Of a DNA stretch of 64,000 nt, positions 1-64,000 are shown in pieces. The stretch's first letter is position 1. Each line of letters starts with the position of its first letter. A program made the translations under genes and the position numbers. The notes beneath the pieces are model-generated. The model was not told the origin of the DNA, ran no database searches, and was given only the letters and a program-made list of their open reading frames with translations. The DNA lies in IMG/VR virus record IMGVR_UViG_3300030110_003594, positions 1-64,000 of that record; one strand, given 5' to 3'. The DNA is from a virus.

Positions 1-105
1 GAATGGGGATCATATGATATTAATGAAAAATATTATCTTGATGCAATAGAGAAAGAAATCAATAATATTATAGGAATTAAGTCTAATCAACTATTGCTAT
101 TTTAA
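1..105 (+). CDS. C-terminal end of an unidentified protein (truncated by window edge)
   Basis: An open frame enters from the left edge and ends at a TAA at 103-105, giving about 34 residues that finish in NQLLLF. The piece contains YDINEKYYLDAIEKEI, an aromatic and charged helix-like stretch. I cannot assign a family from so short a tail. It lies 37 bases before the next plus-strand gene and is probably part of the same transcription block. Confidence 0.5.
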   Translation, partial: EWGSYDINEKYYLDAIEKEINNIIGIKSNQLLLF

Positions 106-142
106 TAAAATTAGTTAAATTTGTAACAATAAAATCAAAAAA

Positions 143-1003
143 ATGGGATATAAAAAACCAGGTAAGGTAACACCTGAAAAGTTATCACAAGCTTCATTTC
201 CTAATCATGGAAGTACATATACAGTAATACGTCATAAATTTTTAATTGATGCTAGTAGAAGCATTTTAAGAACACATGGTTTCAATATTATAGATGAAAC
301 ATATACAGCAACATCTAACTTAAATGTTGCACAAGGTAGGTATCAAATTCAATCAGACAAAGATTCTGAATTAGGTATGATGTTTGCTTGGTCAAATTCA
401 TATGATAAAAGTACACGTTTTCAATGTGGAATAGGTGCTTATGTATTTGTATGTAATAACGGTATGGTATCTGGAGATCTAGCTTCATATGCTAGAAAAC
501 ATACAGGTAATGCTGATTCAGAAGCATTTAATCATATTATGTCACAAATAAAACATGCTGATAAATATTTTAGTAAATTAATCTTAGACAAAGATGAACT
601 AAAAAAAATATGTTTAAATAAAAAAGAGCAATCAGAATTAGCTGGTAGATTATTTATGGATGAAGAACTTATTGATGCAACACAAATGTCTTGTATTAAA
701 AATGAAATGAGTAAACCATCTTATGAATATCAAGCTGATTTAGATAATGCTTGGACATTTTATAATCATGTAACTCATGCACTTAAGAAAAGTCATCCTA
801 GATCATGGATGACAGATCAACAAAAATTTCATGAGTTTATGATAACTGAATTATTGAGTCAGTCTCAATTACAGAATACTGATGCAAATATAATAGATGA
901 AATTGATCCACGTCAATTAAATATTATTGATGCAATAGAAAATAAATCATTTGCTGCTGATATGGAAGCACAAGATGAAATGTTTGGAGAATTTAAAATC
1001 TGA
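143..1003 (+). CDS. DUF932-like phage protein
   Basis: 286 residues, no signal peptide or membrane segment. The overall pattern matches the DUF932 (phage/plasmid TIGR03299-type) family: a central region with GIGAYVFVCNNGMVSGD, then a helical C-terminal half with HALKKSHPRSW. In this family a conserved 'R..CxNG/CSNGM' core is typical, and CNNGMVSGD is the counterpart here. DUF932 proteins are common in phages and plasmids of many hosts; their biochemical role is not established, although they often sit near DNA metabolism genes. The ATG follows an A-rich run (atcaaaaaaATG), the usual start context in this window. The stop is TGA, which shows that TGA is not recoded. It is followed by a strong hairpin before the radical SAM gene. 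Confidence 0.7.
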   Translation: MGYKKPGKVTPEKLSQASFPNHGSTYTVIRHKFLIDASRSILRTHGFNIIDETYTATSNLNVAQGRYQIQSDKDSELGMMFAWSNSYDKSTRFQCGIGAYVFVCNNGMVSGDLASYARKHTGNADSEAFNHIMSQIKHADKYFSKLILDKDELKKICLNKKEQSELAGRLFMDEELIDATQMSCIKNEMSKPSYEYQADLDNAWTFYNHVTHALKKSHPRSWMTDQQKFHEFMITELLSQSQLQNTDANIIDEIDPRQLNIIDAIENKSFAADMEAQDEMFGEFKI

Positions 1004-1015
1004 GTCATGTCAGAT

Positions 1016-1072
1016 ACATTGAAGGGGAGGTTATAAAGCCTTGGATCGGTTCCATTTCCTCCCCTGATATGT
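1016..1072 (+). ncRNA. Structured intergenic hairpin (RNA element or terminator)
   Basis: An 8-bp GC-rich stem pairs AGGGGAGG (1023-1030) with CCTCCCCT (1058-1065). It is extended below a 3-by-3 internal loop by ACAT (1016-1019) with ATGT (1069-1072). The apical loop is 27 bases and contains TTCCATTTCCT, an 11-base sequence also present at the 2619-2651 terminator. There is no long T tract directly after the stem, so a plain intrinsic terminator is not certain. A processing site, a 3'-end stabiliser or a small RNA are alternatives. Confidence 0.55.
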
Positions 1073-1087
1073 TTTAAACAAAAAATT

Positions 1088-1924
1088 ATGAAAATAAAAC
1101 ATCAAAAAACAAAAACATTAATAACAAAACAAAACAATAATAGTAGTGACTGTATAGCTCCTAATATAATTTATGGTTGTTTTGGTAACTGTATAGATAC
1201 TTATTGTTATATGTCTAGATATAATGGTAAAAGAGTTTTTGTAAATAAAAATGTTGACCAAATATTTAACTCTGTAGTTGAATGGGAAAAGACTTATAAA
1301 AAAGTTCCTAATCAACAAGATCCTGTATATACAATGGTAGACATTGCATGCAATTCAGATTTAGTTTTGATGCAGAAGCATGTACCAGGAACACTTCATA
1401 ATTACCTTAAGTTATATGATGATCATCCTCAACTTAATAGCACAATGGCTACTAAGTATCCAGGTTTGTTAAAGTTAGATGTAAATCATTTTAATAAAAA
1501 ACCAAGAGTTCGTGTAAGTTTAATGCCACAAAAATATTCAGATATACTTGAACCAAAAATGCAAAAAATATTATCAAGAATAAAAGATGTCAATAGATTA
1601 AAAAAACTTGGTTGGGAAGTACATCTTAACTATTCACCTTTAATATTTTATCCTGGATGGAGTATAGAGTATGAAAATTTATTTAAATTTGTAAAAAAAT
1701 ATGCAGGTGAAAATAAATGTGAAGTTATTGCACTAACTAATCACGTATTTCAAATGAACAAAGCAAGTGAAGAAGCACGTGAATTAATGAAATATTCTGA
1801 TGAACCTAAAAATCTTAGTGGTACATTAAGGTATCCTATTAAAAAGAAAACAAGAGCATTAGAAAATTTTAAAAATATTTATAGTAAATATTTTAAATTA
1901 GAAACAATTAGATATATATTTTAA
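1088..1924 (+). CDS. Spore-photoproduct-lyase-like radical SAM protein
   Basis: 278 residues. The N-terminal part has IAPNIIYGCFGNC followed by IDTYCYMSR, giving three cysteines C31-x3-C35-x4-C40. These are the expected [4Fe-4S] ligands of a radical SAM enzyme of the SPL group, with two extra residues in the second gap compared with the usual C-x3-C-x2-C. Downstream YTMVDIACNSDLVL, RVRVSLMPQKYSDILEP and GWEVHLNYSPLIFYPGW match the later barrel strands of phage SPL-like proteins as I remember them. Classical SPL repairs the spore photoproduct thymine dimer; the phage members are of uncertain substrate, with repair or modification of DNA most likely. The ATG is preceded by an A-rich tract. The protein shares a strand and short spacings with DUF932 and DUF1599-like genes. 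Family assignment is good, function is inferred. Confidence 0.72.
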   Translation: MKIKHQKTKTLITKQNNNSSDCIAPNIIYGCFGNCIDTYCYMSRYNGKRVFVNKNVDQIFNSVVEWEKTYKKVPNQQDPVYTMVDIACNSDLVLMQKHVPGTLHNYLKLYDDHPQLNSTMATKYPGLLKLDVNHFNKKPRVRVSLMPQKYSDILEPKMQKILSRIKDVNRLKKLGWEVHLNYSPLIFYPGWSIEYENLFKFVKKYAGENKCEVIALTNHVFQMNKASEEARELMKYSDEPKNLSGTLRYPIKKKTRALENFKNIYSKYFKLETIRYIF

Positions 1925-1932
1925 ATTATAAT

Positions 1933-2088
1933 ATGGAAATAATAATACAAATTATGGGAATGTGTTTTGTAATCATCATAGCAATATGTATAGTTTTTAC
2001 AATAGTTGAATACATATTCAATATAAAAGATCAAAATCAAGAACTTTTAAAAAATATGAAAGAGCTTGATGAAAAAAATAAAAAATAG
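1933..2088 (+). CDS. Small single-pass membrane protein (51 aa)
   Basis: ATG at 1933, TAG at 2086-2088. Residues 3 to about 30 form one hydrophobic segment (IIIQIMGMCFVIIIAICIVF region), followed by a charged, lysine-rich cytoplasmic-type tail ending in KNKK. No family recognised. It starts 8 bases after the radical SAM stop, in the same orientation, so it is probably co-transcribed. A holin-like or regulatory membrane peptide is possible but nothing in the sequence proves it. Confidence 0.6.
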   Translation: MEIIIQIMGMCFVIIIAICIVFTIVEYIFNIKDQNQELLKNMKELDEKNKK

Positions 2089-2115
2089 TTATTAACCCTT
2101 TAAAATTTCAAAAAA

Positions 2116-2277
2116 ATGAATGAAAATTTAAAACCAATGGACCAGGAAGAGCCTAATCTTTCAAATGTAAAATTAGATCAAGAACCAAATATTAATAATG
2201 TGGATCTAGATCAAAATATCATTAGAAATAATGCAGCTACAATTGTAAATGCAGACAAAGCTAATGAAACTAAATAG
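2116..2277 (+). CDS. Small acidic Asn-rich hypothetical protein (53 aa)
   Basis: ATG at 2116 after an A run (ttcaaaaaaATG), TAG at 2275-2277. The product is acidic and rich in Asn, Asp and Gln, with a loose internal repeat: NLSNVKLDQEPNI and then NINNVDLDQNII. It looks disordered or coiled. The stop overlaps the start of the next gene by 14 bases in another frame, which suggests translational coupling. No family recognised. Confidence 0.5.
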   Translation: MNENLKPMDQEEPNLSNVKLDQEPNINNVDLDQNIIRNNAATIVNADKANETK

Positions 2278-2584
2278 ATTTAAATGTCTTTTACAGGGTG
2301 TTTTTAATAGAACTGAAAGGGTATTTAATAAGAAAAGGAATGAATACTCACATGATCAAGATGTATTTGCAAATTTAAGAAATGGAGTGGCTTTTTCAAT
2401 TCATAATGAAGCTGAAAAAGTTGCTTATGAATATGCTTGTAAACATCTTGAATCAATTCAATCTATGATTAAAAAACTTCCTGATGAAGTTCCTTCTGAA
2501 AAATTAATTAATGAAAAATTTGGTGATGCTATTAATTACCTGATCATTATAGAAGGACTTCTTAAAGAGAGAATAGGAAAATAA
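2264..2584 (+). CDS. DUF1599 / Nmad1-like small protein
   Basis: 106 residues from the ATG at 2264 (MKLNRFKCLLQGVF); an ATG five codons earlier at 2249 is also open. The pattern VFNKKRNEYSHDQDVFANLR, then KHLESIQSMI and EKFGDAINYLIIIEGLLKERI resembles the all-alpha DUF1599 (Nmad1, nucleotide-modification-associated) group and related MazG-like phage proteins. In these, acidic residues in the 'EKxGDxxNY' helix are conserved. If the match is right, a role in nucleotide or modified-base metabolism is likely; the enzyme activity is not shown. It is the last gene before a terminator that faces the convergent minus-strand block. Confidence 0.5.
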   Translation: MKLNRFKCLLQGVFNRTERVFNKKRNEYSHDQDVFANLRNGVAFSIHNEAEKVAYEYACKHLESIQSMIKKLPDEVPSEKLINEKFGDAINYLIIIEGLLKERIGK

Positions 2585-2618
2585 ATATAAAACCAACATT
2601 TTATATTTATATGAAGAG

Positions 2619-2657
2619 GGTCAGTAGGTTTAATTCCATTTCCTACTGGCCTTTTTT
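2619..2657. terminator. Rho-independent terminator between convergent genes
   Basis: A 10-bp stem GGTCAGTAGG (2619-2628) pairs with CCTACTGGCC (2642-2651), one G-T wobble, 13-base loop, followed on the plus strand by a run of T (2652-2657). It lies 34 bases after the plus-strand DUF1599-like stop and just past the end of the minus-strand gene at 2656. The T run favours termination of the plus-strand transcript; the stem may also stop the opposing one. The loop and 3' arm contain TTCCATTTCCT, shared with the hairpin at 1016-1072. Confidence 0.8.
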
Positions 2658-2898
2658 ATTGTCCTTCAGGACTTAAATCTTGAGTAATCCATCCATTATT
2701 AAGATCATTTATAATAGAAGAAATTTCTTGTAAAGTATATTCAGTGAAACCATTTAAAAAACTAGGTTTGTTTCCTTTAAATTTAACAATAGCTTTTGTA
2801 TTATCAAGATTCCATCTAAGAGTATCTTCAGAATCTATAATTAATTGATCCCAAATCATATTGCTTACATCAGATTTATTTATTATACAATATTTCAT
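2656..2898 (-). CDS. Hypothetical protein (80 aa) at the end of the adhesin module
   Basis: Residues 1-80 form a mixed alpha/beta, acidic protein without membrane segments or signal peptide. A short segment around DNTKAIVKFKG then FTEYTLQEISSIINDLNNGW is consistent with a compact domain. No family recognised. It is the last gene of the minus-strand block, 12 bases after the lectin-like gene, so a role in fibre maturation or as an accessory of the adhesin (as small genes after fibres often are) is possible. This is inference from position only. Confidence 0.55.
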   Translation of the reverse strand: MKYCIINKSDVSNMIWDQLIIDSEDTLRWNLDNTKAIVKFKGNKPSFLNGFTEYTLQEISSIINDLNNGWITQDLSPEGQ

Positions 2899-2910
2899 AA
2901 TTTCATAATT

Positions 2911-3768
2911 TTACCAAAGAGGTGATGGATCTATATCACCACTAGACATATTAGTCATAGTTCCATTATAACCACTTGGCATTGATACTTCTTCATAAAT
3001 TGTTGGATAAGTTGCTGGTCCATCAGGAGATCCCATTCTCCACCAAGCTTTTAAAGTAGCAGCATGAGCGGCTGTATAATCATTAATAGTTGTTCCAGTG
3101 GGTTGTCTCCAATCTATTCCATTATTATTAGAATCATATTGAGCTTTAACAGCTTTTTCAGGTAATGCTGTTTGATGAATAGTAATATCTCCTAAGTATC
3201 CTGGTCCATAATATTTAATAGTTCCTGAAGCTTTACCATCAGAACCTATACGAGAATCTCCAACATAATCAAGAGTTAAATTTGTATTAGTTCCAGAATT
3301 AGTAGTTGTTTGATTAACACCATTAATAAATATTTTCCAACCAGCAGCAGTAGATGAAGTAACACCTCCATCAAAAACCCAAGCTATGTGAGTCCAAGTA
3401 GTAACTGGAACAACATAAGTAGTGGTAACACGTGTTCTTCTATTATTAGATCCAGCACCTGCTACACCGCTATTTAAACCCATCAAATGCATTTGTATTT
3501 TACCTGTGTTAGCAGTTTTACAATGCATACCATAATATTGATTAGTTCCTTGTCTTCCAATAGTTAAAATAGGTTTTCCATAACAGGCTGTACTATCAAA
3601 ATATACCCACGCTGTAACCGTTACACCAGTAGTATCATATTGAGTATTAGTAAATTCTAAACCTGTAGCATGTCCTAAATCTAAATATTGATCTACACCA
3701 TTAAAATCTGTAACATGGTTGTTTCCACCTCCATATTTAAACAATGGATTTATAACATGCATTGACAT
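2911..3768 (-). CDS. LamG / concanavalin-A-like lectin adhesin
   Basis: 285 residues when started at the ATG at 3768, which overlaps the upstream stop as TAATG; a longer frame open to 3804 would overlap the fibre gene by 37 bases and is less likely. The core from about residue 30 to 200 reads as a jelly-roll lectin: YLDLGHATGLEF, VTVTAWVYFD, ILTIGR, WTHIAWVFDGG, WKIFINGV, LGDITIHQTAL. These are the typical strands of LamG/concanavalin-like domains (TVSAWV..., W.HVA.V.DG..., .YVNG...). The C-terminal part, DYTAAHAATLKAWWRMG, resembles the end of phage-encoded LamG proteins. Probable role: carbohydrate binding by the virion at host recognition. It is coupled to the tail fibre gene. Confidence 0.75.
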   Translation of the reverse strand: MSMHVINPLFKYGGGNNHVTDFNGVDQYLDLGHATGLEFTNTQYDTTGVTVTAWVYFDSTACYGKPILTIGRQGTNQYYGMHCKTANTGKIQMHLMGLNSGVAGAGSNNRRTRVTTTYVVPVTTWTHIAWVFDGGVTSSTAAGWKIFINGVNQTTTNSGTNTNLTLDYVGDSRIGSDGKASGTIKYYGPGYLGDITIHQTALPEKAVKAQYDSNNNGIDWRQPTGTTINDYTAAHAATLKAWWRMGSPDGPATYPTIYEEVSMPSGYNGTMTNMSSGDIDPSPLW

Positions 3769-5297
3769 TATACAATAGTTGATTGATAACCCATAATAAT
3801 ACATTTTAATCCTACAGGTGCTCCAAAAACAGAATCTACTGTAAATCTAAGCACAGTATCACAATTAATACTTATTGCTGCTGCATCACTTGGAAGCTGA
3901 ACTCTAGCAGCTGATGTAACACTTGACCACTCACCTGCATCAATAGTAGGTTTAACATCAAATATGCTACTCCAACTAACTCTATTATTTGTACTTGTTT
4001 CTACATTAACTGTTAATCCAGCTGATTCAGTACCAGATGGAGGTGTATTTACATGAATTTTAACAGGAGATTTGCAATGATCAGCATCATCAACTGCACC
4101 TCCATACCAAGATATTGTAAAATTATAAGGTATTCTAAATTCATATTTAACACCAGTTGTTATAGGTCTTACTTCATCAGTTAGTGTTACAACAAAACTT
4201 TCATATTTACGTGCAGATAATTTTAATGTATCTGTAGTAGCTGCATCAGCAGTAATACTACTATTAGGTGATTGTATAGTTAATGTATCAGAACATCCTG
4301 ATGCTACTGTACTACCAGTGGTACCGGTTATAGTTTTATATACATCTGCACATCCTCCTGCAGTATCAGTCCACGGTACACTAACAGCCATCTGTTGAGC
4401 TGCATTTAATTGAACTGGATATGTTCTACTAGCTGTTCCAGTAACACCTGTTTCATAGGTTTGTGTTAATGTAGTATTTGATCCTAATTCAACACCCCCT
4501 AAAGCTGTCGCTGTTGCAACAGGTAAAGTATAAGTAGTGTCAGTCCAAGGAACATTTACTACTAATTGATCAGAAGCATTAAATTGCAATCCATAAGTTC
4601 TTGATGCTGTGGTAGTTATAGCATTAGCTGCAACAGATTGTACAGCAACATCTTCTAATTTAACTAAACCTAATACAGAATCTGTTGCTTTAGCATATGT
4701 AGTATTAGGAGGTGTTGACCACGTATTATCTCCTCTTAAAAAATTTAAACTATTAGGAGTACCTGTTGCAGATAAAGATGTTGTTAGAGTATTTGTTGCT
4801 GAAACTACATTATTTATAAATGTACTATCTGCAAATGTTACAGTTTCAGTATTATCAATTTGTTGAGTAGTAGATCCATCACTTAATATCCAGTAATCCA
4901 TTGTACTTCCACCACCCCCACAACATTCACCATATACTATATTACAAGCTGTAATCTCAGGTCTAAAACCTCCACCACCATGTACAAATACACGTAAAAT
5001 ATGATCAAGTTTAGGATTAATTTGTTGATATACTGCAGCATTTAAAATAGCTTCATAAATTTCTGATAAATCTGTTCCTCCAGATACTACAAGTTGAACT
5101 GTATCAACAGCATTTACATCATTGGCTCCTCTAAAATACATTCTAAAGGTAGTTGCATTAACATAACCATATCCTAACAAAGATTCTGTAGGATACCATT
5201 GTTCTAGAGTAGCTGAAGCTTTAAAATAATATATATATTTAGGAAGATTGTGTCCAGGAAAAGCAGATGCCGGTATAGAATTAACATTAATAGTCAT
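3768..5297 (-). CDS. Tail fibre protein with tandem fibre repeats
   Basis: 509 residues. The central part has two imperfect fibre repeats at about residues 202-255 and 256-312. They share SRTYxxQxNAxxQ and VPWTDT, with ATALGGVELG and DSVLGLVKLE as strand segments. Such repeats form trimeric beta-helical shafts in phage fibres. The C-terminal region (about 360-509) is beta-rich with few charged residues and could be the receptor-binding tip. The N-terminal region (MTINVNSIPASAFPGHNLPKYIYYF) may attach to the tail. The stop overlaps the start of the lectin gene (TAATG), so both are probably made together as one adhesion unit. There is no signal peptide. Confidence in the fibre role is good; the receptor is unknown. 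Confidence 0.75.
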   Translation of the reverse strand: MTINVNSIPASAFPGHNLPKYIYYFKASATLEQWYPTESLLGYGYVNATTFRMYFRGANDVNAVDTVQLVVSGGTDLSEIYEAILNAAVYQQINPKLDHILRVFVHGGGGFRPEITACNIVYGECCGGGGSTMDYWILSDGSTTQQIDNTETVTFADSTFINNVVSATNTLTTSLSATGTPNSLNFLRGDNTWSTPPNTTYAKATDSVLGLVKLEDVAVQSVAANAITTTASRTYGLQFNASDQLVVNVPWTDTTYTLPVATATALGGVELGSNTTLTQTYETGVTGTASRTYPVQLNAAQQMAVSVPWTDTAGGCADVYKTITGTTGSTVASGCSDTLTIQSPNSSITADAATTDTLKLSARKYESFVVTLTDEVRPITTGVKYEFRIPYNFTISWYGGAVDDADHCKSPVKIHVNTPPSGTESAGLTVNVETSTNNRVSWSSIFDVKPTIDAGEWSSVTSAARVQLPSDAAAISINCDTVLRFTVDSVFGAPVGLKCIIMGYQSTIV

Positions 5298-5308
5298 AAC
5301 TAAAAGTA

Positions 5309-5674
5309 TTAACCTCTAGTCCAGTAAAACCATTCTAGAGTAGTTGATGAAGTATCGTATTTAAGTTTAGCTCCTACTGAACCTTTAAGAGGCATAAATA
5401 AAAAATCATTTGGTTTAAGCAAAGCCATATTTTGTGTACCTTGCCCATTTGTTACAAGAACATTACCACTTGTTGTTGATCCTGTATTTGTTATAAATAT
5501 ATAAGTATCTGAAGTTACAGAACTTGCAACAATAGTTTCATCAGTTGTTGCTTCAGTTGTTATTGTTCCTGAACCAGTAGGATCTGCTGTAGTTATAGCT
5601 GGTCCTATTCTAATAGTTAAAGGATCTGATCCAGACAGTCTACTTAAATGAAATAATGAGTTTATTGTTGCCAT
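5309..5674 (-). CDS. Small beta-rich structural protein, paralogue A (121 aa)
   Basis: A low-charge, Ser/Thr/Gly-rich protein predicted to be nearly all beta. Its second half has the order YIFITNTGS, LLKPNDFLFMPL, KLKYDTSSTTLEWFYW. This corresponds to YVYIKN, LPGESMVFSV and LNIEYALF in the protein at 7712-8080, and to YVYLKN, LIPGDWALFPW and LLEYGVF at 12888-13262. I therefore group these with the protein at 13293-13682 as four paralogues. The fold is probably a small beta sandwich used in a virion, for example as a capsid decoration or fibre cap. This is inferred from the composition and from the fibre gene next to it. Confidence 0.6.
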   Translation of the reverse strand: MATINSLFHLSRLSGSDPLTIRIGPAITTADPTGSGTITTEATTDETIVASSVTSDTYIFITNTGSTTSGNVLVTNGQGTQNMALLKPNDFLFMPLKGSVGAKLKYDTSSTTLEWFYWTRG

Positions 5675-5684
5675 AATATTATCT

Positions 5685-5819
5685 TTATCTTCCTTGTCCT
5701 ACGTATGCCTTTTTGTAGAACTTAGAGTTTTTACTTTTACTTGTTTTAGTTTTAGCATGTACACCCGGTCTTTTTCTTTTACTAGGTTTACTATACGTAT
5801 ATATTTTTATCTTTGCCAT
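5685..5819 (-). CDS. Tiny basic protein (44 aa) with RPGVHAKTKTSKSK motif
   Basis: ATG at 5819, TAA at 5685-5687. The product is strongly basic: KPSKRKRPGVHAKTKTS followed by KSKNSKFYKKAYVGQGR. I recognise this 'RPGVHAK.K...S..S..YKK.Y.GQGR' layout from unnamed small proteins in environmental Bacteroidota phages, without a known function. A high Lys/Arg content and no hydrophobic core suggest nucleic-acid binding or packaging inside the capsid. It lies between paralogue A and the CDGSH miniprotein with gaps of 3 to 10 bases. Confidence 0.7.
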   Translation of the reverse strand: MAKIKIYTYSKPSKRKRPGVHAKTKTSKSKNSKFYKKAYVGQGR

Positions 5820-5822
5820 ATC

Positions 5823-5897
5823 TTAGCATTCTTTAGCGTGAGAACCATCACATGAACCGTCCTCAGCTTTTGTTTTACCACATTTACATTGAGCCAT
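5823..5897 (-). CDS. CDGSH-type iron-sulfur miniprotein (24 aa)
   Basis: ATG at 5897 after an A-rich tract, TAA at 5823-5825. The whole product is MAQCKCGKTKAEDGSCDGSH plus AKEC. It contains C4-K-C6-G-K-T and then C16-D-G-S-H20, which is the mitoNEET/CDGSH [2Fe-2S] ligand set (C-x-C-x2-S/T ... C-D-G-S/A/T-H: three Cys, one His), with one extra residue in the spacer and no proline before the last Cys. The classical CDGSH domain is about 39 residues, so this is close to the smallest possible version, reduced almost to the ligand loop. It may dimerise to bind the cluster. Function is unknown; iron-sulfur or zinc binding is the family-based expectation. The tight spacing and conserved motif argue that it is a real gene. 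Confidence 0.7.
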   Translation of the reverse strand: MAQCKCGKTKAEDGSCDGSHAKEC

Positions 5898-5918
5898 AAT
5901 TTCTTTTTTTTTTTAATT

Positions 5919-6221
5919 TTACATCATTCCATCAAACATCCCAGGAATTCTTCTTCCTCTTTTGTCCATAGAAGGGGAACCTCCACCATAGTACTCTTTC
6001 ATAGTTCTAGGTTTTTTTACAGATTTACCATATTTAGCGTAACCCATATTATTACGTACTGATTTAGGTAGTGCTCTTAAACCAGCACCATCTTTACCGC
6101 CAGGTACTTCTTTAAGTTCTTTACCTATTTTTGCAGTCATCATCATTTTTCTTTTCATGAGTTCTGCTTGTTTCATCCCTAGTGGGGTATATGGAAATTT
6201 CATTCCGTTTACATTTGGCAT
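5919..6221 (-). CDS. Small basic protein (100 aa), virion-associated candidate
   Basis: Starts PNVNGMKFPYTPLGMKQAE and is rich in Lys, Met and Gly, ending RRIPGMFDGMM. No membrane segment. The PYTPxGMxQA opening resembles small proteins I associate with environmental phages, with no named function. PGMF near the C-terminus recurs in the next protein (VPGMFKAQEG), suggesting a shared short peptide. The start codon follows the repeated boundary sequence described at 6215-6277. Probably disordered and virion- or DNA-associated; this is inference. Confidence 0.55.
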   Translation of the reverse strand: MPNVNGMKFPYTPLGMKQAELMKRKMMMTAKIGKELKEVPGGKDGAGLRALPKSVRNNMGYAKYGKSVKKPRTMKEYYGGGSPSMDKRGRRIPGMFDGMM

Positions 6222-6277
6222 AATTTCTAAATTTTAATTATTATTATAACATTCCGTTTGGTCCTACACTACCACCT
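6215..6277. repeat. Gene-boundary direct repeat, copy 1
   Basis: About 60 bases here closely match 6645-6706. On the plus strand both read ttggcataatttctaa, then taattattattataa, then a segment ending tttggtcctaca. The unit spans the 3' coding end of one gene (encoding GPNG-M/V-L), the intergenic gap and the start codon of the next gene. Confidence 0.75.
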
Positions 6278-6651
6278 CTTTTCATTCTTCCACCTCTTTT
6301 TCTAATACCTGTTTCTCTAGGAACTATACCTTGTTCAAGTTGCGTACTTGTAGTGTTTCCAAAACTGACATCAGGATTAATCATACCTCCTCCCCTTGGA
6401 TCTATAGGAAAGTTAGGAACACGCGGATTTAAAAGTTGTCCTTTAATATGTGGACTCATATCTTTATGTGAAGGTCTAAATATATTAGCTATTCTAGTAC
6501 CTATATTACCTAACCATGATCTTTCTTGTGGTGGTGGAGGTGTAATCATAAAGTCTTTGAATGAATCTGGACCCCATCCCTCTTGAGCTTTAAACATTCC
6601 TGGAACTGCTTTTCCACCGTATTTATAAGGTTTTTTCATATATCTTGGCAT
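6244..6651 (-). CDS. Small protein (135 aa) with GG..PGMFKAQEG motif and GPNGML tail
   Basis: The N-terminus is MPRYMKKPYKYGGKAVPGMF then KAQEGWGPDSF, a copy of the GG...KAQ.G motif found in three giant proteins at 43-58 kb. The middle is Pro-rich and looks extended. The C-terminus is Arg/Gly-rich and ends GGSVGPNGML, almost identical to the end of the next upstream gene (GGAVGPNGVL). No enzyme motif. The shared motifs link it to the virion proteins, and I infer an assembly, scaffold or cargo role. The gene lies between the two copies of the boundary repeat. Confidence 0.55.
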   Translation of the reverse strand: MPRYMKKPYKYGGKAVPGMFKAQEGWGPDSFKDFMITPPPPQERSWLGNIGTRIANIFRPSHKDMSPHIKGQLLNPRVPNFPIDPRGGGMINPDVSFGNTTSTQLEQGIVPRETGIRKRGGRMKRGGSVGPNGML

Positions 6652-6706
6652 AATTTCTAATTTAATTATTATTATAATACTCCATTTGGTCCTACAGCAC
6701 CTCCAT
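6645..6706. repeat. Gene-boundary direct repeat, copy 2
   Basis: Second copy of the unit at 6215-6277, about 430 bases away. It covers the start codon of the 135-residue gene, the 20-base gap and the GPNGVL-coding end of the 71-residue gene. Only a few bases differ from copy 1. Confidence 0.75.
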
Positions 6707-6887
6707 CTTTGTATGTTTCCTTACCTTTTTTTGCCATTGTTTGTATAATAGATGACATACAGTTTGGATCTTCTTTGCAATTCTTTATATCTCTATTTCC
6801 TTTAATTACATTCGCAGCTGTAAAAGCTGCAGGGGCTGCATAAGCTGCTCCTAATAGTCCTAATCCTATTTTAGCACCTTTTTTCAT
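6672..6887 (-). CDS. Small membrane-anchored protein (71 aa) with GPNGVL tail
   Basis: Residues 6-30 (AKIGLGLLGAAYAAPAAFTAANVI) are a Gly/Ala-rich hydrophobic segment, probably one membrane helix or an amphipathic fusion-like helix. Two cysteines follow (NCKEDPNC). The C-terminus KDGGAVGPNGVL is shared with the neighbouring 135-residue protein. Its ATG overlaps the holin stop by four bases (ATGA), so it is coupled to holin synthesis. A lysis accessory or virion peptide is possible; no family recognised. Confidence 0.55.
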   Translation of the reverse strand: MKKGAKIGLGLLGAAYAAPAAFTAANVIKGNRDIKNCKEDPNCMSSIIQTMAKKGKETYKDGGAVGPNGVL

Positions 6888-7282
6888 TTTACTTTTTTTG
6901 TTTTTTCTAATGATCTACCACCAAAGTAAGCACCTATCACAGTTATTAATACTAATTGAAGTAAGTCAGTCCATTTAGCTTCAACAACAAAGTTGATAAC
7001 ACCTGCATCAATAAATATTAATAACACTGTGCTTACAACTAAGAATGCTAATACTAATGGTCTTATATTTTTTGATAACCAAGAATCAGAATTCATGTCT
7101 GCTTCCCATCTTGATGTAATTTCTTTTTCCATTTGAGTTTCATAGCTAGCTATTAACTCTTGCATTTTTTGTTTAGCTTCAAGCTTTTCTTCTTTAGATG
7201 TATGTAAGTTATCTATAACTCCACCTACACTTTCTACAAGATCTCCTGCTCCTCCACTAAATATTTTTCCTAATATACTCAT
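6884..7282 (-). CDS. Holin of the 3TM (GTA_holin_3TM-like) type
   Basis: 132 residues. A soluble amphipathic N-terminal half (residues 1-66, SKEEKLEAKQKMQELIASYE) is followed by DSWLSKNIRPLVLAF, the hallmark 'SW..R/KNIRP' entry to the first membrane helix (about 73-95). A second helix at about 104-121 (LLQLVLITVIGAYFGG) precedes a basic tail SLEKTKKVK. This matches the Pfam holin family of three transmembrane segments known from gene transfer agents and many phages. Role: timed permeabilisation of the inner membrane at lysis. No endolysin sits next to it here; wall-degrading domains occur in the giant gene at 52.7-57.9 kb. Assignment by motif is strong. Confidence 0.8.
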   Translation of the reverse strand: MSILGKIFSGGAGDLVESVGGVIDNLHTSKEEKLEAKQKMQELIASYETQMEKEITSRWEADMNSDSWLSKNIRPLVLAFLVVSTVLLIFIDAGVINFVVEAKWTDLLQLVLITVIGAYFGGRSLEKTKKVK

Positions 7283-7284
7283 AA

Positions 7285-7452
7285 TTATTTTTTTGGTCTA
7301 AATTTATTAAACGTCTTCCAAAGACTACATCTTTTTTTAGCTTTGGCTGATGGAGGATTCTTGCAGTATTGAGTTTTACTTAAACCAGCTTTCTTTGCTG
7401 CCGCATTAAGAGCACCAGGTTTCTTTACTGCTGTCTTCATCCAATTTGCCAT
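7285..7452 (-). CDS. Small basic protein (55 aa)
   Basis: ATG at 7452, TAA at 7285-7287. The product begins MANWMKTAVKKPGALNAAAK and ends with many Lys/Arg (AKKRCSLWKTFNKFRPKK). It starts with a short amphipathic helix followed by a basic segment with two cysteines. It lies between the holin (2-base gap) and a 77-residue gene (2-base gap), so it is part of the same translation unit. No family recognised; nucleic-acid or membrane binding is conceivable. Confidence 0.6.
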   Translation of the reverse strand: MANWMKTAVKKPGALNAAAKKAGLSKTQYCKNPPSAKAKKRCSLWKTFNKFRPKK

Positions 7453-7454
7453 TA

Positions 7455-7688
7455 CTACACGTATTGATCAAATGTTCCAGACTTAACAACGTCCATAAAC
7501 AAAGCAAACTGTTCTTTTGTAAACTCTGTGTACCCTTCTTCTTCTCCACCAACTACAACTTTATCTGAGTCAGCAGAAATATCAATAGATGGGCAAGATT
7601 TACAGTTTGCACAGAATGTCATTTCAGCTCTATTCTCTGAAACGCTTACATTTTTAAGTCCTTCTAATTTATCTAAATTCATTTTCAA
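7455..7688 (-). CDS. Small acidic protein (77 aa) with Cys cluster
   Basis: An acidic protein with FCANCKSCPSIDI at about residues 25-37, a C-x2-C-x2-C cluster that could bind a metal, then two beta-strand-like segments and a C-terminal helix (FTKEQFALFMDVVKSG). No signal peptide. The ATG at 7688 has a second in-frame ATG two codons later (MNLDKLEG), so either may be used. No family recognised. Its place between holin and structural paralogue gives no clear hint. Confidence 0.55.
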   Translation of the reverse strand: MKMNLDKLEGLKNVSVSENRAEMTFCANCKSCPSIDISADSDKVVVGGEEEGYTEFTKEQFALFMDVVKSGTFDQYV

Positions 7689-7711
7689 TTTTTTATTGGT
7701 TATTATTTATT

Positions 7712-8080
7712 TTATGGTGCTCTAAATAAAGCATATTCTATATTTAATGCTACATTAGATTTTAGATCCATACCAACACTAGGAGCAACAGAAAATACCA
7801 TTGATTCTCCTGGTAATATTCTTCCCCATTCAACAGGAGCTGCAGTTGCAATAAGAACATGATTAGTAGTATCCAAGTTTTTGATATATACATAAGTAAC
7901 TTTAGCAACAGAAGCTGCAATATATTCAACATATGATGTTGTTAAAGCAACAGTAGCACTACTAACATTAGTATCATCAAATGTAACAGTTTGTATAGAT
8001 TTATTATCTAAATTAAATATACCGCTTACATTAGCTGTTGTTTTTAAAGTTGTTGTTATATCTAGAGTCTGTGTAGCCAT
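7712..8080 (-). CDS. Small beta-rich structural protein, paralogue B (122 aa)
   Basis: A Thr/Ser/Val-rich all-beta protein with the pattern VTYVYIKNLD, ILPGESMVFSV and LNIEYALFRAP that aligns by eye with the proteins at 5309, 12888 and 13293. The central loop is DTTNHVLIATAAPVEW. Its ATG at 8080 overlaps the upstream 56-residue gene as TAATG. I infer a repeated minor virion protein (capsid decoration, fibre base or plug). No catalytic residues seen. Confidence 0.6.
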   Translation of the reverse strand: MATQTLDITTTLKTTANVSGIFNLDNKSIQTVTFDDTNVSSATVALTTSYVEYIAASVAKVTYVYIKNLDTTNHVLIATAAPVEWGRILPGESMVFSVAPSVGMDLKSNVALNIEYALFRAP

Positions 8081-8250
8081 TATACTTCAAATCCAAAATT
8101 TAATACTATTACTCTAAATCTTTTTGCAGAACAGCCTTCTTCACAAAACAAACAAGCTTTTGCTTCAAGTACTGTTAATCTACCTAATCTAAAAGAGATT
8201 TCATATTTCTCTTTTTTGTTTCCTTTTTTCCAAGAATTAATCCAATTCAT
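8080..8250 (-). CDS. Small hypothetical protein (56 aa), first gene after a promoter-like site
   Basis: ATG at 8250, TAA at 8080-8082 overlapping the next start. The product MNWINSWKKGNKKEKYEISF then RLGRLTVLEAKACLFCEEGC is short, basic at the N-terminus and has three cysteines (C-x2-C-x3-C: CLFCEEGC), a possible metal site. The conserved 22-bp promoter-like sequence lies 21 bases upstream. No family recognised. Confidence 0.55.
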   Translation of the reverse strand: MNWINSWKKGNKKEKYEISFRLGRLTVLEAKACLFCEEGCSAKRFRVIVLNFGFEV

Positions 8251-8271
8251 AACATTTTTTATTTATGGTTA

Positions 8272-8293
8272 TACACTTATAATATACAAAAAA
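8272..8293 (-). promoter_or_regulatory. Putative phage promoter, copy 1
   Basis: A 22-base sequence identical to 15646-15667. On the minus strand it reads a T run, then GTATATTATAAGTGTA. It lies 21 bases before the 56-residue gene and just after the outer-membrane-like gene end. It does not fit the usual Bacteroidota sigma factor consensus, so it may be read by a phage-encoded or phage-modified polymerase. Confidence 0.65.
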
Positions 8294-8298
8294 TTCTG

Positions 8299-9369
8299 TT
8301 AAAATATAACATAATTCACACCTAATTTAAAATCATGCCATTCACGGTTCCAGTACTTATTATACTTTCCTTCTATAAAGCAACCAAGGTGTTTATTTAA
8401 TTTGTAGCCAAAAATGAGACCACCAGAATAATCATTCCATTGATCTCCATCATTGAAGTTGTGGTAGGAATACTCTCCTCCTGCATCATAATGATAAGGT
8501 ATTATATTTCCCCAACTATGAAACCAGAAGTTTTTAGTATAATGATAGAAGTCAAAACCTAGAACAAGGCCGTGGTCCCATTGAACTGGCAATGCATCTT
8601 TTTTCTTTTGTGTATAATCTGATAACACTGTTGGAATTACTACAGCTTCCCATACTTGGGTATTTTCTGCTACAACATTCCCACTAGGATCTAGATATGT
8701 TACTCCTCCTGAGCCATCAAATTCTACATTGTACCCTTCTTCTAAAGCAAGGTTTGTGTAATGTATATTTCCGTTAGATAACAACCACTCTTCTAGTGGA
8801 TCATATCCATAAGGTTCTGCTAGTCTTTGTACTGCTCCTATATTAAATGATAGTTTCTTTCCAAATTTCTTTCTGTATCTTTGTGATGACTCGTAATACT
8901 CTACGTCAGCAAAACCGTCTTGTAAATATTCTAATTTAATTATATAGTCATCAGCAACATATCGTAAAAAATGATTCTGATCTAAATACTTTTCTCCTAA
9001 TTGTCTTCTATAATCTGCTTCAAATAAAAACTCAAATCCTGATACTTTACCAAGTGTAGCAGCGTCAGAAAAAGATGTTTCTGTACCATCATAAAATGTA
9101 TTAGCTCTATTCTCGTATCCAAATCTAGCAATCTTTCTTACACCAAATGCTAATGAATAATCATAAGGCGTTTCTACAGTTGTAGTTGTTAATCCATTTG
9201 TTACTGAATATACATCTACATCAGATATAGAATTACCACCATTTATAGCTCCATAAAATGTAGAAAATTTAAAAGTCTTTTTAAGACTGTTTTTAAATTT
9301 ATCAACTTTAGTATCTTGTCCAAATATTAAAGTTGGTAATATAAATAATATAATTAATAAATTTTTCAT
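8299..9369 (-). CDS. Exported outer-membrane beta-barrel-like protein
   Basis: 356 residues. The N-terminus MKNLLIILFILPTLIFGQ is a typical Bacteroidota signal peptide with likely cleavage before Gln18. The mature part alternates aromatic and polar residues (KFSTFYGAINGG, FLFEADYRRQLG, LSFNIGAVQRL, GLVLGFDFYHY, SGGLIFGYKLN, LGVNYVIF). It ends in Phe, as outer-membrane barrels do. I read it as a barrel of roughly 10-12 strands, in the style of host OprF/OMP proteins. The start overlaps the stop of the T9SS repeat gene (ATGA), so the two are coupled. Role is unknown; changing the host surface, such as receptor masking or superinfection exclusion, is a reasonable inference. A virion-borne role cannot be excluded. 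Confidence 0.65.
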   Translation of the reverse strand: MKNLLIILFILPTLIFGQDTKVDKFKNSLKKTFKFSTFYGAINGGNSISDVDVYSVTNGLTTTTVETPYDYSLAFGVRKIARFGYENRANTFYDGTETSFSDAATLGKVSGFEFLFEADYRRQLGEKYLDQNHFLRYVADDYIIKLEYLQDGFADVEYYESSQRYRKKFGKKLSFNIGAVQRLAEPYGYDPLEEWLLSNGNIHYTNLALEEGYNVEFDGSGGVTYLDPSGNVVAENTQVWEAVVIPTVLSDYTQKKKDALPVQWDHGLVLGFDFYHYTKNFWFHSWGNIIPYHYDAGGEYSYHNFNDGDQWNDYSGGLIFGYKLNKHLGCFIEGKYNKYWNREWHDFKLGVNYVIF

Positions 9370-12300
9370 TGTTTTATAATTCTTTTAGAGATTGTTAGTT
9401 TATCTTTTCTAATAATTAAATTATATATGCCTGATGGCCATTTTGAAAAGTCAATTCTTTTAGAATCTTTTTCAATCATTAGTTTACCATTTATATCATA
9501 TACCTCTACTGATACATCTAATCTAGTATTTATATTTAAAATTCCTTCTGTTGGATTAGGATAAACTGTTATTGTAGAACCTGATCCTGTTTCTTCTATT
9601 GAAGTAGGCCACCCCATTTGACAATAATCATACATTGATTGACATGAAGCATCCCAAGCATTTTCACAACAGTATACATCTACATCAATTACCCAAGCAT
9701 AACATCCATCATTTAACCAATAAGGATTACCGGGTCCAGTAATGCAGCCAGCATCATAGAGACAAATACTGCTGTCATTAACATTAGCAAGGGCATTATA
9801 ATTGTACGCAGTTTGATCCATACACCCTTGAACCACAGTAATACACGTACCGTTGTCAGTATTAGCTGTTGAATCATAATTAAGGGCAGTACTGTCAGTA
9901 CAACCATAAATGTAAGGAATACAACTAAAGTCTTCTGTATTAGCGGATGGGTTGTAATTGAGCATAGAAGGATCAGTACAACCATAGATAAAAGGTATAC
10001 AAGTATTATTGTCAACATTGGCTAAAGGATTAAAATTAAACATAGTGCTATCTGTACATCCGTATATAGGAAGTATACAACTAAAATCATCAGTATTACA
10101 TGTATCACAATAATTAAGAGCTGTAGGATCTGTACATCCATAAATATAAGGTACACAATTATTATCTGAAGTATTAGCTAGCGGATTGTAATTGAACATT
10201 GTAGAATCCATACAACCATAAACAAAAGGTTCACATGATCCGTTATCTGTATTAGCATTAGGATCATAGTTAAACATTGTAGGATCTGTACAACCATAAA
10301 CAACTCCTATACAAGTTGAGTCATCTGTATTTGCTAAAGGATCATAATTTATAGCATTTGGATCCGTGCATCCATATATAAATGGAATACATGAATTATT
10401 ATTTGTATTTGCAAGCGGATCATAATTAAATGCTAAAGCATCAGTACAACCAAAAATTATTGGTATACATGATCCATCTGAAGTATTTGCTGCTGGATTA
10501 TAATTAAACATTGTGTCATCCATACATCCTAGAATAACAGGTACACATGATGCAGGATCATTTGTATTAGCTGCCGGATTAAAGTTAAAAGCTGTAGAAT
10601 CCATACACCCTATTACTTCTGCTACACATGTGCTATCATCAACATTAGCATTAGGATTATAATTAAATGCTATAGGATTTGTACATCCTAAAACAACCGG
10701 TATACAATTATCAGGTGTATTAGCTAATGGGTTATAATTAAATGCAGTGCTATCCATACACCCATATATAGCCTCTATACAATAGTCACCACAATAAGGA
10801 GAACCTGAATATGTTGTCCAAAATGGTGCCTTAAAACTTTGAAGAGCTCCTTGTCCATTATTAGCAAATGGATTAGAACCTTCATGCATTAAAACTACAC
10901 TGTCAGCATTAATAAGCTTAAATGAATTATGCCAAGTTTGAAATTGTACTTCTTCAGGTGGAGTTTGTGGTCCTCCTATTTCAAAATAATAAACTTCAAC
11001 TGGAATTCCTGCATCTAATATTAAAGGAAAAGTTTGTTCATATTGACCAGGTCCCATAGTAAATGTTCCTATATCAATTCCATTTTGATATATACCAATA
11101 TATGAGTTACCCCAACCGTCAGCTGCTGCATCTCCAATCCATAAAGTATAATTACAATCTGGAATTATATCATTTATAGTAGCATTTGGATCATAGTTCC
11201 AAGCTGTTGAATCAGTACAACCATATATATGTAATGTAACACAGCTTGAGTCATCAACAGTTGCTAAAGGATTATATTCTACATAGTCATCATCTGTACA
11301 ACCAAATACTGGAGGAGCTATATAACATGCCACACCTTGTTGAATTCCTGAATAAGTTACACTTCCAAAAGCTGGATCAGTTAATTCCCAAATAGTATCT
11401 CCGTTACAATCAAATATAACTACATAACCATCTATTGTTCCACCAGATGTAGAACCTGCCATACCATCACCATATGAATCATTTAATATTAATTCAAATC
11501 CAGCAGTTTGATCAACACAAAAATTATAAGTAAACGTTTGTCCTATATCATTAAATGTATATGTTCCTTGTATAGCTTCACCTATTACACCAGAACTATT
11601 CATTATCCATGATGTCTCTCCTGGCCAGTTATCTAATGTAATTTGCATTGTAATTTGATACTGTGTAGTTGTATCACACGTTGTGCCTGCACATGAACCA
11701 TCATCTATTGTAGCCCATGGATTATAACTAGGCTGAGTTGGATCAGTACATCCTGGTATACAAGGATTTGGTGTATAAAATATTGTGTCTGACAGAGAAC
11801 TGTCTGTATATTCTAATACCATATAATGTTCTAAACTCCAATTAGGTGGCATCTGTCCTGGTCCTGCAGCAGCAGCAAAATTATTCCAACCATTTGATGC
11901 TGGCCAATAACCTCCCCACATCATTGAATATCCGTTTTCATCTCCATAATGTAATTTGATTACATCACAATTAGGATTATTGGCACTTTCCCATTCAAAT
12001 ACTATTGCTGTTTGAGATCCCCAACATAATTCATATGCATTAGATTGTAAAAAACCGTTACATGGAGGATAGATACAAGATCCATCATCTATAGTAGCGG
12101 TTGAGTCATAATTAGTAGCAAGAGGATTCATACATCCTTGTACAGGGGGAGGACAAGGTAATATAGTTATTGTTGTATCTCTTAAAAAGAATGAACCTAA
12201 TACAGGATCCCAGTCAATTATAAGACCTTGACATAGATTACTCATTTTAAAATGAGATGGTTGATTAGAAATCCATCCATCCCCATAACTATCAGTTAAT

Positions 12301-12530
12301 GTAATTACATAATCACCTGAATTTAAATTTATTGTAGTATCTAAATATTCATAAGGAGCTGATGGTTCATGAAATATAGCTGTATCACCATTAACTGTGT
12401 CTGCCACCATAAACCAATTTGATTCTTGCCAACCATAATAATCATATTGGACTTTAAAGTTAACCCAACTATCTGTTTGTGAAAATACTATAGTTGGGAT
12501 TAATAATAATAATAATAATAATTTTTTCAT
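9366..12530 (-). CDS. T9SS-exported Cys-rich repeat surface protein
   Basis: 1054 residues with three clear parts. (1) Signal peptide MKKLLLLLLLIPTIVFSQ. (2) An extracellular region with two to three calcium-style modules (LTDSYGDGW, LNDSYGDGM, DAAADGWGNS) interspersed with about 17 copies of a 25-27 residue repeat of the form GC(T/M)D.TAFNYNP.AN.DD.SC; repeats 5-17 are in tandem. Each repeat has two cysteines, so a disulfide-bonded rod is expected. (3) A C-terminal type A sorting domain (about residues 980-1054) with VYPNPTEGILNIN, VEVYDINGK and WPSGIYNLIIRKDK, the Por-secretion-tail pattern. In Bacteroidota such proteins pass the inner membrane by Sec and the outer membrane by T9SS, and are anchored or released after removal of the tail. 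This organisation is typical of host surface proteins and probably came from a flavobacterial host. It sits between a thioredoxin-like and a barrel-like gene. Confidence 0.88.
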   Translation of the reverse strand: MKKLLLLLLLIPTIVFSQTDSWVNFKVQYDYYGWQESNWFMVADTVNGDTAIFHEPSAPYEYLDTTINLNSGDYVITLTDSYGDGWISNQPSHFKMSNLCQGLIIDWDPVLGSFFLRDTTITILPCPPPVQGCMNPLATNYDSTATIDDGSCIYPPCNGFLQSNAYELCWGSQTAIVFEWESANNPNCDVIKLHYGDENGYSMMWGGYWPASNGWNNFAAAAGPGQMPPNWSLEHYMVLEYTDSSLSDTIFYTPNPCIPGCTDPTQPSYNPWATIDDGSCAGTTCDTTTQYQITMQITLDNWPGETSWIMNSSGVIGEAIQGTYTFNDIGQTFTYNFCVDQTAGFELILNDSYGDGMAGSTSGGTIDGYVVIFDCNGDTIWELTDPAFGSVTYSGIQQGVACYIAPPVFGCTDDDYVEYNPLATVDDSSCVTLHIYGCTDSTAWNYDPNATINDIIPDCNYTLWIGDAAADGWGNSYIGIYQNGIDIGTFTMGPGQYEQTFPLILDAGIPVEVYYFEIGGPQTPPEEVQFQTWHNSFKLINADSVVLMHEGSNPFANNGQGALQSFKAPFWTTYSGSPYCGDYCIEAIYGCMDSTAFNYNPLANTPDNCIPVVLGCTNPIAFNYNPNANVDDSTCVAEVIGCMDSTAFNFNPAANTNDPASCVPVILGCMDDTMFNYNPAANTSDGSCIPIIFGCTDALAFNYDPLANTNNNSCIPFIYGCTDPNAINYDPLANTDDSTCIGVVYGCTDPTMFNYDPNANTDNGSCEPFVYGCMDSTMFNYNPLANTSDNNCVPYIYGCTDPTALNYCDTCNTDDFSCILPIYGCTDSTMFNFNPLANVDNNTCIPFIYGCTDPSMLNYNPSANTEDFSCIPYIYGCTDSTALNYDSTANTDNGTCITVVQGCMDQTAYNYNALANVNDSSICLYDAGCITGPGNPYWLNDGCYAWVIDVDVYCCENAWDASCQSMYDYCQMGWPTSIEETGSGSTITVYPNPTEGILNINTRLDVSVEVYDINGKLMIEKDSKRIDFSKWPSGIYNLIIRKDKLTISKRIIKQ
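9745..10770 (-). repeat. Tandem repeat array within the T9SS surface protein (13 units)
   Basis: About 13 consecutive units of 75-84 bases, each in frame and encoding GC-[TM]-D-x-[TA]-x-[FLIY]-N-[YF]-[ND]-P-x-A-N and a second Cys. Codons differ strongly between units, so the repeats are old and kept by protein selection and are not recent copies. One unit (around 10080-10130) is aberrant, with LNYCDTCNTDD in place of NYNPLANT, adding two cysteines. Confidence 0.85.
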
Positions 12531-12531
12531 A

Positions 12532-12888
12532 CTAAAAATCTTCCATTAATAATTCATCTATAACGCTTTGTATCTCTTCTCTTGTAGCCTTCATAGTAAA
12601 TGAAATATCTGCTTGGAATCTTTTTACCTCTTCACCATCCTTAAATATTATAATAGTAGGTACTACTACTATTTCACGTTTCTTTTGTATATCAGGATTA
12701 GCTGCAATATCTACATACCCCACTTTATCAACATCACTCAGTTTTTTTAACCAAGTAACTTTATTTGCATCATTCCAAGCTGCATTATATTGAGTGACAT
12801 TAATTTGTCCAAATGCTGTTGTACTCAGAAAAATGAAAAATAAAATCAGGATGTATCCTGCAAATATTTTCCAAACCGGATTTTCCAT
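12532..12888 (-). CDS. Exported or membrane-anchored thioredoxin-fold protein without CxxC
   Basis: 118 residues. Residues 8-27 (IFAGYILILFFIFLSTTAFG) form a membrane anchor or signal peptide with a possible cut at AFG/Q. The rest has the thioredoxin order: a first strand and WNDANKVTWLKKLSD at the place of the active site, VDKVGYVDIAANPDIQKK, then VVVPTIIIFKDGEEVKRF, with Pro as the cis-Pro. The usual CxxC is absent, so classical disulfide exchange is not expected. It may bind a partner or hold an extended Cys-rich protein. The start overlaps the previous stop (TAATG), and the T9SS protein with many cysteines starts one base after its stop, which suggests a dedicated helper. Confidence 0.65.
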   Translation of the reverse strand: MENPVWKIFAGYILILFFIFLSTTAFGQINVTQYNAAWNDANKVTWLKKLSDVDKVGYVDIAANPDIQKKREIVVVPTIIIFKDGEEVKRFQADISFTMKATREEIQSVIDELLMEDF

Positions 12889-13262
12889 TATTCAAATACT
12901 CCGTACTCTAGTAAACATCCTGTTCCAGCTGAAGCATATACTCTTATATCACTTGTATCTGCTGCCCATGGAAATAATGCCCAGTCACCTGGTATTAAAT
13001 ACATATCATATACAGTTCCTGATGCCGTTGCTTCTATTTTTATAAATAGATTTAATGCTCCTGCATTTTTTAGATATACATAAGAACCAGCAGCATGATC
13101 TGCATGAGCTATAACTGTTGCTGGAGCACCAACTACAGCAGTAACATTAGTTCTAGATATACCTCCCTGAGTAACAGTCTTTTCATTTAAAACCGTTGAT
13201 GATACAGTATCACTTGTTAGTCCAGATGCGGTAATAGTACTTGTAAAATTTACTTGTGCCAT
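12888..13262 (-). CDS. Small beta-rich structural protein, paralogue C (124 aa)
   Basis: Most similar to paralogue D next door: both have LTSDT(V/I)S, TQGGI-x-R, GDWA(L/V)(F/I)PWAA and LEYG(V/I)F in the same order. The segment SYVYLKNAGALNLFIKI matches strands of paralogues A and B. No signal peptide or membrane helix. I infer a virion protein; the tandem pair probably arose by duplication with its intergenic AAGTTATTAATTATT sequence. The stop is shared with the thioredoxin-like start (TAATG). Confidence 0.65.
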   Translation of the reverse strand: MAQVNFTSTITASGLTSDTVSSTVLNEKTVTQGGISRTNVTAVVGAPATVIAHADHAAGSYVYLKNAGALNLFIKIEATASGTVYDMYLIPGDWALFPWAADTSDIRVYASAGTGCLLEYGVFE

Positions 13263-13292
13263 TTTTATTTGTTTTTAAAAAGTTATTAATTA

Positions 13293-13682
13293 TTATTGAA
13301 ATATTCCATATTCTAGAATATTATTTGCCGTTTCTGCATAAGCTTCTAAACTTACTGGTGTACCACTATCACTAGCAGCCCATGGAATTACAGCCCAATC
13401 ACCACCACTTAAAATTATTTGATCAGTAGTACTATCTACTGATATATATATTTTTTCATTTGAAGTAGCTGTTGAAGGATTGTAAAGCCAAACTCTTGCA
13501 CCTTTAGTATATAAGTCTTCATCTGCAATAATTTGACCAGAACCAATTACTGTAGGTTCAATTTTTTGTCTCATTATACCACCTTGTGTTGCACCAGCTA
13601 AAGTATTCAATATTGTTAATGATATTGTATCTGATGTCAAATCACTTGATGTTAACGTTAAAGTTAAATTTGCATTTGCCAT
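13293..13682 (-). CDS. Small beta-rich structural protein, paralogue D (129 aa)
   Basis: A tandem paralogue of the protein at 12888-13262 with the common LTSDTISLTILN, TQGGIMRQK, GGDWAVIPWAA and LEYGIFQ segments, and a longer central insertion (STATSNEKIYISVDSTTDQI). The upstream boundary (13683-13707) has the same AAGTTATTAATTATT string found before paralogue C. Likely all-beta. Function as a capsid or tail decoration is inferred from composition and neighbours. Confidence 0.65.
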   Translation of the reverse strand: MANANLTLTLTSSDLTSDTISLTILNTLAGATQGGIMRQKIEPTVIGSGQIIADEDLYTKGARVWLYNPSTATSNEKIYISVDSTTDQIILSGGDWAVIPWAASDSGTPVSLEAYAETANNILEYGIFQ

Positions 13683-13707
13683 TTTATTATTATTTTAAAG
13701 TTATTAA

Positions 13708-13992
13708 TTATTTTAATTTATCTATCTTTTCTTCAATACGTTTGATGTCATCCTTTATTTCTTCTACATCATCCGCAGTATTCTGTATAGTTAGTCTTAT
13801 GTTTTGATCTTTCATATCAAACTCCATTCTTGTTACATCTGGTGGAGGAGGAACTGGAAGTTCTTTAGCCTCTTCTATATCAGCCTGTAACATAAACCAC
13901 ATACTTATTAAAGTGGCCATGGCAAAACCAATAGCTATTAAAGTTTTTACACTCAGTTTAAAGCTAGTATCTTCATTTAATTCTTTTGCCAT
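13708..13992 (-). CDS. Membrane-anchored coiled-coil protein (94 aa), i-spanin-like
   Basis: Residues 15-37 (VKTLIAIGFAMATLISMWFML) form one membrane helix, preceded by a short hydrophilic N-terminus. After it come EEAKELPVPPPPDV, a Pro hinge, and a C-terminal helix with heptad pattern (TADDVEEIKDDIKRIEEKIDKLK). This resembles inner-membrane spanin subunits or phage trimeric anchors, but no o-spanin lipoprotein was found nearby, so spanin is only one option. Start and previous stop overlap as TAATG. Confidence 0.6.
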   Translation of the reverse strand: MAKELNEDTSFKLSVKTLIAIGFAMATLISMWFMLQADIEEAKELPVPPPPDVTRMEFDMKDQNIRLTIQNTADDVEEIKDDIKRIEEKIDKLK

Positions 13993-14561
13993 TACCTTCC
14001 TCTTCTTTTCATATCATGTCTACCACCTGGAAGACCACATGAACCACCTCTTTTCATTTGCCCACCACCACCTCCGGTAGTTGCAACTGATCCGTTTGAT
14101 CCTAATATTATTACTTTTTTTCTTTTCTTAGAACTATTAGATCCACCCCTTTTCTTAGGAGATGTCATTGCTTTTTGTAAATTACTAGGGATTGTTCTAG
14201 CTTTATTTATCATATCATCTTTTTGGATCTTAGTTTGTAAAAGATTATTTTGTTGTTCAAGCATCTGATTTTTTACTTTAAGTAAATTCAATTGTTCTTG
14301 AATAGCTTGCTGTCTCATTGCATTTCTTCTAGCAAGTTCTTGTTGAGTCATGTTCATAATTTGCTGTCTCATAAGATTTTGATCTTGTTGTTGACTCATC
14401 ATCATTTGCTGTTCTGCAGACATGTTTGGTCCTCCCGTCTCTTCCAGTGCCTGTTGTGCTGGATTAGGTACTATATCACCAGGAGTAAGTTCACCTTGAG
14501 TAGTCATTGTTGGATCTGGAGTTTCTTTACCTTTTTGATATTTTCTTTTATAATATGCCAT
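13992..14561 (-). CDS. Gln/Met-rich coiled-coil protein with basic Gly-rich tail (189 aa)
   Basis: The N-terminal part is Pro/Gly-rich. Residues 48-115 are a long Gln/Met/Leu helix (QQMMMSQQQDQNLMRQQIM and so on) predicted to be a coiled coil. The C-terminal third is basic and Gly/Ser-rich (KKRGGSNSSKKRKK, GGGGGQMKRGG). The mix of coiled coil and basic tail resembles scaffold or DNA-associated virion proteins; MKRGGS is also found at the end of the 135-residue protein (6244-6651). No enzyme motif. Confidence 0.55.
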   Translation of the reverse strand: MAYYKRKYQKGKETPDPTMTTQGELTPGDIVPNPAQQALEETGGPNMSAEQQMMMSQQQDQNLMRQQIMNMTQQELARRNAMRQQAIQEQLNLLKVKNQMLEQQNNLLQTKIQKDDMINKARTIPSNLQKAMTSPKKRGGSNSSKKRKKVIILGSNGSVATTGGGGGQMKRGGSCGLPGGRHDMKRRGR

Positions 14562-14579
14562 ATTTTTAAATTTTAAAGT

Positions 14580-15296
14580 TTAAGCTCTTGATCCTCCTGG
14601 TCTACCAGAAGTATTTCTGGAACCTCTTGCTTGTTTAGCTTTTCTATATGATACTTTACCTGATAAACCACTTAAAAACTTAGTTACATCTTTACTATAC
14701 TTACTTGTTGTTTTAACATTTTTAGAAGTTTTACTGGTATATTGTGTACTAGCTGTTTGCCAATTAGGTAAGGTTGTAGTATTATATGTATTTAAATCTC
14801 TTTGATATTGAACATAACGGCTTGATGCTGCAGTGTGAGCTTTTCTATCTGCTTTAAATGCTGCTGTTGCTGCTTCACCCGCTTCAGTTCTTGTAAAACC
14901 ATCTGGAGTATATGCTTTAAGTCTTGTCTCACGGGGAGTACTTTCTGCCCACTGAGAACTAGTAAGCCAAGTATTAGTAGGCATTCCTTGTTTATTTTCA
15001 GGAGATGCTCCAGGATTAGGAACTGCGGTAGGAGCATTTGGTCTTGGACCAGGATTAGTTACAGATAATAAAAATTTTTGTGGTGCACCTGATAAACCTC
15101 CTCTAGCACCTTTACCTTTACCTGCAGGACTACTAGTACCTTTTTGCATATGAGCTGGAGCTGTTTTACTAGTTCCAACATTTACTTTTTTAGGATATAA
15201 ACTAGATATTGGAGTTTTAGATTGAGAATTACTTTGTCTCATTCCTCCTACAAGATTCCTTGTATGTGCTTTTGATTTAGATTCTTTCTTTGCCAT
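14580..15296 (-). CDS. Basic low-complexity protein (238 aa)
   Basis: Rich in Lys, Ser, Thr and Gly, pI very high by eye: N-terminus MAKKESKSKAHTRNLVGG, Pro/Gly segment SVTNPGPRPNAPTAVPNPGA, C-terminus RKAKQARGSRNTSGRPGGSR. The middle has AEAATAAFKADRKAHTAAS and Tyr/Thr-rich segments. No membrane helix. It looks disordered and may be a DNA-condensing or internal virion protein. Spacings of 4 and 18 bases to its neighbours place it in the operon started by the promoter-like site at 15646. Confidence 0.55.
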   Translation of the reverse strand: MAKKESKSKAHTRNLVGGMRQSNSQSKTPISSLYPKKVNVGTSKTAPAHMQKGTSSPAGKGKGARGGLSGAPQKFLLSVTNPGPRPNAPTAVPNPGASPENKQGMPTNTWLTSSQWAESTPRETRLKAYTPDGFTRTEAGEAATAAFKADRKAHTAASSRYVQYQRDLNTYNTTTLPNWQTASTQYTSKTSKNVKTTSKYSKDVTKFLSGLSGKVSYRKAKQARGSRNTSGRPGGSRA

Positions 15297-15300
15297 AATA

Positions 15301-15606
15301 TTATTTATTAATTATTTTTAATCTTTCATTTTCTGCCTCAAGGAATTTAACTCTTTCACGTAACGTAGCTACTTCCTCTGTTAACTTTAATACATCAATC
15401 CTTAACTTATCTTTTTCTTCTGAAGATTCTGTTAATAATACTTCTAATCTATTAACTCTTTTTTGTAGATCTTTTTTATGTTCTTCTCTTAAATCCATAC
15501 TTTTACTTTTTAAAGTCAGTTTGGATTTATAATATTTAAAAGCCTCAGCACTACCTAAAACAGTAATTGCAGTAATGATAATGGTACTAATAATATTCCA
15601 ATCCAT
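15301..15606 (-). CDS. Membrane-anchored coiled-coil protein (101 aa)
   Basis: I choose the ATG at 15606 (MDWNIISTIIITAITVLG), because the frame also open to 15663 would add a low-quality stretch (IYIYI) coded by TA repeats and would overlap the promoter-like site. Residues 2-20 form a membrane helix; the remainder is a long heptad coiled coil (HKKDLQKRVNRLEVLL, VATLRERVKFLEAENERLK). It is the first gene of the left-going block, 39 bases after the 22-bp motif. Spanin-like or structural; no firm family. Confidence 0.6.
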   Translation of the reverse strand: MDWNIISTIIITAITVLGSAEAFKYYKSKLTLKSKSMDLREEHKKDLQKRVNRLEVLLTESSEEKDKLRIDVLKLTEEVATLRERVKFLEAENERLKIINK

Positions 15607-15645
15607 GATGTATATATATATAATTTTTGTACTTTTGCCCACATG

Positions 15646-15667
15646 TACACTTATAATATACAAAAAA
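15646..15667 (-). promoter_or_regulatory. Putative phage promoter, copy 2
   Basis: Identical over 22 bases to 8272-8293; on the minus strand a T run followed by GTATATTATAAGTGTA. It sits in the divergent gap between the coiled-coil gene (minus) and the 63-residue gene (plus), 39 bases before the minus start. It would drive the genes from 15606 leftward. Confidence 0.68.
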
Positions 15668-15693
15668 ATATAATAAAACTAAAATAATATCAC

Positions 15694-15885
15694 ATGAAAA
15701 GACATCAGTTTTTCTTTGAATTTTTACCTAATACAATCCTATGTGGGTTGTCTATATCACAATATGAAACAAAGATTGAAGAGTCAGATGAATGGCATCC
15801 TACTTTTAGATTAGCTATTGGTTTGATTTTTGTTACATTTTCCTATACTAAAATTTTCATATCAGAAGATAATTCTGTATCTTAA
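15694..15885 (+). CDS. Small hypothetical protein (63 aa)
   Basis: Starts MKRHQFFFEFLPNTILCGLS. An aromatic N-terminal part is followed by a hydrophilic segment (QYETKIEESDEWHPTFR) and a hydrophobic stretch (LAIGLIFVTFSYTKIFI), possibly membrane-associated. The layout recalls small unnamed proteins of environmental phages. It is the first plus-strand gene after the divergent promoter gap and ends just before a terminator. Confidence 0.55.
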   Translation: MKRHQFFFEFLPNTILCGLSISQYETKIEESDEWHPTFRLAIGLIFVTFSYTKIFISEDNSVS

Positions 15886-15886
15886 T

Positions 15887-15912
15887 AGTACCCTGTTTTT
15901 ATAGGGGGTACT
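15887..15912 (+). terminator. Hairpin terminator after the 63-residue gene
   Basis: AGTACCC (15887-15893) pairs with GGGTACT (15906-15912) across a 12-base T-rich loop. The trailing bases are TTCAC, so the T tract is weak; it may attenuate instead of stopping all transcription into the reductase gene. Confidence 0.55.
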
Positions 15913-15946
15913 TTCACTAAATTATTAATTTATTAAACCTATTATT

Positions 15947-17806
15947 ATGAATTTGAACAACAAAATTCTAAGTGACATCACTGTCCATATGAAATACGCA
16001 AAATATATTCCTGAATTAAAAAGAAGAGAGACTTGGGATGAGTTAGTAACTAGAAATAAAGCAATGCATTTAAAGCATTATCCTAAACTAAAAGAAGATA
16101 TAGAGAATGCTTACAAATTTGTATATGATAAGAAAGTACTACCTTCAATGAGATCTATGCAATTTGGTGGAAAACCAATTGAAATTTCTCCTAATAGAAT
16201 ATATAATTGTGCGTATATGCCTATAGATCATGTTGATTCATTTAGTGAGTGTATGTTCTTATTATTAGGTGGAACAGGTGTTGGATATTCAGTTCAAAAA
16301 CATCATGTAGAAAAATTACCTCCTATAAATAAACCTTATGTAAAAAGAACTAAAAGATATTTAATTGGTGATAGTATTGAAGGTTGGGCTGACTCAGTAA
16401 AAGTATTAATGAAATCTTACCTTAATGGTAGATCTTCTAGAATAATATTTGACTTTTCAGATATTAGACCTAAAGGTGCTAGACTTGTAACATCAGGTGG
16501 TAAAGCTCCTGGTCCTCAACCACTTAAGGAGTGTTTATTAAAAATAGAAGGATTATTAAGCTCTAAAGAAGATGGTGATAATCTTACTACATTAGAAGTT
16601 CATGATATAATATGCTACATAGCTGATGCTGTATTGGCTGGTGGTATTAGAAGAGCAGCTTTAATAAGTTTATTTTCAGCTGCTGATGATCATATGATTG
16701 GTGCTAAATCAGGACAATGGTGGGAAACAAACCCACAACGTGGTAGAGCTAATAACTCAGCTGTATTAATGAGACATAAAATAACAAAAGGTTTCTTTAT
16801 GGATTTATGGGAACGTGTTAAAGCATCTGGTGCAGGTGAGCCGGGTATATACTTTAATAATGATAAAGACTGGGGAACTAATCCATGTTGTGAAATTGCT
16901 TTAAGACCTTATCAGTTTTGTAACTTGTGTGAAGTAAATGTTTCTAATATTGAATCACAAGAAGATTTTGAAAATAGAGTTAAAGCTGCAGCTCTTATTG
17001 GTACACTTCAAGCAGGATATACTAACTTTCATTACTTAAGAGAAATATGGAAAGAAACAACAGAAAAAGACGCTCTTATAGGTGTGTCAATGACAGGAAT
17101 AGGGAGTGCCGCTGTGCTCCAAATGGATATGAAGGAAGCTGCAAATATAGTAAAGAAAGAAAACGCAAGAATAGCAAAATTAATAGGGATAAAAAAAGCA
17201 GCTAGATGTACTACAGTTAAACCTGCTGGTACAACATCATTAACGTTAGGAACAAGCTCTGGTATTCATGCTTGGCATAATGATTATTATATCAGAAGAT
17301 TACGTGTAGGCAAGAATGAATCAATATATAATTATCTTATTGACAATCATCCTCAATTAATAGAAGATGATTATTTTAGACCTCATGATACTGCTGTTAT
17401 AAGTATACCTCAACAAGCACCTGAAGGATCTATTTTAAGAACTGAATCACCTTTTCAATTATTAGAAAGAGTTAAGAAAGTTGCTACTGAGTGGGTTAAA
17501 GAAGGACATAGAACTGGATCTAATACTCATAATGTTTCAGCTACAATTAGTTTAAAAGATGATGAATGGGAATTAGCAGGTGAGTGGATGTGGAAGAATA
17601 AAGAATTTTATAATGGTTTATCTGTTTTACCTTATGATGGAGGAAGTTACACACAAGCACCGTTTGAAGATATAACAAAAAAGAAATATAAAGAGTTAGA
17701 AAAATCTTTAATGAATATTGATCTATTTAACGTTGTAGAATTAGATGACAACACTGATCTTAAAGGTGAGTTAGCTTGTGCAGGTGGTGCGTGTGAAATT
17801 ACATAA
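15947..17806 (+). CDS. nrdJ: Class II (B12-dependent) ribonucleoside-triphosphate reductase, monomeric type
   Basis: 619 residues, about 120 shorter than the Lactobacillus leichmannii enzyme. All catalytic residues can be placed: N-terminal Cys88 (YNCAY), N312-P-C314-C-E316 with thiyl-radical Cys314, the partner Cys325 (QFCNLC) 11 residues further on as in the model enzyme, and a C-terminal C611-x4-C616 pair (CAGGACEIT) that would be re-reduced by thioredoxin or glutaredoxin. GGTGVGYSV and KPAGTTSLTLGTSSGIH match conserved loops. The enzyme uses adenosylcobalamin to turn ribonucleotides into deoxyribonucleotides in oxygen-independent fashion, supplying dNTPs for phage replication. It stands as a plus-strand island between two left-going blocks, after a terminator-like hairpin. 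No nrdA or nrdB is seen. Assignment is strong. Confidence 0.93.
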   Translation: MNLNNKILSDITVHMKYAKYIPELKRRETWDELVTRNKAMHLKHYPKLKEDIENAYKFVYDKKVLPSMRSMQFGGKPIEISPNRIYNCAYMPIDHVDSFSECMFLLLGGTGVGYSVQKHHVEKLPPINKPYVKRTKRYLIGDSIEGWADSVKVLMKSYLNGRSSRIIFDFSDIRPKGARLVTSGGKAPGPQPLKECLLKIEGLLSSKEDGDNLTTLEVHDIICYIADAVLAGGIRRAALISLFSAADDHMIGAKSGQWWETNPQRGRANNSAVLMRHKITKGFFMDLWERVKASGAGEPGIYFNNDKDWGTNPCCEIALRPYQFCNLCEVNVSNIESQEDFENRVKAAALIGTLQAGYTNFHYLREIWKETTEKDALIGVSMTGIGSAAVLQMDMKEAANIVKKENARIAKLIGIKKAARCTTVKPAGTTSLTLGTSSGIHAWHNDYYIRRLRVGKNESIYNYLIDNHPQLIEDDYFRPHDTAVISIPQQAPEGSILRTESPFQLLERVKKVATEWVKEGHRTGSNTHNVSATISLKDDEWELAGEWMWKNKEFYNGLSVLPYDGGSYTQAPFEDITKKKYKELEKSLMNIDLFNVVELDDNTDLKGELACAGGACEIT

Positions 17807-17873
17807 TACCTAAAGCAAAAACAACTGCCATTATTATAATATATATTACTGGGGTTATATCTATACGTTTCAT
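17799..17873 (-). CDS. Very short single-pass membrane peptide (24 aa)
   Basis: ATG at 17873, TAA at 17799-17801. The product MKRIDITPVIYIIIMAVVFA plus LGIM has a basic start and one membrane helix. Its 3' end overlaps the end of the reductase gene on the opposite strand by 8 bases. The sequence looks like a bona fide membrane peptide and it follows the SET-gene block in orientation, but it is short enough to be chance. Confidence 0.4.
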   Translation of the reverse strand: MKRIDITPVIYIIIMAVVFALGIM

Positions 17874-17918
17874 ATAAATAAGATATATAATATAATCCCA
17901 GTTTATATTAAGGAAATG

Positions 17919-18248
17919 TTAATTTTCTGTAAATTCTGCGTTATATAATGTATACTCTACAGTTAACTCTTCTCCTGCTTCTATCTTTCTTTTAGTAAAA
18001 AGTATTCTGTGCTCTTTACTTTCATTCTCTTCTATTATACAGTTTGGATTTTTTGAATGATTTATAAAACCTCCTAATGGTGTTCTTATAAAATCATCTT
18101 GAAAGTCTGGATCATATACATGTGTTATTCCTATTTCTATTTCACCTGGTATATCTTCTTTAGCTAATATGCCAGCACCATGTATATCTGAAGGTCCTAT
18201 TGCTAAATATTCTGGTAAAGGTTTATAGGGTTTTTTTTCTGTTTCCAT
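17919..18248 (-). CDS. SET-domain lysine methyltransferase-like protein
   Basis: 109 residues. SDIHGAGILAKEDI (20-33) is the N-terminal SET strand and Gly loop, GGFINHSKNPNC (59-70) carries the N63-H64-S65 S-adenosylmethionine-binding motif with the downstream Cys70, and AGEELTVEYTLY (91-102) holds the Gly-Glu-Glu-Leu and the Tyr99/Tyr102 pair of the catalytic end. Both halves of the pseudoknot are therefore present in a minimal SET domain without pre-SET or post-SET zinc sites. SET proteins methylate lysines, mostly in histones and ribosomal proteins; in a phage the target could be a host or virion protein. It shares 26 bases with the 50-residue upstream gene in another frame. Family confidence is high, substrate unknown. 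Confidence 0.85.
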   Translation of the reverse strand: METEKKPYKPLPEYLAIGPSDIHGAGILAKEDIPGEIEIGITHVYDPDFQDDFIRTPLGGFINHSKNPNCIIEENESKEHRILFTKRKIEAGEELTVEYTLYNAEFTEN

Positions 18249-18375
18249 CTAACTTTTCTTCTTTGGTTAATACTTCAGTTAGTTTTGTTTTTAACTCTTT
18301 ATAATCTTTCACCTGATCTTTATAATCTCTATTTCTATTGTACTGATCAACGTACCATTGATTATTCTTTTCCAT
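18223..18375 (-). CDS. Small charged helical protein (50 aa)
   Basis: ATG at 18375, one base after the 1859-residue gene stop, and TAA at 18223-18225. The product (MEKNNQWYVDQYNRNRDYKD...) is highly charged with heptad-like KDYKELKTKLTEVL, probably a helix or coiled coil. It overlaps the SET-domain start by 26 bases in another frame, so the two may be coupled. No family recognised. Confidence 0.5.
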   Translation of the reverse strand: MEKNNQWYVDQYNRNRDYKDQVKDYKELKTKLTEVLTKEEKLDGNRKKTL

Positions 18376-18376
18376 C

Positions 18377-21300
18377 TTATTTTACATAAAAATCTTTCAT
18401 AGTATCATAAGCCTTAAATCTATTAATTGCATACCATAATGGGATAATGTCTCCCCATTCTTTAGCTAATTTAAGTTGTCCTTTTCTATTCCCTCTTTGA
18501 TAATATACATCTTTATCTTTTAACATATCATAATCATCATTAAACATTTTATAAGTAAATGCAGCTCCGGTACCAAAAGTTTTATACATAACATCTGACA
18601 TTTCACCCATTAATCTTGTAACAGCAATAGGTGATTTCATTAAATAGAATTGTTCTCTAAATCCAAGAGCAGGCCAGAAGAATAATAATTCTCTACCTTG
18701 TCTATTCATTTGATATACTAAAGCATTTTCAAATCTTTTTCTTGTTATTGATTTATCATCATCTTCATCATCAAATAAAGAATCTAATATCATAGCCGTT
18801 GCAAATGAAGATAACATTAATGCAATTTCTGCAGCAGTTCTTTTTGCTCCTGTTATTTTAGTTAAAGCTCTTTCATCTCCATATTCATGCTTTAATCTTT
18901 TAACAGTTTTGTTTATATTACCCATTTCTTTAAAGAAAAAAGCCATAAAGCTCCAAGCACTTTTCCATCTACCTTCTACCCATCCTAAATTTTCATCATA
19001 ATATTCTTTTCTATATCTAGCTTTAATAGCTGGAGCAACCCATTTATGAAACTGCATAGCTAAATTTCCTAACCAATGTTCTTGAATAACTGTTCTATCA
19101 ACATGAGCATAGTTACCATGTACTTGTTTATTTACTTCACGTATATTATTTCTAATATCATATCTTTGAGTATCATCATATTTAACCTTAGTGCCGTTTC
19201 TTTTTACTAAAGTATTATACCCTTCTTTAATAGTTACTTCACCTGTCTTGTTATTAAATTGATATGCATCAAATAAAGACATCTCATCTAATACATTTCC
19301 TGCATCATCAAGTTTTTGAACTTGAGTTGACATTAATATTGCAATACCAATTTTAGTTTGTACATTATATTCAGCACCATCCTGAAGTAAATAAGCCCAT
19401 GACATAGCATCCCTAAGTCCTCCTTTTCCTTTTGTTCTTCCACTCTCACGTATATCAGCTTTATCATCCATCATTCTAAAAAGTCCAACTAAAGCTTCAT
19501 ATTTACTTCCAGGAATATATTTTTTATATTTTCCTTTTCCTCCAATTATTCCTGCCCATGTAGAATTATCACCCATCTTTTTCATTAGATCTGGTAAAGC
19601 TCTCGTATTAAATAATTTAGTAGCTCTTACCATTGCTTCAGGTTCAAAGTATCTACCTCCTATTGTCTCAATAGCGTTGTTAATTCTACCAACCATATAG
19701 TTATTAAAGTTACCCCATGGGTTAAGACCTACATATGTTAAAGATGATAATTGAATTAATCCTTTTGAAACTTTATCCATAAATCCTTCTGATTTCTTTT
19801 CATTATCATAGTATACCATGTGCATCCACTTTCTTGCTCTTTTAGCAATTTTGGATTCAGTAGACATTCCAACTGTTTTTTCTTTTCCTTTAAATCTTGT
19901 ATATAATCTATCTATTCCAGCTGGAGAATAGTTTCTATTATCTATAACTTTCATAATAGCTGAAAGAGTATTTTTGATCTCACTCATTACTTCATAATTT
20001 TCAGCCATTGAAGAAAATCTTAAAAGATTGTCTCCCATATCTAAACTCATTTCACTTAACGTTGGTTTAGATTGTATAGCTCGTCTTCTTCCTACTAATT
20101 CAGCTTTCTTTTTATCATATTGATCTTTTTTAATTTTCTGTTTACTCCAACTATCATTTAATAACTGAATTTCTTCTTCTATTTTTTTAAGTTGTTTTTC
20201 ATTTTGAGGAGTACCAACATAAAATATAGGTAATGTATCTAAGAAATATCCATGTTCATCAACCATTACTTTTTCTTGTCTTGATGTTGTTGTAAATAGA
20301 TCTTTCATTCCTCTTGTGGTTTTACCCCATAAACCTGTTATAAGATTACCTTCTCTTTTAACTGCATTTAAAGTATTATCTCTTACAAGAGGAATATTTC
20401 CAACCATTTGATTTTGAACAGATGTTGGTAATTTTTGTAAAAGATCATCTTCAAAGAATTTTTTATACATTAAATAAAATTCTTTTTGTGCCTGTTCCAA
20501 AGAATTTGTAGGAGAAGGATTCATTAATTTTACATACTTAGGATCTCTCATATCTACTCCTGATCTACTAATACTTCTTTTTTCTACATATTGTCTTTTA
20601 ACAAAATCTCTATTAGTTGGTTGAGATACTGTTCCATCTAATTCATCATTAACCTGATTAGCATATGTTACTGCTTTACTTTCATAATATTTTGATTTAA
20701 ACTCATTATATGCTTTTCTACTAACACTTGGTTTTCTTTTCCAATATCCACGCTTACCTTGTGATACCCATATAGCAACTTTATTACGGGCATCTTTAAA
20801 TTCTTGTGTATATCTATGAAAATCTCCATCAACTAATTGACCATTAACTTTATCTTCTGCAGCCATAAAAGCTCCATATTCTCTTCTAGCTAAAGCTAAT
20901 TCTTTATTATATTTAAGTTCTTCTGTTGTATAATCTTCTTTATTATCTTTATATATGTATTCTTTCCAATTACCTTGTTCATCAAATAATTTATCTCTAA
21001 TCTCCATCCACCTTCTATCATACTCCCATCCAATTTCTCTTACGTATTTACCAGTAAAATTATTATCCTTATCAAAAACTAACATGAATGAATAATCAAC
21101 TTTACCTCCTGGAGATAATGCTTCTAATTTACTTGTCACTCTTCTTATTTGATCATTTCTTAACTCAATAAAATCTAATGCTTTTTGCACTTGTCTTTTA
21201 TAAAGTTTATCTATCAGTTGAGATAATGGGTCCTTACTGGTAGCAAGATCTCCTGTACCATACTCTACAGTACTAATATCTTGCATCTCAGTCATTATCT

Positions 21301-23956
21301 TATCAATCTCAGCATCAGTAAGATCTGTTCTATTTGTATTTTCTGTATATATTCTTCTTACATAATTATAAATACTTTCATCAATAATACCGTCCTTATC
21401 CATAGACTCTTCACCATTGATCTCTCTTATTTTATTTTTTAATTCATTTCTTAATGATTCTTTTTTATGTCCTAAAGAAACACCATCTGGAAGAGGAACT
21501 ATGTCTAAACCTGAATATGTTTTAACAATAGTTTCCATATTCATAATCCTATCAATATATTCAGGAGTATTCATATTAGCAGGATCTTTTGCATACTTTA
21601 TGAAGTCATCCATTTCTTCAATAGACTGAGTTAATAATTCTTCATATACTACATCAACTACGCCATCTAATATAGCAGCGTTTATATCACTAATAGATCT
21701 ATCAATTTCAACTAATAACCTTTCTGTATTAAAAGATTGTTTTTCTCTATCTTGTAATTGTTGTAAGGCATCTCTTCTGGTAATTAATTTTTCTTTATAT
21801 AGTTTTACATTTTCAACTAAACCTTGATAAATTATATCATCAACTACATCATCTTGTGGTAATGCATCTTTTCCTTCTACATAAGGTTCTTCTTTCATAC
21901 TTTCCTTATGTTGCATATCTACATTTAAAGGAACAACTTGATCTATAAAAGAAGCATTTTGTGATGAAGGATGATTAATTTCTCCATCTAATCTAAACGT
22001 ACCTTCAAATTTTTGATTTTTTCCTTTACCTGTTACATCAACATGGAAATGAATAGTCTTACTCATAGAAGAAACTGTATAACCCATGTTAACTAACATA
22101 CGTCTATAAGTATTAACTTGCATGCTTTGTTGCATACGTGTAGACATTTTAAATTGTTCTTTCTCACTTAGATTAGAATCATAAAAATTACTTCCTTCAT
22201 TAACAGGCCATGCTTTATCATACATGTCTTCTTTAATAGAGTTTTTACTAACTTTTAAATCAATAATTTCTAATGATCCATCTTCATGTACAGCTAATAA
22301 ATCTATTGTTCCTGCAGTTTCTGATCTTGCATCAGCTACAACTACTTGTGGTATTATAACAGCTCCACCATTTCTATACATGTTTAATATAGTTTGTATC
22401 TGATCAACAGCTCTTTGAACTTGTTCTTTATTAAGAACTGTCATTTGTGGTAATAATTCTTGTGCAATTACATTATCACCAGGTTTAAGCATAGTAATAT
22501 GCTCCATAATAGCATCAAAGTCATTACCTATATCTCTATTAAGTTTATATAGACCCTCATCATCTTTTAGTTGACCTTTGATTTTAGTAGTAACAGATCC
22601 ATATTGTTCACCTGTTTCTATATTATAGTACTCATGCTTATCTTTGTCTAATACAACTAGTGGTGTATCAGTACCTGTAAGTTTACTACCTACAGTAAAA
22701 TCTTCAAATTCTTGTTTTTTATTCTCTGCTGCAGTATGAAATAATTGATCTATAATTTGTTCTTGAATTCCTGTAGTAGTTTGTGATTTTAAATTTTTAA
22801 CTGCAGCTTTTAATTTAGGAGTTAAAGAATATTTAACTTTTCTATCTAATACGGATTCTGTTGTAAATTTAAATTGTAAGTCCCCGGTATTCAATAACTT
22901 AGCTATACTTGTAAGATTGTTTCTTGAATTTAAATCCTTTGCTTGTATTGTTAATCTACCACCAGTTATGAAAGCACTTAAATCTTGAATGATGTCTAAT
23001 AAAAATTTTAATAGTTGACTTATTTTACTTCTCCAATTCTGAGTTGGTTCATTTTCATATTCTTTTTTAAAGTGTCTAGATAATGCTTGTGTTACTAATT
23101 CAAGATCTCTATCACGTTGATTAAAACCTCTTCTGTCAGTGTATTCTGCATTAATCATTGCTGTTAATTCAGGAAACATTGATCTTGCTTCCTTTAATAA
23201 TCCATTAAATAAATCTTTCTTTTCTAGATATACAGCATCAACAAAGGGATGTAATATTTCTTCTATAGCAGTCTCTGGTGTCACACGTCCTTTAATTATC
23301 ATTACATTACCTCTTACATAATAACTATTAACTTGACTAAAATCTTTTATACCTCTTTTTTGTTGTGGGCTTAAACTATCCCAATATTCTTTTGCTTCTT
23401 TTACACTTACAACTTGAACATTTAGTTGAGGAAACATTGAGTTCATATGTTGTATAATATCTAGCACATGTGTATGATCTTTATTATTATCTTGTGCTAT
23501 AATATCTCTTGGAGTAAACATGTTTTCATTTATGCTTATCTTATATGTATTTTCTGTTCTTTCAATAGATACCATACTAGAAGGTATATTCCAAAATTGT
23601 AAAGTTCTTTCAACTTTTGTTCTATTTAAATTTGCAATCCTTCTATTAGATTCTGGTTTTCCATATTGTTTGTTAGTTGTATCTGTTGTATTAATATACC
23701 ATTCACCATTATATTTACTTACAAAACCTTTTTCATATAAGTTTTTAAGAATTGCTTCAGAATATTCTCTCTTCTTTAGAGATAACATTGTTTTTCTTTG
23801 ATCCATAAAAACATCTATCTGAGAAATTGTAGGTATTAATTCAGATCTATTACTTTTTTGCCATTTGTTGATTATACTATCAACAATAATAGGACTAGTA
23901 AATTTATCCTGTAATGCTTTATATTCTGCTGTATTTCTATTATAACAAACTGCCAT
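18377..23956 (-). CDS. Giant virion-type protein (1859 aa) with PD-(D/E)XK nuclease motif and degenerate zincin
   Basis: Three supported regions. (a) Residues about 225-285: AIEEILHPFVDAVY and DLELVTQALSRHF match, by eye, the metalloprotease-type region of the 5198-residue neighbour, but the first zinc His is Glu (E232-E233-x-x-H236), so it is probably inactive. (b) Residues 545-570: GTIDLLAV, then LEIIDLKVSK, gives D552, D566 and K568, the PD-(D/E)XK nuclease signature seen in RecB-like and Cas4-like proteins. (c) The last 170 residues contain hydrophobic segments (ALMLSSFATAMILDSLF, about 1709-1725) and aromatic stretches; they look membrane-active. The long middle is helical and charged. 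The start lies 6 bases after the stop of the RNA polymerase gene. I infer an ejected internal protein that could cut DNA or process it at entry. The nuclease motif is moderately sure, the rest is inferred. Confidence 0.65.
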   Translation of the reverse strand: MAVCYNRNTAEYKALQDKFTSPIIVDSIINKWQKSNRSELIPTISQIDVFMDQRKTMLSLKKREYSEAILKNLYEKGFVSKYNGEWYINTTDTTNKQYGKPESNRRIANLNRTKVERTLQFWNIPSSMVSIERTENTYKISINENMFTPRDIIAQDNNKDHTHVLDIIQHMNSMFPQLNVQVVSVKEAKEYWDSLSPQQKRGIKDFSQVNSYYVRGNVMIIKGRVTPETAIEEILHPFVDAVYLEKKDLFNGLLKEARSMFPELTAMINAEYTDRRGFNQRDRDLELVTQALSRHFKKEYENEPTQNWRSKISQLLKFLLDIIQDLSAFITGGRLTIQAKDLNSRNNLTSIAKLLNTGDLQFKFTTESVLDRKVKYSLTPKLKAAVKNLKSQTTTGIQEQIIDQLFHTAAENKKQEFEDFTVGSKLTGTDTPLVVLDKDKHEYYNIETGEQYGSVTTKIKGQLKDDEGLYKLNRDIGNDFDAIMEHITMLKPGDNVIAQELLPQMTVLNKEQVQRAVDQIQTILNMYRNGGAVIIPQVVVADARSETAGTIDLLAVHEDGSLEIIDLKVSKNSIKEDMYDKAWPVNEGSNFYDSNLSEKEQFKMSTRMQQSMQVNTYRRMLVNMGYTVSSMSKTIHFHVDVTGKGKNQKFEGTFRLDGEINHPSSQNASFIDQVVPLNVDMQHKESMKEEPYVEGKDALPQDDVVDDIIYQGLVENVKLYKEKLITRRDALQQLQDREKQSFNTERLLVEIDRSISDINAAILDGVVDVVYEELLTQSIEEMDDFIKYAKDPANMNTPEYIDRIMNMETIVKTYSGLDIVPLPDGVSLGHKKESLRNELKNKIREINGEESMDKDGIIDESIYNYVRRIYTENTNRTDLTDAEIDKIMTEMQDISTVEYGTGDLATSKDPLSQLIDKLYKRQVQKALDFIELRNDQIRRVTSKLEALSPGGKVDYSFMLVFDKDNNFTGKYVREIGWEYDRRWMEIRDKLFDEQGNWKEYIYKDNKEDYTTEELKYNKELALARREYGAFMAAEDKVNGQLVDGDFHRYTQEFKDARNKVAIWVSQGKRGYWKRKPSVSRKAYNEFKSKYYESKAVTYANQVNDELDGTVSQPTNRDFVKRQYVEKRSISRSGVDMRDPKYVKLMNPSPTNSLEQAQKEFYLMYKKFFEDDLLQKLPTSVQNQMVGNIPLVRDNTLNAVKREGNLITGLWGKTTRGMKDLFTTTSRQEKVMVDEHGYFLDTLPIFYVGTPQNEKQLKKIEEEIQLLNDSWSKQKIKKDQYDKKKAELVGRRRAIQSKPTLSEMSLDMGDNLLRFSSMAENYEVMSEIKNTLSAIMKVIDNRNYSPAGIDRLYTRFKGKEKTVGMSTESKIAKRARKWMHMVYYDNEKKSEGFMDKVSKGLIQLSSLTYVGLNPWGNFNNYMVGRINNAIETIGGRYFEPEAMVRATKLFNTRALPDLMKKMGDNSTWAGIIGGKGKYKKYIPGSKYEALVGLFRMMDDKADIRESGRTKGKGGLRDAMSWAYLLQDGAEYNVQTKIGIAILMSTQVQKLDDAGNVLDEMSLFDAYQFNNKTGEVTIKEGYNTLVKRNGTKVKYDDTQRYDIRNNIREVNKQVHGNYAHVDRTVIQEHWLGNLAMQFHKWVAPAIKARYRKEYYDENLGWVEGRWKSAWSFMAFFFKEMGNINKTVKRLKHEYGDERALTKITGAKRTAAEIALMLSSFATAMILDSLFDDEDDDKSITRKRFENALVYQMNRQGRELLFFWPALGFREQFYLMKSPIAVTRLMGEMSDVMYKTFGTGAAFTYKMFNDDYDMLKDKDVYYQRGNRKGQLKLAKEWGDIIPLWYAINRFKAYDTMKDFYVK

Positions 23957-23962
23957 ATCTAA

Positions 23963-26900
23963 TTAATTAGTGTAACATTTCTTTAACCGTTCTTTCATTT
24001 CTTCTACTGAGTCCATATTATTAGGGTGATTAAATTCTTCTATTAATTCTTCAGGTGTAGAAATATCTAACCCTCCTTCTTTAATTGTTCTAGCTATCAT
24101 TGCTTTTTGAACTTTTGATAAATTTTCATAAAATTCTGTTAGCTCTTTGTTTTCAGTTGGTGTTTTTGTATTCTCATCCATTGCCATATTTTTCTTAAAG
24201 GTATTTATATCAACACCTTTACCAGTGAAAACAGTTCCTTCTTTACTCATTTTCTCAAGCTTTGACAAATATACAGGTTTTGTTTCAGTATCTGTAGTAG
24301 TTTCTGTAAATTTCACAGAATCATTTGTTGCTTCAACAGATGTATTAGTTCCTGGACCAACTTTCTTTGGAGGTTTTTGATCTTGTCCTGCTATCTTATC
24401 AATAATAGATGCTTCTTTTCCATCATTAACTGCAGCATCTTTTTTCTCTAGTTGTTCTTGAAGATATTCATATGTAGATCTATCACCCCACATGAATCCC
24501 ATACCATTTTGTTGCATAGATCCAAATGGTTTAAATTCCCTATACACTACCCTATGCCCTGTTACAAGTCCAAACTCTTGATCAAAGTTTATCATTTGAG
24601 GTGTATAGTTTGGATCTGATATATCTGTTTTTTCAATTTTCTTTGATGAATAAACTTCTTCTAACATAAACATTCTATAGTCTGGCTTTTTTCTAGTACC
24701 TATATTCATTTTTACTACTACAGGTGTTACCATTACTTTAACTGTTTTATCATTAATCTTTTCATCTATTAACTCAATACCTGTTGTTTGTAATGTTTTT
24801 TCAAAAGTAGATCCTTTTGGAATTTCTCTATGTTTACCTTTTTTAGTTTTCTTCTTTCTACCACGTTGTTTAAATAATCTAATTTCTAGAGTTCCAGAAT
24901 CTTGATCATAAATAATAGGTTTGTTTGCTGTTTTCTTTCTTCCTAATACTTCTTCTTCTGTTTCTGTTATTTCTTCTGTTTCTTCTTGTACATCATCCAT
25001 ATCTTTTTTCTTACTAAGATATTTTTGAACACCAAATTTTGTAACTTTTATTTCTTTAGCAAAGTATACATTATTTCTACTTTGCATATAACCTTCTGTA
25101 ATTTCATTAACCATTTCGTTAAAGTCTATACCAAATAGATTTTTATATTGTTGTTTTGATATAGATTCACTGTTAAATAAATCATTAACTCCTTTTGTTA
25201 CCATTAGTATTTCATCTAATAATGGGGCAGGAATTATACTTAAGAAAGATCCTTGACTGTATTGTAATCCATCTTTCACTAGTAAATAATGAATTAAATG
25301 AACAACATCTTTTCTTATAGTTGGAATTGCATATAAGTCTCTTAAACTATTTTGTAAATTTGTTACTTGTGTTGGAGATAACTTACTCCAAGTATTCATA
25401 ACAGCTTGATTTATACCAGATTTATTATTAGGATTTTTTGTATCTTTTTTAAATATGAAATTATCTATAAAGTAATTTGATTGTTTTTCTCCTCTTAGAT
25501 AATCTTGTATATTTCCAATTACTTTATTAATAGTTAATCCTTCACCAGCAAATTCATCATATATCATTCCATTTTGTAATGACTCTATTAGCTGTGCTCT
25601 TCCTGTTTCTTCTAAATATTTTGTATAAGCCTTTCCAATAATATAACTTAAAATATCTTTTTTAACTTTTTCAATTCTTTCAGGAGTTCTTGCACTTGAA
25701 TCCATATTAGAAACTATACTCATTTGAAGTTTTCTAAATTCGTTTGTTTCAGTAATAAATATTGAAGGAGTTAATTGTTGAATATTTTTAAATATCTTAT
25801 AGTAAGTTGATTGAAAATTATTTCCTTTAAATAATATTCTTGCGTCAAAAGGTATCTTAAAATCTTTTGAAAATTGAGCTTGATTTAATTCAATTCCTAA
25901 TTTATCAAAGCTTTCAAATGAATCATACATTTCTTTCATACCCCTATCTAAACCAGCAACTTTAGTAGCTAAAGCTTGAATATGTCCTGTATAAGTTTTT
26001 AATTCTCTTGCTTGTTGAAATTGTTTTAAAATAGCATATCGTTCATGTGTTTTTAATTCTTCCCCTCTAATGTGTTTCATTAATAAATCTGTTGTGACAT
26101 TTATCTTTTTTGCATTAGCTGCAGCAAGACTATCTGTTTCTTCTATAGCTACAAGTTCTGATTTAAGTAATCCATTTATACCAGGATCAGTAGGTTTATC
26201 TTTATTAGCTGCTAAAGAATACATAAATTTAATATCCGGTTGATTAACAAGTAATATTGATGTTTGAATATCAACACCAATAGATACTAAATTACCAACA
26301 ACAGCTAAAGCATCTTTATTTAAGCCAAGTTTTGCTAATAATCTTTCTTTAGCATTATCTGTAGCAGCTGTAACTAAAGCAGATATAATATTTTGTTTTC
26401 TAGTATAAGGATTAGTTTTATCTGGTTTACCTGTATTTGGATCTATAGTATAATCTCCTTTAAAGCTTTTATATTTAACACCATTAAGTTCAATATTACC
26501 ACCAAGAATTGGAAATCCTTTGTTATTAGTTTGTCTTAAATTAATTTTATTTTCTTTAAGCATATTAAATATAATATTAGGCAATACAATAGCTCCAATA
26601 GATCTTGCTCCTTCTTTATTATTTTTCCAAGCTCTATACATTCCTACCATATTATCTACCATCACACCTTCTTCTTTAACTTGTTCAGCTAATTCTGGAA
26701 GTGCTGCTTCTATTATTACATTTCCATCTTCATCTTTTAAACCAGCAATAAAATTCCAAACTTCTTCTAAAGGATCTAAATTAGCTGGTTCATAAGCAAG
26801 TCCAACTTTTCTACCATTTCTTCCTTTTGTCATTCCTTCATTACCTTGTAAAGCATATTTAGCATCTAATGCTATATTACTTTGTGCTGCTGTATATGGT

Positions 26901-29900
26901 ACTCTATTGTGTTTTCTTTTATATTGTATAAATTCATCAAATGTAACTGGCATATTTAATATTCTTAACGCACCAATAATTGCAGCAGAAGGAAGTTCTT
27001 CTTTTCTTTCTAAAACAGGATCTACTATATTACCTCTAGAATTCCATACTTTAGTTGCCATATTAAGAGTAGTTCCTTTTTTTCTTGATTCTTTTATGGT
27101 ATATTCTAAGTATTCTTGATATTGTTCATTATCATTTTCTGTTTTACCATATTCTACAAACTCCCCATCCTTTCTATAGAACTCTTTAAATTGTATATAT
27201 AGTTTATCAATATCAAAGTCAGCCCCAGATATTTCAATTAAATCTGGAGGAAATACTCCTGAAGAACCATAGAATACTGGCATAAAGTCTACTAACTTAA
27301 GATTAACTGATGAGTGTTTATCTTGTGATGGAATACGTGTACCAAATCCTTTTGATACAACATCTGGTATCATCTCTCCAGTTTTAACATTTTTTAAATC
27401 TTGATGATAAGCAGGCATCATAAACTCTGAATATACTAATCCTGTTTCATTTCCATTTTCATCATATTCTTTTACGTTAGCTTTTAATTCATCTACATAT
27501 AAATCATTAACCTTAATACCATTAAATGTTTTATTTTCTTTATCACTCCAATCTAAAAAGTCAATTTCTGGTCTATTTTTAAGATTTTTATAATCATCCA
27601 TTCTAATAACTTCCCATCTACTTGGTTGTTCAGTTACAGGATCTAATTCTATAACTTTTTTAATTACTTTCATTCCTACACCAGAAACAAGAGCAACTGA
27701 TTCACCATTTACTTTTTCACTTAACACGCTTTTAGTAAAGAATGACATAAACAATTCTTGGAATTTATTTATAGTTATAGGGTTATTTAAATCAAACTTA
27801 GGAGCTCCAGTACTATCTGTTTCAAATAGTTCCATAAATTGTGGACTTGATCCTGATGCTGCTAAGCTTTCTTGTGCATACATTAAAAATGCTTGAAGAT
27901 CTGGAGTTACTTCTCCAAGTCTAATACTTTCTTGTAGTTCATCTTGACCTTTTTGGAAATCAAATATTAAATTTCTTCTGTTTAAATACTTAATTTCTAC
28001 TCTATTACTAATAGCATCATTATAGATTTGTCTAATCTTTCCTATTGAAGTCATTTTTCCAGCAAACATTACTTCAACACTATCATCTTGTTCACTTGTA
28101 ATAAGTTGTTTTATTTGTGTTGGGTCAATAATAATTTGTTTATTAGATGGATTTATTTGTTGTAACCTCATCCAACGTGCATCTAAATCTGTTATATCTT
28201 CTGGTCTTAATTCTGGATTACTATCAAATGCTCTTTCATTAGATATAATGTTTTTCTTAATCATTTTAGATGCAGATTCTGGAGCAGCAATAGCTATAGT
28301 TTCTTCTCCATCTTGTTCAATTTTTTCTAACTTTATTCTAAGATTATGCATAGCTTCTCTACCAGGAAGTGCAGTTGCAAATTCAGTTGCTGGATCAGAA
28401 CTTAATGCTTTAGTTAATACAAAAGCAGACATTTTTAAAAATGTTTTACCATCAGCATATACTAATTTTTTTGAATTAATAATAGCATCTAACTCTTTAT
28501 ATCCCTGCTTTGTTAAACCTGAACCATAAAATTCATCTATACTAATATCTTCACCTGCTTCTATTCTATCTAAAATTCTAGATTGTGCAGTAGTAAGAGA
28601 TCCAAAACCAAACATCATATATCTAAATGCTTTAGGTGTTATCCACATTTGAGCATCAGTTTCAGTAACAGGTGCTCCTTCTTTACCTTTTCCACCATAT
28701 TTAGGAGGAGTTTCAATATCTGTTAATGTAACAAGACTTATATGTTTAGTTGCATGATTTACACCATGACCTCCTATTATATTATCATTTTCATCATATC
28801 TATAAGGGGAAGCAACAACACTGCTAGCATTTGGTCCAGCAGCATTTACAGCTTTCATTCTTTTAATTTCATCTACTGCATCTTTAAAACTCATAGATGC
28901 ATCACCTAAAAGAATTTGTTTTATTGACATTCTATTTAAGTAATCATTAAAGAATATTTGTTTTAAATTATGATTATCAGGATTATTTACTTTAAGGTTT
29001 AATAGATCCATAGACTTTTTAGTATTCCTGTTTGTTTTACCTTCAGATGTTTTTAATTGATTTAATAACCTACTGTCTACTTGATTAATAGCTTGAGTAC
29101 CACCTGTTCCAATAATAGTATTGAATTCATCAAATTCTTGCATCAACCTTGTTTTAACTAACTCTGTAATATCAACTCCTGTATCTTCTTTTATTTTCTT
29201 TTTAGCTTCACTATATGTTAACTCTCCTTCTCTTGCAAGATTTTGAAGAGCTTCTATAATAGAATTATCAGTTACAACTTCAACATCTCCTATAGTTGTT
29301 TTTTCTATTTCTAATTCTGATTGAGGAACAATTTCCATTACTCCATAACTTGTTGTACCCTTTAACCAATCTCTTTGTTTAGCAGTTCTTACATAATAAG
29401 TTTCTGCACCAAGTGATACTTGTTGGTTATTTTTTGCACTTTTTATATCAGATATATCATTACCTAATAATTCTTTAATCTGATCTATACTATATGACTC
29501 TGCAGACTGTACTCCTCTATATGTAATTGCATACATTACTTCTGATGGAATCTTATTTTTTAAAGTATAAACAGGAGTTAGTACTGTCTCACCTTGATTA
29601 AGACCTAATTTTGTAATTACTTTACCTTCTCTTAATAATATTTTAGCACCACCATCTTGATTTAATCCTTCTATTTCTTGTGGACCAGCTGTAATTTTTA
29701 TTTCTTCTCCTACTTTTCTTAATGCCTCAGTCTTTTGACTTTTACTTTTTAGTAGTTCTTTTGTTTTGTTAAACTTAGCTGCTCTATCCTTCTTATTATT
29801 TTTATCATTTATATTATTTGGATTAAAATCATTATAACCTTTTATTTCATCTTCTGTATATCCTTCTTTTTCATTTACCTCACGGTCAATTCTGTTATAT

Positions 29901-32900
29901 TCATTTTCTATTTCATTTTCAATTTTATTAACATACTCATCTGTTAGTTCAGATTTTCCATCATTTAATTCAACAGAAAATATTATAGGTAATGGTACAA
30001 AGTCAGCTGTATTAGATTCAGATATAACAGTTATATTTGTTAAAGATGTTGTAAATTTATTAGTTATTTTAGTACCATTATCATCAAAAGTTTCATATTT
30101 GGTTTCTTCTACTTTACCATTCATATTATTATAACTTGATAAATATAAATTCATCATTTGAGATAAGAAATCTTTAGGTGTAGAGTCACCAAATGAAATA
30201 GCTTTTTTATCTAAATCAATACCATTAGAAGATTTAAATCCTTGTTCATGTTCTTCCAATTCAACTAATTTTTGACCTGATACTCTAGATACTCTTAATT
30301 TTCCATCTATAGCTAATTGTCTAAATCTAGGATCATCTAATAAATAATTACTAGAAAGAAATGCATCTTCAGACATTAAGTCATCTAAAGCATGCTCACT
30401 ATTTAATTCAGCAACTTTTTCTAGATTATAAGTTGGCATCTGATGTGCATATATAAGTTTACCTTCTGGATTTCTAAATACTGTTGCACCTACTGTATCA
30501 TCAAATATTGCATTAAGTTGAGCAAGCTTTTTAATTTTAGATTTTACATCTGTACCTTCTGCATTTACTTCTTCTTCATTATTTTCAATAGACTCATCAC
30601 TCATATCATAAAATAAGTTTCCTTTTTGAAGTCCACTTTTAGTTAAGCCATGATTTGAAATAGCAACTTCTATTTCATTAACATCATCAAGATTAAATTC
30701 TAATAATTCTCCACTAAATGTTTTAACAAATTGTGATTGTGCTTTTGTTTTATTAGTTATACCATTGTTAAGTATCATAAATTTAACTGTTAAATAACTT
30801 AACTTAATACCAATAGTATTAAAAATTTCATCAGCTATTTCTCTTGATTTTGAATCTAATTGTTTTTCAGAGATTCTTTTCTTTCCTGCTAAAAATTGTA
30901 TACTACCCCATGGTGTTTGTGCAGCACTTACTGCTTTAGGATCATTATTTAATTTTTCTAATTTAGTTGTATAATTTTCTTGCCACTTATCTGTTTGAGT
31001 ACTAGCATCATCTCTATGATTTGCTTTAAATATATTAACAAGACCTTTTGTTGTATCTGTTTCAATATATAAATAATCTGTTCTAAATTGTGAAAAAGCT
31101 TTTAAAATACCTTGGAAGAATGATGCATTTGTTATTTGTTTGAACTTAAATTCACCTTCTATAAGTTCTTCTAAAGTAACGTTAGACATATTTATTCTAT
31201 CAAATATAGCATTAATTACTGCACTTGCATCTGGACTTGATTGTGCAAATAATTTTAATTTAACTAGCATTATTTGAGGATTTGTAATACCAGCTAATGA
31301 TTTCATTAATGCATTATAAGCTGTTATATAATCAACAGGAACAGAAACTAATTCACCAGTGAACTCATCTTTTACTTGTTTAGTTTGGGTTGCAAGAAAC
31401 TTACGTACAGATTTACTTAAAGATTTAAAACCTCCAATTTCATTTGCTGCAGATTCATATTCTTCTGTAGTTTTTACTGAACCATCTGGAGACATATCTG
31501 TTTTCTCAAGAATCTCAAGCTCTTGAGTTGCATCCATATCAAATAATGTTAAATATTCATTAACTGAATTTATAACATCATCTTTATATTTTACTAAAGA
31601 TTCATGTCTTTCTTTTAATCTATCTTTAAAATCACTCCAATTATCTCTATCTGCATAAAAGAATTCTTCTTCTCCTTGTGCATTTATAGTTGATCTTTTA
31701 GGATTATATTGATGATTATATTCATTTACTGTTTCTTCTAATATTTGCTTAGGATTATATTGACCATCAAAATCTTTTTGTTGAGAAATTTCATCTACTT
31801 TTTGCATGTAATTAGCTCCTATTTGAGCTACAATACCATTTGTTTCTTCTTGATTAAAGTAGTTATTAATATAAACAATTCTACCATCAGGGATAATTTT
31901 TCCATCTTTTATTACTGGTCTAGGACTTGCAATAGGTTTTCCTTTTTTAATTGCTTTCAATGCTAGATTAGAAGGTATTCCTGTTTTTACTTCATTATCT
32001 AGTTCAGCTAAACCAGTTAAACCCTCCATTGCTGATAAAGTAAATCTATTTTCTTGTATTGCTGCATTTTTAAACTTACCTGAATCTATACTTGTAAACA
32101 AAGCATTGTATTCTAAATTGTTAGGTGCTATAAATATACTTTTAATCCACTCTAATATACGTGTAAATAAACTTTTTACTTCTGAACTTGCTCTGGATGA
32201 TCTTGGGTTTGTTTTAAATTTTTCAAATTCATCTGCTAAATATTCTTCAAATACTCTATCATTAAGATCTTTATCATTTAGAACTGCATATGATTTTGAT
32301 AAACCTTTCAATATAGATCTAGCTTGCTCCATTGTTTTAACAAATGTTCCAGGTAAAATTTCATAGCCTTTTGCAGATCTCATTTGTTTTAATACATCTG
32401 TTTTTGCAAGAGATAGATATTTTTTAATTTCTTGTTCAGTTAATAACATTCTAAACACCCCGTGAAATGCTTCATGGTATCTATATGAAGTTTGTCTTCC
32501 TGTATATATATGACCTCTAAGAGATTCAATTCCATCAGATACATTCTTGAGTGACATAACAAATGCACCAAGAGTAATACCATTAGCTTTTAATCTTCTT
32601 GCTAAACCATCTACATCTTGTATATTTATAAAGTCAGGTAAGTTTCTTTGTGCCCATTCAAGAAAGATATTTATATCTTCAACATCTCTACTATCAAAAT
32701 TATCTACTACCTTATATCCTAATTGACTTTCTAATTTAGTTAGTTCTGAATTTAGTTTAGATAACTCTTCACTTACATCTAACATATCTTCTACTTGTAA
32801 ATTTAATTTACCTTTTGATATTGTTGGATTTGCTTCTTTTATTTGAGCTCTATATTCATTTTCTAATTGTCTTTTCTTAGCTGCTATTTCTTTTTTCTTA

Positions 32901-35900
32901 TCTTCTATCTTTGTTATAATATCAGGATTATCAGATTCTGCTTGATTACCTTCTTCATCCTTTTGTGTTGCAGCATCTTCAGATGAAATCTCATTATCTG
33001 ATACAAGACTTTGTCCATGTGATTCTTCCCATGCTTTGACAATCATTTGTTCTTGAGTACTTAATTTATCACCTGTAATAAGTTTTTTTCTTATAGCATT
33101 TATAATACCATCTGGAATATTTTCAAATTCTTTTTGCATTAGATCTTGAAATATTTCATTTGTAACTGGAGTTTCAGCACCAGTTCTATCTGGATCTATT
33201 CTATTTTGTTGATCTGGACTTAACCTATCCCACATCTTAGGATTCATTACTGTTTTATAATCATTAACTTTATCAGATGTAACAGTATCTTTTGGGTTTA
33301 AATTGTCTAAAGCTTCTAATGCAGTAATATTTTCATCAGCTTTTATATTTAATTTTTTACTAGCTGGACCCCACATTTCTGCTTTTTCATTCCATTGTTC
33401 AAATATAACTGAACCGTCTAAATAAGTTTTAGCTTTATATTTAATAGTTGTTACACCATCTTCAAAAGTATAAGTAAATTCTTCTGTTCCAACAGGAATT
33501 TGATCATCTTTATATCTTGGATTTTCATTTTGTCTTTCTATTTCTTTATCATAGAATTCTTCTGAAGAATCTTCTTGTGTTTGATCAATTTTAAAACCAG
33601 ATAATTGATTTGCTATATTTACATCATTTGTATAATTTAAATCAGCTATTTGTCCCCATACAATATCTGGTATTACTCTTGCTGATACTCCAGCATTTAT
33701 TAAATCCATTGGATCTGAAATATTCTTAGGAAGATTAGGAGTGAAACTATCTGTCTTTACTGTTATAGGCATTTCTACAAATTCTCCTTTACCAGTTTTT
33801 TTATGTAAAGCTTTTTCATCTTTTTCATTTGCTTTCCAATTTGCATTTAATGTTTCAACAAATGTTTCTGCACTTACAACACCTTCCATAATAGCAGCAT
33901 CAAGAGCTATTGTTCTTGTTATACCTTCAGCAAGTAACATCTGTTCTCTTTCAACTTTAAATATTAATTGACCAAATTCATTGAAGAATATACTTACATC
34001 ATCTCCTACAACATCTGATAGTATATAAAAACTTTCATTTAACTCTTGATTAATCCTTTCTACAAATGCTTTAGAAGCTGGCTTATCAATGTATTTACCA
34101 TCTTTAAGATTATGTTTTAATATCTCCTGTTGTTTATTTTTAATATCTTGAGCAATATCAGCTATAGCTTCATTAGGAAATCTATCTACTTTTAATTCAA
34201 AGAAATGTATATCACCATTTGGAAGTTTTATAACTTGAACATATCTTCCCATGTTTAGATCTCCAACACTGTTAAGACCTCTTGCTTGTAAAGCATTTAA
34301 TATTTCATTATCTATTTTTCTACCTTTCTTACTACCTGGATCTATAGTCCACATTCTTGATGATGCTCTTCTTCCAGTAGTACGTGATCTACGTGTATCA
34401 TATATAAGAATTTCACCCTCATATGTATTTGAATTTTCATCTAGATCAGCCCATGGTGTAGATGCATTTTTACCTTTTAATGTTGGATTACCTTTACTAT
34501 CAATTCTATATCCAGTATATCCTCTAGTGACATTTAATTCTATATTTTTTAATTCACTTATTTTAATTTTTGAAGCCTGTGAACCTTCTAGTTTATCTGA
34601 TAACTCTTTAGTAATTAATTCAGCCTTAGCATAGTTTCTTCTAATTCGTGCAGCTATTTCATTTGCATCCTGACCTTTTGGTATGATAAATAATCTTTTA
34701 GCTTGTTCAGTTGTAATTTGAGATCCAACTATAACTGATCCGTCTGTATCAAATAATATAGATACACCTAACCCCATTAGTTTACCAATAGGTTTATTAC
34801 CTGACATTATAGTTACTTCAAACTCATTTTGACCTTGTTTAATTAATTCATTTACTGAATAATTTTCATTTGCTGGTTTAAATTTTAAGTTTCCTGACTC
34901 AAGATCTTTTTTAAATTTATCATAGTTAGGATTTCTTTCAACAAGAAGTGTTAAATTATTTCTTTGTTCTGGAGTTAAATTTTTAAGATTATCTTGAAAC
35001 TGTTGATCAACATCTTCAGGAGTTGGATACATATTATGTAATGTATAACCTGGTAAAACTTTACCACCATCAAATGGATATATTTTTATAGGTTCATAAG
35101 CTGTAAGTTTTGTAGTTAATGAACTTGTTAGATCTACTTGTTCATCTCCTTTCTTTTTCCATTTTTCATTTTTAAACTCTTGTTCAGTAAGATAACGTCT
35201 ATCATCTTCACCTTTTTTTGATTTAGCTTTATCTATAGGAACAATGTATAGATTGTTATTATTTCTAATCATTCTTGGATTAGATCTAACCATCCATTCT
35301 TTTCCTCCAGAATCTACAATAATATCTGTTGTTGAAAAAGTTTGACCTGCAAATTCAAAAGTACCATCTTGTGGCATATTGTTAAGCAAATATTTTAATG
35401 CTGCAAGAGCATCTGCTTTTTTAGCATAAGTTCTTTTTATAAACTTATTATTAGGATCTAAATTTTTATATTTATCAACTACATTTACTGCTGAAGTTCC
35501 TGGTGTTGAGGTATCTACTATACTGTAATATACACTAGGTTTATTAGTGTCTTCATCATATATAGTTGTTTCTATAACTGTTATTCCAGTAGCTTTATCT
35601 GTATTTATTACTTTTTCATTAGACTGTAGTTTGTCTTTTTTAAGACCCTTGTCTTTTGATAATATTGTAGATACATCAGAAATACTAACTCCGTTCTTAG
35701 TTAAAATACCATTAGTTCCTATAACTAAAGGATTTCTTTGATTTGCAATTATCCAATCATCTAATGTAGGATTTTTTTCTTTTACTTCAGCAGACTCAGC
35801 CTGATACATTTCATTTAGTTCATATCTAGACTTTATAATATTTTTACCACCTTTATCAGATGCCACCCATTTATTTTTATCTAATAGAGGGCCTTGTTCA

Positions 35901-38900
35901 GAACTCCAACCTTTTTTATATTCAAGATAAGCATTGTCAATAATTTCTTGAGTTCCTTTATCTTGCATATAGAATTGTTGATATTTTGATCTACCAACTA
36001 TACTATCAAAATCTGGTTCTTGATTTTCATCAGATGCTTCTTCATTTTTTGTTTGTTCAGATTCTTGTCTTTCTTCTGATGTTTCATCAGTTTTTTCAGC
36101 TTTATCTACTCTTTGAGCTTCTCTTAAATTTTGTTGGAAACCTTCTATAATTGTCCAAGATGTAGGATCACTTTCTTTTGTTATTTTACCTTGATCATCA
36201 AAATATTCTGTAGGCATTGTACCATCTTCAAAGAATTTTTTTGTTTGAACTGGATCAGGTTGAATTCCTTTTTCTGCTAATGCTTTTATAAATTCCATAC
36301 GCTCTTTATGAGCATAATATTTTTTAACTCTTAATAGTAGATTATTTTTATCTCTATGTGATTCCCATACAGATTTCATAATATCAGATAATCTTTCTGT
36401 AACTTCATTTAAATTGGAAGGATCCATAAGAACTGACATAGCTTTATGATAATCTGTTGCTCTACCTTTTAAGTAATTCCAATCTACTATCTTTTTTAAT
36501 GTTTCATCTAATTTTTCATTAACTACAAAATCATCATTTGTTTCAGCTAAAAATTGTAAATAAGCTACAAATGCTGGTTTAAGTTTTTTTATTTTTCTTT
36601 TATCAAATCTACCTATATTTCTACTTTTTGTTCTATATACTACTCCATCTTGTTCACGCTGATCATAATACATCTGACCATTTGTATATGCTTGATTTTC
36701 AGGTGCCATTATAACATCATAGTAGTTTTGTAAAAGCTCTAATTTCTTTTTCTTTTTCTTTTGTAATTCTTTTTCTTCTGGTGTTTTAGCTTCTAAAGCA
36801 AGTTCTTTTTTTAATAATGCTAATTCTTTTATTAGACCTTCTCTAGTTGTTAATGCAGCTATATCAGTTGCAGAAATACTTTTTAATACTGGATCAGAAG
36901 ATAGTGAATCATAAATATCATTTGCTCTTATTAATGATTGTTCAAATGTGTCTTTAGTAAACATCATCATCATCTTTGCATTTTCAAATGCAAATGATTT
37001 TATTTCTTCTTCATGATATTTTCTTGTTCCTTTCTTATACCTTTTAGGATCAAATGGATTTACATACTCATCTTTTAATTTATTATAATTAGTTTCAATC
37101 TCATCCATTCTATTTAACATCCTATCAATACGTCCTCTAATTTTTTGAGGAGTTGAAGAAACAGAACTGAATGCTTCTTTTAAAGCTACATCATCTAATT
37201 TTTGAAAATCTTTCATTTGATCTTTAAAGTGATGTAGTTGACCACTTGCCATTACAGTATATAAGTGTGAAAATATAGAATGATCATTAAAGTCCATAAA
37301 GCTAGTTATATCATTAGCTCCTGCTGCTTCAAACATTGCACTGTTTAACTCTTTCTGAGTCATAGCATTTAACTTCTTAATATCAAAATATTGAGAAGGA
37401 TCATTATATATTTTATTTAATCTCTCTACAGTATTTGCTACTTGCTCATCTCTTTTTGCTCTATAATCAGCAAATTCTGTAGTACCCATTACTTTATCTT
37501 TACCCCATCTAAATAAATTTGGGGTAGTTTGCATAAGGAATTTTTGAGGTCCTTGAACTAATCCCCCCATTAAAAATCCTGACATAAATGTATGCAATCC
37601 TTGACCACTCATTTGTGATCCTACACCTCTTTTAACTGCATCCATAACAGACATAGCTGTAGGTCTATCTGTATAATCATAATCTCCAATCCATGATTTT
37701 CTAGCATTTTGATAATCTTCAGTCATATCAGCTAGCTTAACATCTAAATCAATACCCATAGGAGAATCATATAGACTTTTATAATATGCTTTAACACCAT
37801 TAGCTGTAGCTTCTTGTGAAAGTTCTTGAACACCTTCTGCAAGATTTGCTGTAGAATATTTTAATGCAGTAGCACCCATATGTTTAAAGCTTCCTTTAAA
37901 TCCAGCCTTCCACATTCTTCTCATATTCTCACCAATAATCCATTCTCTACCAAATTCTTTAAATGGATTTTTAGCTCCTTTAGCTGCTGATTTATATACT
38001 CTACTTAAAGATTGATCCATTAGCTGACCCAAAGGTCTAAATCCTCTTAATGCACCGTCTAATACTAATTTATTGCTTAAGAAAATAATAGGAAGATTTG
38101 TTAATTGAGTTGTAAATGCTGCAGCTCTAGCATCACTTACAATCATTTCCATTTCTTCTACAGATGGATCTTCTCCATCTTTCATATTCATAACTTCTTT
38201 ATATAATTCTTCACGCATTTCCATCTCCACTAATCCACCTTCCATTTTAGATTCTGCCCAAGCTAAATTAACTGCTCTTAAATCTCTATAGAATCCACCA
38301 GCAAGTCTAGAAGCTTTAGCCATTTGTGTTAAATTATCACCTGCTTTAGCTGAAGTTCTTATAGCTTTTAATTGATATAATGTTTCAGGACCAAAAAATC
38401 TAGCCATTCCCATACCAAGTGCTCTTCCACCAGTTTTAGCTGCTTGCCAAAAAGCTTTTGCATTATCAAAACTTTTAAGTTTTTGTAACATTTTAGCACC
38501 ACCTGTTGACATTCCCTTTAAAGTAGTAAATAGTTTACCAAGTCTAATGGCATTAGCACCTGTTCTTGCGGCTGCTACACCACTAGCTGCTCCACCAGAA
38601 AAATATGTAGCAGCAGCTAATACCGCTTCTTCTAATGCAATACTAGAAATAATTCCCATTGTATAAGAACTATTTAAAAATAAATCATTAAAGAATCCTC
38701 TAGTTCCACCACTACCTGATCTACCAATTCTCATTGCATCATCCATAGTTTGTGCACCTAACATATCTGCTTGAGTTATATCTCCTGAGAACATATCACC
38801 TATAGATCTCCAACCTGATGTAAATGCTGGTCCAAAAGTTGCAGACCATTGTCCTCTTGTTCTTGTAAAGTTATCCCATTTACTAGAGTTTGCTTGATAG

Positions 38901-39559
38901 TAAGTTTCATTATCTGCAAAAGGATGAAATCCTAGATCTGCAAATCTAGGGTGTCTATAATATCTATCTAAATTATATCTTCTAGCACTATAATAAAAAG
39001 GATCTTTATATCCAGGTGTCATATTAGGCTTAGTTGCTTTTGTAAATTCAACAGCATGAGATAAATAAGCTTTTATTCCGTTTGAAGTACTAAGATCTGG
39101 AATACCACTACTTTGTCTAAAAGGATCATAGTCTGTTCCTGATCTTCCAGGAAATAAACTATCTAAATCATTATTAGAAAATAAAGCAGGATATTTATTT
39201 AAATCAACAGCAGCAGCATCTATCATATCTCTGAAGGGTTGATTTATTTCTAGATTAGGCATCCCTTGTGTTTGAATTGCATCATTTACTGCATCATCAA
39301 AAAGTATAGGATCATAACTACCCATATCTGGATATGCATTATCAAAATTTACTACATCAGTACCAGGTCCTTCTATTTTTGTTAATCTAGAAGGTTGTAA
39401 ATTAGAAAGATCCATTTCTGGATCTACCATTGAAGAAGGAGATAATGGTTGATCAATATCAGGTGATGGTTGTACATCATCTGTATTAACTGGTGAAGTC
39501 ATGTTTAATGCTTCTTCAGTTATATTTCCGCTATCTTCAAAATTAGTTTGATCTGCCAT
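23963..39559 (-). CDS. Giant virion RNA polymerase polyprotein (5198 aa) with zincin-type protease
   Basis: The largest gene. The key signal is SGADFDIDKLY at residues 4111-4121: D4114-F-D4116-I-D4118 is the Mg-binding DxDxD of a two-barrel RNA polymerase, the same D-F-D-I-D as in the virion polymerase of the crAss-like phage phi14:2 (about 2180 residues). By analogy the polymerase body should span roughly 2750-4950. A second motif, YHEAFHGVFRML (H2362-E2363-x-x-H2366), is a zinc metalloprotease signature; EEYLADEFEKF near 2438-2448 could provide the third ligand. An N-terminal hydrophobic part (about 293-330) and Gly/Ala-rich helices suggest membrane contact. Acidic linkers lie near residue 1130. 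The protein is more than twice the known size, so it may be a polyprotein cut by its own protease and delivered with the DNA to transcribe early genes. It lies 11 bases after the 1146-residue gene. Confidence 0.85.
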   Translation of the reverse strand: MADQTNFEDSGNITEEALNMTSPVNTDDVQPSPDIDQPLSPSSMVDPEMDLSNLQPSRLTKIEGPGTDVVNFDNAYPDMGSYDPILFDDAVNDAIQTQGMPNLEINQPFRDMIDAAAVDLNKYPALFSNNDLDSLFPGRSGTDYDPFRQSSGIPDLSTSNGIKAYLSHAVEFTKATKPNMTPGYKDPFYYSARRYNLDRYYRHPRFADLGFHPFADNETYYQANSSKWDNFTRTRGQWSATFGPAFTSGWRSIGDMFSGDITQADMLGAQTMDDAMRIGRSGSGGTRGFFNDLFLNSSYTMGIISSIALEEAVLAAATYFSGGAASGVAAARTGANAIRLGKLFTTLKGMSTGGAKMLQKLKSFDNAKAFWQAAKTGGRALGMGMARFFGPETLYQLKAIRTSAKAGDNLTQMAKASRLAGGFYRDLRAVNLAWAESKMEGGLVEMEMREELYKEVMNMKDGEDPSVEEMEMIVSDARAAAFTTQLTNLPIIFLSNKLVLDGALRGFRPLGQLMDQSLSRVYKSAAKGAKNPFKEFGREWIIGENMRRMWKAGFKGSFKHMGATALKYSTANLAEGVQELSQEATANGVKAYYKSLYDSPMGIDLDVKLADMTEDYQNARKSWIGDYDYTDRPTAMSVMDAVKRGVGSQMSGQGLHTFMSGFLMGGLVQGPQKFLMQTTPNLFRWGKDKVMGTTEFADYRAKRDEQVANTVERLNKIYNDPSQYFDIKKLNAMTQKELNSAMFEAAGANDITSFMDFNDHSIFSHLYTVMASGQLHHFKDQMKDFQKLDDVALKEAFSSVSSTPQKIRGRIDRMLNRMDEIETNYNKLKDEYVNPFDPKRYKKGTRKYHEEEIKSFAFENAKMMMMFTKDTFEQSLIRANDIYDSLSSDPVLKSISATDIAALTTREGLIKELALLKKELALEAKTPEEKELQKKKKKKLELLQNYYDVIMAPENQAYTNGQMYYDQREQDGVVYRTKSRNIGRFDKRKIKKLKPAFVAYLQFLAETNDDFVVNEKLDETLKKIVDWNYLKGRATDYHKAMSVLMDPSNLNEVTERLSDIMKSVWESHRDKNNLLLRVKKYYAHKERMEFIKALAEKGIQPDPVQTKKFFEDGTMPTEYFDDQGKITKESDPTSWTIIEGFQQNLREAQRVDKAEKTDETSEERQESEQTKNEEASDENQEPDFDSIVGRSKYQQFYMQDKGTQEIIDNAYLEYKKGWSSEQGPLLDKNKWVASDKGGKNIIKSRYELNEMYQAESAEVKEKNPTLDDWIIANQRNPLVIGTNGILTKNGVSISDVSTILSKDKGLKKDKLQSNEKVINTDKATGITVIETTIYDEDTNKPSVYYSIVDTSTPGTSAVNVVDKYKNLDPNNKFIKRTYAKKADALAALKYLLNNMPQDGTFEFAGQTFSTTDIIVDSGGKEWMVRSNPRMIRNNNNLYIVPIDKAKSKKGEDDRRYLTEQEFKNEKWKKKGDEQVDLTSSLTTKLTAYEPIKIYPFDGGKVLPGYTLHNMYPTPEDVDQQFQDNLKNLTPEQRNNLTLLVERNPNYDKFKKDLESGNLKFKPANENYSVNELIKQGQNEFEVTIMSGNKPIGKLMGLGVSILFDTDGSVIVGSQITTEQAKRLFIIPKGQDANEIAARIRRNYAKAELITKELSDKLEGSQASKIKISELKNIELNVTRGYTGYRIDSKGNPTLKGKNASTPWADLDENSNTYEGEILIYDTRRSRTTGRRASSRMWTIDPGSKKGRKIDNEILNALQARGLNSVGDLNMGRYVQVIKLPNGDIHFFELKVDRFPNEAIADIAQDIKNKQQEILKHNLKDGKYIDKPASKAFVERINQELNESFYILSDVVGDDVSIFFNEFGQLIFKVEREQMLLAEGITRTIALDAAIMEGVVSAETFVETLNANWKANEKDEKALHKKTGKGEFVEMPITVKTDSFTPNLPKNISDPMDLINAGVSARVIPDIVWGQIADLNYTNDVNIANQLSGFKIDQTQEDSSEEFYDKEIERQNENPRYKDDQIPVGTEEFTYTFEDGVTTIKYKAKTYLDGSVIFEQWNEKAEMWGPASKKLNIKADENITALEALDNLNPKDTVTSDKVNDYKTVMNPKMWDRLSPDQQNRIDPDRTGAETPVTNEIFQDLMQKEFENIPDGIINAIRKKLITGDKLSTQEQMIVKAWEESHGQSLVSDNEISSEDAATQKDEEGNQAESDNPDIITKIEDKKKEIAAKKRQLENEYRAQIKEANPTISKGKLNLQVEDMLDVSEELSKLNSELTKLESQLGYKVVDNFDSRDVEDINIFLEWAQRNLPDFINIQDVDGLARRLKANGITLGAFVMSLKNVSDGIESLRGHIYTGRQTSYRYHEAFHGVFRMLLTEQEIKKYLSLAKTDVLKQMRSAKGYEILPGTFVKTMEQARSILKGLSKSYAVLNDKDLNDRVFEEYLADEFEKFKTNPRSSRASSEVKSLFTRILEWIKSIFIAPNNLEYNALFTSIDSGKFKNAAIQENRFTLSAMEGLTGLAELDNEVKTGIPSNLALKAIKKGKPIASPRPVIKDGKIIPDGRIVYINNYFNQEETNGIVAQIGANYMQKVDEISQQKDFDGQYNPKQILEETVNEYNHQYNPKRSTINAQGEEEFFYADRDNWSDFKDRLKERHESLVKYKDDVINSVNEYLTLFDMDATQELEILEKTDMSPDGSVKTTEEYESAANEIGGFKSLSKSVRKFLATQTKQVKDEFTGELVSVPVDYITAYNALMKSLAGITNPQIMLVKLKLFAQSSPDASAVINAIFDRINMSNVTLEELIEGEFKFKQITNASFFQGILKAFSQFRTDYLYIETDTTKGLVNIFKANHRDDASTQTDKWQENYTTKLEKLNNDPKAVSAAQTPWGSIQFLAGKKRISEKQLDSKSREIADEIFNTIGIKLSYLTVKFMILNNGITNKTKAQSQFVKTFSGELLEFNLDDVNEIEVAISNHGLTKSGLQKGNLFYDMSDESIENNEEEVNAEGTDVKSKIKKLAQLNAIFDDTVGATVFRNPEGKLIYAHQMPTYNLEKVAELNSEHALDDLMSEDAFLSSNYLLDDPRFRQLAIDGKLRVSRVSGQKLVELEEHEQGFKSSNGIDLDKKAISFGDSTPKDFLSQMMNLYLSSYNNMNGKVEETKYETFDDNGTKITNKFTTSLTNITVISESNTADFVPLPIIFSVELNDGKSELTDEYVNKIENEIENEYNRIDREVNEKEGYTEDEIKGYNDFNPNNINDKNNKKDRAAKFNKTKELLKSKSQKTEALRKVGEEIKITAGPQEIEGLNQDGGAKILLREGKVITKLGLNQGETVLTPVYTLKNKIPSEVMYAITYRGVQSAESYSIDQIKELLGNDISDIKSAKNNQQVSLGAETYYVRTAKQRDWLKGTTSYGVMEIVPQSELEIEKTTIGDVEVVTDNSIIEALQNLAREGELTYSEAKKKIKEDTGVDITELVKTRLMQEFDEFNTIIGTGGTQAINQVDSRLLNQLKTSEGKTNRNTKKSMDLLNLKVNNPDNHNLKQIFFNDYLNRMSIKQILLGDASMSFKDAVDEIKRMKAVNAAGPNASSVVASPYRYDENDNIIGGHGVNHATKHISLVTLTDIETPPKYGGKGKEGAPVTETDAQMWITPKAFRYMMFGFGSLTTAQSRILDRIEAGEDISIDEFYGSGLTKQGYKELDAIINSKKLVYADGKTFLKMSAFVLTKALSSDPATEFATALPGREAMHNLRIKLEKIEQDGEETIAIAAPESASKMIKKNIISNERAFDSNPELRPEDITDLDARWMRLQQINPSNKQIIIDPTQIKQLITSEQDDSVEVMFAGKMTSIGKIRQIYNDAISNRVEIKYLNRRNLIFDFQKGQDELQESIRLGEVTPDLQAFLMYAQESLAASGSSPQFMELFETDSTGAPKFDLNNPITINKFQELFMSFFTKSVLSEKVNGESVALVSGVGMKVIKKVIELDPVTEQPSRWEVIRMDDYKNLKNRPEIDFLDWSDKENKTFNGIKVNDLYVDELKANVKEYDENGNETGLVYSEFMMPAYHQDLKNVKTGEMIPDVVSKGFGTRIPSQDKHSSVNLKLVDFMPVFYGSSGVFPPDLIEISGADFDIDKLYIQFKEFYRKDGEFVEYGKTENDNEQYQEYLEYTIKESRKKGTTLNMATKVWNSRGNIVDPVLERKEELPSAAIIGALRILNMPVTFDEFIQYKRKHNRVPYTAAQSNIALDAKYALQGNEGMTKGRNGRKVGLAYEPANLDPLEEVWNFIAGLKDEDGNVIIEAALPELAEQVKEEGVMVDNMVGMYRAWKNNKEGARSIGAIVLPNIIFNMLKENKINLRQTNNKGFPILGGNIELNGVKYKSFKGDYTIDPNTGKPDKTNPYTRKQNIISALVTAATDNAKERLLAKLGLNKDALAVVGNLVSIGVDIQTSILLVNQPDIKFMYSLAANKDKPTDPGINGLLKSELVAIEETDSLAAANAKKINVTTDLLMKHIRGEELKTHERYAILKQFQQARELKTYTGHIQALATKVAGLDRGMKEMYDSFESFDKLGIELNQAQFSKDFKIPFDARILFKGNNFQSTYYKIFKNIQQLTPSIFITETNEFRKLQMSIVSNMDSSARTPERIEKVKKDILSYIIGKAYTKYLEETGRAQLIESLQNGMIYDEFAGEGLTINKVIGNIQDYLRGEKQSNYFIDNFIFKKDTKNPNNKSGINQAVMNTWSKLSPTQVTNLQNSLRDLYAIPTIRKDVVHLIHYLLVKDGLQYSQGSFLSIIPAPLLDEILMVTKGVNDLFNSESISKQQYKNLFGIDFNEMVNEITEGYMQSRNNVYFAKEIKVTKFGVQKYLSKKKDMDDVQEETEEITETEEEVLGRKKTANKPIIYDQDSGTLEIRLFKQRGRKKKTKKGKHREIPKGSTFEKTLQTTGIELIDEKINDKTVKVMVTPVVVKMNIGTRKKPDYRMFMLEEVYSSKKIEKTDISDPNYTPQMINFDQEFGLVTGHRVVYREFKPFGSMQQNGMGFMWGDRSTYEYLQEQLEKKDAAVNDGKEASIIDKIAGQDQKPPKKVGPGTNTSVEATNDSVKFTETTTDTETKPVYLSKLEKMSKEGTVFTGKGVDINTFKKNMAMDENTKTPTENKELTEFYENLSKVQKAMIARTIKEGGLDISTPEELIEEFNHPNNMDSVEEMKERLKKCYTN

Positions 39560-39570
39560 ACTGAAGGTTT

Positions 39571-42500
39571 TTATTTAGAGTTTTTCTGATTCCAAAGAGT
39601 TTTCTTGGTTACGTTTTCTTTTGCAATATTCATTAAATACTGATCCATATTTACAACTAAAGCATCTAATTGATTTGCATCAACATCTAATATTATACTT
39701 GTAACATCATTAGCTGTAATTGCTCCTGTTTTTTCATCAAATAAATATGTTGTAGTTTCTTGTACATATTGTCCTTTTGAATTTGGATATATTGTATAAC
39801 TACCACCATTTAAAACAGGAAGACTATTATAAAATCCATCATCTTTAATCATTAGATCTGCATAAGATAATAATTGATTTGTAGATTTATAAGGATTGCT
39901 ATCTGCAGTTTTTGGTATTGTTATTGTAATACCATGCTTTTTAAAAGTTTCAAATGCATCTTCATCAAAGTTATCACCCACTCCAAAATAATCTTTATAT
40001 GTATTTGCATAATTTGCACCTACTCTTACATTATATCCAGCTATATCTGTTTCTTGATCAGGACCACCCACCTTTTCTACATATGTAGTATTTATATAAG
40101 GTCTACCTTTTGTCTTATCTATTACACCAGTATTTATCTGAAACATTATAGCTTCATATACTGACTTAACATTTTCCATTTGGCTTTCATCTACACCTTC
40201 TTTACCTTTTGTTATTTGTGTAGTAGTCTTATCTAAATTATTTCCAAGACTAAATGTATATCCATCAGCTGATGCTGATAATTCTTGAGTAGCATTTAAA
40301 AGAGATTTTATTTGATTTAAAGCTATAGTTGATGGAGATGCTGCATCATACGTTGTACTATATGTAGTATATCCTGCTTCTCCAACACCTTCTTCTGGTT
40401 GACCAATTAGCTGACCTCTTAAATTATAAACATGACCTAACTCAGGTGCATCTGCTGATCCCATTATAGCATTCATATTTTTCATAATTCCATCATAATA
40501 GTCAGCACCATCTTCTATTGCTTTTTCACGGTTAAATTGCCATGCAGTATCTAGATCTTCCATGTCCATTACTTCATTTCCACTAGTAGCAGATACATAG
40601 TCATCATCCCAATAATTCCAAGCAATATGCTCTTTATCAGTTCCAGTTATAGGAATCCAGTAATCTCTCTTCTTTCTTAAAAAGAAATCATAATCATGTT
40701 TATCTTTATTAACATTATTATCTGCACTAAGTTGAGCTCTTTCATTTGCGTCAAGTCCCACCATATCTGCAAATATAGATTGGTATTCTTCTTTAGTAAC
40801 AAATCTTCTTACTGGAGAACCTTTACCATCTAATATAGGTTCAATTATTTGACCATTATTTTTCATCTCTACAACTTCCCACCATTGATTACCTTTTCTT
40901 AGTGCATCTATTTCTCCTTGTGTTAATAATACTGGTGGAATTGAATTTTCTTGTCCTTGATATGTAGATGAATTTATTGTTTCTTTATCTACAGTTAAAG
41001 CATAATCATGTACTGTATTATATACTTTATTCATCTCTTCAACCTTTTCATTAAATCTTGTTCTTCCCTCTATTATACTTTTATATTGTTGATGAAGATT
41101 TGAAACTACTGATGGATCTTTTATATTTAATTTTGCTAGATCATAATTTAATTGTGATCCATTTTCTGTTGTAATAAGATTAGTATATTTATCTCCTATG
41201 TTTTTTAATAGTCTATCAAATTCAGCTCTATTAGTTGAACCTGTTGTTGTAAGATCTGCCCAAGCTGTTGCTAATGGTGATGTCTTTGTTGTAGTTTTTC
41301 CTGTACCTTCATCATAGAATTGATATGTAATAGTACCTCCTTTATTTATAAATTTAGATTGTTGTAATTCTGTAGGTAATAATTCAATTGCTGTTTCTAT
41401 AAATGATATTTCACTTTTTGTTAAATTGTTACCAAGTTCTAAAGTAGCTTCATTATTTTCATTAAGTATATCTACATGAGATCTTTCTTTCTTTGAAATT
41501 TTACCATCGTTATTAGCATCATAACCTGTTAATGAACCACTTATTTCTGCACCACCTGTACCTGTAAATACGCCTCCATTTGTTAAGCCTAGTACATTAC
41601 CAGTGTTTTGACTTTCTAATGAAGATTTATATTTAGCTAATTCAATATCAGCTTGTGCTTTAATAGCTATTTTATTTAGATCATATTGATGTTGAATAGC
41701 CATTCTATTAAGATCATATCTATGTTGATGTTCCATTTTTTTAAATGGATTGGCTTCAAATGTTTGTTCAGCATCTACTTGACTATATGCTATTGCAGCA
41801 GCGTTCATTTTAGGACCCATTACACTAGCCATATATGCAGAGTATGCTTTATTCATAAGACCATCTAAATCAGATGTAGGTCCTTTTTGATTCATAATTC
41901 TACTTTTAACAGCATCTCTATTAGTCTTAGCTAATCTCATATTAAACTGTGATAGTAACCATGCTTCTTCTTCAGCTGATCCTGGAACTATACCATATTC
42001 TTTTTTATAAGCTTCCCAGTTTCTTGCTGCTATTTGTTCTTTTGTAAGTTCTGATTCTTTTTCAACCAGATCTTTCATATCTGCTTTTGTCTGTGTACCT
42101 AGTATTTCATCTGCCCATGCTTTTTTAGCATTTTCTATACTTCCATATTTTTGAATATTTTCTGGATTTTCTGCAAATTGTCTTGATCTTACTTTAGCTT
42201 CTGTTAAAAGTCCTCTCATTACAATAGGATCTTTCATTACAGTATTTTTTAAATATTCAGCAGCTGGATTTCTATATATAGGAATTGGATTATTATTATC
42301 ATCAAGCTTATATTTATCACCATATATAGGATTTCCATTAGGATCTTCTCCTATTACTTCTCTTTCATATCCAGCAATTTGTCTAGTAAGTGCTGTTCCA
42401 TTTTTAGTGGTAATAATCCAATCACCTTCTAATGTAGTTTGTTTAATAGATAGTTCACTATCTTTTAATGATTCAAAAGATCTTTCATATATATTAGGAT

Positions 42501-43011
42501 TTTCAACATAAGTAGGCATTCCTTGTTTTAATGCATCTTGTGCTGTTCCATTTTTAAAATCTTCCATTTGATATTTAAGATCTTGAACACCAACTTGCCA
42601 ATATCTATCACGTATTTCTTCACTTGGATCCGTCATATAACCATTAGCAGTTTGCATTTCTTTAGAATACAGCTTGGTAAATGCTAAATCTTTTACTACA
42701 GATTTATCTTCAAAGAAAGGTTTAAATAATCCTTTAGCAACATCTACATTTTGTTGTAATGATAGATCTGTTCCTGAAACTTGCTTTATACCATTACTTA
42801 ATCTATTAGCATATTGCTGTCTAGTACTTTCATTGTCTTCTCTAGATAGAGGTGCATAGACAACTTTGCTGTATAAATTATTAAGTGTTTTAAAATTTGT
42901 GTCATACCTGTCCTGTCTAACCGTTAATACGTCAGATAAGAATTTATAGTCTGGTTTAAATGGTTCCAGAACCGGTATATAATCTGTTACTCCTTTTATA
43001 TAAGTTGCCAT
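39571..43011 (-). CDS. Large internal virion protein (1146 aa) with an EF-hand-like loop
   Basis: The N-terminus MATYIKGVTDYIPVLEPFKP, VRQDRYDTNFKTLNNLYS and YAPLSREDN followed by SLQQNVDVAKGLFKPF, is a pattern I associate with internal structural proteins of crAss-like environmental phages; no firm name. Residues 498-509 (DANNDGKISKKE) are a complete EF-hand/dockerin-type calcium loop with D, N, D, G, I, E in the correct positions. Much of the rest is helical and charged, such as the IAIKAQADIELAKYK region. No signal peptide. The gene sits at the head of the polymerase gene (11-base gap) and after a 59-base gap from the next giant gene. I infer a cargo or tail-barrel protein packed with the polymerase. 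Confidence 0.55.
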   Translation of the reverse strand: MATYIKGVTDYIPVLEPFKPDYKFLSDVLTVRQDRYDTNFKTLNNLYSKVVYAPLSREDNESTRQQYANRLSNGIKQVSGTDLSLQQNVDVAKGLFKPFFEDKSVVKDLAFTKLYSKEMQTANGYMTDPSEEIRDRYWQVGVQDLKYQMEDFKNGTAQDALKQGMPTYVENPNIYERSFESLKDSELSIKQTTLEGDWIITTKNGTALTRQIAGYEREVIGEDPNGNPIYGDKYKLDDNNNPIPIYRNPAAEYLKNTVMKDPIVMRGLLTEAKVRSRQFAENPENIQKYGSIENAKKAWADEILGTQTKADMKDLVEKESELTKEQIAARNWEAYKKEYGIVPGSAEEEAWLLSQFNMRLAKTNRDAVKSRIMNQKGPTSDLDGLMNKAYSAYMASVMGPKMNAAAIAYSQVDAEQTFEANPFKKMEHQHRYDLNRMAIQHQYDLNKIAIKAQADIELAKYKSSLESQNTGNVLGLTNGGVFTGTGGAEISGSLTGYDANNDGKISKKERSHVDILNENNEATLELGNNLTKSEISFIETAIELLPTELQQSKFINKGGTITYQFYDEGTGKTTTKTSPLATAWADLTTTGSTNRAEFDRLLKNIGDKYTNLITTENGSQLNYDLAKLNIKDPSVVSNLHQQYKSIIEGRTRFNEKVEEMNKVYNTVHDYALTVDKETINSSTYQGQENSIPPVLLTQGEIDALRKGNQWWEVVEMKNNGQIIEPILDGKGSPVRRFVTKEEYQSIFADMVGLDANERAQLSADNNVNKDKHDYDFFLRKKRDYWIPITGTDKEHIAWNYWDDDYVSATSGNEVMDMEDLDTAWQFNREKAIEDGADYYDGIMKNMNAIMGSADAPELGHVYNLRGQLIGQPEEGVGEAGYTTYSTTYDAASPSTIALNQIKSLLNATQELSASADGYTFSLGNNLDKTTTQITKGKEGVDESQMENVKSVYEAIMFQINTGVIDKTKGRPYINTTYVEKVGGPDQETDIAGYNVRVGANYANTYKDYFGVGDNFDEDAFETFKKHGITITIPKTADSNPYKSTNQLLSYADLMIKDDGFYNSLPVLNGGSYTIYPNSKGQYVQETTTYLFDEKTGAITANDVTSIILDVDANQLDALVVNMDQYLMNIAKENVTKKTLWNQKNSK

Positions 43012-43070
43012 ATTACAAAGATAATAAAATTTTATAAGTTTTAAACATCATATCAATACACTTTTTAAGT

Positions 43071-46000
43071 TTAATTTCCAAACCAATTTCTTAATTCTCC
43101 TCCTTTTTTTAATATTCTGCTCTTTCTATTTGTTTCTCTTCCCCATCTTGCTGTCTTACCTCCTGGGTAACCACTTGCTATAATAGGTGCATTTTGCTGT
43201 GCAAATGTTGTATTGCTTTTACTAGTGTTAGGTATATTATACATTGGTAATCTATCCCACTGATCTTCAGGAAGTATCTTCTTAAGCTCAGTTATAGTAT
43301 TTTTATAATCCTCTAAAGATGTTTTAGGATCTTTATAGTTAGGATCTGCATAAAAAGCTTTAGGATCTGTAATATTAATCATACCTCCTGTAGAAGGATC
43401 AATATCAAACTGAGGATAAATACTATTTAGATTAGCAGTGTTTGCTCTATTAGTATAAGCAGCTTGTAACTGTGTTGTAATAGCAGCATTAGCTTTTCTA
43501 AGTGAATTATCATAGTTCTCCTCTGTTAATACAGTATTATCATATAATTGTTTTAACTCATTATTATTTAATACTTGAGTTTTATACTGTAATTCTGCAT
43601 TTTTAACTTTAATATCATTTGCTGTTTTAATATTATTAGTATGAACTTTATTCACTGCATCAGCAATTTGTGTTGCTGCTTTACCTTGTGCTGCAAGTGC
43701 TGCAGTAATACCTCTTTTACTTCCACCAAATGCTCCAGCTGCATCAGCTACTATTGAAGCTTGCTCACCTATTGCAGCAATTTCTCTAGTAGGATCATCA
43801 AATGTTGCATCAATTTGAATTTGATCATATTGAGGTGCCCATGGATAACGTTTCTTTAAACTCATTTTAGCATCCATTGCATTAGCTAATCCAAGTTCAT
43901 CTTGTAACCAGAAAGGTGTATCTTTTTTTGTTGGTGGTGGTATTTTTGTTGGTGGTATTGGTTTATCACATTTACAACTGTTAGCTGGATCCTCTTCATT
44001 GTATGGTGTCCATGTACCTCCTACCTCTACACATGCAGCTTCCATTCCTTCTGCATTTGCACATGGTGTTCCAGGAGTTTCTTCAAATTGTGACTCATAC
44101 TGTTGATTAGTTGTATTACCAAAAAAACCATCAGCTGGTGATATATTCATAGTAACTGGTTTACCATTTATATCTAAAAATTGTGTAGTCTGATCAGCAA
44201 CACCAGTTTGCATAAATTCATCATAAGATTCTTCATTCAATACTAATGCTTGTCCACCAACATAGCCTGCTTGTACATGTTTTATTTGATCTTGAGTTAA
44301 TGGTGGTAATTCTTCATTATCTGCAAAATACTTATTATACATAAAGTTAGCATCTTGTTCTTTTCCATCTTTCTTCCAAAATTTACCATCAATCTCTCTA
44401 CATCCACTTTCACCTTTTGTACATGGTACATAATTATATAATCTATCCCATGATGGGTGACTTAATTCTTCTTGAGATAAATTGTTTTTTAAATAATCAT
44501 TTTGTTTTTGGTATCTAGCATATAATTCATGATATTCATCTTCTGCTAGTGGTGTAAGTCCTTTAGTCTTTGCATAATCTGAATAAGCTCTATATCTATC
44601 AGCTCTATAACTTTCTTGATCATCTGATAAATATCTATCTGACCAAACTGAGGTTCCTCCTTGATATGTTGAAGATGTACCTTCTGTATCTTCACGTGAT
44701 ACATTAATGTTTTCTATTTTTTGATCTATAGTTTCTGTATCTATACCAAGAATAGTTTTAGCTAATTGTATTTTTACAGGATCTCCACTCTTAAGCATTT
44801 TTTCTAACTGCTTTATTTTATATGTTTTACCTTCAAACTCTATACTCTTACCTCTTTTAGCTAATGGTAATTCATCATCTACTTGATTAAAGAAATCTTG
44901 AAGATAATTTTCACCACCCATATTCATATTAATATTACTTCCACTTATAGTTCCAATTTCTGGACTGACTTCTTGTTCTAGTACTGGAGAATTTGATAAC
45001 TCAAACTTCATTTTTAATATTTCATTTTGATACCTTAATATAAGACTTTGAATATGCATTCTTGCATCTTCTGACATTTCTGGTGAAAGCATTTGTTGGT
45101 GCATTGCATTTATTTTCATTTCTGCTTGCAAAATATATTGTTTAAGAGCTTCTTTTTTGCTTAAATTTTTTGTTTCACCTTGAGGAGATACTGGAGTTCC
45201 TCCTTTTTGGAATGCCCATTGAGCTCCTACATAATATGGATTTTCTGTATTTGAATAATCTAACGGTAGTCCTACAGCTTGTCCTGGTGTAGTTGGTTGA
45301 TCTGAAGAAGTATTATCTGAATCAGGAGTTCTAAGAACATAGCCAGGTCTACCTTTTGGATCAGGATCTCCTTCATTAGGTTGATCTTGATTATCTATAT
45401 TATAAATATTTGTCATACTATTATCTGAATCTGAATCTCCATAAGTAGGTTCTTTACCATATACGTTTTTATAAGCTTCTGAATAGTTAGCATCATAACT
45501 AGATGGAGCTGGTCCACCTTTTCTAATATGATCTTCCCATATTTCAACTTTATTAGAATCTACATTACCTGTAACATTAAACATATTCATTTGTTGTTGT
45601 ATACTTGGAATATTTGATAATGTCTTATTAAATTGATCTATATTAGCTTGATAAGCTTTATTATATTGCTCTATTAATTGAGCATTTTGTGATGTTAATA
45701 CTTCAATTATTTGTTCAGAATTTAATACACTAGGATCATTATTTTCTCCTGGATTTCCTGTTTCTACTTCTGGAGCATGTAGTAATTCATCATCATATAA
45801 AGGTAGATTATAATTACTTGGATGTACATATAAATTATCTAAAGGTTGTACATATATACTATCCATATTAAAATTATAACTTGGTATACTATCATTATAT
45901 AAACCATTTTGAGCTTTAGGTAAAGGTTGTCCACCGTTTCTCATTTCATCTTTATGTAGATAACCCATTTCTTTCATACGTAAATGATCTTCATACTTTT

Positions 46001-48425
46001 CAGCCATATAACCTTTTTTAGTTTCTGGATCATACATCATGTGTGGTTCAAATTCTTCTCCTCCTTTTTTCCACAATCCTGTATATTCACCAAGTGCGCC
46101 AATACCATATCCAACATTTTGAAATACACTTGCTACAGGATTAGCTGCTGCCATTGCTTGCAGTTGTTGTCTATTCTTTGCATCAGGATCACTTAAAGTA
46201 TGTTCAGTAAATGAGCTATGATCACCCATAAATAAACCTGTTGGATTCCATTTACTTACTAAACTATCGTATGTATTTCCAACTACATAGTCAGGTTTAA
46301 CATTAGTATCTAATTCTACAGTGGGTGGAATATAAACACCTGTAGTATCTGCTTCATGTACAAATTGATTTTCTGGTATACTTACATTTTCTATACCATC
46401 ATCTGCTTTATATAGATTTCCACCATATTTTTTATTTAAGCCAATTGTATTACCTATTTTATTTACTGCATATCTTAAAGGTGCATAATCTAACCAAGGA
46501 TTTTCTTTATAAATAATATTGTTTAAAAACTCATCTCTAGTGATACCAGCTTTGTTCATTATTTTATTAATATCATTTATATTAACATTATGTTTTTTTA
46601 ATTTATTTTTTGCAAGACTACCTGTTGCAAGATCATAAAGCTCACTTGCACCAAAGTCTTTAAATGAAGGTACTAAACTATTCATAACGTTATCATAGTT
46701 TTCCCATAATTGATATTTATGCCAATCAGAAATACCCTCTAAATTATGCCAATTTTTATTTAACATATTTTTAGGAAGATAGCTTAAACTTTTTATTTTC
46801 TTTACTGTTTTTTCATCTAAGCCTTCAAATACATTTTTCTTTTTCTTTTTGTTTCCTCCTCCTGTTTTTCTAATAGGTATTCCAAGACCTACACTAAATT
46901 GTGGACTTTGATTAGCAATATCATATCCGCCAGTAAGATTAAGATTCCCAATATTAAAATAACCACCTAATGTATTACTTTGATCTCCCATAAGTGGATG
47001 TGTATAATATGCACCTAATCCATATTGCATTGGATTTCCTCTTCTTCCTCTTAAATAATTTTTATAACTATGAGCATCTCCAATTTCACCTGTGTATCCT
47101 AAAGTTGCAACAAGATTTGCAAAAGGATCAATTGTATTAAGATCTTGACCTTGATTAACTGAAGTCATTCTACCACCTATATTTCCACCAAAATAACCTT
47201 TTAATCCTCCCATACCATGAGAAGGATTAAATGTATAACCACTAGTAAGTCTAGCTGATCCAGTATATTCATCATCTAACATACCTGCTGACATTCCAAA
47301 TCCAAGACCAAAATCGTGCATAGGATCATATTCTCTTTGTCTACAATTTGCAAAACATCTACCTTCTGCATCAACTATTGGAGCATGTGCAGTAAATTCT
47401 TTCATACCTTTACTTTCCACTCCATCTTGTGCTTTGTATAAATTAGATATTTGACCCCCACGTCTTGCCATTGCTGGTTGTTGCATTGGAGGTTGAGGTG
47501 GCATCATACCTGGAGGAGGACCCATAGGTGGCATTCCACCTTGTTGAGGTGGCCCCATTGGAGGCATACCTCCCTGTGGTGACATTCCTTGTGACATTTC
47601 AGCACCAACTGTTCCACCTTCACTTGGTGGTATCATACCTGATTGTTGTGCATCTTGTTGTGCCATAGCTGCTTGTTGTTGCATAGCCATTTCAGCTTTC
47701 ATTTTTAATATCTGCATTTGACTTTCAAAAGGTAACTGTGTCATCATTTGTTGTTCTGCTTCTTGCTGACTAATATCTTGTATTTGTTGAGAGAACTCTA
47801 TTGGATTAATACCCTTTTCTTGAAGATATGGATAAGCTGCTAAAGGTACACCATCTTCAAATCTTTTTTTAGCTTCTTGTAAAAATGCTAATTGAGATAA
47901 TGATTTCTTATTTTTAGTTAACATATATTCAGCTGTATCTCTTGTTATATTGTCAGAATGTTCATCATCTAATAAACCTATAAAATTATTTAATTGATAA
48001 CCTTTAGATACTTTTGCTGGAGTTATTTTCTTTTTAGAATTAATACCCATTTCAGCTAATTCATATCTATCAAGTTTCATACTAGAAGTATCTGAATATA
48101 TAAAAGATTGTGGTGGTAAATTTAACGGGGTACCACCTTTATGATGTCTATTTCCTCCTATATCATATAGTTCAAAATCTCCATCATTATTCATGTCTGT
48201 TAATACTGTCTCACCTTTTTCTGCTTCAAGGTTTGCTTCTTCTCTAGGTACAGGAGCTAATGAGTAATTAACTGAACTAAATGGACTAGCAGCATTTGTA
48301 GAATCCAATGAAGGAACTCCTACTAAACCATAGTTGAATTGATCACCTGTTGTACCCCCGTCCTGGTACACCTTTCCATTTTGCATGGAAAAGCCTTTTG
48401 GTAAACTTTTTATTCTTACTTTCAT
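43071..48425 (-). CDS. Giant structural protein (1784 aa) with barrel-like module and GG..KAQ.G motifs
   Basis: The N-terminus has EKGETVLTDMNNDGDFELYD and GGNRHHKGGTPLNLPPQS, a layout I recall from large unnamed proteins of marine Bacteroidota phages. A Met/Gln/Pro linker (QGGMPPMGPP repeats) follows at about 250-320. Residues about 365-525 read like outer-membrane barrel strands (SARLTSGYTF, GLKGYFGGNIGGRMT, LVATLGYTG, QYGLGAYYTHPL, GGYFNIGNLNLTGGY, PQFSVGLGIPI). Three copies of GG-x-KA(Q/D)-x-G (KAQDG, KADDG, KAQNG) occur at about 322-335, 665-675 and 828-841. The C-terminal 250 residues are helical and Ala-rich, ending KKGGELRNWFGN. There are Cys pairs in GTPCANAEGMEAAC and SCKCDKP. No enzyme seen. 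I infer an ejection or tail protein. Confidence 0.55.
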   Translation of the reverse strand: MKVRIKSLPKGFSMQNGKVYQDGGTTGDQFNYGLVGVPSLDSTNAASPFSSVNYSLAPVPREEANLEAEKGETVLTDMNNDGDFELYDIGGNRHHKGGTPLNLPPQSFIYSDTSSMKLDRYELAEMGINSKKKITPAKVSKGYQLNNFIGLLDDEHSDNITRDTAEYMLTKNKKSLSQLAFLQEAKKRFEDGVPLAAYPYLQEKGINPIEFSQQIQDISQQEAEQQMMTQLPFESQMQILKMKAEMAMQQQAAMAQQDAQQSGMIPPSEGGTVGAEMSQGMSPQGGMPPMGPPQQGGMPPMGPPPGMMPPQPPMQQPAMARRGGQISNLYKAQDGVESKGMKEFTAHAPIVDAEGRCFANCRQREYDPMHDFGLGFGMSAGMLDDEYTGSARLTSGYTFNPSHGMGGLKGYFGGNIGGRMTSVNQGQDLNTIDPFANLVATLGYTGEIGDAHSYKNYLRGRRGNPMQYGLGAYYTHPLMGDQSNTLGGYFNIGNLNLTGGYDIANQSPQFSVGLGIPIRKTGGGNKKKKKNVFEGLDEKTVKKIKSLSYLPKNMLNKNWHNLEGISDWHKYQLWENYDNVMNSLVPSFKDFGASELYDLATGSLAKNKLKKHNVNINDINKIMNKAGITRDEFLNNIIYKENPWLDYAPLRYAVNKIGNTIGLNKKYGGNLYKADDGIENVSIPENQFVHEADTTGVYIPPTVELDTNVKPDYVVGNTYDSLVSKWNPTGLFMGDHSSFTEHTLSDPDAKNRQQLQAMAAANPVASVFQNVGYGIGALGEYTGLWKKGGEEFEPHMMYDPETKKGYMAEKYEDHLRMKEMGYLHKDEMRNGGQPLPKAQNGLYNDSIPSYNFNMDSIYVQPLDNLYVHPSNYNLPLYDDELLHAPEVETGNPGENNDPSVLNSEQIIEVLTSQNAQLIEQYNKAYQANIDQFNKTLSNIPSIQQQMNMFNVTGNVDSNKVEIWEDHIRKGGPAPSSYDANYSEAYKNVYGKEPTYGDSDSDNSMTNIYNIDNQDQPNEGDPDPKGRPGYVLRTPDSDNTSSDQPTTPGQAVGLPLDYSNTENPYYVGAQWAFQKGGTPVSPQGETKNLSKKEALKQYILQAEMKINAMHQQMLSPEMSEDARMHIQSLILRYQNEILKMKFELSNSPVLEQEVSPEIGTISGSNINMNMGGENYLQDFFNQVDDELPLAKRGKSIEFEGKTYKIKQLEKMLKSGDPVKIQLAKTILGIDTETIDQKIENINVSREDTEGTSSTYQGGTSVWSDRYLSDDQESYRADRYRAYSDYAKTKGLTPLAEDEYHELYARYQKQNDYLKNNLSQEELSHPSWDRLYNYVPCTKGESGCREIDGKFWKKDGKEQDANFMYNKYFADNEELPPLTQDQIKHVQAGYVGGQALVLNEESYDEFMQTGVADQTTQFLDINGKPVTMNISPADGFFGNTTNQQYESQFEETPGTPCANAEGMEAACVEVGGTWTPYNEEDPANSCKCDKPIPPTKIPPPTKKDTPFWLQDELGLANAMDAKMSLKKRYPWAPQYDQIQIDATFDDPTREIAAIGEQASIVADAAGAFGGSKRGITAALAAQGKAATQIADAVNKVHTNNIKTANDIKVKNAELQYKTQVLNNNELKQLYDNTVLTEENYDNSLRKANAAITTQLQAAYTNRANTANLNSIYPQFDIDPSTGGMINITDPKAFYADPNYKDPKTSLEDYKNTITELKKILPEDQWDRLPMYNIPNTSKSNTTFAQQNAPIIASGYPGGKTARWGRETNRKSRILKKGGELRNWFGN

Positions 48426-48428
48426 AAT

Positions 48429-51400
48429 TTATAATATTTCTATTTGTGCCCCTGCGGCTATTAATTGTTTATATGTATTCATATCTATTTCCATTTCTCC
48501 TCCGTCATTAAAAAATGATCCTCCATATTTAGTCATTGTTGTACCATCAACTACTTTGTCATCTGGTCTAAATATTCCTGTGTTTACATCATAATCACCT
48601 TTCATTCCTGTTATATCTGCATCTCTTGCTGCAAACATATTATCTGATAGATAAGCATTTTGCATCATTGTTTCTTTTCTTTCAGCTTCTTCTCTAGCTT
48701 CAAGAATTCTATTAAGAGGTTTACCTATTCTAACTATACCTTGTCCTATCTTACTATATGTTTGTCCTACCTTACTATCTAAAGCTCTATTTTTAAGATT
48801 CCAAAGTTTATCTCCAAAAGACATACTTGAATCTTTATTATCTTTGTTCAATTGTCTTTCTCTTAACTTTCTTCTCATTTCCTCTTGATCTTGTTCTTCT
48901 TGCCAATCTAAATATTCATTTCTATCATCAAATCCTAATTCTTGTGATTTCTCTAATTCTTTAACATGTTTTCTTTTTCCTTGATATTTAGGTATATTAT
49001 CCATATAATCACTTATTTCAGATTTAGTTTCTCTACTACTTTTTCTGATGTCTGCCATTTTATTTCTCATATATTTATCAGGATCAGTTCTCATTAATCT
49101 ATGATCCATCATGTCTGATCTAAGATCAAAATCTCTTTGTAAATTAGGATCTATATTTATTTCTGGAACATCAAAAGGACTTGTTTGTGTTTCAATTAAA
49201 GATGGATTCTGTATTTTGTCATTCATATCTGCAGTAAATGCATTCCATTCATCCATAGATCTATTGACAGATTGATTATAAGCAAACATTCTATCACTTG
49301 AGTTAAAGAATGGCTCCGTCTTTTCTTGAGGAGTTGTTTGATTATCAAACATATCCATACTAATAGGTGTTGAATATAAATCTGTATTAATATTAAAAGG
49401 ATCAATTTGATTAGTATGTGGATTATATCCTGTATTATAATTATCAATACCAAAAGGAGAACCTGCAAATTGAAATTTAGGTAACTCACCACCTTTATCA
49501 AACCCCCAATAGTTTGCAATATTAGACCAAGTTTTTTTCTTAAAAGGATTTTGCCATTCAAAATCATCAAGTGTTTCACTAACTGGTTTTGTTACATTTT
49601 CATATAGATAATCATTTGTATCCTCAATAGCATCAGATACAGGTACTGTAACGTTATCATACAAATAGTCATTTACATCTGAAAACGTTTCAACTGTTTT
49701 ATCTATTCCATCTGATATAAGGTTTTTAGTCATTTCAATATTTTGCGCTTGCAAAACTCTAAAAGGTTTCATACTACTATGTATTTCTAAACCCTTTTCT
49801 ATTACATCTTTCATAGATAATCCAAGCCATGAATTATCACCAGCAGAAAGTACTGGTAGTACATTTTTATAAAGATTCTCCATCTCTTTAAAATTACCTT
49901 CACCATCTAATACATTTTGTATACTTCTTCTTTCTCCTGTTTGTTTTATTCTTGGAATGTCATCTTGTGTTAAAAGATAATCCATTAACAATGTTGGATC
50001 TGTCATATTTAAAACATTAAACTGTCCATCATTCATATCATCATCTATATCTAAAGCTTTACATACACCATCAGCACAATTACTATCATAGAAATCATAT
50101 TCTGCTGGATCTGTTCTAGGATCAACACTTACAGGAAGAGTTCTACTAGGCCATCCAATATCATATTCTTTACCCATAAAATCAAAGGTAGTCCCAAGTC
50201 TCTGATTTGTACCTGGCTTAAATGTTTGTGCTGTTTTCATAAAGTGATTAAGCTGATCTAATGTAAGTTCTAAATCAACTTCTCTAACACCTCTTTCATA
50301 ATCACCATCAGTATAGTCAGTAAGTGGATTATATTCTTGATCTGCTTCTACCCATCTATTAACATATCCTTTGTGTACAAATTTACCATCTTCTTTTTTA
50401 TTCCAGTTATTAGGAAGATTTTCTTGATCTAGAACAAATGCTTCTATATGTCCTGGAGGCATTCCTCCTACTCCATCCCAACGGTCAGATCCACCTTCAT
50501 ATCCATAAGGATATTGTCTTACTCTAACTGTATATGTTTTTTCTTCTGATCCATAACCACCAAAAGGTTCATAACCATCATCAACACCAGTGGTTGGAAT
50601 TTGGTATCCAGTTTGTGCTTTAGGTAATTCTCCACCTTGTTTTCTACTTAAGTATCCAATATTTAAAGTAGGTAGATTTTTATCTTCCCACCAATTTTTT
50701 ACATTTCTTCCTATTCTAGTTCTATCTCCTAAAAAGTTAAGACCATAATTAATTGCTCCTGTGTATAAACCATCTTTAACACCCTGCTTAACATTTTGCC
50801 AATATGCATCAGCTAAATCACCTTTTTGCAAAACATTATTTTTATTCATAACAATGTCTTTACCAAAGAGATTATCATCCGTACCTCTAAACCATGCAAA
50901 ATTAGGTTCAGAGTGTCCATCTAAAAGTTGTAATCTTTGTTCTTCCCAAGAAGGACAATTTCCTGTTGTACACATTTTGTCATACCAATCAGTTCCTCGT
51001 TGATCTATATAATCCTCATATGCGTTTCTATAATTTTTTCTATTAGTTATTCCTGTATTAAGACCTCTTGTAAGCATACTACCAAGACCAACAGTTCCTG
51101 CTAACTTTAAAGATTGTTCAAGATTAGATCTACCATCTCTTGAATTAACATAATTACCAAGTCCAAATTGTGCTTTAGGTATTGACCCTCCATATCTTTC
51201 ATCATTTCCTGGTCCTAAAATATCATCAATTTCTTCAGGACTCATTCCTCTGGCTAACATAGCTTCTCTTGTCATAGCATTTTCTGGATTTTCTAAGTCT
51301 TCTATATTTTGTGAAACTCCTGTAACAGGTTTACTATATGTTCCATCTGGTCCTACATTAGATATTATATTAGGATTTAAATTATAAGGTACTCCTGAAT

Positions 51401-52649
51401 TAGCAGCATGTTTAGGACTATTTAAATATTCTTGACTATAGTTATAATTATCTGGATTGTTAGGATCAAATGGAATTCCTGAAAACCCTGTTTCAAAATC
51501 TTGTTGATTATATTTTGTAGGATCATCTGGATTTTGTGTTAAATAATCAAAGGCTGAGGAATAATTACCCTCATCATCTACTGTCCATCCTATATGTGTT
51601 GCTCCTTGTTCTCTATATTTATTTTCTAGAATATCTCCTTCAAAACCTTCATGCTTCCTATTAAAAAGACCTTTTCTATAATCAAGATGTCCTGTCTCTC
51701 TAAATAGATCAATATCAAAATCTTTTACTTTAGAATATTTTTCTGGATTTCTTCTATGCCTTTCATCAAGATAATTTTGATAATATTTTTCCTCCATTTG
51801 TTCTTTATCTTTTAAAAACTTACCTGACTTATGAGGTGTTTTAAAAAATTGTTCTGGATCAAAATATAAATCTTCATCAGTTGTATTTGTAAAACCAGCT
51901 TTCATATAATCCCATTTACTACCTGGATCATAATAATTTTCTTTCTTAAAACTTTTTGCTGTTGTATCTATTGCTTTTATTAAATCAAACAATCCTGTAT
52001 CACCTACACCTGATAATAAATTTGCTTCTTCTGGAGATCTAAATTCTTCATCATAGTATACAGCATTTGTTCCTTCTTCTACTTCTTTGTTAGCATTATC
52101 TATTTCACTATCATCATCCTTATCATCATCTTTTGTAGTATTATCTGAAGTTATTGCTTCTGGATATGCTGCATTTAATTTATCTGTTGCTTCTTTATTT
52201 TCTGCTAAACTAATCCATTCTCCTGTTGATCCTTTTTTTCTTGTATACCAAACACCATCAATTATTTTATAGTCATATGCATCATCATGATCAGCATATA
52301 CTCCATCATTTGTTTCAGTGTTTTTCTTTGAAATATTAACAACATTATTAGAAGTGGTAGAACTAGTAGTACTATTGTTAGTAGTAGTATTATTATTATT
52401 ATTATCAACTTCTGTATTAGCAGGGCCAGGACCTGTACCATCAGTATCAGGACCAGTATTACTTTGCCATGCACCACCTTGATATATGTGTTTAGTGTGC
52501 ACACCATTAGCATCTATTTTAAAGTAAACTCCATCTTTACTTATTGTAGATGGATCAACTTGTTGACCTAGTATATTTATCCAGTGCTCACCACCATGTT
52601 CATATGATGGATTAAAACCTTTAATATGTGGATTATTATATAAAAACAT
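48429..52649 (-). CDS. Giant structural protein (1406 aa) with permuted NlpC/P60-like domain
   Basis: The N-terminal 150 residues are Asn/Thr-rich. Residues about 690-880 contain VRVRQYPYGYEGG, GHIEAFVLD with H734, a middle beta region, then DSNCADGVCKALD with Cys858. H before C, followed by a helix after the NC, is the order of permuted papain-like (NlpC/P60, LRAT-like) hydrolases, which often cut peptides in the cell wall. Three GG-x-PK-x-Q motifs (GGSIPKAQFG, GGELPKAQTG, GGELPKFQFAG) mark domain borders at about 485-495, 670-680 and 1052-1064. The C-terminal 330 residues are charged and helical (KLRERQLNKDNKDSSM, EAREEAERK). The gene is 3 bases from the next stop and starts 59 bases from the upstream gene. 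I infer a virion protein with a hydrolase module. Confidence 0.55.
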   Translation of the reverse strand: MFLYNNPHIKGFNPSYEHGGEHWINILGQQVDPSTISKDGVYFKIDANGVHTKHIYQGGAWQSNTGPDTDGTGPGPANTEVDNNNNNTTTNNSTTSSTTSNNVVNISKKNTETNDGVYADHDDAYDYKIIDGVWYTRKKGSTGEWISLAENKEATDKLNAAYPEAITSDNTTKDDDKDDDSEIDNANKEVEEGTNAVYYDEEFRSPEEANLLSGVGDTGLFDLIKAIDTTAKSFKKENYYDPGSKWDYMKAGFTNTTDEDLYFDPEQFFKTPHKSGKFLKDKEQMEEKYYQNYLDERHRRNPEKYSKVKDFDIDLFRETGHLDYRKGLFNRKHEGFEGDILENKYREQGATHIGWTVDDEGNYSSAFDYLTQNPDDPTKYNQQDFETGFSGIPFDPNNPDNYNYSQEYLNSPKHAANSGVPYNLNPNIISNVGPDGTYSKPVTGVSQNIEDLENPENAMTREAMLARGMSPEEIDDILGPGNDERYGGSIPKAQFGLGNYVNSRDGRSNLEQSLKLAGTVGLGSMLTRGLNTGITNRKNYRNAYEDYIDQRGTDWYDKMCTTGNCPSWEEQRLQLLDGHSEPNFAWFRGTDDNLFGKDIVMNKNNVLQKGDLADAYWQNVKQGVKDGLYTGAINYGLNFLGDRTRIGRNVKNWWEDKNLPTLNIGYLSRKQGGELPKAQTGYQIPTTGVDDGYEPFGGYGSEEKTYTVRVRQYPYGYEGGSDRWDGVGGMPPGHIEAFVLDQENLPNNWNKKEDGKFVHKGYVNRWVEADQEYNPLTDYTDGDYERGVREVDLELTLDQLNHFMKTAQTFKPGTNQRLGTTFDFMGKEYDIGWPSRTLPVSVDPRTDPAEYDFYDSNCADGVCKALDIDDDMNDGQFNVLNMTDPTLLMDYLLTQDDIPRIKQTGERRSIQNVLDGEGNFKEMENLYKNVLPVLSAGDNSWLGLSMKDVIEKGLEIHSSMKPFRVLQAQNIEMTKNLISDGIDKTVETFSDVNDYLYDNVTVPVSDAIEDTNDYLYENVTKPVSETLDDFEWQNPFKKKTWSNIANYWGFDKGGELPKFQFAGSPFGIDNYNTGYNPHTNQIDPFNINTDLYSTPISMDMFDNQTTPQEKTEPFFNSSDRMFAYNQSVNRSMDEWNAFTADMNDKIQNPSLIETQTSPFDVPEINIDPNLQRDFDLRSDMMDHRLMRTDPDKYMRNKMADIRKSSRETKSEISDYMDNIPKYQGKRKHVKELEKSQELGFDDRNEYLDWQEEQDQEEMRRKLRERQLNKDNKDSSMSFGDKLWNLKNRALDSKVGQTYSKIGQGIVRIGKPLNRILEAREEAERKETMMQNAYLSDNMFAARDADITGMKGDYDVNTGIFRPDDKVVDGTTMTKYGGSFFNDGGEMEIDMNTYKQLIAAGAQIEIL

Positions 52650-52708
52650 TAAGTTACAGTTTACTTTATTAATATACTAAATATTCATGAGATTTACTAA
52701 TGATTCGG

Positions 52709-55700
52709 CTACCTATTGGACCTTAAGATACTTTTCATTACATCTAATTGATGTAGTCCACTTGTTTTTGAATCATTGTAATACATCCTATTTAATTTAT
52801 CATATAATTTATTTGCTTTATTTTCTTGTTTGGTTCCTTTGTATACTCCACTAATATAATCATTATAAAATTGAACTTGATTTTTCATTCCAAATTCACC
52901 ACCAAGTTTACTAAAAGGATTTAAATCTACCTTATCCCACCATTCAGAAACGTTTTCTTTTACTTCACCTAATTCATCTATTACTGCATCAATTTTAGGA
53001 GCTACATTTTTATTATATCCATGTTTTATAGTTTCTCCTAGATTAAGTATTTTTTCTTCAATAGGTTTTTCTTTTATTCTTTTATTTGATTCTGGATTAA
53101 GATCTGAATATTCTCCTTTTACAATAACATTATTATCTACATTATCAATATCAGTTTCTTGTAAATCTATATAATCAATATATTTATTTACCATATTAGC
53201 ATAATCATCACCTCCCGTAGGACTATATTTTTTTGGTAATTCTGTATATATATCAAAGTCTGGATCTTTCTTTTGTGATGAAGATATTTGATTTTGATAC
53301 TCTTTATAAAGAATTGCAATAGTTGCTTTAGCTGAATTTGCTGGATCCATAAGTTGATCATTAGAAGTAATCCCTACTTTTTTAAGAGCTTCTATTTCTG
53401 TTTCATCACGTTCATTCCATCTTATTTGTGTCCAACCAACACTTCTATTATCACCTGTTACACCATATGTTTCATATTTTGATCTGACATCCGGTGATGT
53501 ATCACCAAGATTTAAACCTGTTTTATTAGTTAAATATTTAGTTCCTGCTTTAATAAAATTTTCTGAAGCACTACCTTCATCACCCATACCACTTTCATAT
53601 CCATATATTCCAAAAGCTATTAATGCTAAATCATTATACATATCTCCATCCATTCCTAATTTATCCATCATAAACTTTTTATTATCAGTGAGGGAGTTTA
53701 AAAATGGTTGAGTATTATTTACAAATTCTTCTTCTTCACCTGCTGCTGTTCCATCATATCTTTCAGAATTAGTTTGATAATAGTTTTTATCAAAAGTAAT
53801 ATTAATTGGTTTGTATGTACTTGTCATCTTATTAGCAATTCCATGACCGTCTTGTTCATTACCTTCTGAATCTATATAAGTTTGATATTCTTTTTGATTA
53901 TCTCTACTTGCATAAAAATTAATTTCACCATTTTCATATACAAAATTATTACCAGCATCTTCAGGTAATATAAAAACTTTAGTTCCTTCACCTACATCTG
54001 GATTTTCATATAGTTCTGTTAATGCTGTACAAGTACCATTAATACATCCATTAGTCATTCTATTATTATCACTATTACCATCCTGTAAAGAGTTTATTCT
54101 ATCTACATCTTTTGAACTAGGAACTGTATGAATTACCATAGGAACTTCATCATCATTTGCATTCTTTAAAACAAAAGATGGAGTTGGTCTTCCTTCTCCT
54201 GAATCATCATAATATCCACTATCCTCATTCATTGTTCCTATTGTATAAACACCTGCACCAGTTTGTTTATTTCCTTTAGCCCAATCTATTTCAGATGTAT
54301 AACCTTCAACTTCCATAAGTTCATCTATTGAACCTGCATCATGTTTTTCCATAGCGTTGTTAAGTCCTTCTCTATCTAACTTTACACCGTTATAAAAGAA
54401 TGATCCTTTAGTAACTGTTTGTGCATCTCCTACATTTTCACCTGTTAAGATAGGATAACTTTTAACTGGTTTATCATTACCAGGATAATATAAATGCATT
54501 CTACCTTTTTTCTCATCTACAACAATATAAGGTTTACCTGCAGATTTATTTATCTTTATATTTTGTCCTATTTGTATTTCATCAGCATTAGTTATATTAT
54601 TATCTGATAATAATTTTTCTAGGGTTACTCCATTTTCACTTGCTATAGTAGAAAGATTATCATTCCTTTTTACTGTATAATTAATTTGTTTAGAATTATC
54701 TCCTTCAATTTCATTCATACCTTGTGTAATTCTATCAGCTTGATCCATTTTGTTTATTTGAGTCTTTATAGTTCTTTTACCAGAGTTTTCCCATTTTCCT
54801 TTGTCTGAATTCCACTTCCTTCTATTCCAACTAGTATTTACACCATGATTATCATCAACATTCATTTCTCCTACTTCTGTATATGGTGACTCAATTATTT
54901 TTTTATTTCTGTTTATATTTTTATCATTTGTATTAACATTATCTGGTAATGTTATTTTTTGACCAGGTTGAATTTTTCTTGGATCAGATATATTATTTAA
55001 TGCAGCAATATCTTGGTATCTAACTCCATATTTACTTGCTATTGCTGATAATGTATCTCCACTCTTTATTTCATAAGTAAATGTTGCAGTACTATCATCT
55101 ATACTAGTATTTTCAGAAAGTGATATTCTATCTCCAGAATATATTGTACTTGGATCATCCATATATTTTGGATTTAAAGTTAATATTTCAGATAGTGTCA
55201 TATTGTTAGCTCTTGCTATTCTAGAAAGATTATCTCCTTTTTTAACTACATATGATTTTTGCACAATAGGTTCTCCACCTGTTTGCATTTTAGGTTTAAT
55301 TAAATTAAGTTTTTCTAATTCTTTTTTTGCTAAAGGAGATACTTTACCTCCAGAATTATATGATTCTAATTGTTGATTTAATCTTTGAATTTTTCTTAAA
55401 AATTCTCCACCTAATTTTTTCTTAGGTCCAGGTATTCTTTTTTTTGTTTTAGGATCATAATAAATTCTACCATATAGTTGAGGAGGATTCATATCACCAA
55501 TAGTATTAATAATACCATCTACAACTTTACTACTAGGATTAATATTCCAATTATCAAAATAACTAATGTAATGACCGTGATCATCTTTACCTTTGTCTAA
55601 TTTAAAATTACCTAATACATCTCCGTATAATCCTTTACCTAAATTTGGATTTTCTTTTTCATAAGCATCAAAAAACCAACCATCTTTAGTTCTTATACAA

Positions 55701-57919
55701 CCTTCTTCACCTTTTTTGCATGGTATCATTTCTGGTCTATTATGATAATCTCTAGCAAAATTAGTTATATCACCATCATTTCTATCTGACCAATCTAAAA
55801 TTTTACTTATTCTATTTGATATTTCATCTTCTGTATATTTAGAAGTATAAAAAGTTGTATCTTCATCAGCTCCTTTTGTAGGTCTGTATCTTGATTCCTG
55901 TATACTATTATATGGTTGTTCAAAATTTAACATCATATTAAGAAGATCTATTCTTTCTTTATATGATACTTCTAATCCTTTATTTATATCTGGATTTGAT
56001 TTCAATGCTTCATCTATATTAGCTCTTTTTTGTTCTAGATTACCATAAAGACCTGCTTCTATAACTCTATTAAAGAAATTATCATAATCATGTGGACTAA
56101 TATTTTCTGCAATATTCTTTTTCATTTCATCTCTTAGCCAAGCAATCATACTAGGACCACCCATTGCAGGAGTCAATATTTTATTAAGCGGGTGTTTAGG
56201 ATTAATCGTTTCATTTGCATGATCATGTATTTGCCATACAGGACTTACAACATTTTTAATACCTTCATATATTTTTTTAGCGTTTCCTTTTTCTTCTCCT
56301 CCTTCTTTCTTTTCAAATACATATCTTCCTTCATCATCTATTGTATAATACATTCTATTATATAATGATGCTGGTTGTACTCCTAATATATTTTCTTGTG
56401 CAAAATCAGAAAGTTTTTCCTTCCAACCTCCTTCATATTGATATGGAGATAAATCCCATTTATCATAGTAACTAATGTATTTACCTTTTTTATCTTCTCC
56501 TTGATTTAAAGTAAAGTTACCTAAAACGGAACCATAAAATCCACCAGACTGACCAGTTCCCTCTTCTTCATTTCCAGCTGTTGTTAAAAAAGTTTCAAAA
56601 TCAGGAAACTCAACCCAGCTATAATTATCCTCTATTTGTTTTTTTGTTTCCTTTTCCCATTTTTTATAATTACTACTATTTACAAAATCTTTGTGTTCTT
56701 GTATATCTTTATAGTATATGTACTTATCTGGCTCATCTTCTGCTTTATATTTTAATGTTGTTGCTTGTTTACCATTCCACATATATGGATCATTCTCTGG
56801 ATCATTGCTTTTCTTAAGATCAATTAGCCTATAAAAAAGCTCATAATCAAATTCCTCTTCTAAATTTTCTTCCCAAGCTTTATCTATATCTTCTGGATCA
56901 CCCCGCTCATCTAACAAATAATCCCTATACCAAATGTCTTTTTCAGTTTTTCCTATCCTATTAATATTTTCTTCAATTTCCTGTTCAGTGTATGGTGAGG
57001 AATAATATATATCTCCTTTGTTATGACCTTGAGTAGGAACGTATGTAGTTTGTTGTGGTATTGAATTACCTTCTTGATCAAGACCCATTAACAAATGTAA
57101 TAAATCTCTTCTTTCACCAGTTGCATCTTCACCTATATCTCCAAAATCATATTTTTTATCTTCTTTGGTAAAAATAGCATCATAAAGTCTATCATATGCA
57201 TCTTCATATCCCCATGGATCTATATTATCTGCTATTTTATTTTTTACCCAATCCACACCTTTATCAACTAGATAACTAGTAGTAGGCATAAGAGGACCTA
57301 GTAAATTTATCATGCCTAATCCATCCTGTGCTTTTGGTAGTGAACCTCCATCTTTAAATCTATGTTGTAAAGATATTTTAGGTTTAAATTGTAATGGTAG
57401 TTTTTGTACATTTTGATTTACAAAATATTCATGAGGATCATTTAAGATTGGTGAACCAATATTTAAAGCTAGATCTGTATTTCCAAAATTCTGTCTAATA
57501 CCTAAATCAAACGCACCTTTAAATATAGGATCATTATCCATTGGTAAAATACCAGTTGCATTAAACTGTGTACCTGTTGGAAAAGTATATCCTGCACCAC
57601 CTATCAATTGATTTTCTGCAGGATTATGATGTAAGAATGCACCAATATTTTTTCTTTGTCCTGGATCCCAACTAAAAGTATTTTTTAATGGTATCTCTTT
57701 AACTTTTGTTGTACCCATATTATGTATACCAGAATTAGGAGGTAATAATCTACCATTAGCTAATAATGGAATACTAACATTTGTCATATCTATTTCACCT
57801 GTTGGTGTATCAATATCTATGTAAGGTCTACTCTTAAAAGGAGAATCATCCCTATATCCAAACTTTGATATAAGTTCATTACTTGAAGGTATTTTATATT
57901 TTATTTTTGGTTCACTCAT
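52709..57919 (-). CDS. Giant tail-associated cell-wall enzyme: 3 LysM, L,D-transpeptidase-like, transglycosylase-like
   Basis: 1736 residues. From the N-terminus: a barrel-like beta segment (about 85-187, ending LQHRF) followed by KDGGSLPKAQDG; two related helical segments (about 200-560 and 600-860) with YGDVLGNFKLDKGKDD- and YGSVLGNFTLNQGEDK-type repeats. Then three LysM domains begin at about 890 (VVKKGDNLSRIA), 949 (EIKSGDTLSAIA) and 1078 (TVKRNDNLSTIA). An L,D-transpeptidase (YkuD)-like domain spans about 1130-1320, with IVVDEKKGRMHLYYPG, H1264 and TNGC1292INGTC as the His/Cys pair. A transglycosylase-like domain follows with GYE1442SGMG and SVGWTQIRW (about 1491-1499), the usual 'ESG ... 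S.GxxQ' order of SLT enzymes. LysM would bind peptidoglycan, the other two would cut or rejoin it. The ATG overlaps the previous stop (TAATG). Domain order is well supported, activities are inferred. Confidence 0.8.
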   Translation of the reverse strand: MSEPKIKYKIPSSNELISKFGYRDDSPFKSRPYIDIDTPTGEIDMTNVSIPLLANGRLLPPNSGIHNMGTTKVKEIPLKNTFSWDPGQRKNIGAFLHHNPAENQLIGGAGYTFPTGTQFNATGILPMDNDPIFKGAFDLGIRQNFGNTDLALNIGSPILNDPHEYFVNQNVQKLPLQFKPKISLQHRFKDGGSLPKAQDGLGMINLLGPLMPTTSYLVDKGVDWVKNKIADNIDPWGYEDAYDRLYDAIFTKEDKKYDFGDIGEDATGERRDLLHLLMGLDQEGNSIPQQTTYVPTQGHNKGDIYYSSPYTEQEIEENINRIGKTEKDIWYRDYLLDERGDPEDIDKAWEENLEEEFDYELFYRLIDLKKSNDPENDPYMWNGKQATTLKYKAEDEPDKYIYYKDIQEHKDFVNSSNYKKWEKETKKQIEDNYSWVEFPDFETFLTTAGNEEEGTGQSGGFYGSVLGNFTLNQGEDKKGKYISYYDKWDLSPYQYEGGWKEKLSDFAQENILGVQPASLYNRMYYTIDDEGRYVFEKKEGGEEKGNAKKIYEGIKNVVSPVWQIHDHANETINPKHPLNKILTPAMGGPSMIAWLRDEMKKNIAENISPHDYDNFFNRVIEAGLYGNLEQKRANIDEALKSNPDINKGLEVSYKERIDLLNMMLNFEQPYNSIQESRYRPTKGADEDTTFYTSKYTEDEISNRISKILDWSDRNDGDITNFARDYHNRPEMIPCKKGEEGCIRTKDGWFFDAYEKENPNLGKGLYGDVLGNFKLDKGKDDHGHYISYFDNWNINPSSKVVDGIINTIGDMNPPQLYGRIYYDPKTKKRIPGPKKKLGGEFLRKIQRLNQQLESYNSGGKVSPLAKKELEKLNLIKPKMQTGGEPIVQKSYVVKKGDNLSRIARANNMTLSEILTLNPKYMDDPSTIYSGDRISLSENTSIDDSTATFTYEIKSGDTLSAIASKYGVRYQDIAALNNISDPRKIQPGQKITLPDNVNTNDKNINRNKKIIESPYTEVGEMNVDDNHGVNTSWNRRKWNSDKGKWENSGKRTIKTQINKMDQADRITQGMNEIEGDNSKQINYTVKRNDNLSTIASENGVTLEKLLSDNNITNADEIQIGQNIKINKSAGKPYIVVDEKKGRMHLYYPGNDKPVKSYPILTGENVGDAQTVTKGSFFYNGVKLDREGLNNAMEKHDAGSIDELMEVEGYTSEIDWAKGNKQTGAGVYTIGTMNEDSGYYDDSGEGRPTPSFVLKNANDDEVPMVIHTVPSSKDVDRINSLQDGNSDNNRMTNGCINGTCTALTELYENPDVGEGTKVFILPEDAGNNFVYENGEINFYASRDNQKEYQTYIDSEGNEQDGHGIANKMTSTYKPINITFDKNYYQTNSERYDGTAAGEEEEFVNNTQPFLNSLTDNKKFMMDKLGMDGDMYNDLALIAFGIYGYESGMGDEGSASENFIKAGTKYLTNKTGLNLGDTSPDVRSKYETYGVTGDNRSVGWTQIRWNERDETEIEALKKVGITSNDQLMDPANSAKATIAILYKEYQNQISSSQKKDPDFDIYTELPKKYSPTGGDDYANMVNKYIDYIDLQETDIDNVDNNVIVKGEYSDLNPESNKRIKEKPIEEKILNLGETIKHGYNKNVAPKIDAVIDELGEVKENVSEWWDKVDLNPFSKLGGEFGMKNQVQFYNDYISGVYKGTKQENKANKLYDKLNRMYYNDSKTSGLHQLDVMKSILRSNR

Positions 57920-60900
57920 TATCTAAAAGATGCATTAATTTTTGTATTAGCTAATTTTAATATCATTTTTCTATCAGCAGATATATTTTTTCTAAGTATA
58001 ACTTTATTCCAGTAATGTCTAAATTTCTTACGTTGTAGCTCTGGTTTATTATAATCTAAGTTTGCTTGATTTAAATCTTTTATATAACCATTTAATTGTG
58101 TTATAAATATTGGCAGATTCCAGTTAGGATCAAACTCACCTCTATCTCTTGTAATATCCCAGAACTGATTAAATCTATATTTCTGTTCTACTTTACTATA
58201 TAGTATTCTTATCTCATTACCTGTAATAAAAGGGAATTGTGTAATTAAAGGTACATTGTTTTTAGGATCTAGTGTTAATGCAAGTTCCCCTGATACTTGT
58301 TCAGTGTTGTGTATTATTGCATGATCAAAATTCCAATCTAAATCATGGAATCTATCACCACAATTATCATCTAAGTTTCCTCTATAGATATAAGATTCTA
58401 ATTGATACTCTACACTTCTAATTGTATTAACAGTTTGACCTACAGCTTCAACCCATTCTATTTCCCATGGATAATTTTCTCCATAATAGTTTGCATATAA
58501 ATCACATCTATCATTATGTTTCCATATACCACCTTTTGTAAATGTTCCATCTAAACAACATTCATAATCATAATGACACATTTTAGGATTAGAGTTAACC
58601 CATAAAGGATCTCCAACACCTGTGGTTGTATTATACCATTTTGCTATACCATTCATAATATCTGAAGGACATATTCCTGTTGTTGTTACAGGTATTGATG
58701 GAAATGGTAATTGAGTTGGATCACATTCACATTCCATTTTTCTACATACACCATTTTTACCCTCAACTACACAACTTTCATTTAATCCTAAAACTTGATG
58801 AGGAGGTGCTGTACCATCTGTTAATTGAGTTATTCTTTCGTATCCTGCAGGACATGAACATACTGGAGGTAATGTACATAAATTATTAGCTAATGTAGTT
58901 GCAAAATCAGTAACAGTAGCTGGAGTTAAACTTAAGTTTTGATAATTTGTATCACCAGCTGTTACTATATCAAAATCAGCCTGATTAGCAGTTCCAGTTG
59001 GATGACAATATAATCCCCAGCTTTCTGAAGAAATAGTTGCTAATCCTGCAGTCTCAGCTGCATTAGCATAACCAACATTAAAACCAGGATTATTTGGATT
59101 TCCACTTGCATCATTATTAGGAAAGCTTGAAGGCATAGCTCCTTGTAAAGATTGATAATATTGAGAAGCGTGAGCTCCACCACCATTATCACCACCATCT
59201 GCCATTATAATACAAATACGTTTATAAGCTGAATGATCTGTTCTATCTCCTAAAGTAGAATTAAGTACACCAGATAACTGTTGTTGTGCATCATCAAATG
59301 CACAAAAGAAACCAGTAGTACCACCATCACCTGGTATATAATCACTTCCCCAAGTTGTTGAAACTGTATAATTAGACATATTTACTTCACCCTCAAGTAC
59401 CCCTCCTGATCCATCTGGAGATGGTGTATGGTTATAATAATCACCACAACTATCCCATGAAGCTAATCCTATTTGAACATCTCCACTATCCATATCAGTT
59501 TTAAATGCCAATACAAAATCATCAACAAAACTTCTAAAATGGTGTAGAAAATCTTCTGTAGAACCTGATTTATCAATAGCAAGTACAATATCTAATTGAC
59601 AATCAAGTTGCTCTATATAAAATTCAACAGGTACTTCATCAACAATTACATCTGCTTCATAACTACCTTGAAATACTTGACAACATGTTTGTGTTGATGG
59701 ATTCCAAGTAAAGCCAGGAGGACAATTTGGTTCAGCCTCAAGATCTTCATAACTATTAGTTGTGAAGAAATGATTTAAACTTGGTATCATTAATTCAGGA
59801 TGCCAATCGTGGAATGACATCCAAGCTTCATATTTAGGATCATAACTTATTGTCCATGATACATCTTCAAAATATGTTTCATCTTGTAATGAAACTGGCG
59901 TTGTATTATCTAACATTTCAACAGGAGCATATTCTCTACATTCACACATATATTGTCCAGCAGAATTTGTTATTAAATCACATGTAGGATCTGCACATGA
60001 ATATGTTGGTGGAGGTGTTACATCATCTATTATTTCAGTTGCTACAGCTATTATATCTGCAACATCTGCAAAAGCTCCTCCATATGCATTACCAGAATTT
60101 GCAAATTCTTCACCATAATTTAAATGTAGATTTGTTGGAGCATTACCACCTGGATCAACAACAACTGAATAACTTTTTTGAGCATATGGTGCATTCATAT
60201 AATCAGGATTATTTAATACATTAGTATTAAACCATGTACATTCATAATCACCTACACTCCAAGTAGTAGTTGTAGTTGGATCACCTGGCCAAACAACATC
60301 AGGAGTTAATGGACTTACACTCATTCCTTTGTATATATCAGTACCTGTAATACCAGCTTCACTATATGAACTACTTACATAAGATATACCTGGACCTCCG
60401 TTTGCTTGTAATATTGAAATACTACCTTCAGCTACTTGACCTCCATCAAATAATGAAATTAAAACTTTAGGAACTGATCTAGAACCTGTTCCATATAATA
60501 AATTTTGTCCATTCCATACTCCTCCTAATATATCTGTTCCATAAGGATTGTCATCACCTTGACCTAAACCTGTAGAAGTTGATACTCCTCTATCTGCTGC
60601 TATTCCATATGTAGATGTTACATCAGGTTGATAACCTGTATTAGCACCATTCCAATCAAATGTTATTCCTGGTGTACCAACCCATTGATTAATAAGTGTC
60701 ATATCACTAGTTAATTCTTGTTGTTCTCCCCAATTCATAAAAGTATCCGGAGAAGAACAATCTGGACAATTACCTGGATTGTTACAATCTGCTGATGTTT
60801 GACCATGATCTGACATTGGAATATCTGAACATCTACCACCACCAAAATGAGTTAATCCAATTCTAATGTTTCCACTTCCTATTTGAGTTGCTAATTGGTC

Positions 60901-63900
60901 AATCATTACTTTTATAAAATTCTGCATATTACCAATATTATTATTGCTATCTACAGAATTTGATGCATCAACTACAAATACAATATCTACTTGACCACCT
61001 TCTTGATCTTCTATTGCAGGATATAAATTTATTTTTTCACACTCTTCACCAACAGGATTTCCAGGATTATATGTAAATCCATCTGGACAACAAGGAGTTG
61101 CAGGAACATTATTACAAGCCGTATTATTATAAACAAATCCTTCACATGGAACAAAATCTATACATTCTGGTAATATACAATTATAATCTTTTTTACTAAA
61201 ATATATTAAATCATAATTTGGATCATATACTGATTGACATCCAATTCCTGCAACAGGATTATCTACCCAGTTATTACAACCTTCCATTCCAGGATATTGG
61301 TTTAAAAGAAAAGATGGTAAGTATTTATTAAACCATTGTTTCATTCCTTTATTAGCAATATTTTCTAAAGATTGTCCATTATATTTAAATACTTTTCCTT
61401 GAGCTTGAGATATATAAAATAATCCAGATGGTGTATTAATAACACTTCTTGCACTTTCACATGATCCATATTCATATGATATATCTGTATTTACTACATT
61501 TTGCATAGGTTGACTAAATAAACCACCATCACCTATTGTAAGTTTAGTTCCTAGATCTGTTTGTAATTGATCTACTCCTTGCCACATTGCTGGTGCAAGG
61601 TTTGGAAATAATATCATTGCACCACTTTTAGATACTGGTTTAATTACATTAACTCTATTTTTAAAGTCTTTATAATTTAACGGTAAGAACACTCTCCAAA
61701 AATCTTTTTTAGCTTCAAGTTGTGCTTGTAATGAATATATAAGTCTTTTAGGATAATGCCTATAACATTTTTCTGATACTAATGGATCATAATCTTTTGG
61801 TTGAATAAATCCAAAAGATATTAATTGACTAAAAAATCTACCTTTACTTAATGAAGAATCATATTTATAAAAATTATCTTTTCTTATAATATCAGCATCA
61901 AATAATGCTTCTACATCTGTATACTCTAACCAATCATAATGTCTTTTTTCATCTACATCTTCCCAATCTCTTAATGCTACATTAATAGTTGATTCAACAA
62001 AAAACTCATTAACACCATTACAATGAGTATACATATATCCATTTTTAATATGAAATATAGAACTACTTCCTGTAGGCATATTAGGTGCAACTTGATTAGG
62101 AGCAGCAGTATTAACTGGTCCACTTGCTGTTGCATCTTCATCTTCACTACTTGAAGAACCAGATGAAGAACCTCCATCATCATCAGCTAAATCACCACCC
62201 GGTCTATCTAAAAAATATAAACCGCTAGGCATAGCTCCTGCTAATCCACCAGGAGTTGAACCTGTTAAAAAACTAAGATTTGTTATTTGTCTTACCATTT
62301 CTGATAATTCAAATTTCTTAGTATCCATCCAATAGATAGGACGTGGAACATTAGATCTTAATTTATAATCATATGCAAACATATCTGGTTGACCTTTTAG
62401 AAAGTCCCAGAAGAATGGCATTATTACTTTTTCTGAATATCTATTTAAATAACAATCTCCTCCATATATTGTAGGAGTTGTAAATCTATTAGCATTATTT
62501 ATTTCACTTCCTGTTAACGGATCTGTTATAATTTCATATGTCCATGGTATAATTTCTCCACTTGAATTATATCTTCTTTGATCTTCAAAATATGATATAC
62601 ATCCTGAAGGAACTTGTTTTATTTGATCTAATTGACCATACTGATTTTTAAATGCAACTTTTAATGCAGTATAATGTGCAGCTATATTTGCTTGTCTATA
62701 TTGTCCAGGATTCCACCATCCACTAAAGTTACCTATAATAAATTTAGAGTTATCCATTTCTCCAACAGGTGCTGGAAAATCTGCTTCTCCAGTTGTAATT
62801 GTATTTATACAAACTGTCTTAGGTCTTTGTAAATTATTAACTCTTACATTTGCTGTTAAATTTTGCATTGATGAACCAACATATCTAGCTTTATTAACTA
62901 ATTGTCTAAATGGTGACCATCCGTCTCTTTGTTGTGTTGCCCAATATAATCCATGCCCACTATATTTCCATGCATAATCTTGCATGCTAACTAAATTATA
63001 TATCATATCTATTACTACTTGTCCACCTTCTGCTGTAAATGACATAAATTGATACAAACCAAATACAAGTTGTGCTAATGATGGAAGAGCTTCAAATCTA
63101 GCTCCTTCAAATTCTACTGATGTATTTGGACCAACATGTCCAGCTGTTGCTGCTGCAGCTGCATTTTCTTCTGTTGCAAATAAAGGTTCATAGAAAAATC
63201 TTTGTGCCATCTTTGGTGCACCTACAACTGTTGATGCACTCAATACACTTTCATTAGCATTCATTCCTGCAAGTGTAGCTAAATTACCTGTTAACATAAG
63301 ACCAGCATTAGCTGCTGCTGCAGCAGTAACTGCCCCAAATCCAGGAGCCATACCTGTAAGTGTTGGTTCAGGAATTTGAATTACTTCATTTGCAGTAACA
63401 AGAGTATAAATATATTCTGCTGCAGTTGCAAAAATAACACTACCTTCAAGATATGTTACAGCACCAGTAATACCTCCAAGATGCGTGTCTAAACTATATG
63501 GACCTCCTTCTCGTCCTATTGATAATGATCTTGCTCCATCCATTTTGGTATTACGTTTACCACGCATTTCTCCAATAGCATAACCAGCACCTACAAATAT
63601 TGCAATCCACATACATACATTTCTAAGAAGTTTATTTTGTGGATGTTTTTCAGATGGTTTAAATCTACCTAAAGAAGTACCTGTAACCATTCCATATGTT
63701 TTTAATTCATACGGAGATAAGAAAGGTTTATTAAAGGATGTTTCTGGTGAATGAAAAGTAAATAAATTTGTTGCTGTATATCCTGCAGAATATGGAGTAT
63801 CAGCTTGTCTATTACCGTTAGCAACATATGAAAAAGTATTACTACCTGATAAATAAGGATCTGAATTACAATCATTAAAAGGATAATTTGGTATAAATCC

Positions 63901-64000
63901 TTGTGTTCCTACAGTTTCATGACCTTGTGCGTTAGGAGGTAAATCATATCTTCTCATGTTTCTTGCTAAACCTTTTGCTATAATAGATTTATTACCTTCT
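57919..64000 (-). CDS. Giant tail/adhesion protein (2012+ aa) with two von Willebrand A domains; start beyond the window
   Basis: The frame is open through the right edge: before the ATG at 63957 lie 14 further codons (…IIAKGLARNMRRYD) with no stop, so the true start is probably outside. Early residues 120-135 hold a hydrophobic stretch (VCMWIAIFVGAGYAIGE). Two vWA domains are clear from their MIDAS motifs: D997-A-S999-N-S1001 (VDIVFVVDASNS) and D1462-K-S1464-G-S1466 (LDIVLAIDKSGS), both with the following IRIGLTHFGGG or VQIGLASW strand. Cys-rich linkers (CPDGFTYNPGN, CPPGFTWNPSTQTCC) surround them. The last 170 residues (YRFNQFWDITRDRGEFDPNW and so on) are compatible with a crAss-like tail-hub or muzzle-type end, which I cannot confirm. 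vWA domains bind proteins through a metal; here a host-surface ligand or another tail protein is likely. Confidence 0.75.
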   Translation of the reverse strand, partial: EGNKSIIAKGLARNMRRYDLPPNAQGHETVGTQGFIPNYPFNDCNSDPYLSGSNTFSYVANGNRQADTPYSAGYTATNLFTFHSPETSFNKPFLSPYELKTYGMVTGTSLGRFKPSEKHPQNKLLRNVCMWIAIFVGAGYAIGEMRGKRNTKMDGARSLSIGREGGPYSLDTHLGGITGAVTYLEGSVIFATAAEYIYTLVTANEVIQIPEPTLTGMAPGFGAVTAAAAANAGLMLTGNLATLAGMNANESVLSASTVVGAPKMAQRFFYEPLFATEENAAAAATAGHVGPNTSVEFEGARFEALPSLAQLVFGLYQFMSFTAEGGQVVIDMIYNLVSMQDYAWKYSGHGLYWATQQRDGWSPFRQLVNKARYVGSSMQNLTANVRVNNLQRPKTVCINTITTGEADFPAPVGEMDNSKFIIGNFSGWWNPGQYRQANIAAHYTALKVAFKNQYGQLDQIKQVPSGCISYFEDQRRYNSSGEIIPWTYEIITDPLTGSEINNANRFTTPTIYGGDCYLNRYSEKVIMPFFWDFLKGQPDMFAYDYKLRSNVPRPIYWMDTKKFELSEMVRQITNLSFLTGSTPGGLAGAMPSGLYFLDRPGGDLADDDGGSSSGSSSSEDEDATASGPVNTAAPNQVAPNMPTGSSSIFHIKNGYMYTHCNGVNEFFVESTINVALRDWEDVDEKRHYDWLEYTDVEALFDADIIRKDNFYKYDSSLSKGRFFSQLISFGFIQPKDYDPLVSEKCYRHYPKRLIYSLQAQLEAKKDFWRVFLPLNYKDFKNRVNVIKPVSKSGAMILFPNLAPAMWQGVDQLQTDLGTKLTIGDGGLFSQPMQNVVNTDISYEYGSCESARSVINTPSGLFYISQAQGKVFKYNGQSLENIANKGMKQWFNKYLPSFLLNQYPGMEGCNNWVDNPVAGIGCQSVYDPNYDLIYFSKKDYNCILPECIDFVPCEGFVYNNTACNNVPATPCCPDGFTYNPGNPVGEECEKINLYPAIEDQEGGQVDIVFVVDASNSVDSNNNIGNMQNFIKVMIDQLATQIGSGNIRIGLTHFGGGRCSDIPMSDHGQTSADCNNPGNCPDCSSPDTFMNWGEQQELTSDMTLINQWVGTPGITFDWNGANTGYQPDVTSTYGIAADRGVSTSTGLGQGDDNPYGTDILGGVWNGQNLLYGTGSRSVPKVLISLFDGGQVAEGSISILQANGGPGISYVSSSYSEAGITGTDIYKGMSVSPLTPDVVWPGDPTTTTTWSVGDYECTWFNTNVLNNPDYMNAPYAQKSYSVVVDPGGNAPTNLHLNYGEEFANSGNAYGGAFADVADIIAVATEIIDDVTPPPTYSCADPTCDLITNSAGQYMCECREYAPVEMLDNTTPVSLQDETYFEDVSWTISYDPKYEAWMSFHDWHPELMIPSLNHFFTTNSYEDLEAEPNCPPGFTWNPSTQTCCQVFQGSYEADVIVDEVPVEFYIEQLDCQLDIVLAIDKSGSTEDFLHHFRSFVDDFVLAFKTDMDSGDVQIGLASWDSCGDYYNHTPSPDGSGGVLEGEVNMSNYTVSTTWGSDYIPGDGGTTGFFCAFDDAQQQLSGVLNSTLGDRTDHSAYKRICIIMADGGDNGGGAHASQYYQSLQGAMPSSFPNNDASGNPNNPGFNVGYANAAETAGLATISSESWGLYCHPTGTANQADFDIVTAGDTNYQNLSLTPATVTDFATTLANNLCTLPPVCSCPAGYERITQLTDGTAPPHQVLGLNESCVVEGKNGVCRKMECECDPTQLPFPSIPVTTTGICPSDIMNGIAKWYNTTTGVGDPLWVNSNPKMCHYDYECCLDGTFTKGGIWKHNDRCDLYANYYGENYPWEIEWVEAVGQTVNTIRSVEYQLESYIYRGNLDDNCGDRFHDLDWNFDHAIIHNTEQVSGELALTLDPKNNVPLITQFPFITGNEIRILYSKVEQKYRFNQFWDITRDRGEFDPNWNLPIFITQLNGYIKDLNQANLDYNKPELQRKKFRHYWNKVILRKNISADRKMILKLANTKINASFR

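What the first reader, a model, noticed from the sequence alone, without database searches (positions are those of the whole stretch)
45900..57360. Recurrent GG-x-(L/I)-P-K-A-Q-x-G peptide in three giant proteins and one small one
Copies are near 57320-57355, 51160-51198, 50608-50640, 49458-49500, 47421-47462, 46395-46430 and 45902-45940, plus 6577-6625 in the 135-residue protein. Each lies at an apparent domain border, usually after a basic or aromatic strand. No known domain explains it. It could be a maturation-protease site, a docking peptide for packing cargo into the capsid or tail, or a linker with fixed geometry.
Basis: seen in the sequence. Interest (0 to 1): 0.8.

Follow-up and report, generated by a model that had tools for sequence, protein, structure and literature searches.

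The report
Shared tag on phage cargo proteins
A short peptide (GG-x-L-P-K-A-Q-x-G) is repeated between the interchangeable parts of giant proteins that crAss-like phages probably carry inside their particles, and a close variant sits at the very start of many small basic proteins of the same phages, so it probably acts as an address tag for loading proteins into the virion, a tag we found no description of.

Summary
Four clear copies plus four degenerate ones lie where stated, and nothing comparable occurs in shuffled DNA or reversed proteins. The window belongs to a 119.9 kb crAss-like phage record. The three giant proteins sit between the muzzle and the C2/RNA-polymerase genes, the place of the crAss001 cargo protein C1 (gp45). 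One of them shares a domain with phi4:1 gp040, a virion protein found by mass spectrometry.

In uncultivated relatives the peptide marks module borders. Homology between proteins begins or ends at it 5 to 6 times more often than expected, and LysM, transpeptidase, transglycosylase, SET, M91 and barrel-like modules are swapped across it. It is essentially phage-only. A variant, MAx[IV]KKAQxG, forms the N-terminus of about 160 small, strongly basic proteins, and such phages also carry it in their C1-like protein.

My reading is a virion-cargo address tag, comparable in logic to the T4 capsid targeting sequence but not shown to be related. A processing site remains possible, although no T4-type or HK97-type prohead protease was found. 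Tag status is well supported; docking as the mechanism is inferred (about 0.5).

The parts
57320..57358 (-). motif copy FKDGGSLPKAQDG, residues 188-200 of the 1736-aa protein
   Evidence: in frame, profile score 39.6
51162..51200 (-). motif copy ERYGGSIPKAQFG, residues 484-496 of the 1406-aa protein
   Evidence: profile score 35.2
50607..50645 (-). motif copy RKQGGELPKAQTG, residues 669-681 of the 1406-aa protein
   Evidence: profile score 35.3
49461..49502 (-). degenerate copy FDKGGELPKFQFAG, residues 1050-1063
   Evidence: profile score 15.3
47421..47462 (-). degenerate copy RGGQISNLYKAQDG in the C1-like protein, joint between the conserved domain and the barrel-like module
46395..46433 (-). 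degenerate copy KKYGGNLYKADDG in the C1-like protein
   Evidence: profile score 19.8
45903..45941 (-). motif copy RNGGQPLPKAQNG in the C1-like protein, after the EPHMMYDP...EDHL module
6577..6627 (-). N-terminal degenerate copy YKYGGKAVPGMFKAQEG (residues 9-25) in the 135-aa basic protein
   Evidence: the similarly placed gene region of relative L126 holds small proteins starting MRKMKKQLPKAQSG and ...MMKGGTLPKAQTG
14529..14549 (-). tag-like N-terminus KRKYQKG of a 189-aa basic protein (weak)
   Evidence: variants such as MAKVKKYQRGG are seen in relatives
52709..57919 (-). giant cargo-type protein 1: motif-bounded modules with three LysM domains and a YkuD L,D-transpeptidase domain; position of the tail-lysozyme protein of csAssE and of phi4:1 gp041
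48429..52649 (-). giant cargo-type protein 2: modules between motif copies, one (residues 686-1045) with a conserved H...NCAxxxC pattern and relatives in other giant proteins
43071..48425 (-). giant cargo-type protein 3, C1/gp45-like: conserved domain at residues 55-260, then motif, then exchangeable modules
46851..47405 (-). barrel-like beta module (residues 341-525 of the C1-like protein), also found in L009 flanked by the motif on both sides
   Evidence: strands predicted with low confidence
57919..63957 (-). muzzle protein homologue, anchor for synteny

Best explanation
The peptide is a virion-cargo address tag. Core: [L/I/V]-[P/K]-K-A-Q-x-G, in giant proteins usually preceded by an aromatic or basic residue and Gly-Gly. 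One partner in the assembling particle (portal, tail-barrel lining, capsid wall or scaffold; not identified) binds each tag. Small basic proteins carry it once at the N-terminus. Giant C1-like and lysozyme-type cargo proteins carry it between modules, so that a long, partly unfolded chain is held at several points and each module is loaded and later ejected in order. Because every module is joined through the same tag, enzymes can be swapped without losing packaging. Shown here: conservation, module-border position, module exchange, phage-only occurrence, homology of the window's C1-like protein to a virion protein, and the same tag on small basic proteins of the same phages. Inferred: binding to a virion component, and that the small proteins are packaged.
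For: Conservation: 112 non-redundant copies with unconserved flanks; 62-81% identity at the fixed motif positions against 36% in flanks over 200 homologous pairs; K, A and G of the N-terminal KKAQxG invariant in 14 C1-like proteins that are 32-54% identical to the first. Border: homology starts within 10 residues of the motif start 60 times against 11.6 expected and ends at it 79 against 12.7; the same barrel-like module sits in C1 of the window and in a lysozyme-type protein of L009, with the motif at the joints. Cargo context: genes lie between muzzle and C2/RNA polymerase, as in crAss001, csAssE and phi4:1; the C1-like domain aligns with the csAssE protein (96%, E 3.7e-9) and phi4:1 gp040 (77%, E 2.2e-5), which is MS-confirmed; crAss001 C1 is bound to the portal and inside the tail barrel and is modelled as stretched (PMC10172136; PMC10136315). 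Payload: LysM, YkuD, SLT, amidase, lysozyme, SET, M91 modules. Tag behaviour: about 160 distinct small proteins begin with it, mostly as MAx[IV]KKAQxG, net charge +19.5 per 100 residues against -1.1 for untagged neighbours, N-terminal enrichment 6-fold outside the seed pattern, 40 families under strict clustering; eight of nine freshwater-type phages examined have the peptide both in small proteins and in the C1-like protein. Phage-only: of 96 matches in 257 Gb of bacterial and archaeal genomes one looks genuine, in a phage-like contig.
Against: No binding partner is identified and no proteomics exists for any motif-bearing phage. The small tagged proteins sampled have no cultured relative and no Pfam family above its cut-off, so their presence in virions is unproven. 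crAss001 gp45 and phi4:1 gp040 lack the PKAQ core, so the tag is not needed for C1 packaging in general, although gp45 is unusually rich in aromatic-x-GG segments. The window's C1-like protein aligns with crAss001 gp45 only weakly.
Confidence: 0.5

Rival explanations
1. Processing site. A virion-maturation or host protease cuts at or near K-A-Q-x-G, removing a short N-terminal propeptide from the small proteins and splitting the giant proteins into free modules.
For: Domain-sized spacing, mostly 94-1294 residues; predicted disordered context; N-terminal position in small proteins recalls the T4 capsid targeting sequence, which T4 removes by cleavage (own knowledge for the cleavage). Upstream flank better conserved than downstream, about 43% against 29%, as if a junction follows the motif.
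Against: No Peptidase_S77 or S78 in six motif phages (S77 also absent from crAss001 and phi4:1), with controls ringing; no motif in other long proteins of the five scanned genomes except weak hits, whereas maturation sites usually occur in major capsid protein or scaffold; the words cleavage, protease and proteolysis do not occur in the crAss001 structure paper.
Confidence: 0.25
2. Inert or purely evolutionary joint: a flexible linker that spread with exchanged modules, or the fossil N-terminus of genes that were fused, without a binding partner.
For: Predicted disorder; module exchange; resemblance of the joint to N-termini of C1-like proteins (LPKAQIG, VPKAKTG, LPQAKTG).
Against: Codons vary while residues stay fixed; motif columns are far more conserved than flanks in diverged pairs; tags on small proteins that are not linkers.
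Confidence: 0.12
3. Host-side signal: after ejection the peptide is read in the host periplasm or cytoplasm (by a chaperone, protease or envelope protein) and directs refolding or release of each module.
For: Payload modules act on the cell wall or look like effectors; some modules before the motif end in barrel-like strands.
Against: The small basic proteins look like DNA-associated proteins rather than envelope enzymes (inference from charge); not tested.
Confidence: 0.13

Closest known systems
T4 capsid targeting sequence (CTS) of internal proteins
   Same: A short conserved peptide shared by otherwise diverse packaged proteins (PMC3012670).
   Different: No sequence relation tested or claimed; here the peptide is also used internally, up to five times in one protein; no T4-type protease gene found; packaging not shown.
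Crassvirus cargo protein C1 (gp45 of crAss001)
   Same: Gene position after the muzzle; related domain in csAssE and phi4:1 counterparts; Gly-Gly-rich linkers.
   Different: crAss001 gp45 has no PKAQ motif, and one 842-aa protein stands where the window has three proteins of 1406-1784 aa, at least one of them with enzyme modules.
Encapsulin cargo-loading peptides (own knowledge)
   Same: Short linear peptides on cargo that dock to the inner face of an HK97-fold shell.
   Different: No sequence match claimed; partner here unknown.
Prohead-protease sites of T4 and giant phages (own knowledge)
   Same: Short consensus containing a hydrophobic residue, repeated in several virion proteins.
   Different: No S77 or S78 protease found; motif limited to cargo-type and small basic proteins.

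Membership tests
Crassvirus C1 (gp45) cargo proteins, for window 43071-48425 | Gene between muzzle and C2/RNA-polymerase genes | tested here: met
   Muzzle homologue upstream; RNAP-region homologue 18377-23956 downstream; same order in crAss001, csAssE and phi4:1
Crassvirus C1 (gp45) cargo proteins, for window 43071-48425 | Sequence homology to C1 counterparts | tested here: met
   csAssE 96% E 3.7e-9; phi4:1 gp040 77% E 2.2e-5
Crassvirus C1 (gp45) cargo proteins, for window 43071-48425 | Direct homology to crAss001 gp45 portal-bound domain (residues 425-552) | tested here: inconclusive
   Short weak match at gp45 481-511, E 0.011, probability 3.8%; C-terminal comparison negative; freshwater C1-like set matches the gp45 C-terminal region at 77% E 2e-5; no PDB fold match
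Crassvirus C1 (gp45) cargo proteins, for window 43071-48425 | Located inside capsid and tail barrel | not testable with these tools
   needs virions
T4-type capsid targeting sequence | Shared N-terminal peptide on diverse small proteins | tested here: met
T4-type capsid targeting sequence | Sequence relation to the T4 CTS | not tested
   not aligned; no claim of membership
T4-type capsid targeting sequence | Tagged proteins are in the virion | not testable with these tools
   no proteomics for these phages
Prohead maturation site | Genome encodes a prohead protease (S77 or S78) | tested here: not met
   0 of 6 for S78; 0 of 6 plus crAss001 and phi4:1 for S77, T4 control rings; other protease types not tested
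Prohead maturation site | Cleavage at the motif in virions | not testable with these tools
   needs semi-tryptic proteomics

The most novel reading that the evidence does not exclude
A general, so far undescribed protein-packaging code of crAss-like and related aquatic phages: one short tag, [LIV]-[PK]-K-A-Q-x-G, loads both a set of small basic proteins (by N-terminal tags) and giant modular ejection proteins (by serial internal tags), and serves as the plug-in joint through which wall-degrading enzymes and effectors are exchanged.
Probability: 0.45. Interest if true: 0.85.

Novelty: new variant of a known kind. Interest (0 to 1): 0.72.

Why it matters
How tailed phages choose which proteins to carry and eject is known for few models. 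A portable tag readable from sequence would let one list the probable ejected proteins of uncultivated crAss-like phages, many of unknown function, would give a testable handle on how C1-type proteins are threaded through portal and tail, and could serve as a loading tag for reporter proteins in laboratory phages.

Tried and rejected
1) DNA-level repeat or recombination site: rejected, codons vary between copies. 2) Host-encoded or prophage motif: rejected, 96 matches in 84,980 bacterial and archaeal genomes look like chance except one phage-like contig. 3) Known family: no Pfam or PHROG domain covers the motif; 'PKAQ' in the literature gave unrelated papers. 4) S77/S78 prohead protease: not found. 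5) Structure: the C1 N-terminal model is good only for residues 55-260; PDB search gave nothing, and the viral library two hits below 1e-3, both with low TM-scores. The model of the 606-aa stretch of protein 2 is poor (mean pLDDT 42) and was not used. 6) More relatives of the 361-aa module of protein 2: none. 7) Cultured relatives of tagged small proteins and of freshwater C1: none; weak matches in Thermus and Pelagibacter phages are not informative. 8) A claim that tagged small proteins are all unrelated was cut back: loose clustering joins 155 of 164 through Lys-rich or shared C-terminal modules, strict clustering gives 40 families, one of 109. 9) Matches in tape-measure-like proteins of other phages (L050, L057, L062, L110) may be convergent Gly-rich segments and are not used as evidence for function, although some of them are among the 112 instances of the profile.

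Full report
OBSERVATION. Three are strict GGx(L/I)PKAQxG (57320, 51162, 50607), 45903 has one extra residue, and 49461, 47421, 46395 and 6577 are degenerate. One more, IKPKMQTGG at about 55271-55297, was missed. The DNA pattern for [hydrophobic]PKAQxG occurs four times in the window against 0.00 expected from 100 shuffles, with different codons in each copy.

PROFILE. The logo is [FYK]-[KRQE]-[YDKE]-G-G-[SQ]-[LI]-P-K-A-Q-x-G; beyond about four residues before and one after, nothing is conserved. The PKAQ positions are fixed by the collecting pattern, so a second test was run: in 200 homologous pairs of 25-70% identity spanning a motif, where the partner was not required to have it, the fixed motif positions are 62-81% identical and the flanks 36% on average. 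In five near-complete genomes the profile gives 31 hits at score 8 or more and 0 in reversed proteins; nearly all lie in two to three consecutive giant genes, with weak hits elsewhere. In 14 phage records the exact DNA pattern occurs 34 times in 13 records, and its backwards control never. Of 96 matches in 84,980 bacterial and archaeal genomes only L256 looks genuine, on a 114.7 kb contig in a Pseudomonadales bin that is probably phage.

WHAT THE PROTEINS ARE. The window is part of a 119,868-bp virus record. 57919-63957 is a muzzle homologue (structural protein of Cellulophaga phi4:1 and phi17:2, Muzzle of csAssE). 18377-23956 matches the RNA-polymerase-region proteins of crAss001-like phages at about 22%. 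Between them lie the three motif proteins, in the place where csAssE has a tail lysozyme and a C1-like protein, phi4:1 has gp041 and gp040 (both MS-confirmed structural proteins) and crAss001 has C1/gp45 and C2/gp46. The N-terminal domain of 43071-48425 has 40 matches in the loci, itself included, and aligns with the csAssE protein (96%, E 3.7e-9) and with phi4:1 gp040 (77%, E 2.2e-5). Direct alignment to crAss001 gp45 is inconclusive, although a freshwater-type C1-like set matches the gp45 C-terminal region (77%, E 2e-5). In crAss001, C1 is resolved at the portal wing and inside the tail barrel and is thought to be ejected first (PMC10172136).

MODULE BORDERS. Among motif proteins, local homology starts within 0-10 residues of a motif start 60 times (11.6 expected) and ends at its last residues 79 times (12.7 expected). 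BLAST extension into a shared motif can sharpen these peaks by a few residues but is unlikely to create the coincidence. Spacing between motifs is 94-1294 residues (one pair 8 apart). Examples: the barrel-like module at residues 341-525 of the window C1 also lies in a 2566-aa lysozyme-type protein of L009, there between ...GGSLPQAQGG and ...GGQLPKAQYG; module 500-668 of protein 2 lies in C1 of L008 and L157 directly after LLPKAQFG. Identical upstream sequence GNNPNFKFNLGGSLPKAQEG is followed by different modules in L009 and L010. Pfam domains in 28 motif proteins: LysM, YkuD, SLT, SET, Peptidase_M91, Amidase_2, PG_binding_1, lysozyme. AlphaFold gives pLDDT of about 90 or more for most of the C1-like domain (residues 55-260) and below 50 for residues 306-350, which hold the motif.

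A TAG ALSO AT N-TERMINI. Several small basic proteins begin with the core: MRKMKKQLPKAQSG and ...MMKGGTLPKAQTG in L126, whose small-protein region resembles the window around 6244-6651 in gene order, MATVKKPIKKAQNG and MAKIIKKAQGG in L100. Median net charge is +19.5 per 100 residues against -1.1 for untagged small ORFs of the same loci; outside the seed pattern, [KP]KAQxG is six times denser in the first 25 residues than elsewhere. Strict clustering of the remaining sequence gives 40 families (one of 109, 30 singletons), and 32 of 85 loci hold two or three families; looser clustering merges most of them through Lys-rich or shared C-terminal segments. Eleven genomes carry 59 matches of the [PK-type]KAQxG pattern and none of the backwards control. 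In nine of them a second region was read: eight show the muzzle, C1-like, C2-like cassette with KAQxG in the C1-like protein, while small tagged proteins lie elsewhere in the same genome; the ninth region (L411) covered only small proteins. Across all loci the residue before KAQ is mostly Pro in large and Lys in small proteins, partly because of the two search patterns, so treating the two forms as variants of one tag is a step that is inferred, helped by phages that use both forms (G016, G017).

MECHANISM. Shown: a conserved peptide, phage-specific, in predicted disordered joints of exchangeable modules of cargo-type proteins, and at N-termini of small basic proteins in the same phages. Inferred: that one virion partner reads it. 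The logic matches the T4 capsid targeting sequence, where diverse internal proteins share only a short peptide for encapsidation (PMC3012670). Processing remains the chief rival; S77 and S78 proteases were not found while T4 and bacterial controls rang, but an unknown or host protease is not excluded.

VERDICT. It is not a member of a described family as far as the libraries and the paper searches here can tell; it works like a cargo-packaging tag, with the partner unknown.

Noticed in passing
window 57919-63957: The muzzle homologue carries two inserted von Willebrand A-like segments (VDIVFVVDASNSV..., LDIVLAIDKSGST...), seen by eye; relatives L017-L025 mostly have matches of about 3.4 kb instead of 6 kb, so the insertions are probably variable.
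   Followed up: no
window 17919-18248: Small protein resembling a SET domain by eye, beside the RNA-polymerase-region genes; SET domains also occur as modules inside giant motif proteins of relatives.
   Followed up: no
window 45940-46100: A 40-residue module EPHMMYDPxTGKGYxAxxYEDHLxMxKMGYxH, often just before the motif, also in proteins of Methylophilales phage Melnitz and other marine contigs, no Pfam family seen.
   Followed up: partly
window 46851-47405: Barrel-like beta module rich in Gly-x-Tyr strands inside a cargo protein; could be an outer-membrane-type barrel delivered on infection, but the model has low confidence.
   Followed up: partly
window 23963-39559: A single 5198-residue open reading frame among the cargo and RNA-polymerase genes.
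   Followed up: no
L290-L392: Tagged small proteins often share C-terminal pieces (GKWIQKAIKKPGALR, TPAWQRKEGKNPSGGLNAKGRASYN, SFPDLNKDGKITKAD), and lie next to a gene resembling Dps by eye.
   Followed up: no
L286 11988-14516 (crAss001 gp45): gp45 has 2.4 GG pairs per 100 residues, the highest of the crAss001 proteins examined, many after aromatic residues; possibly a distant form of the same joint.
   Followed up: partly
L256: A 114.7 kb contig binned as a Pseudomonadales MAG that carries the motif in a long protein and is probably a crAss-like phage.
   Followed up: no
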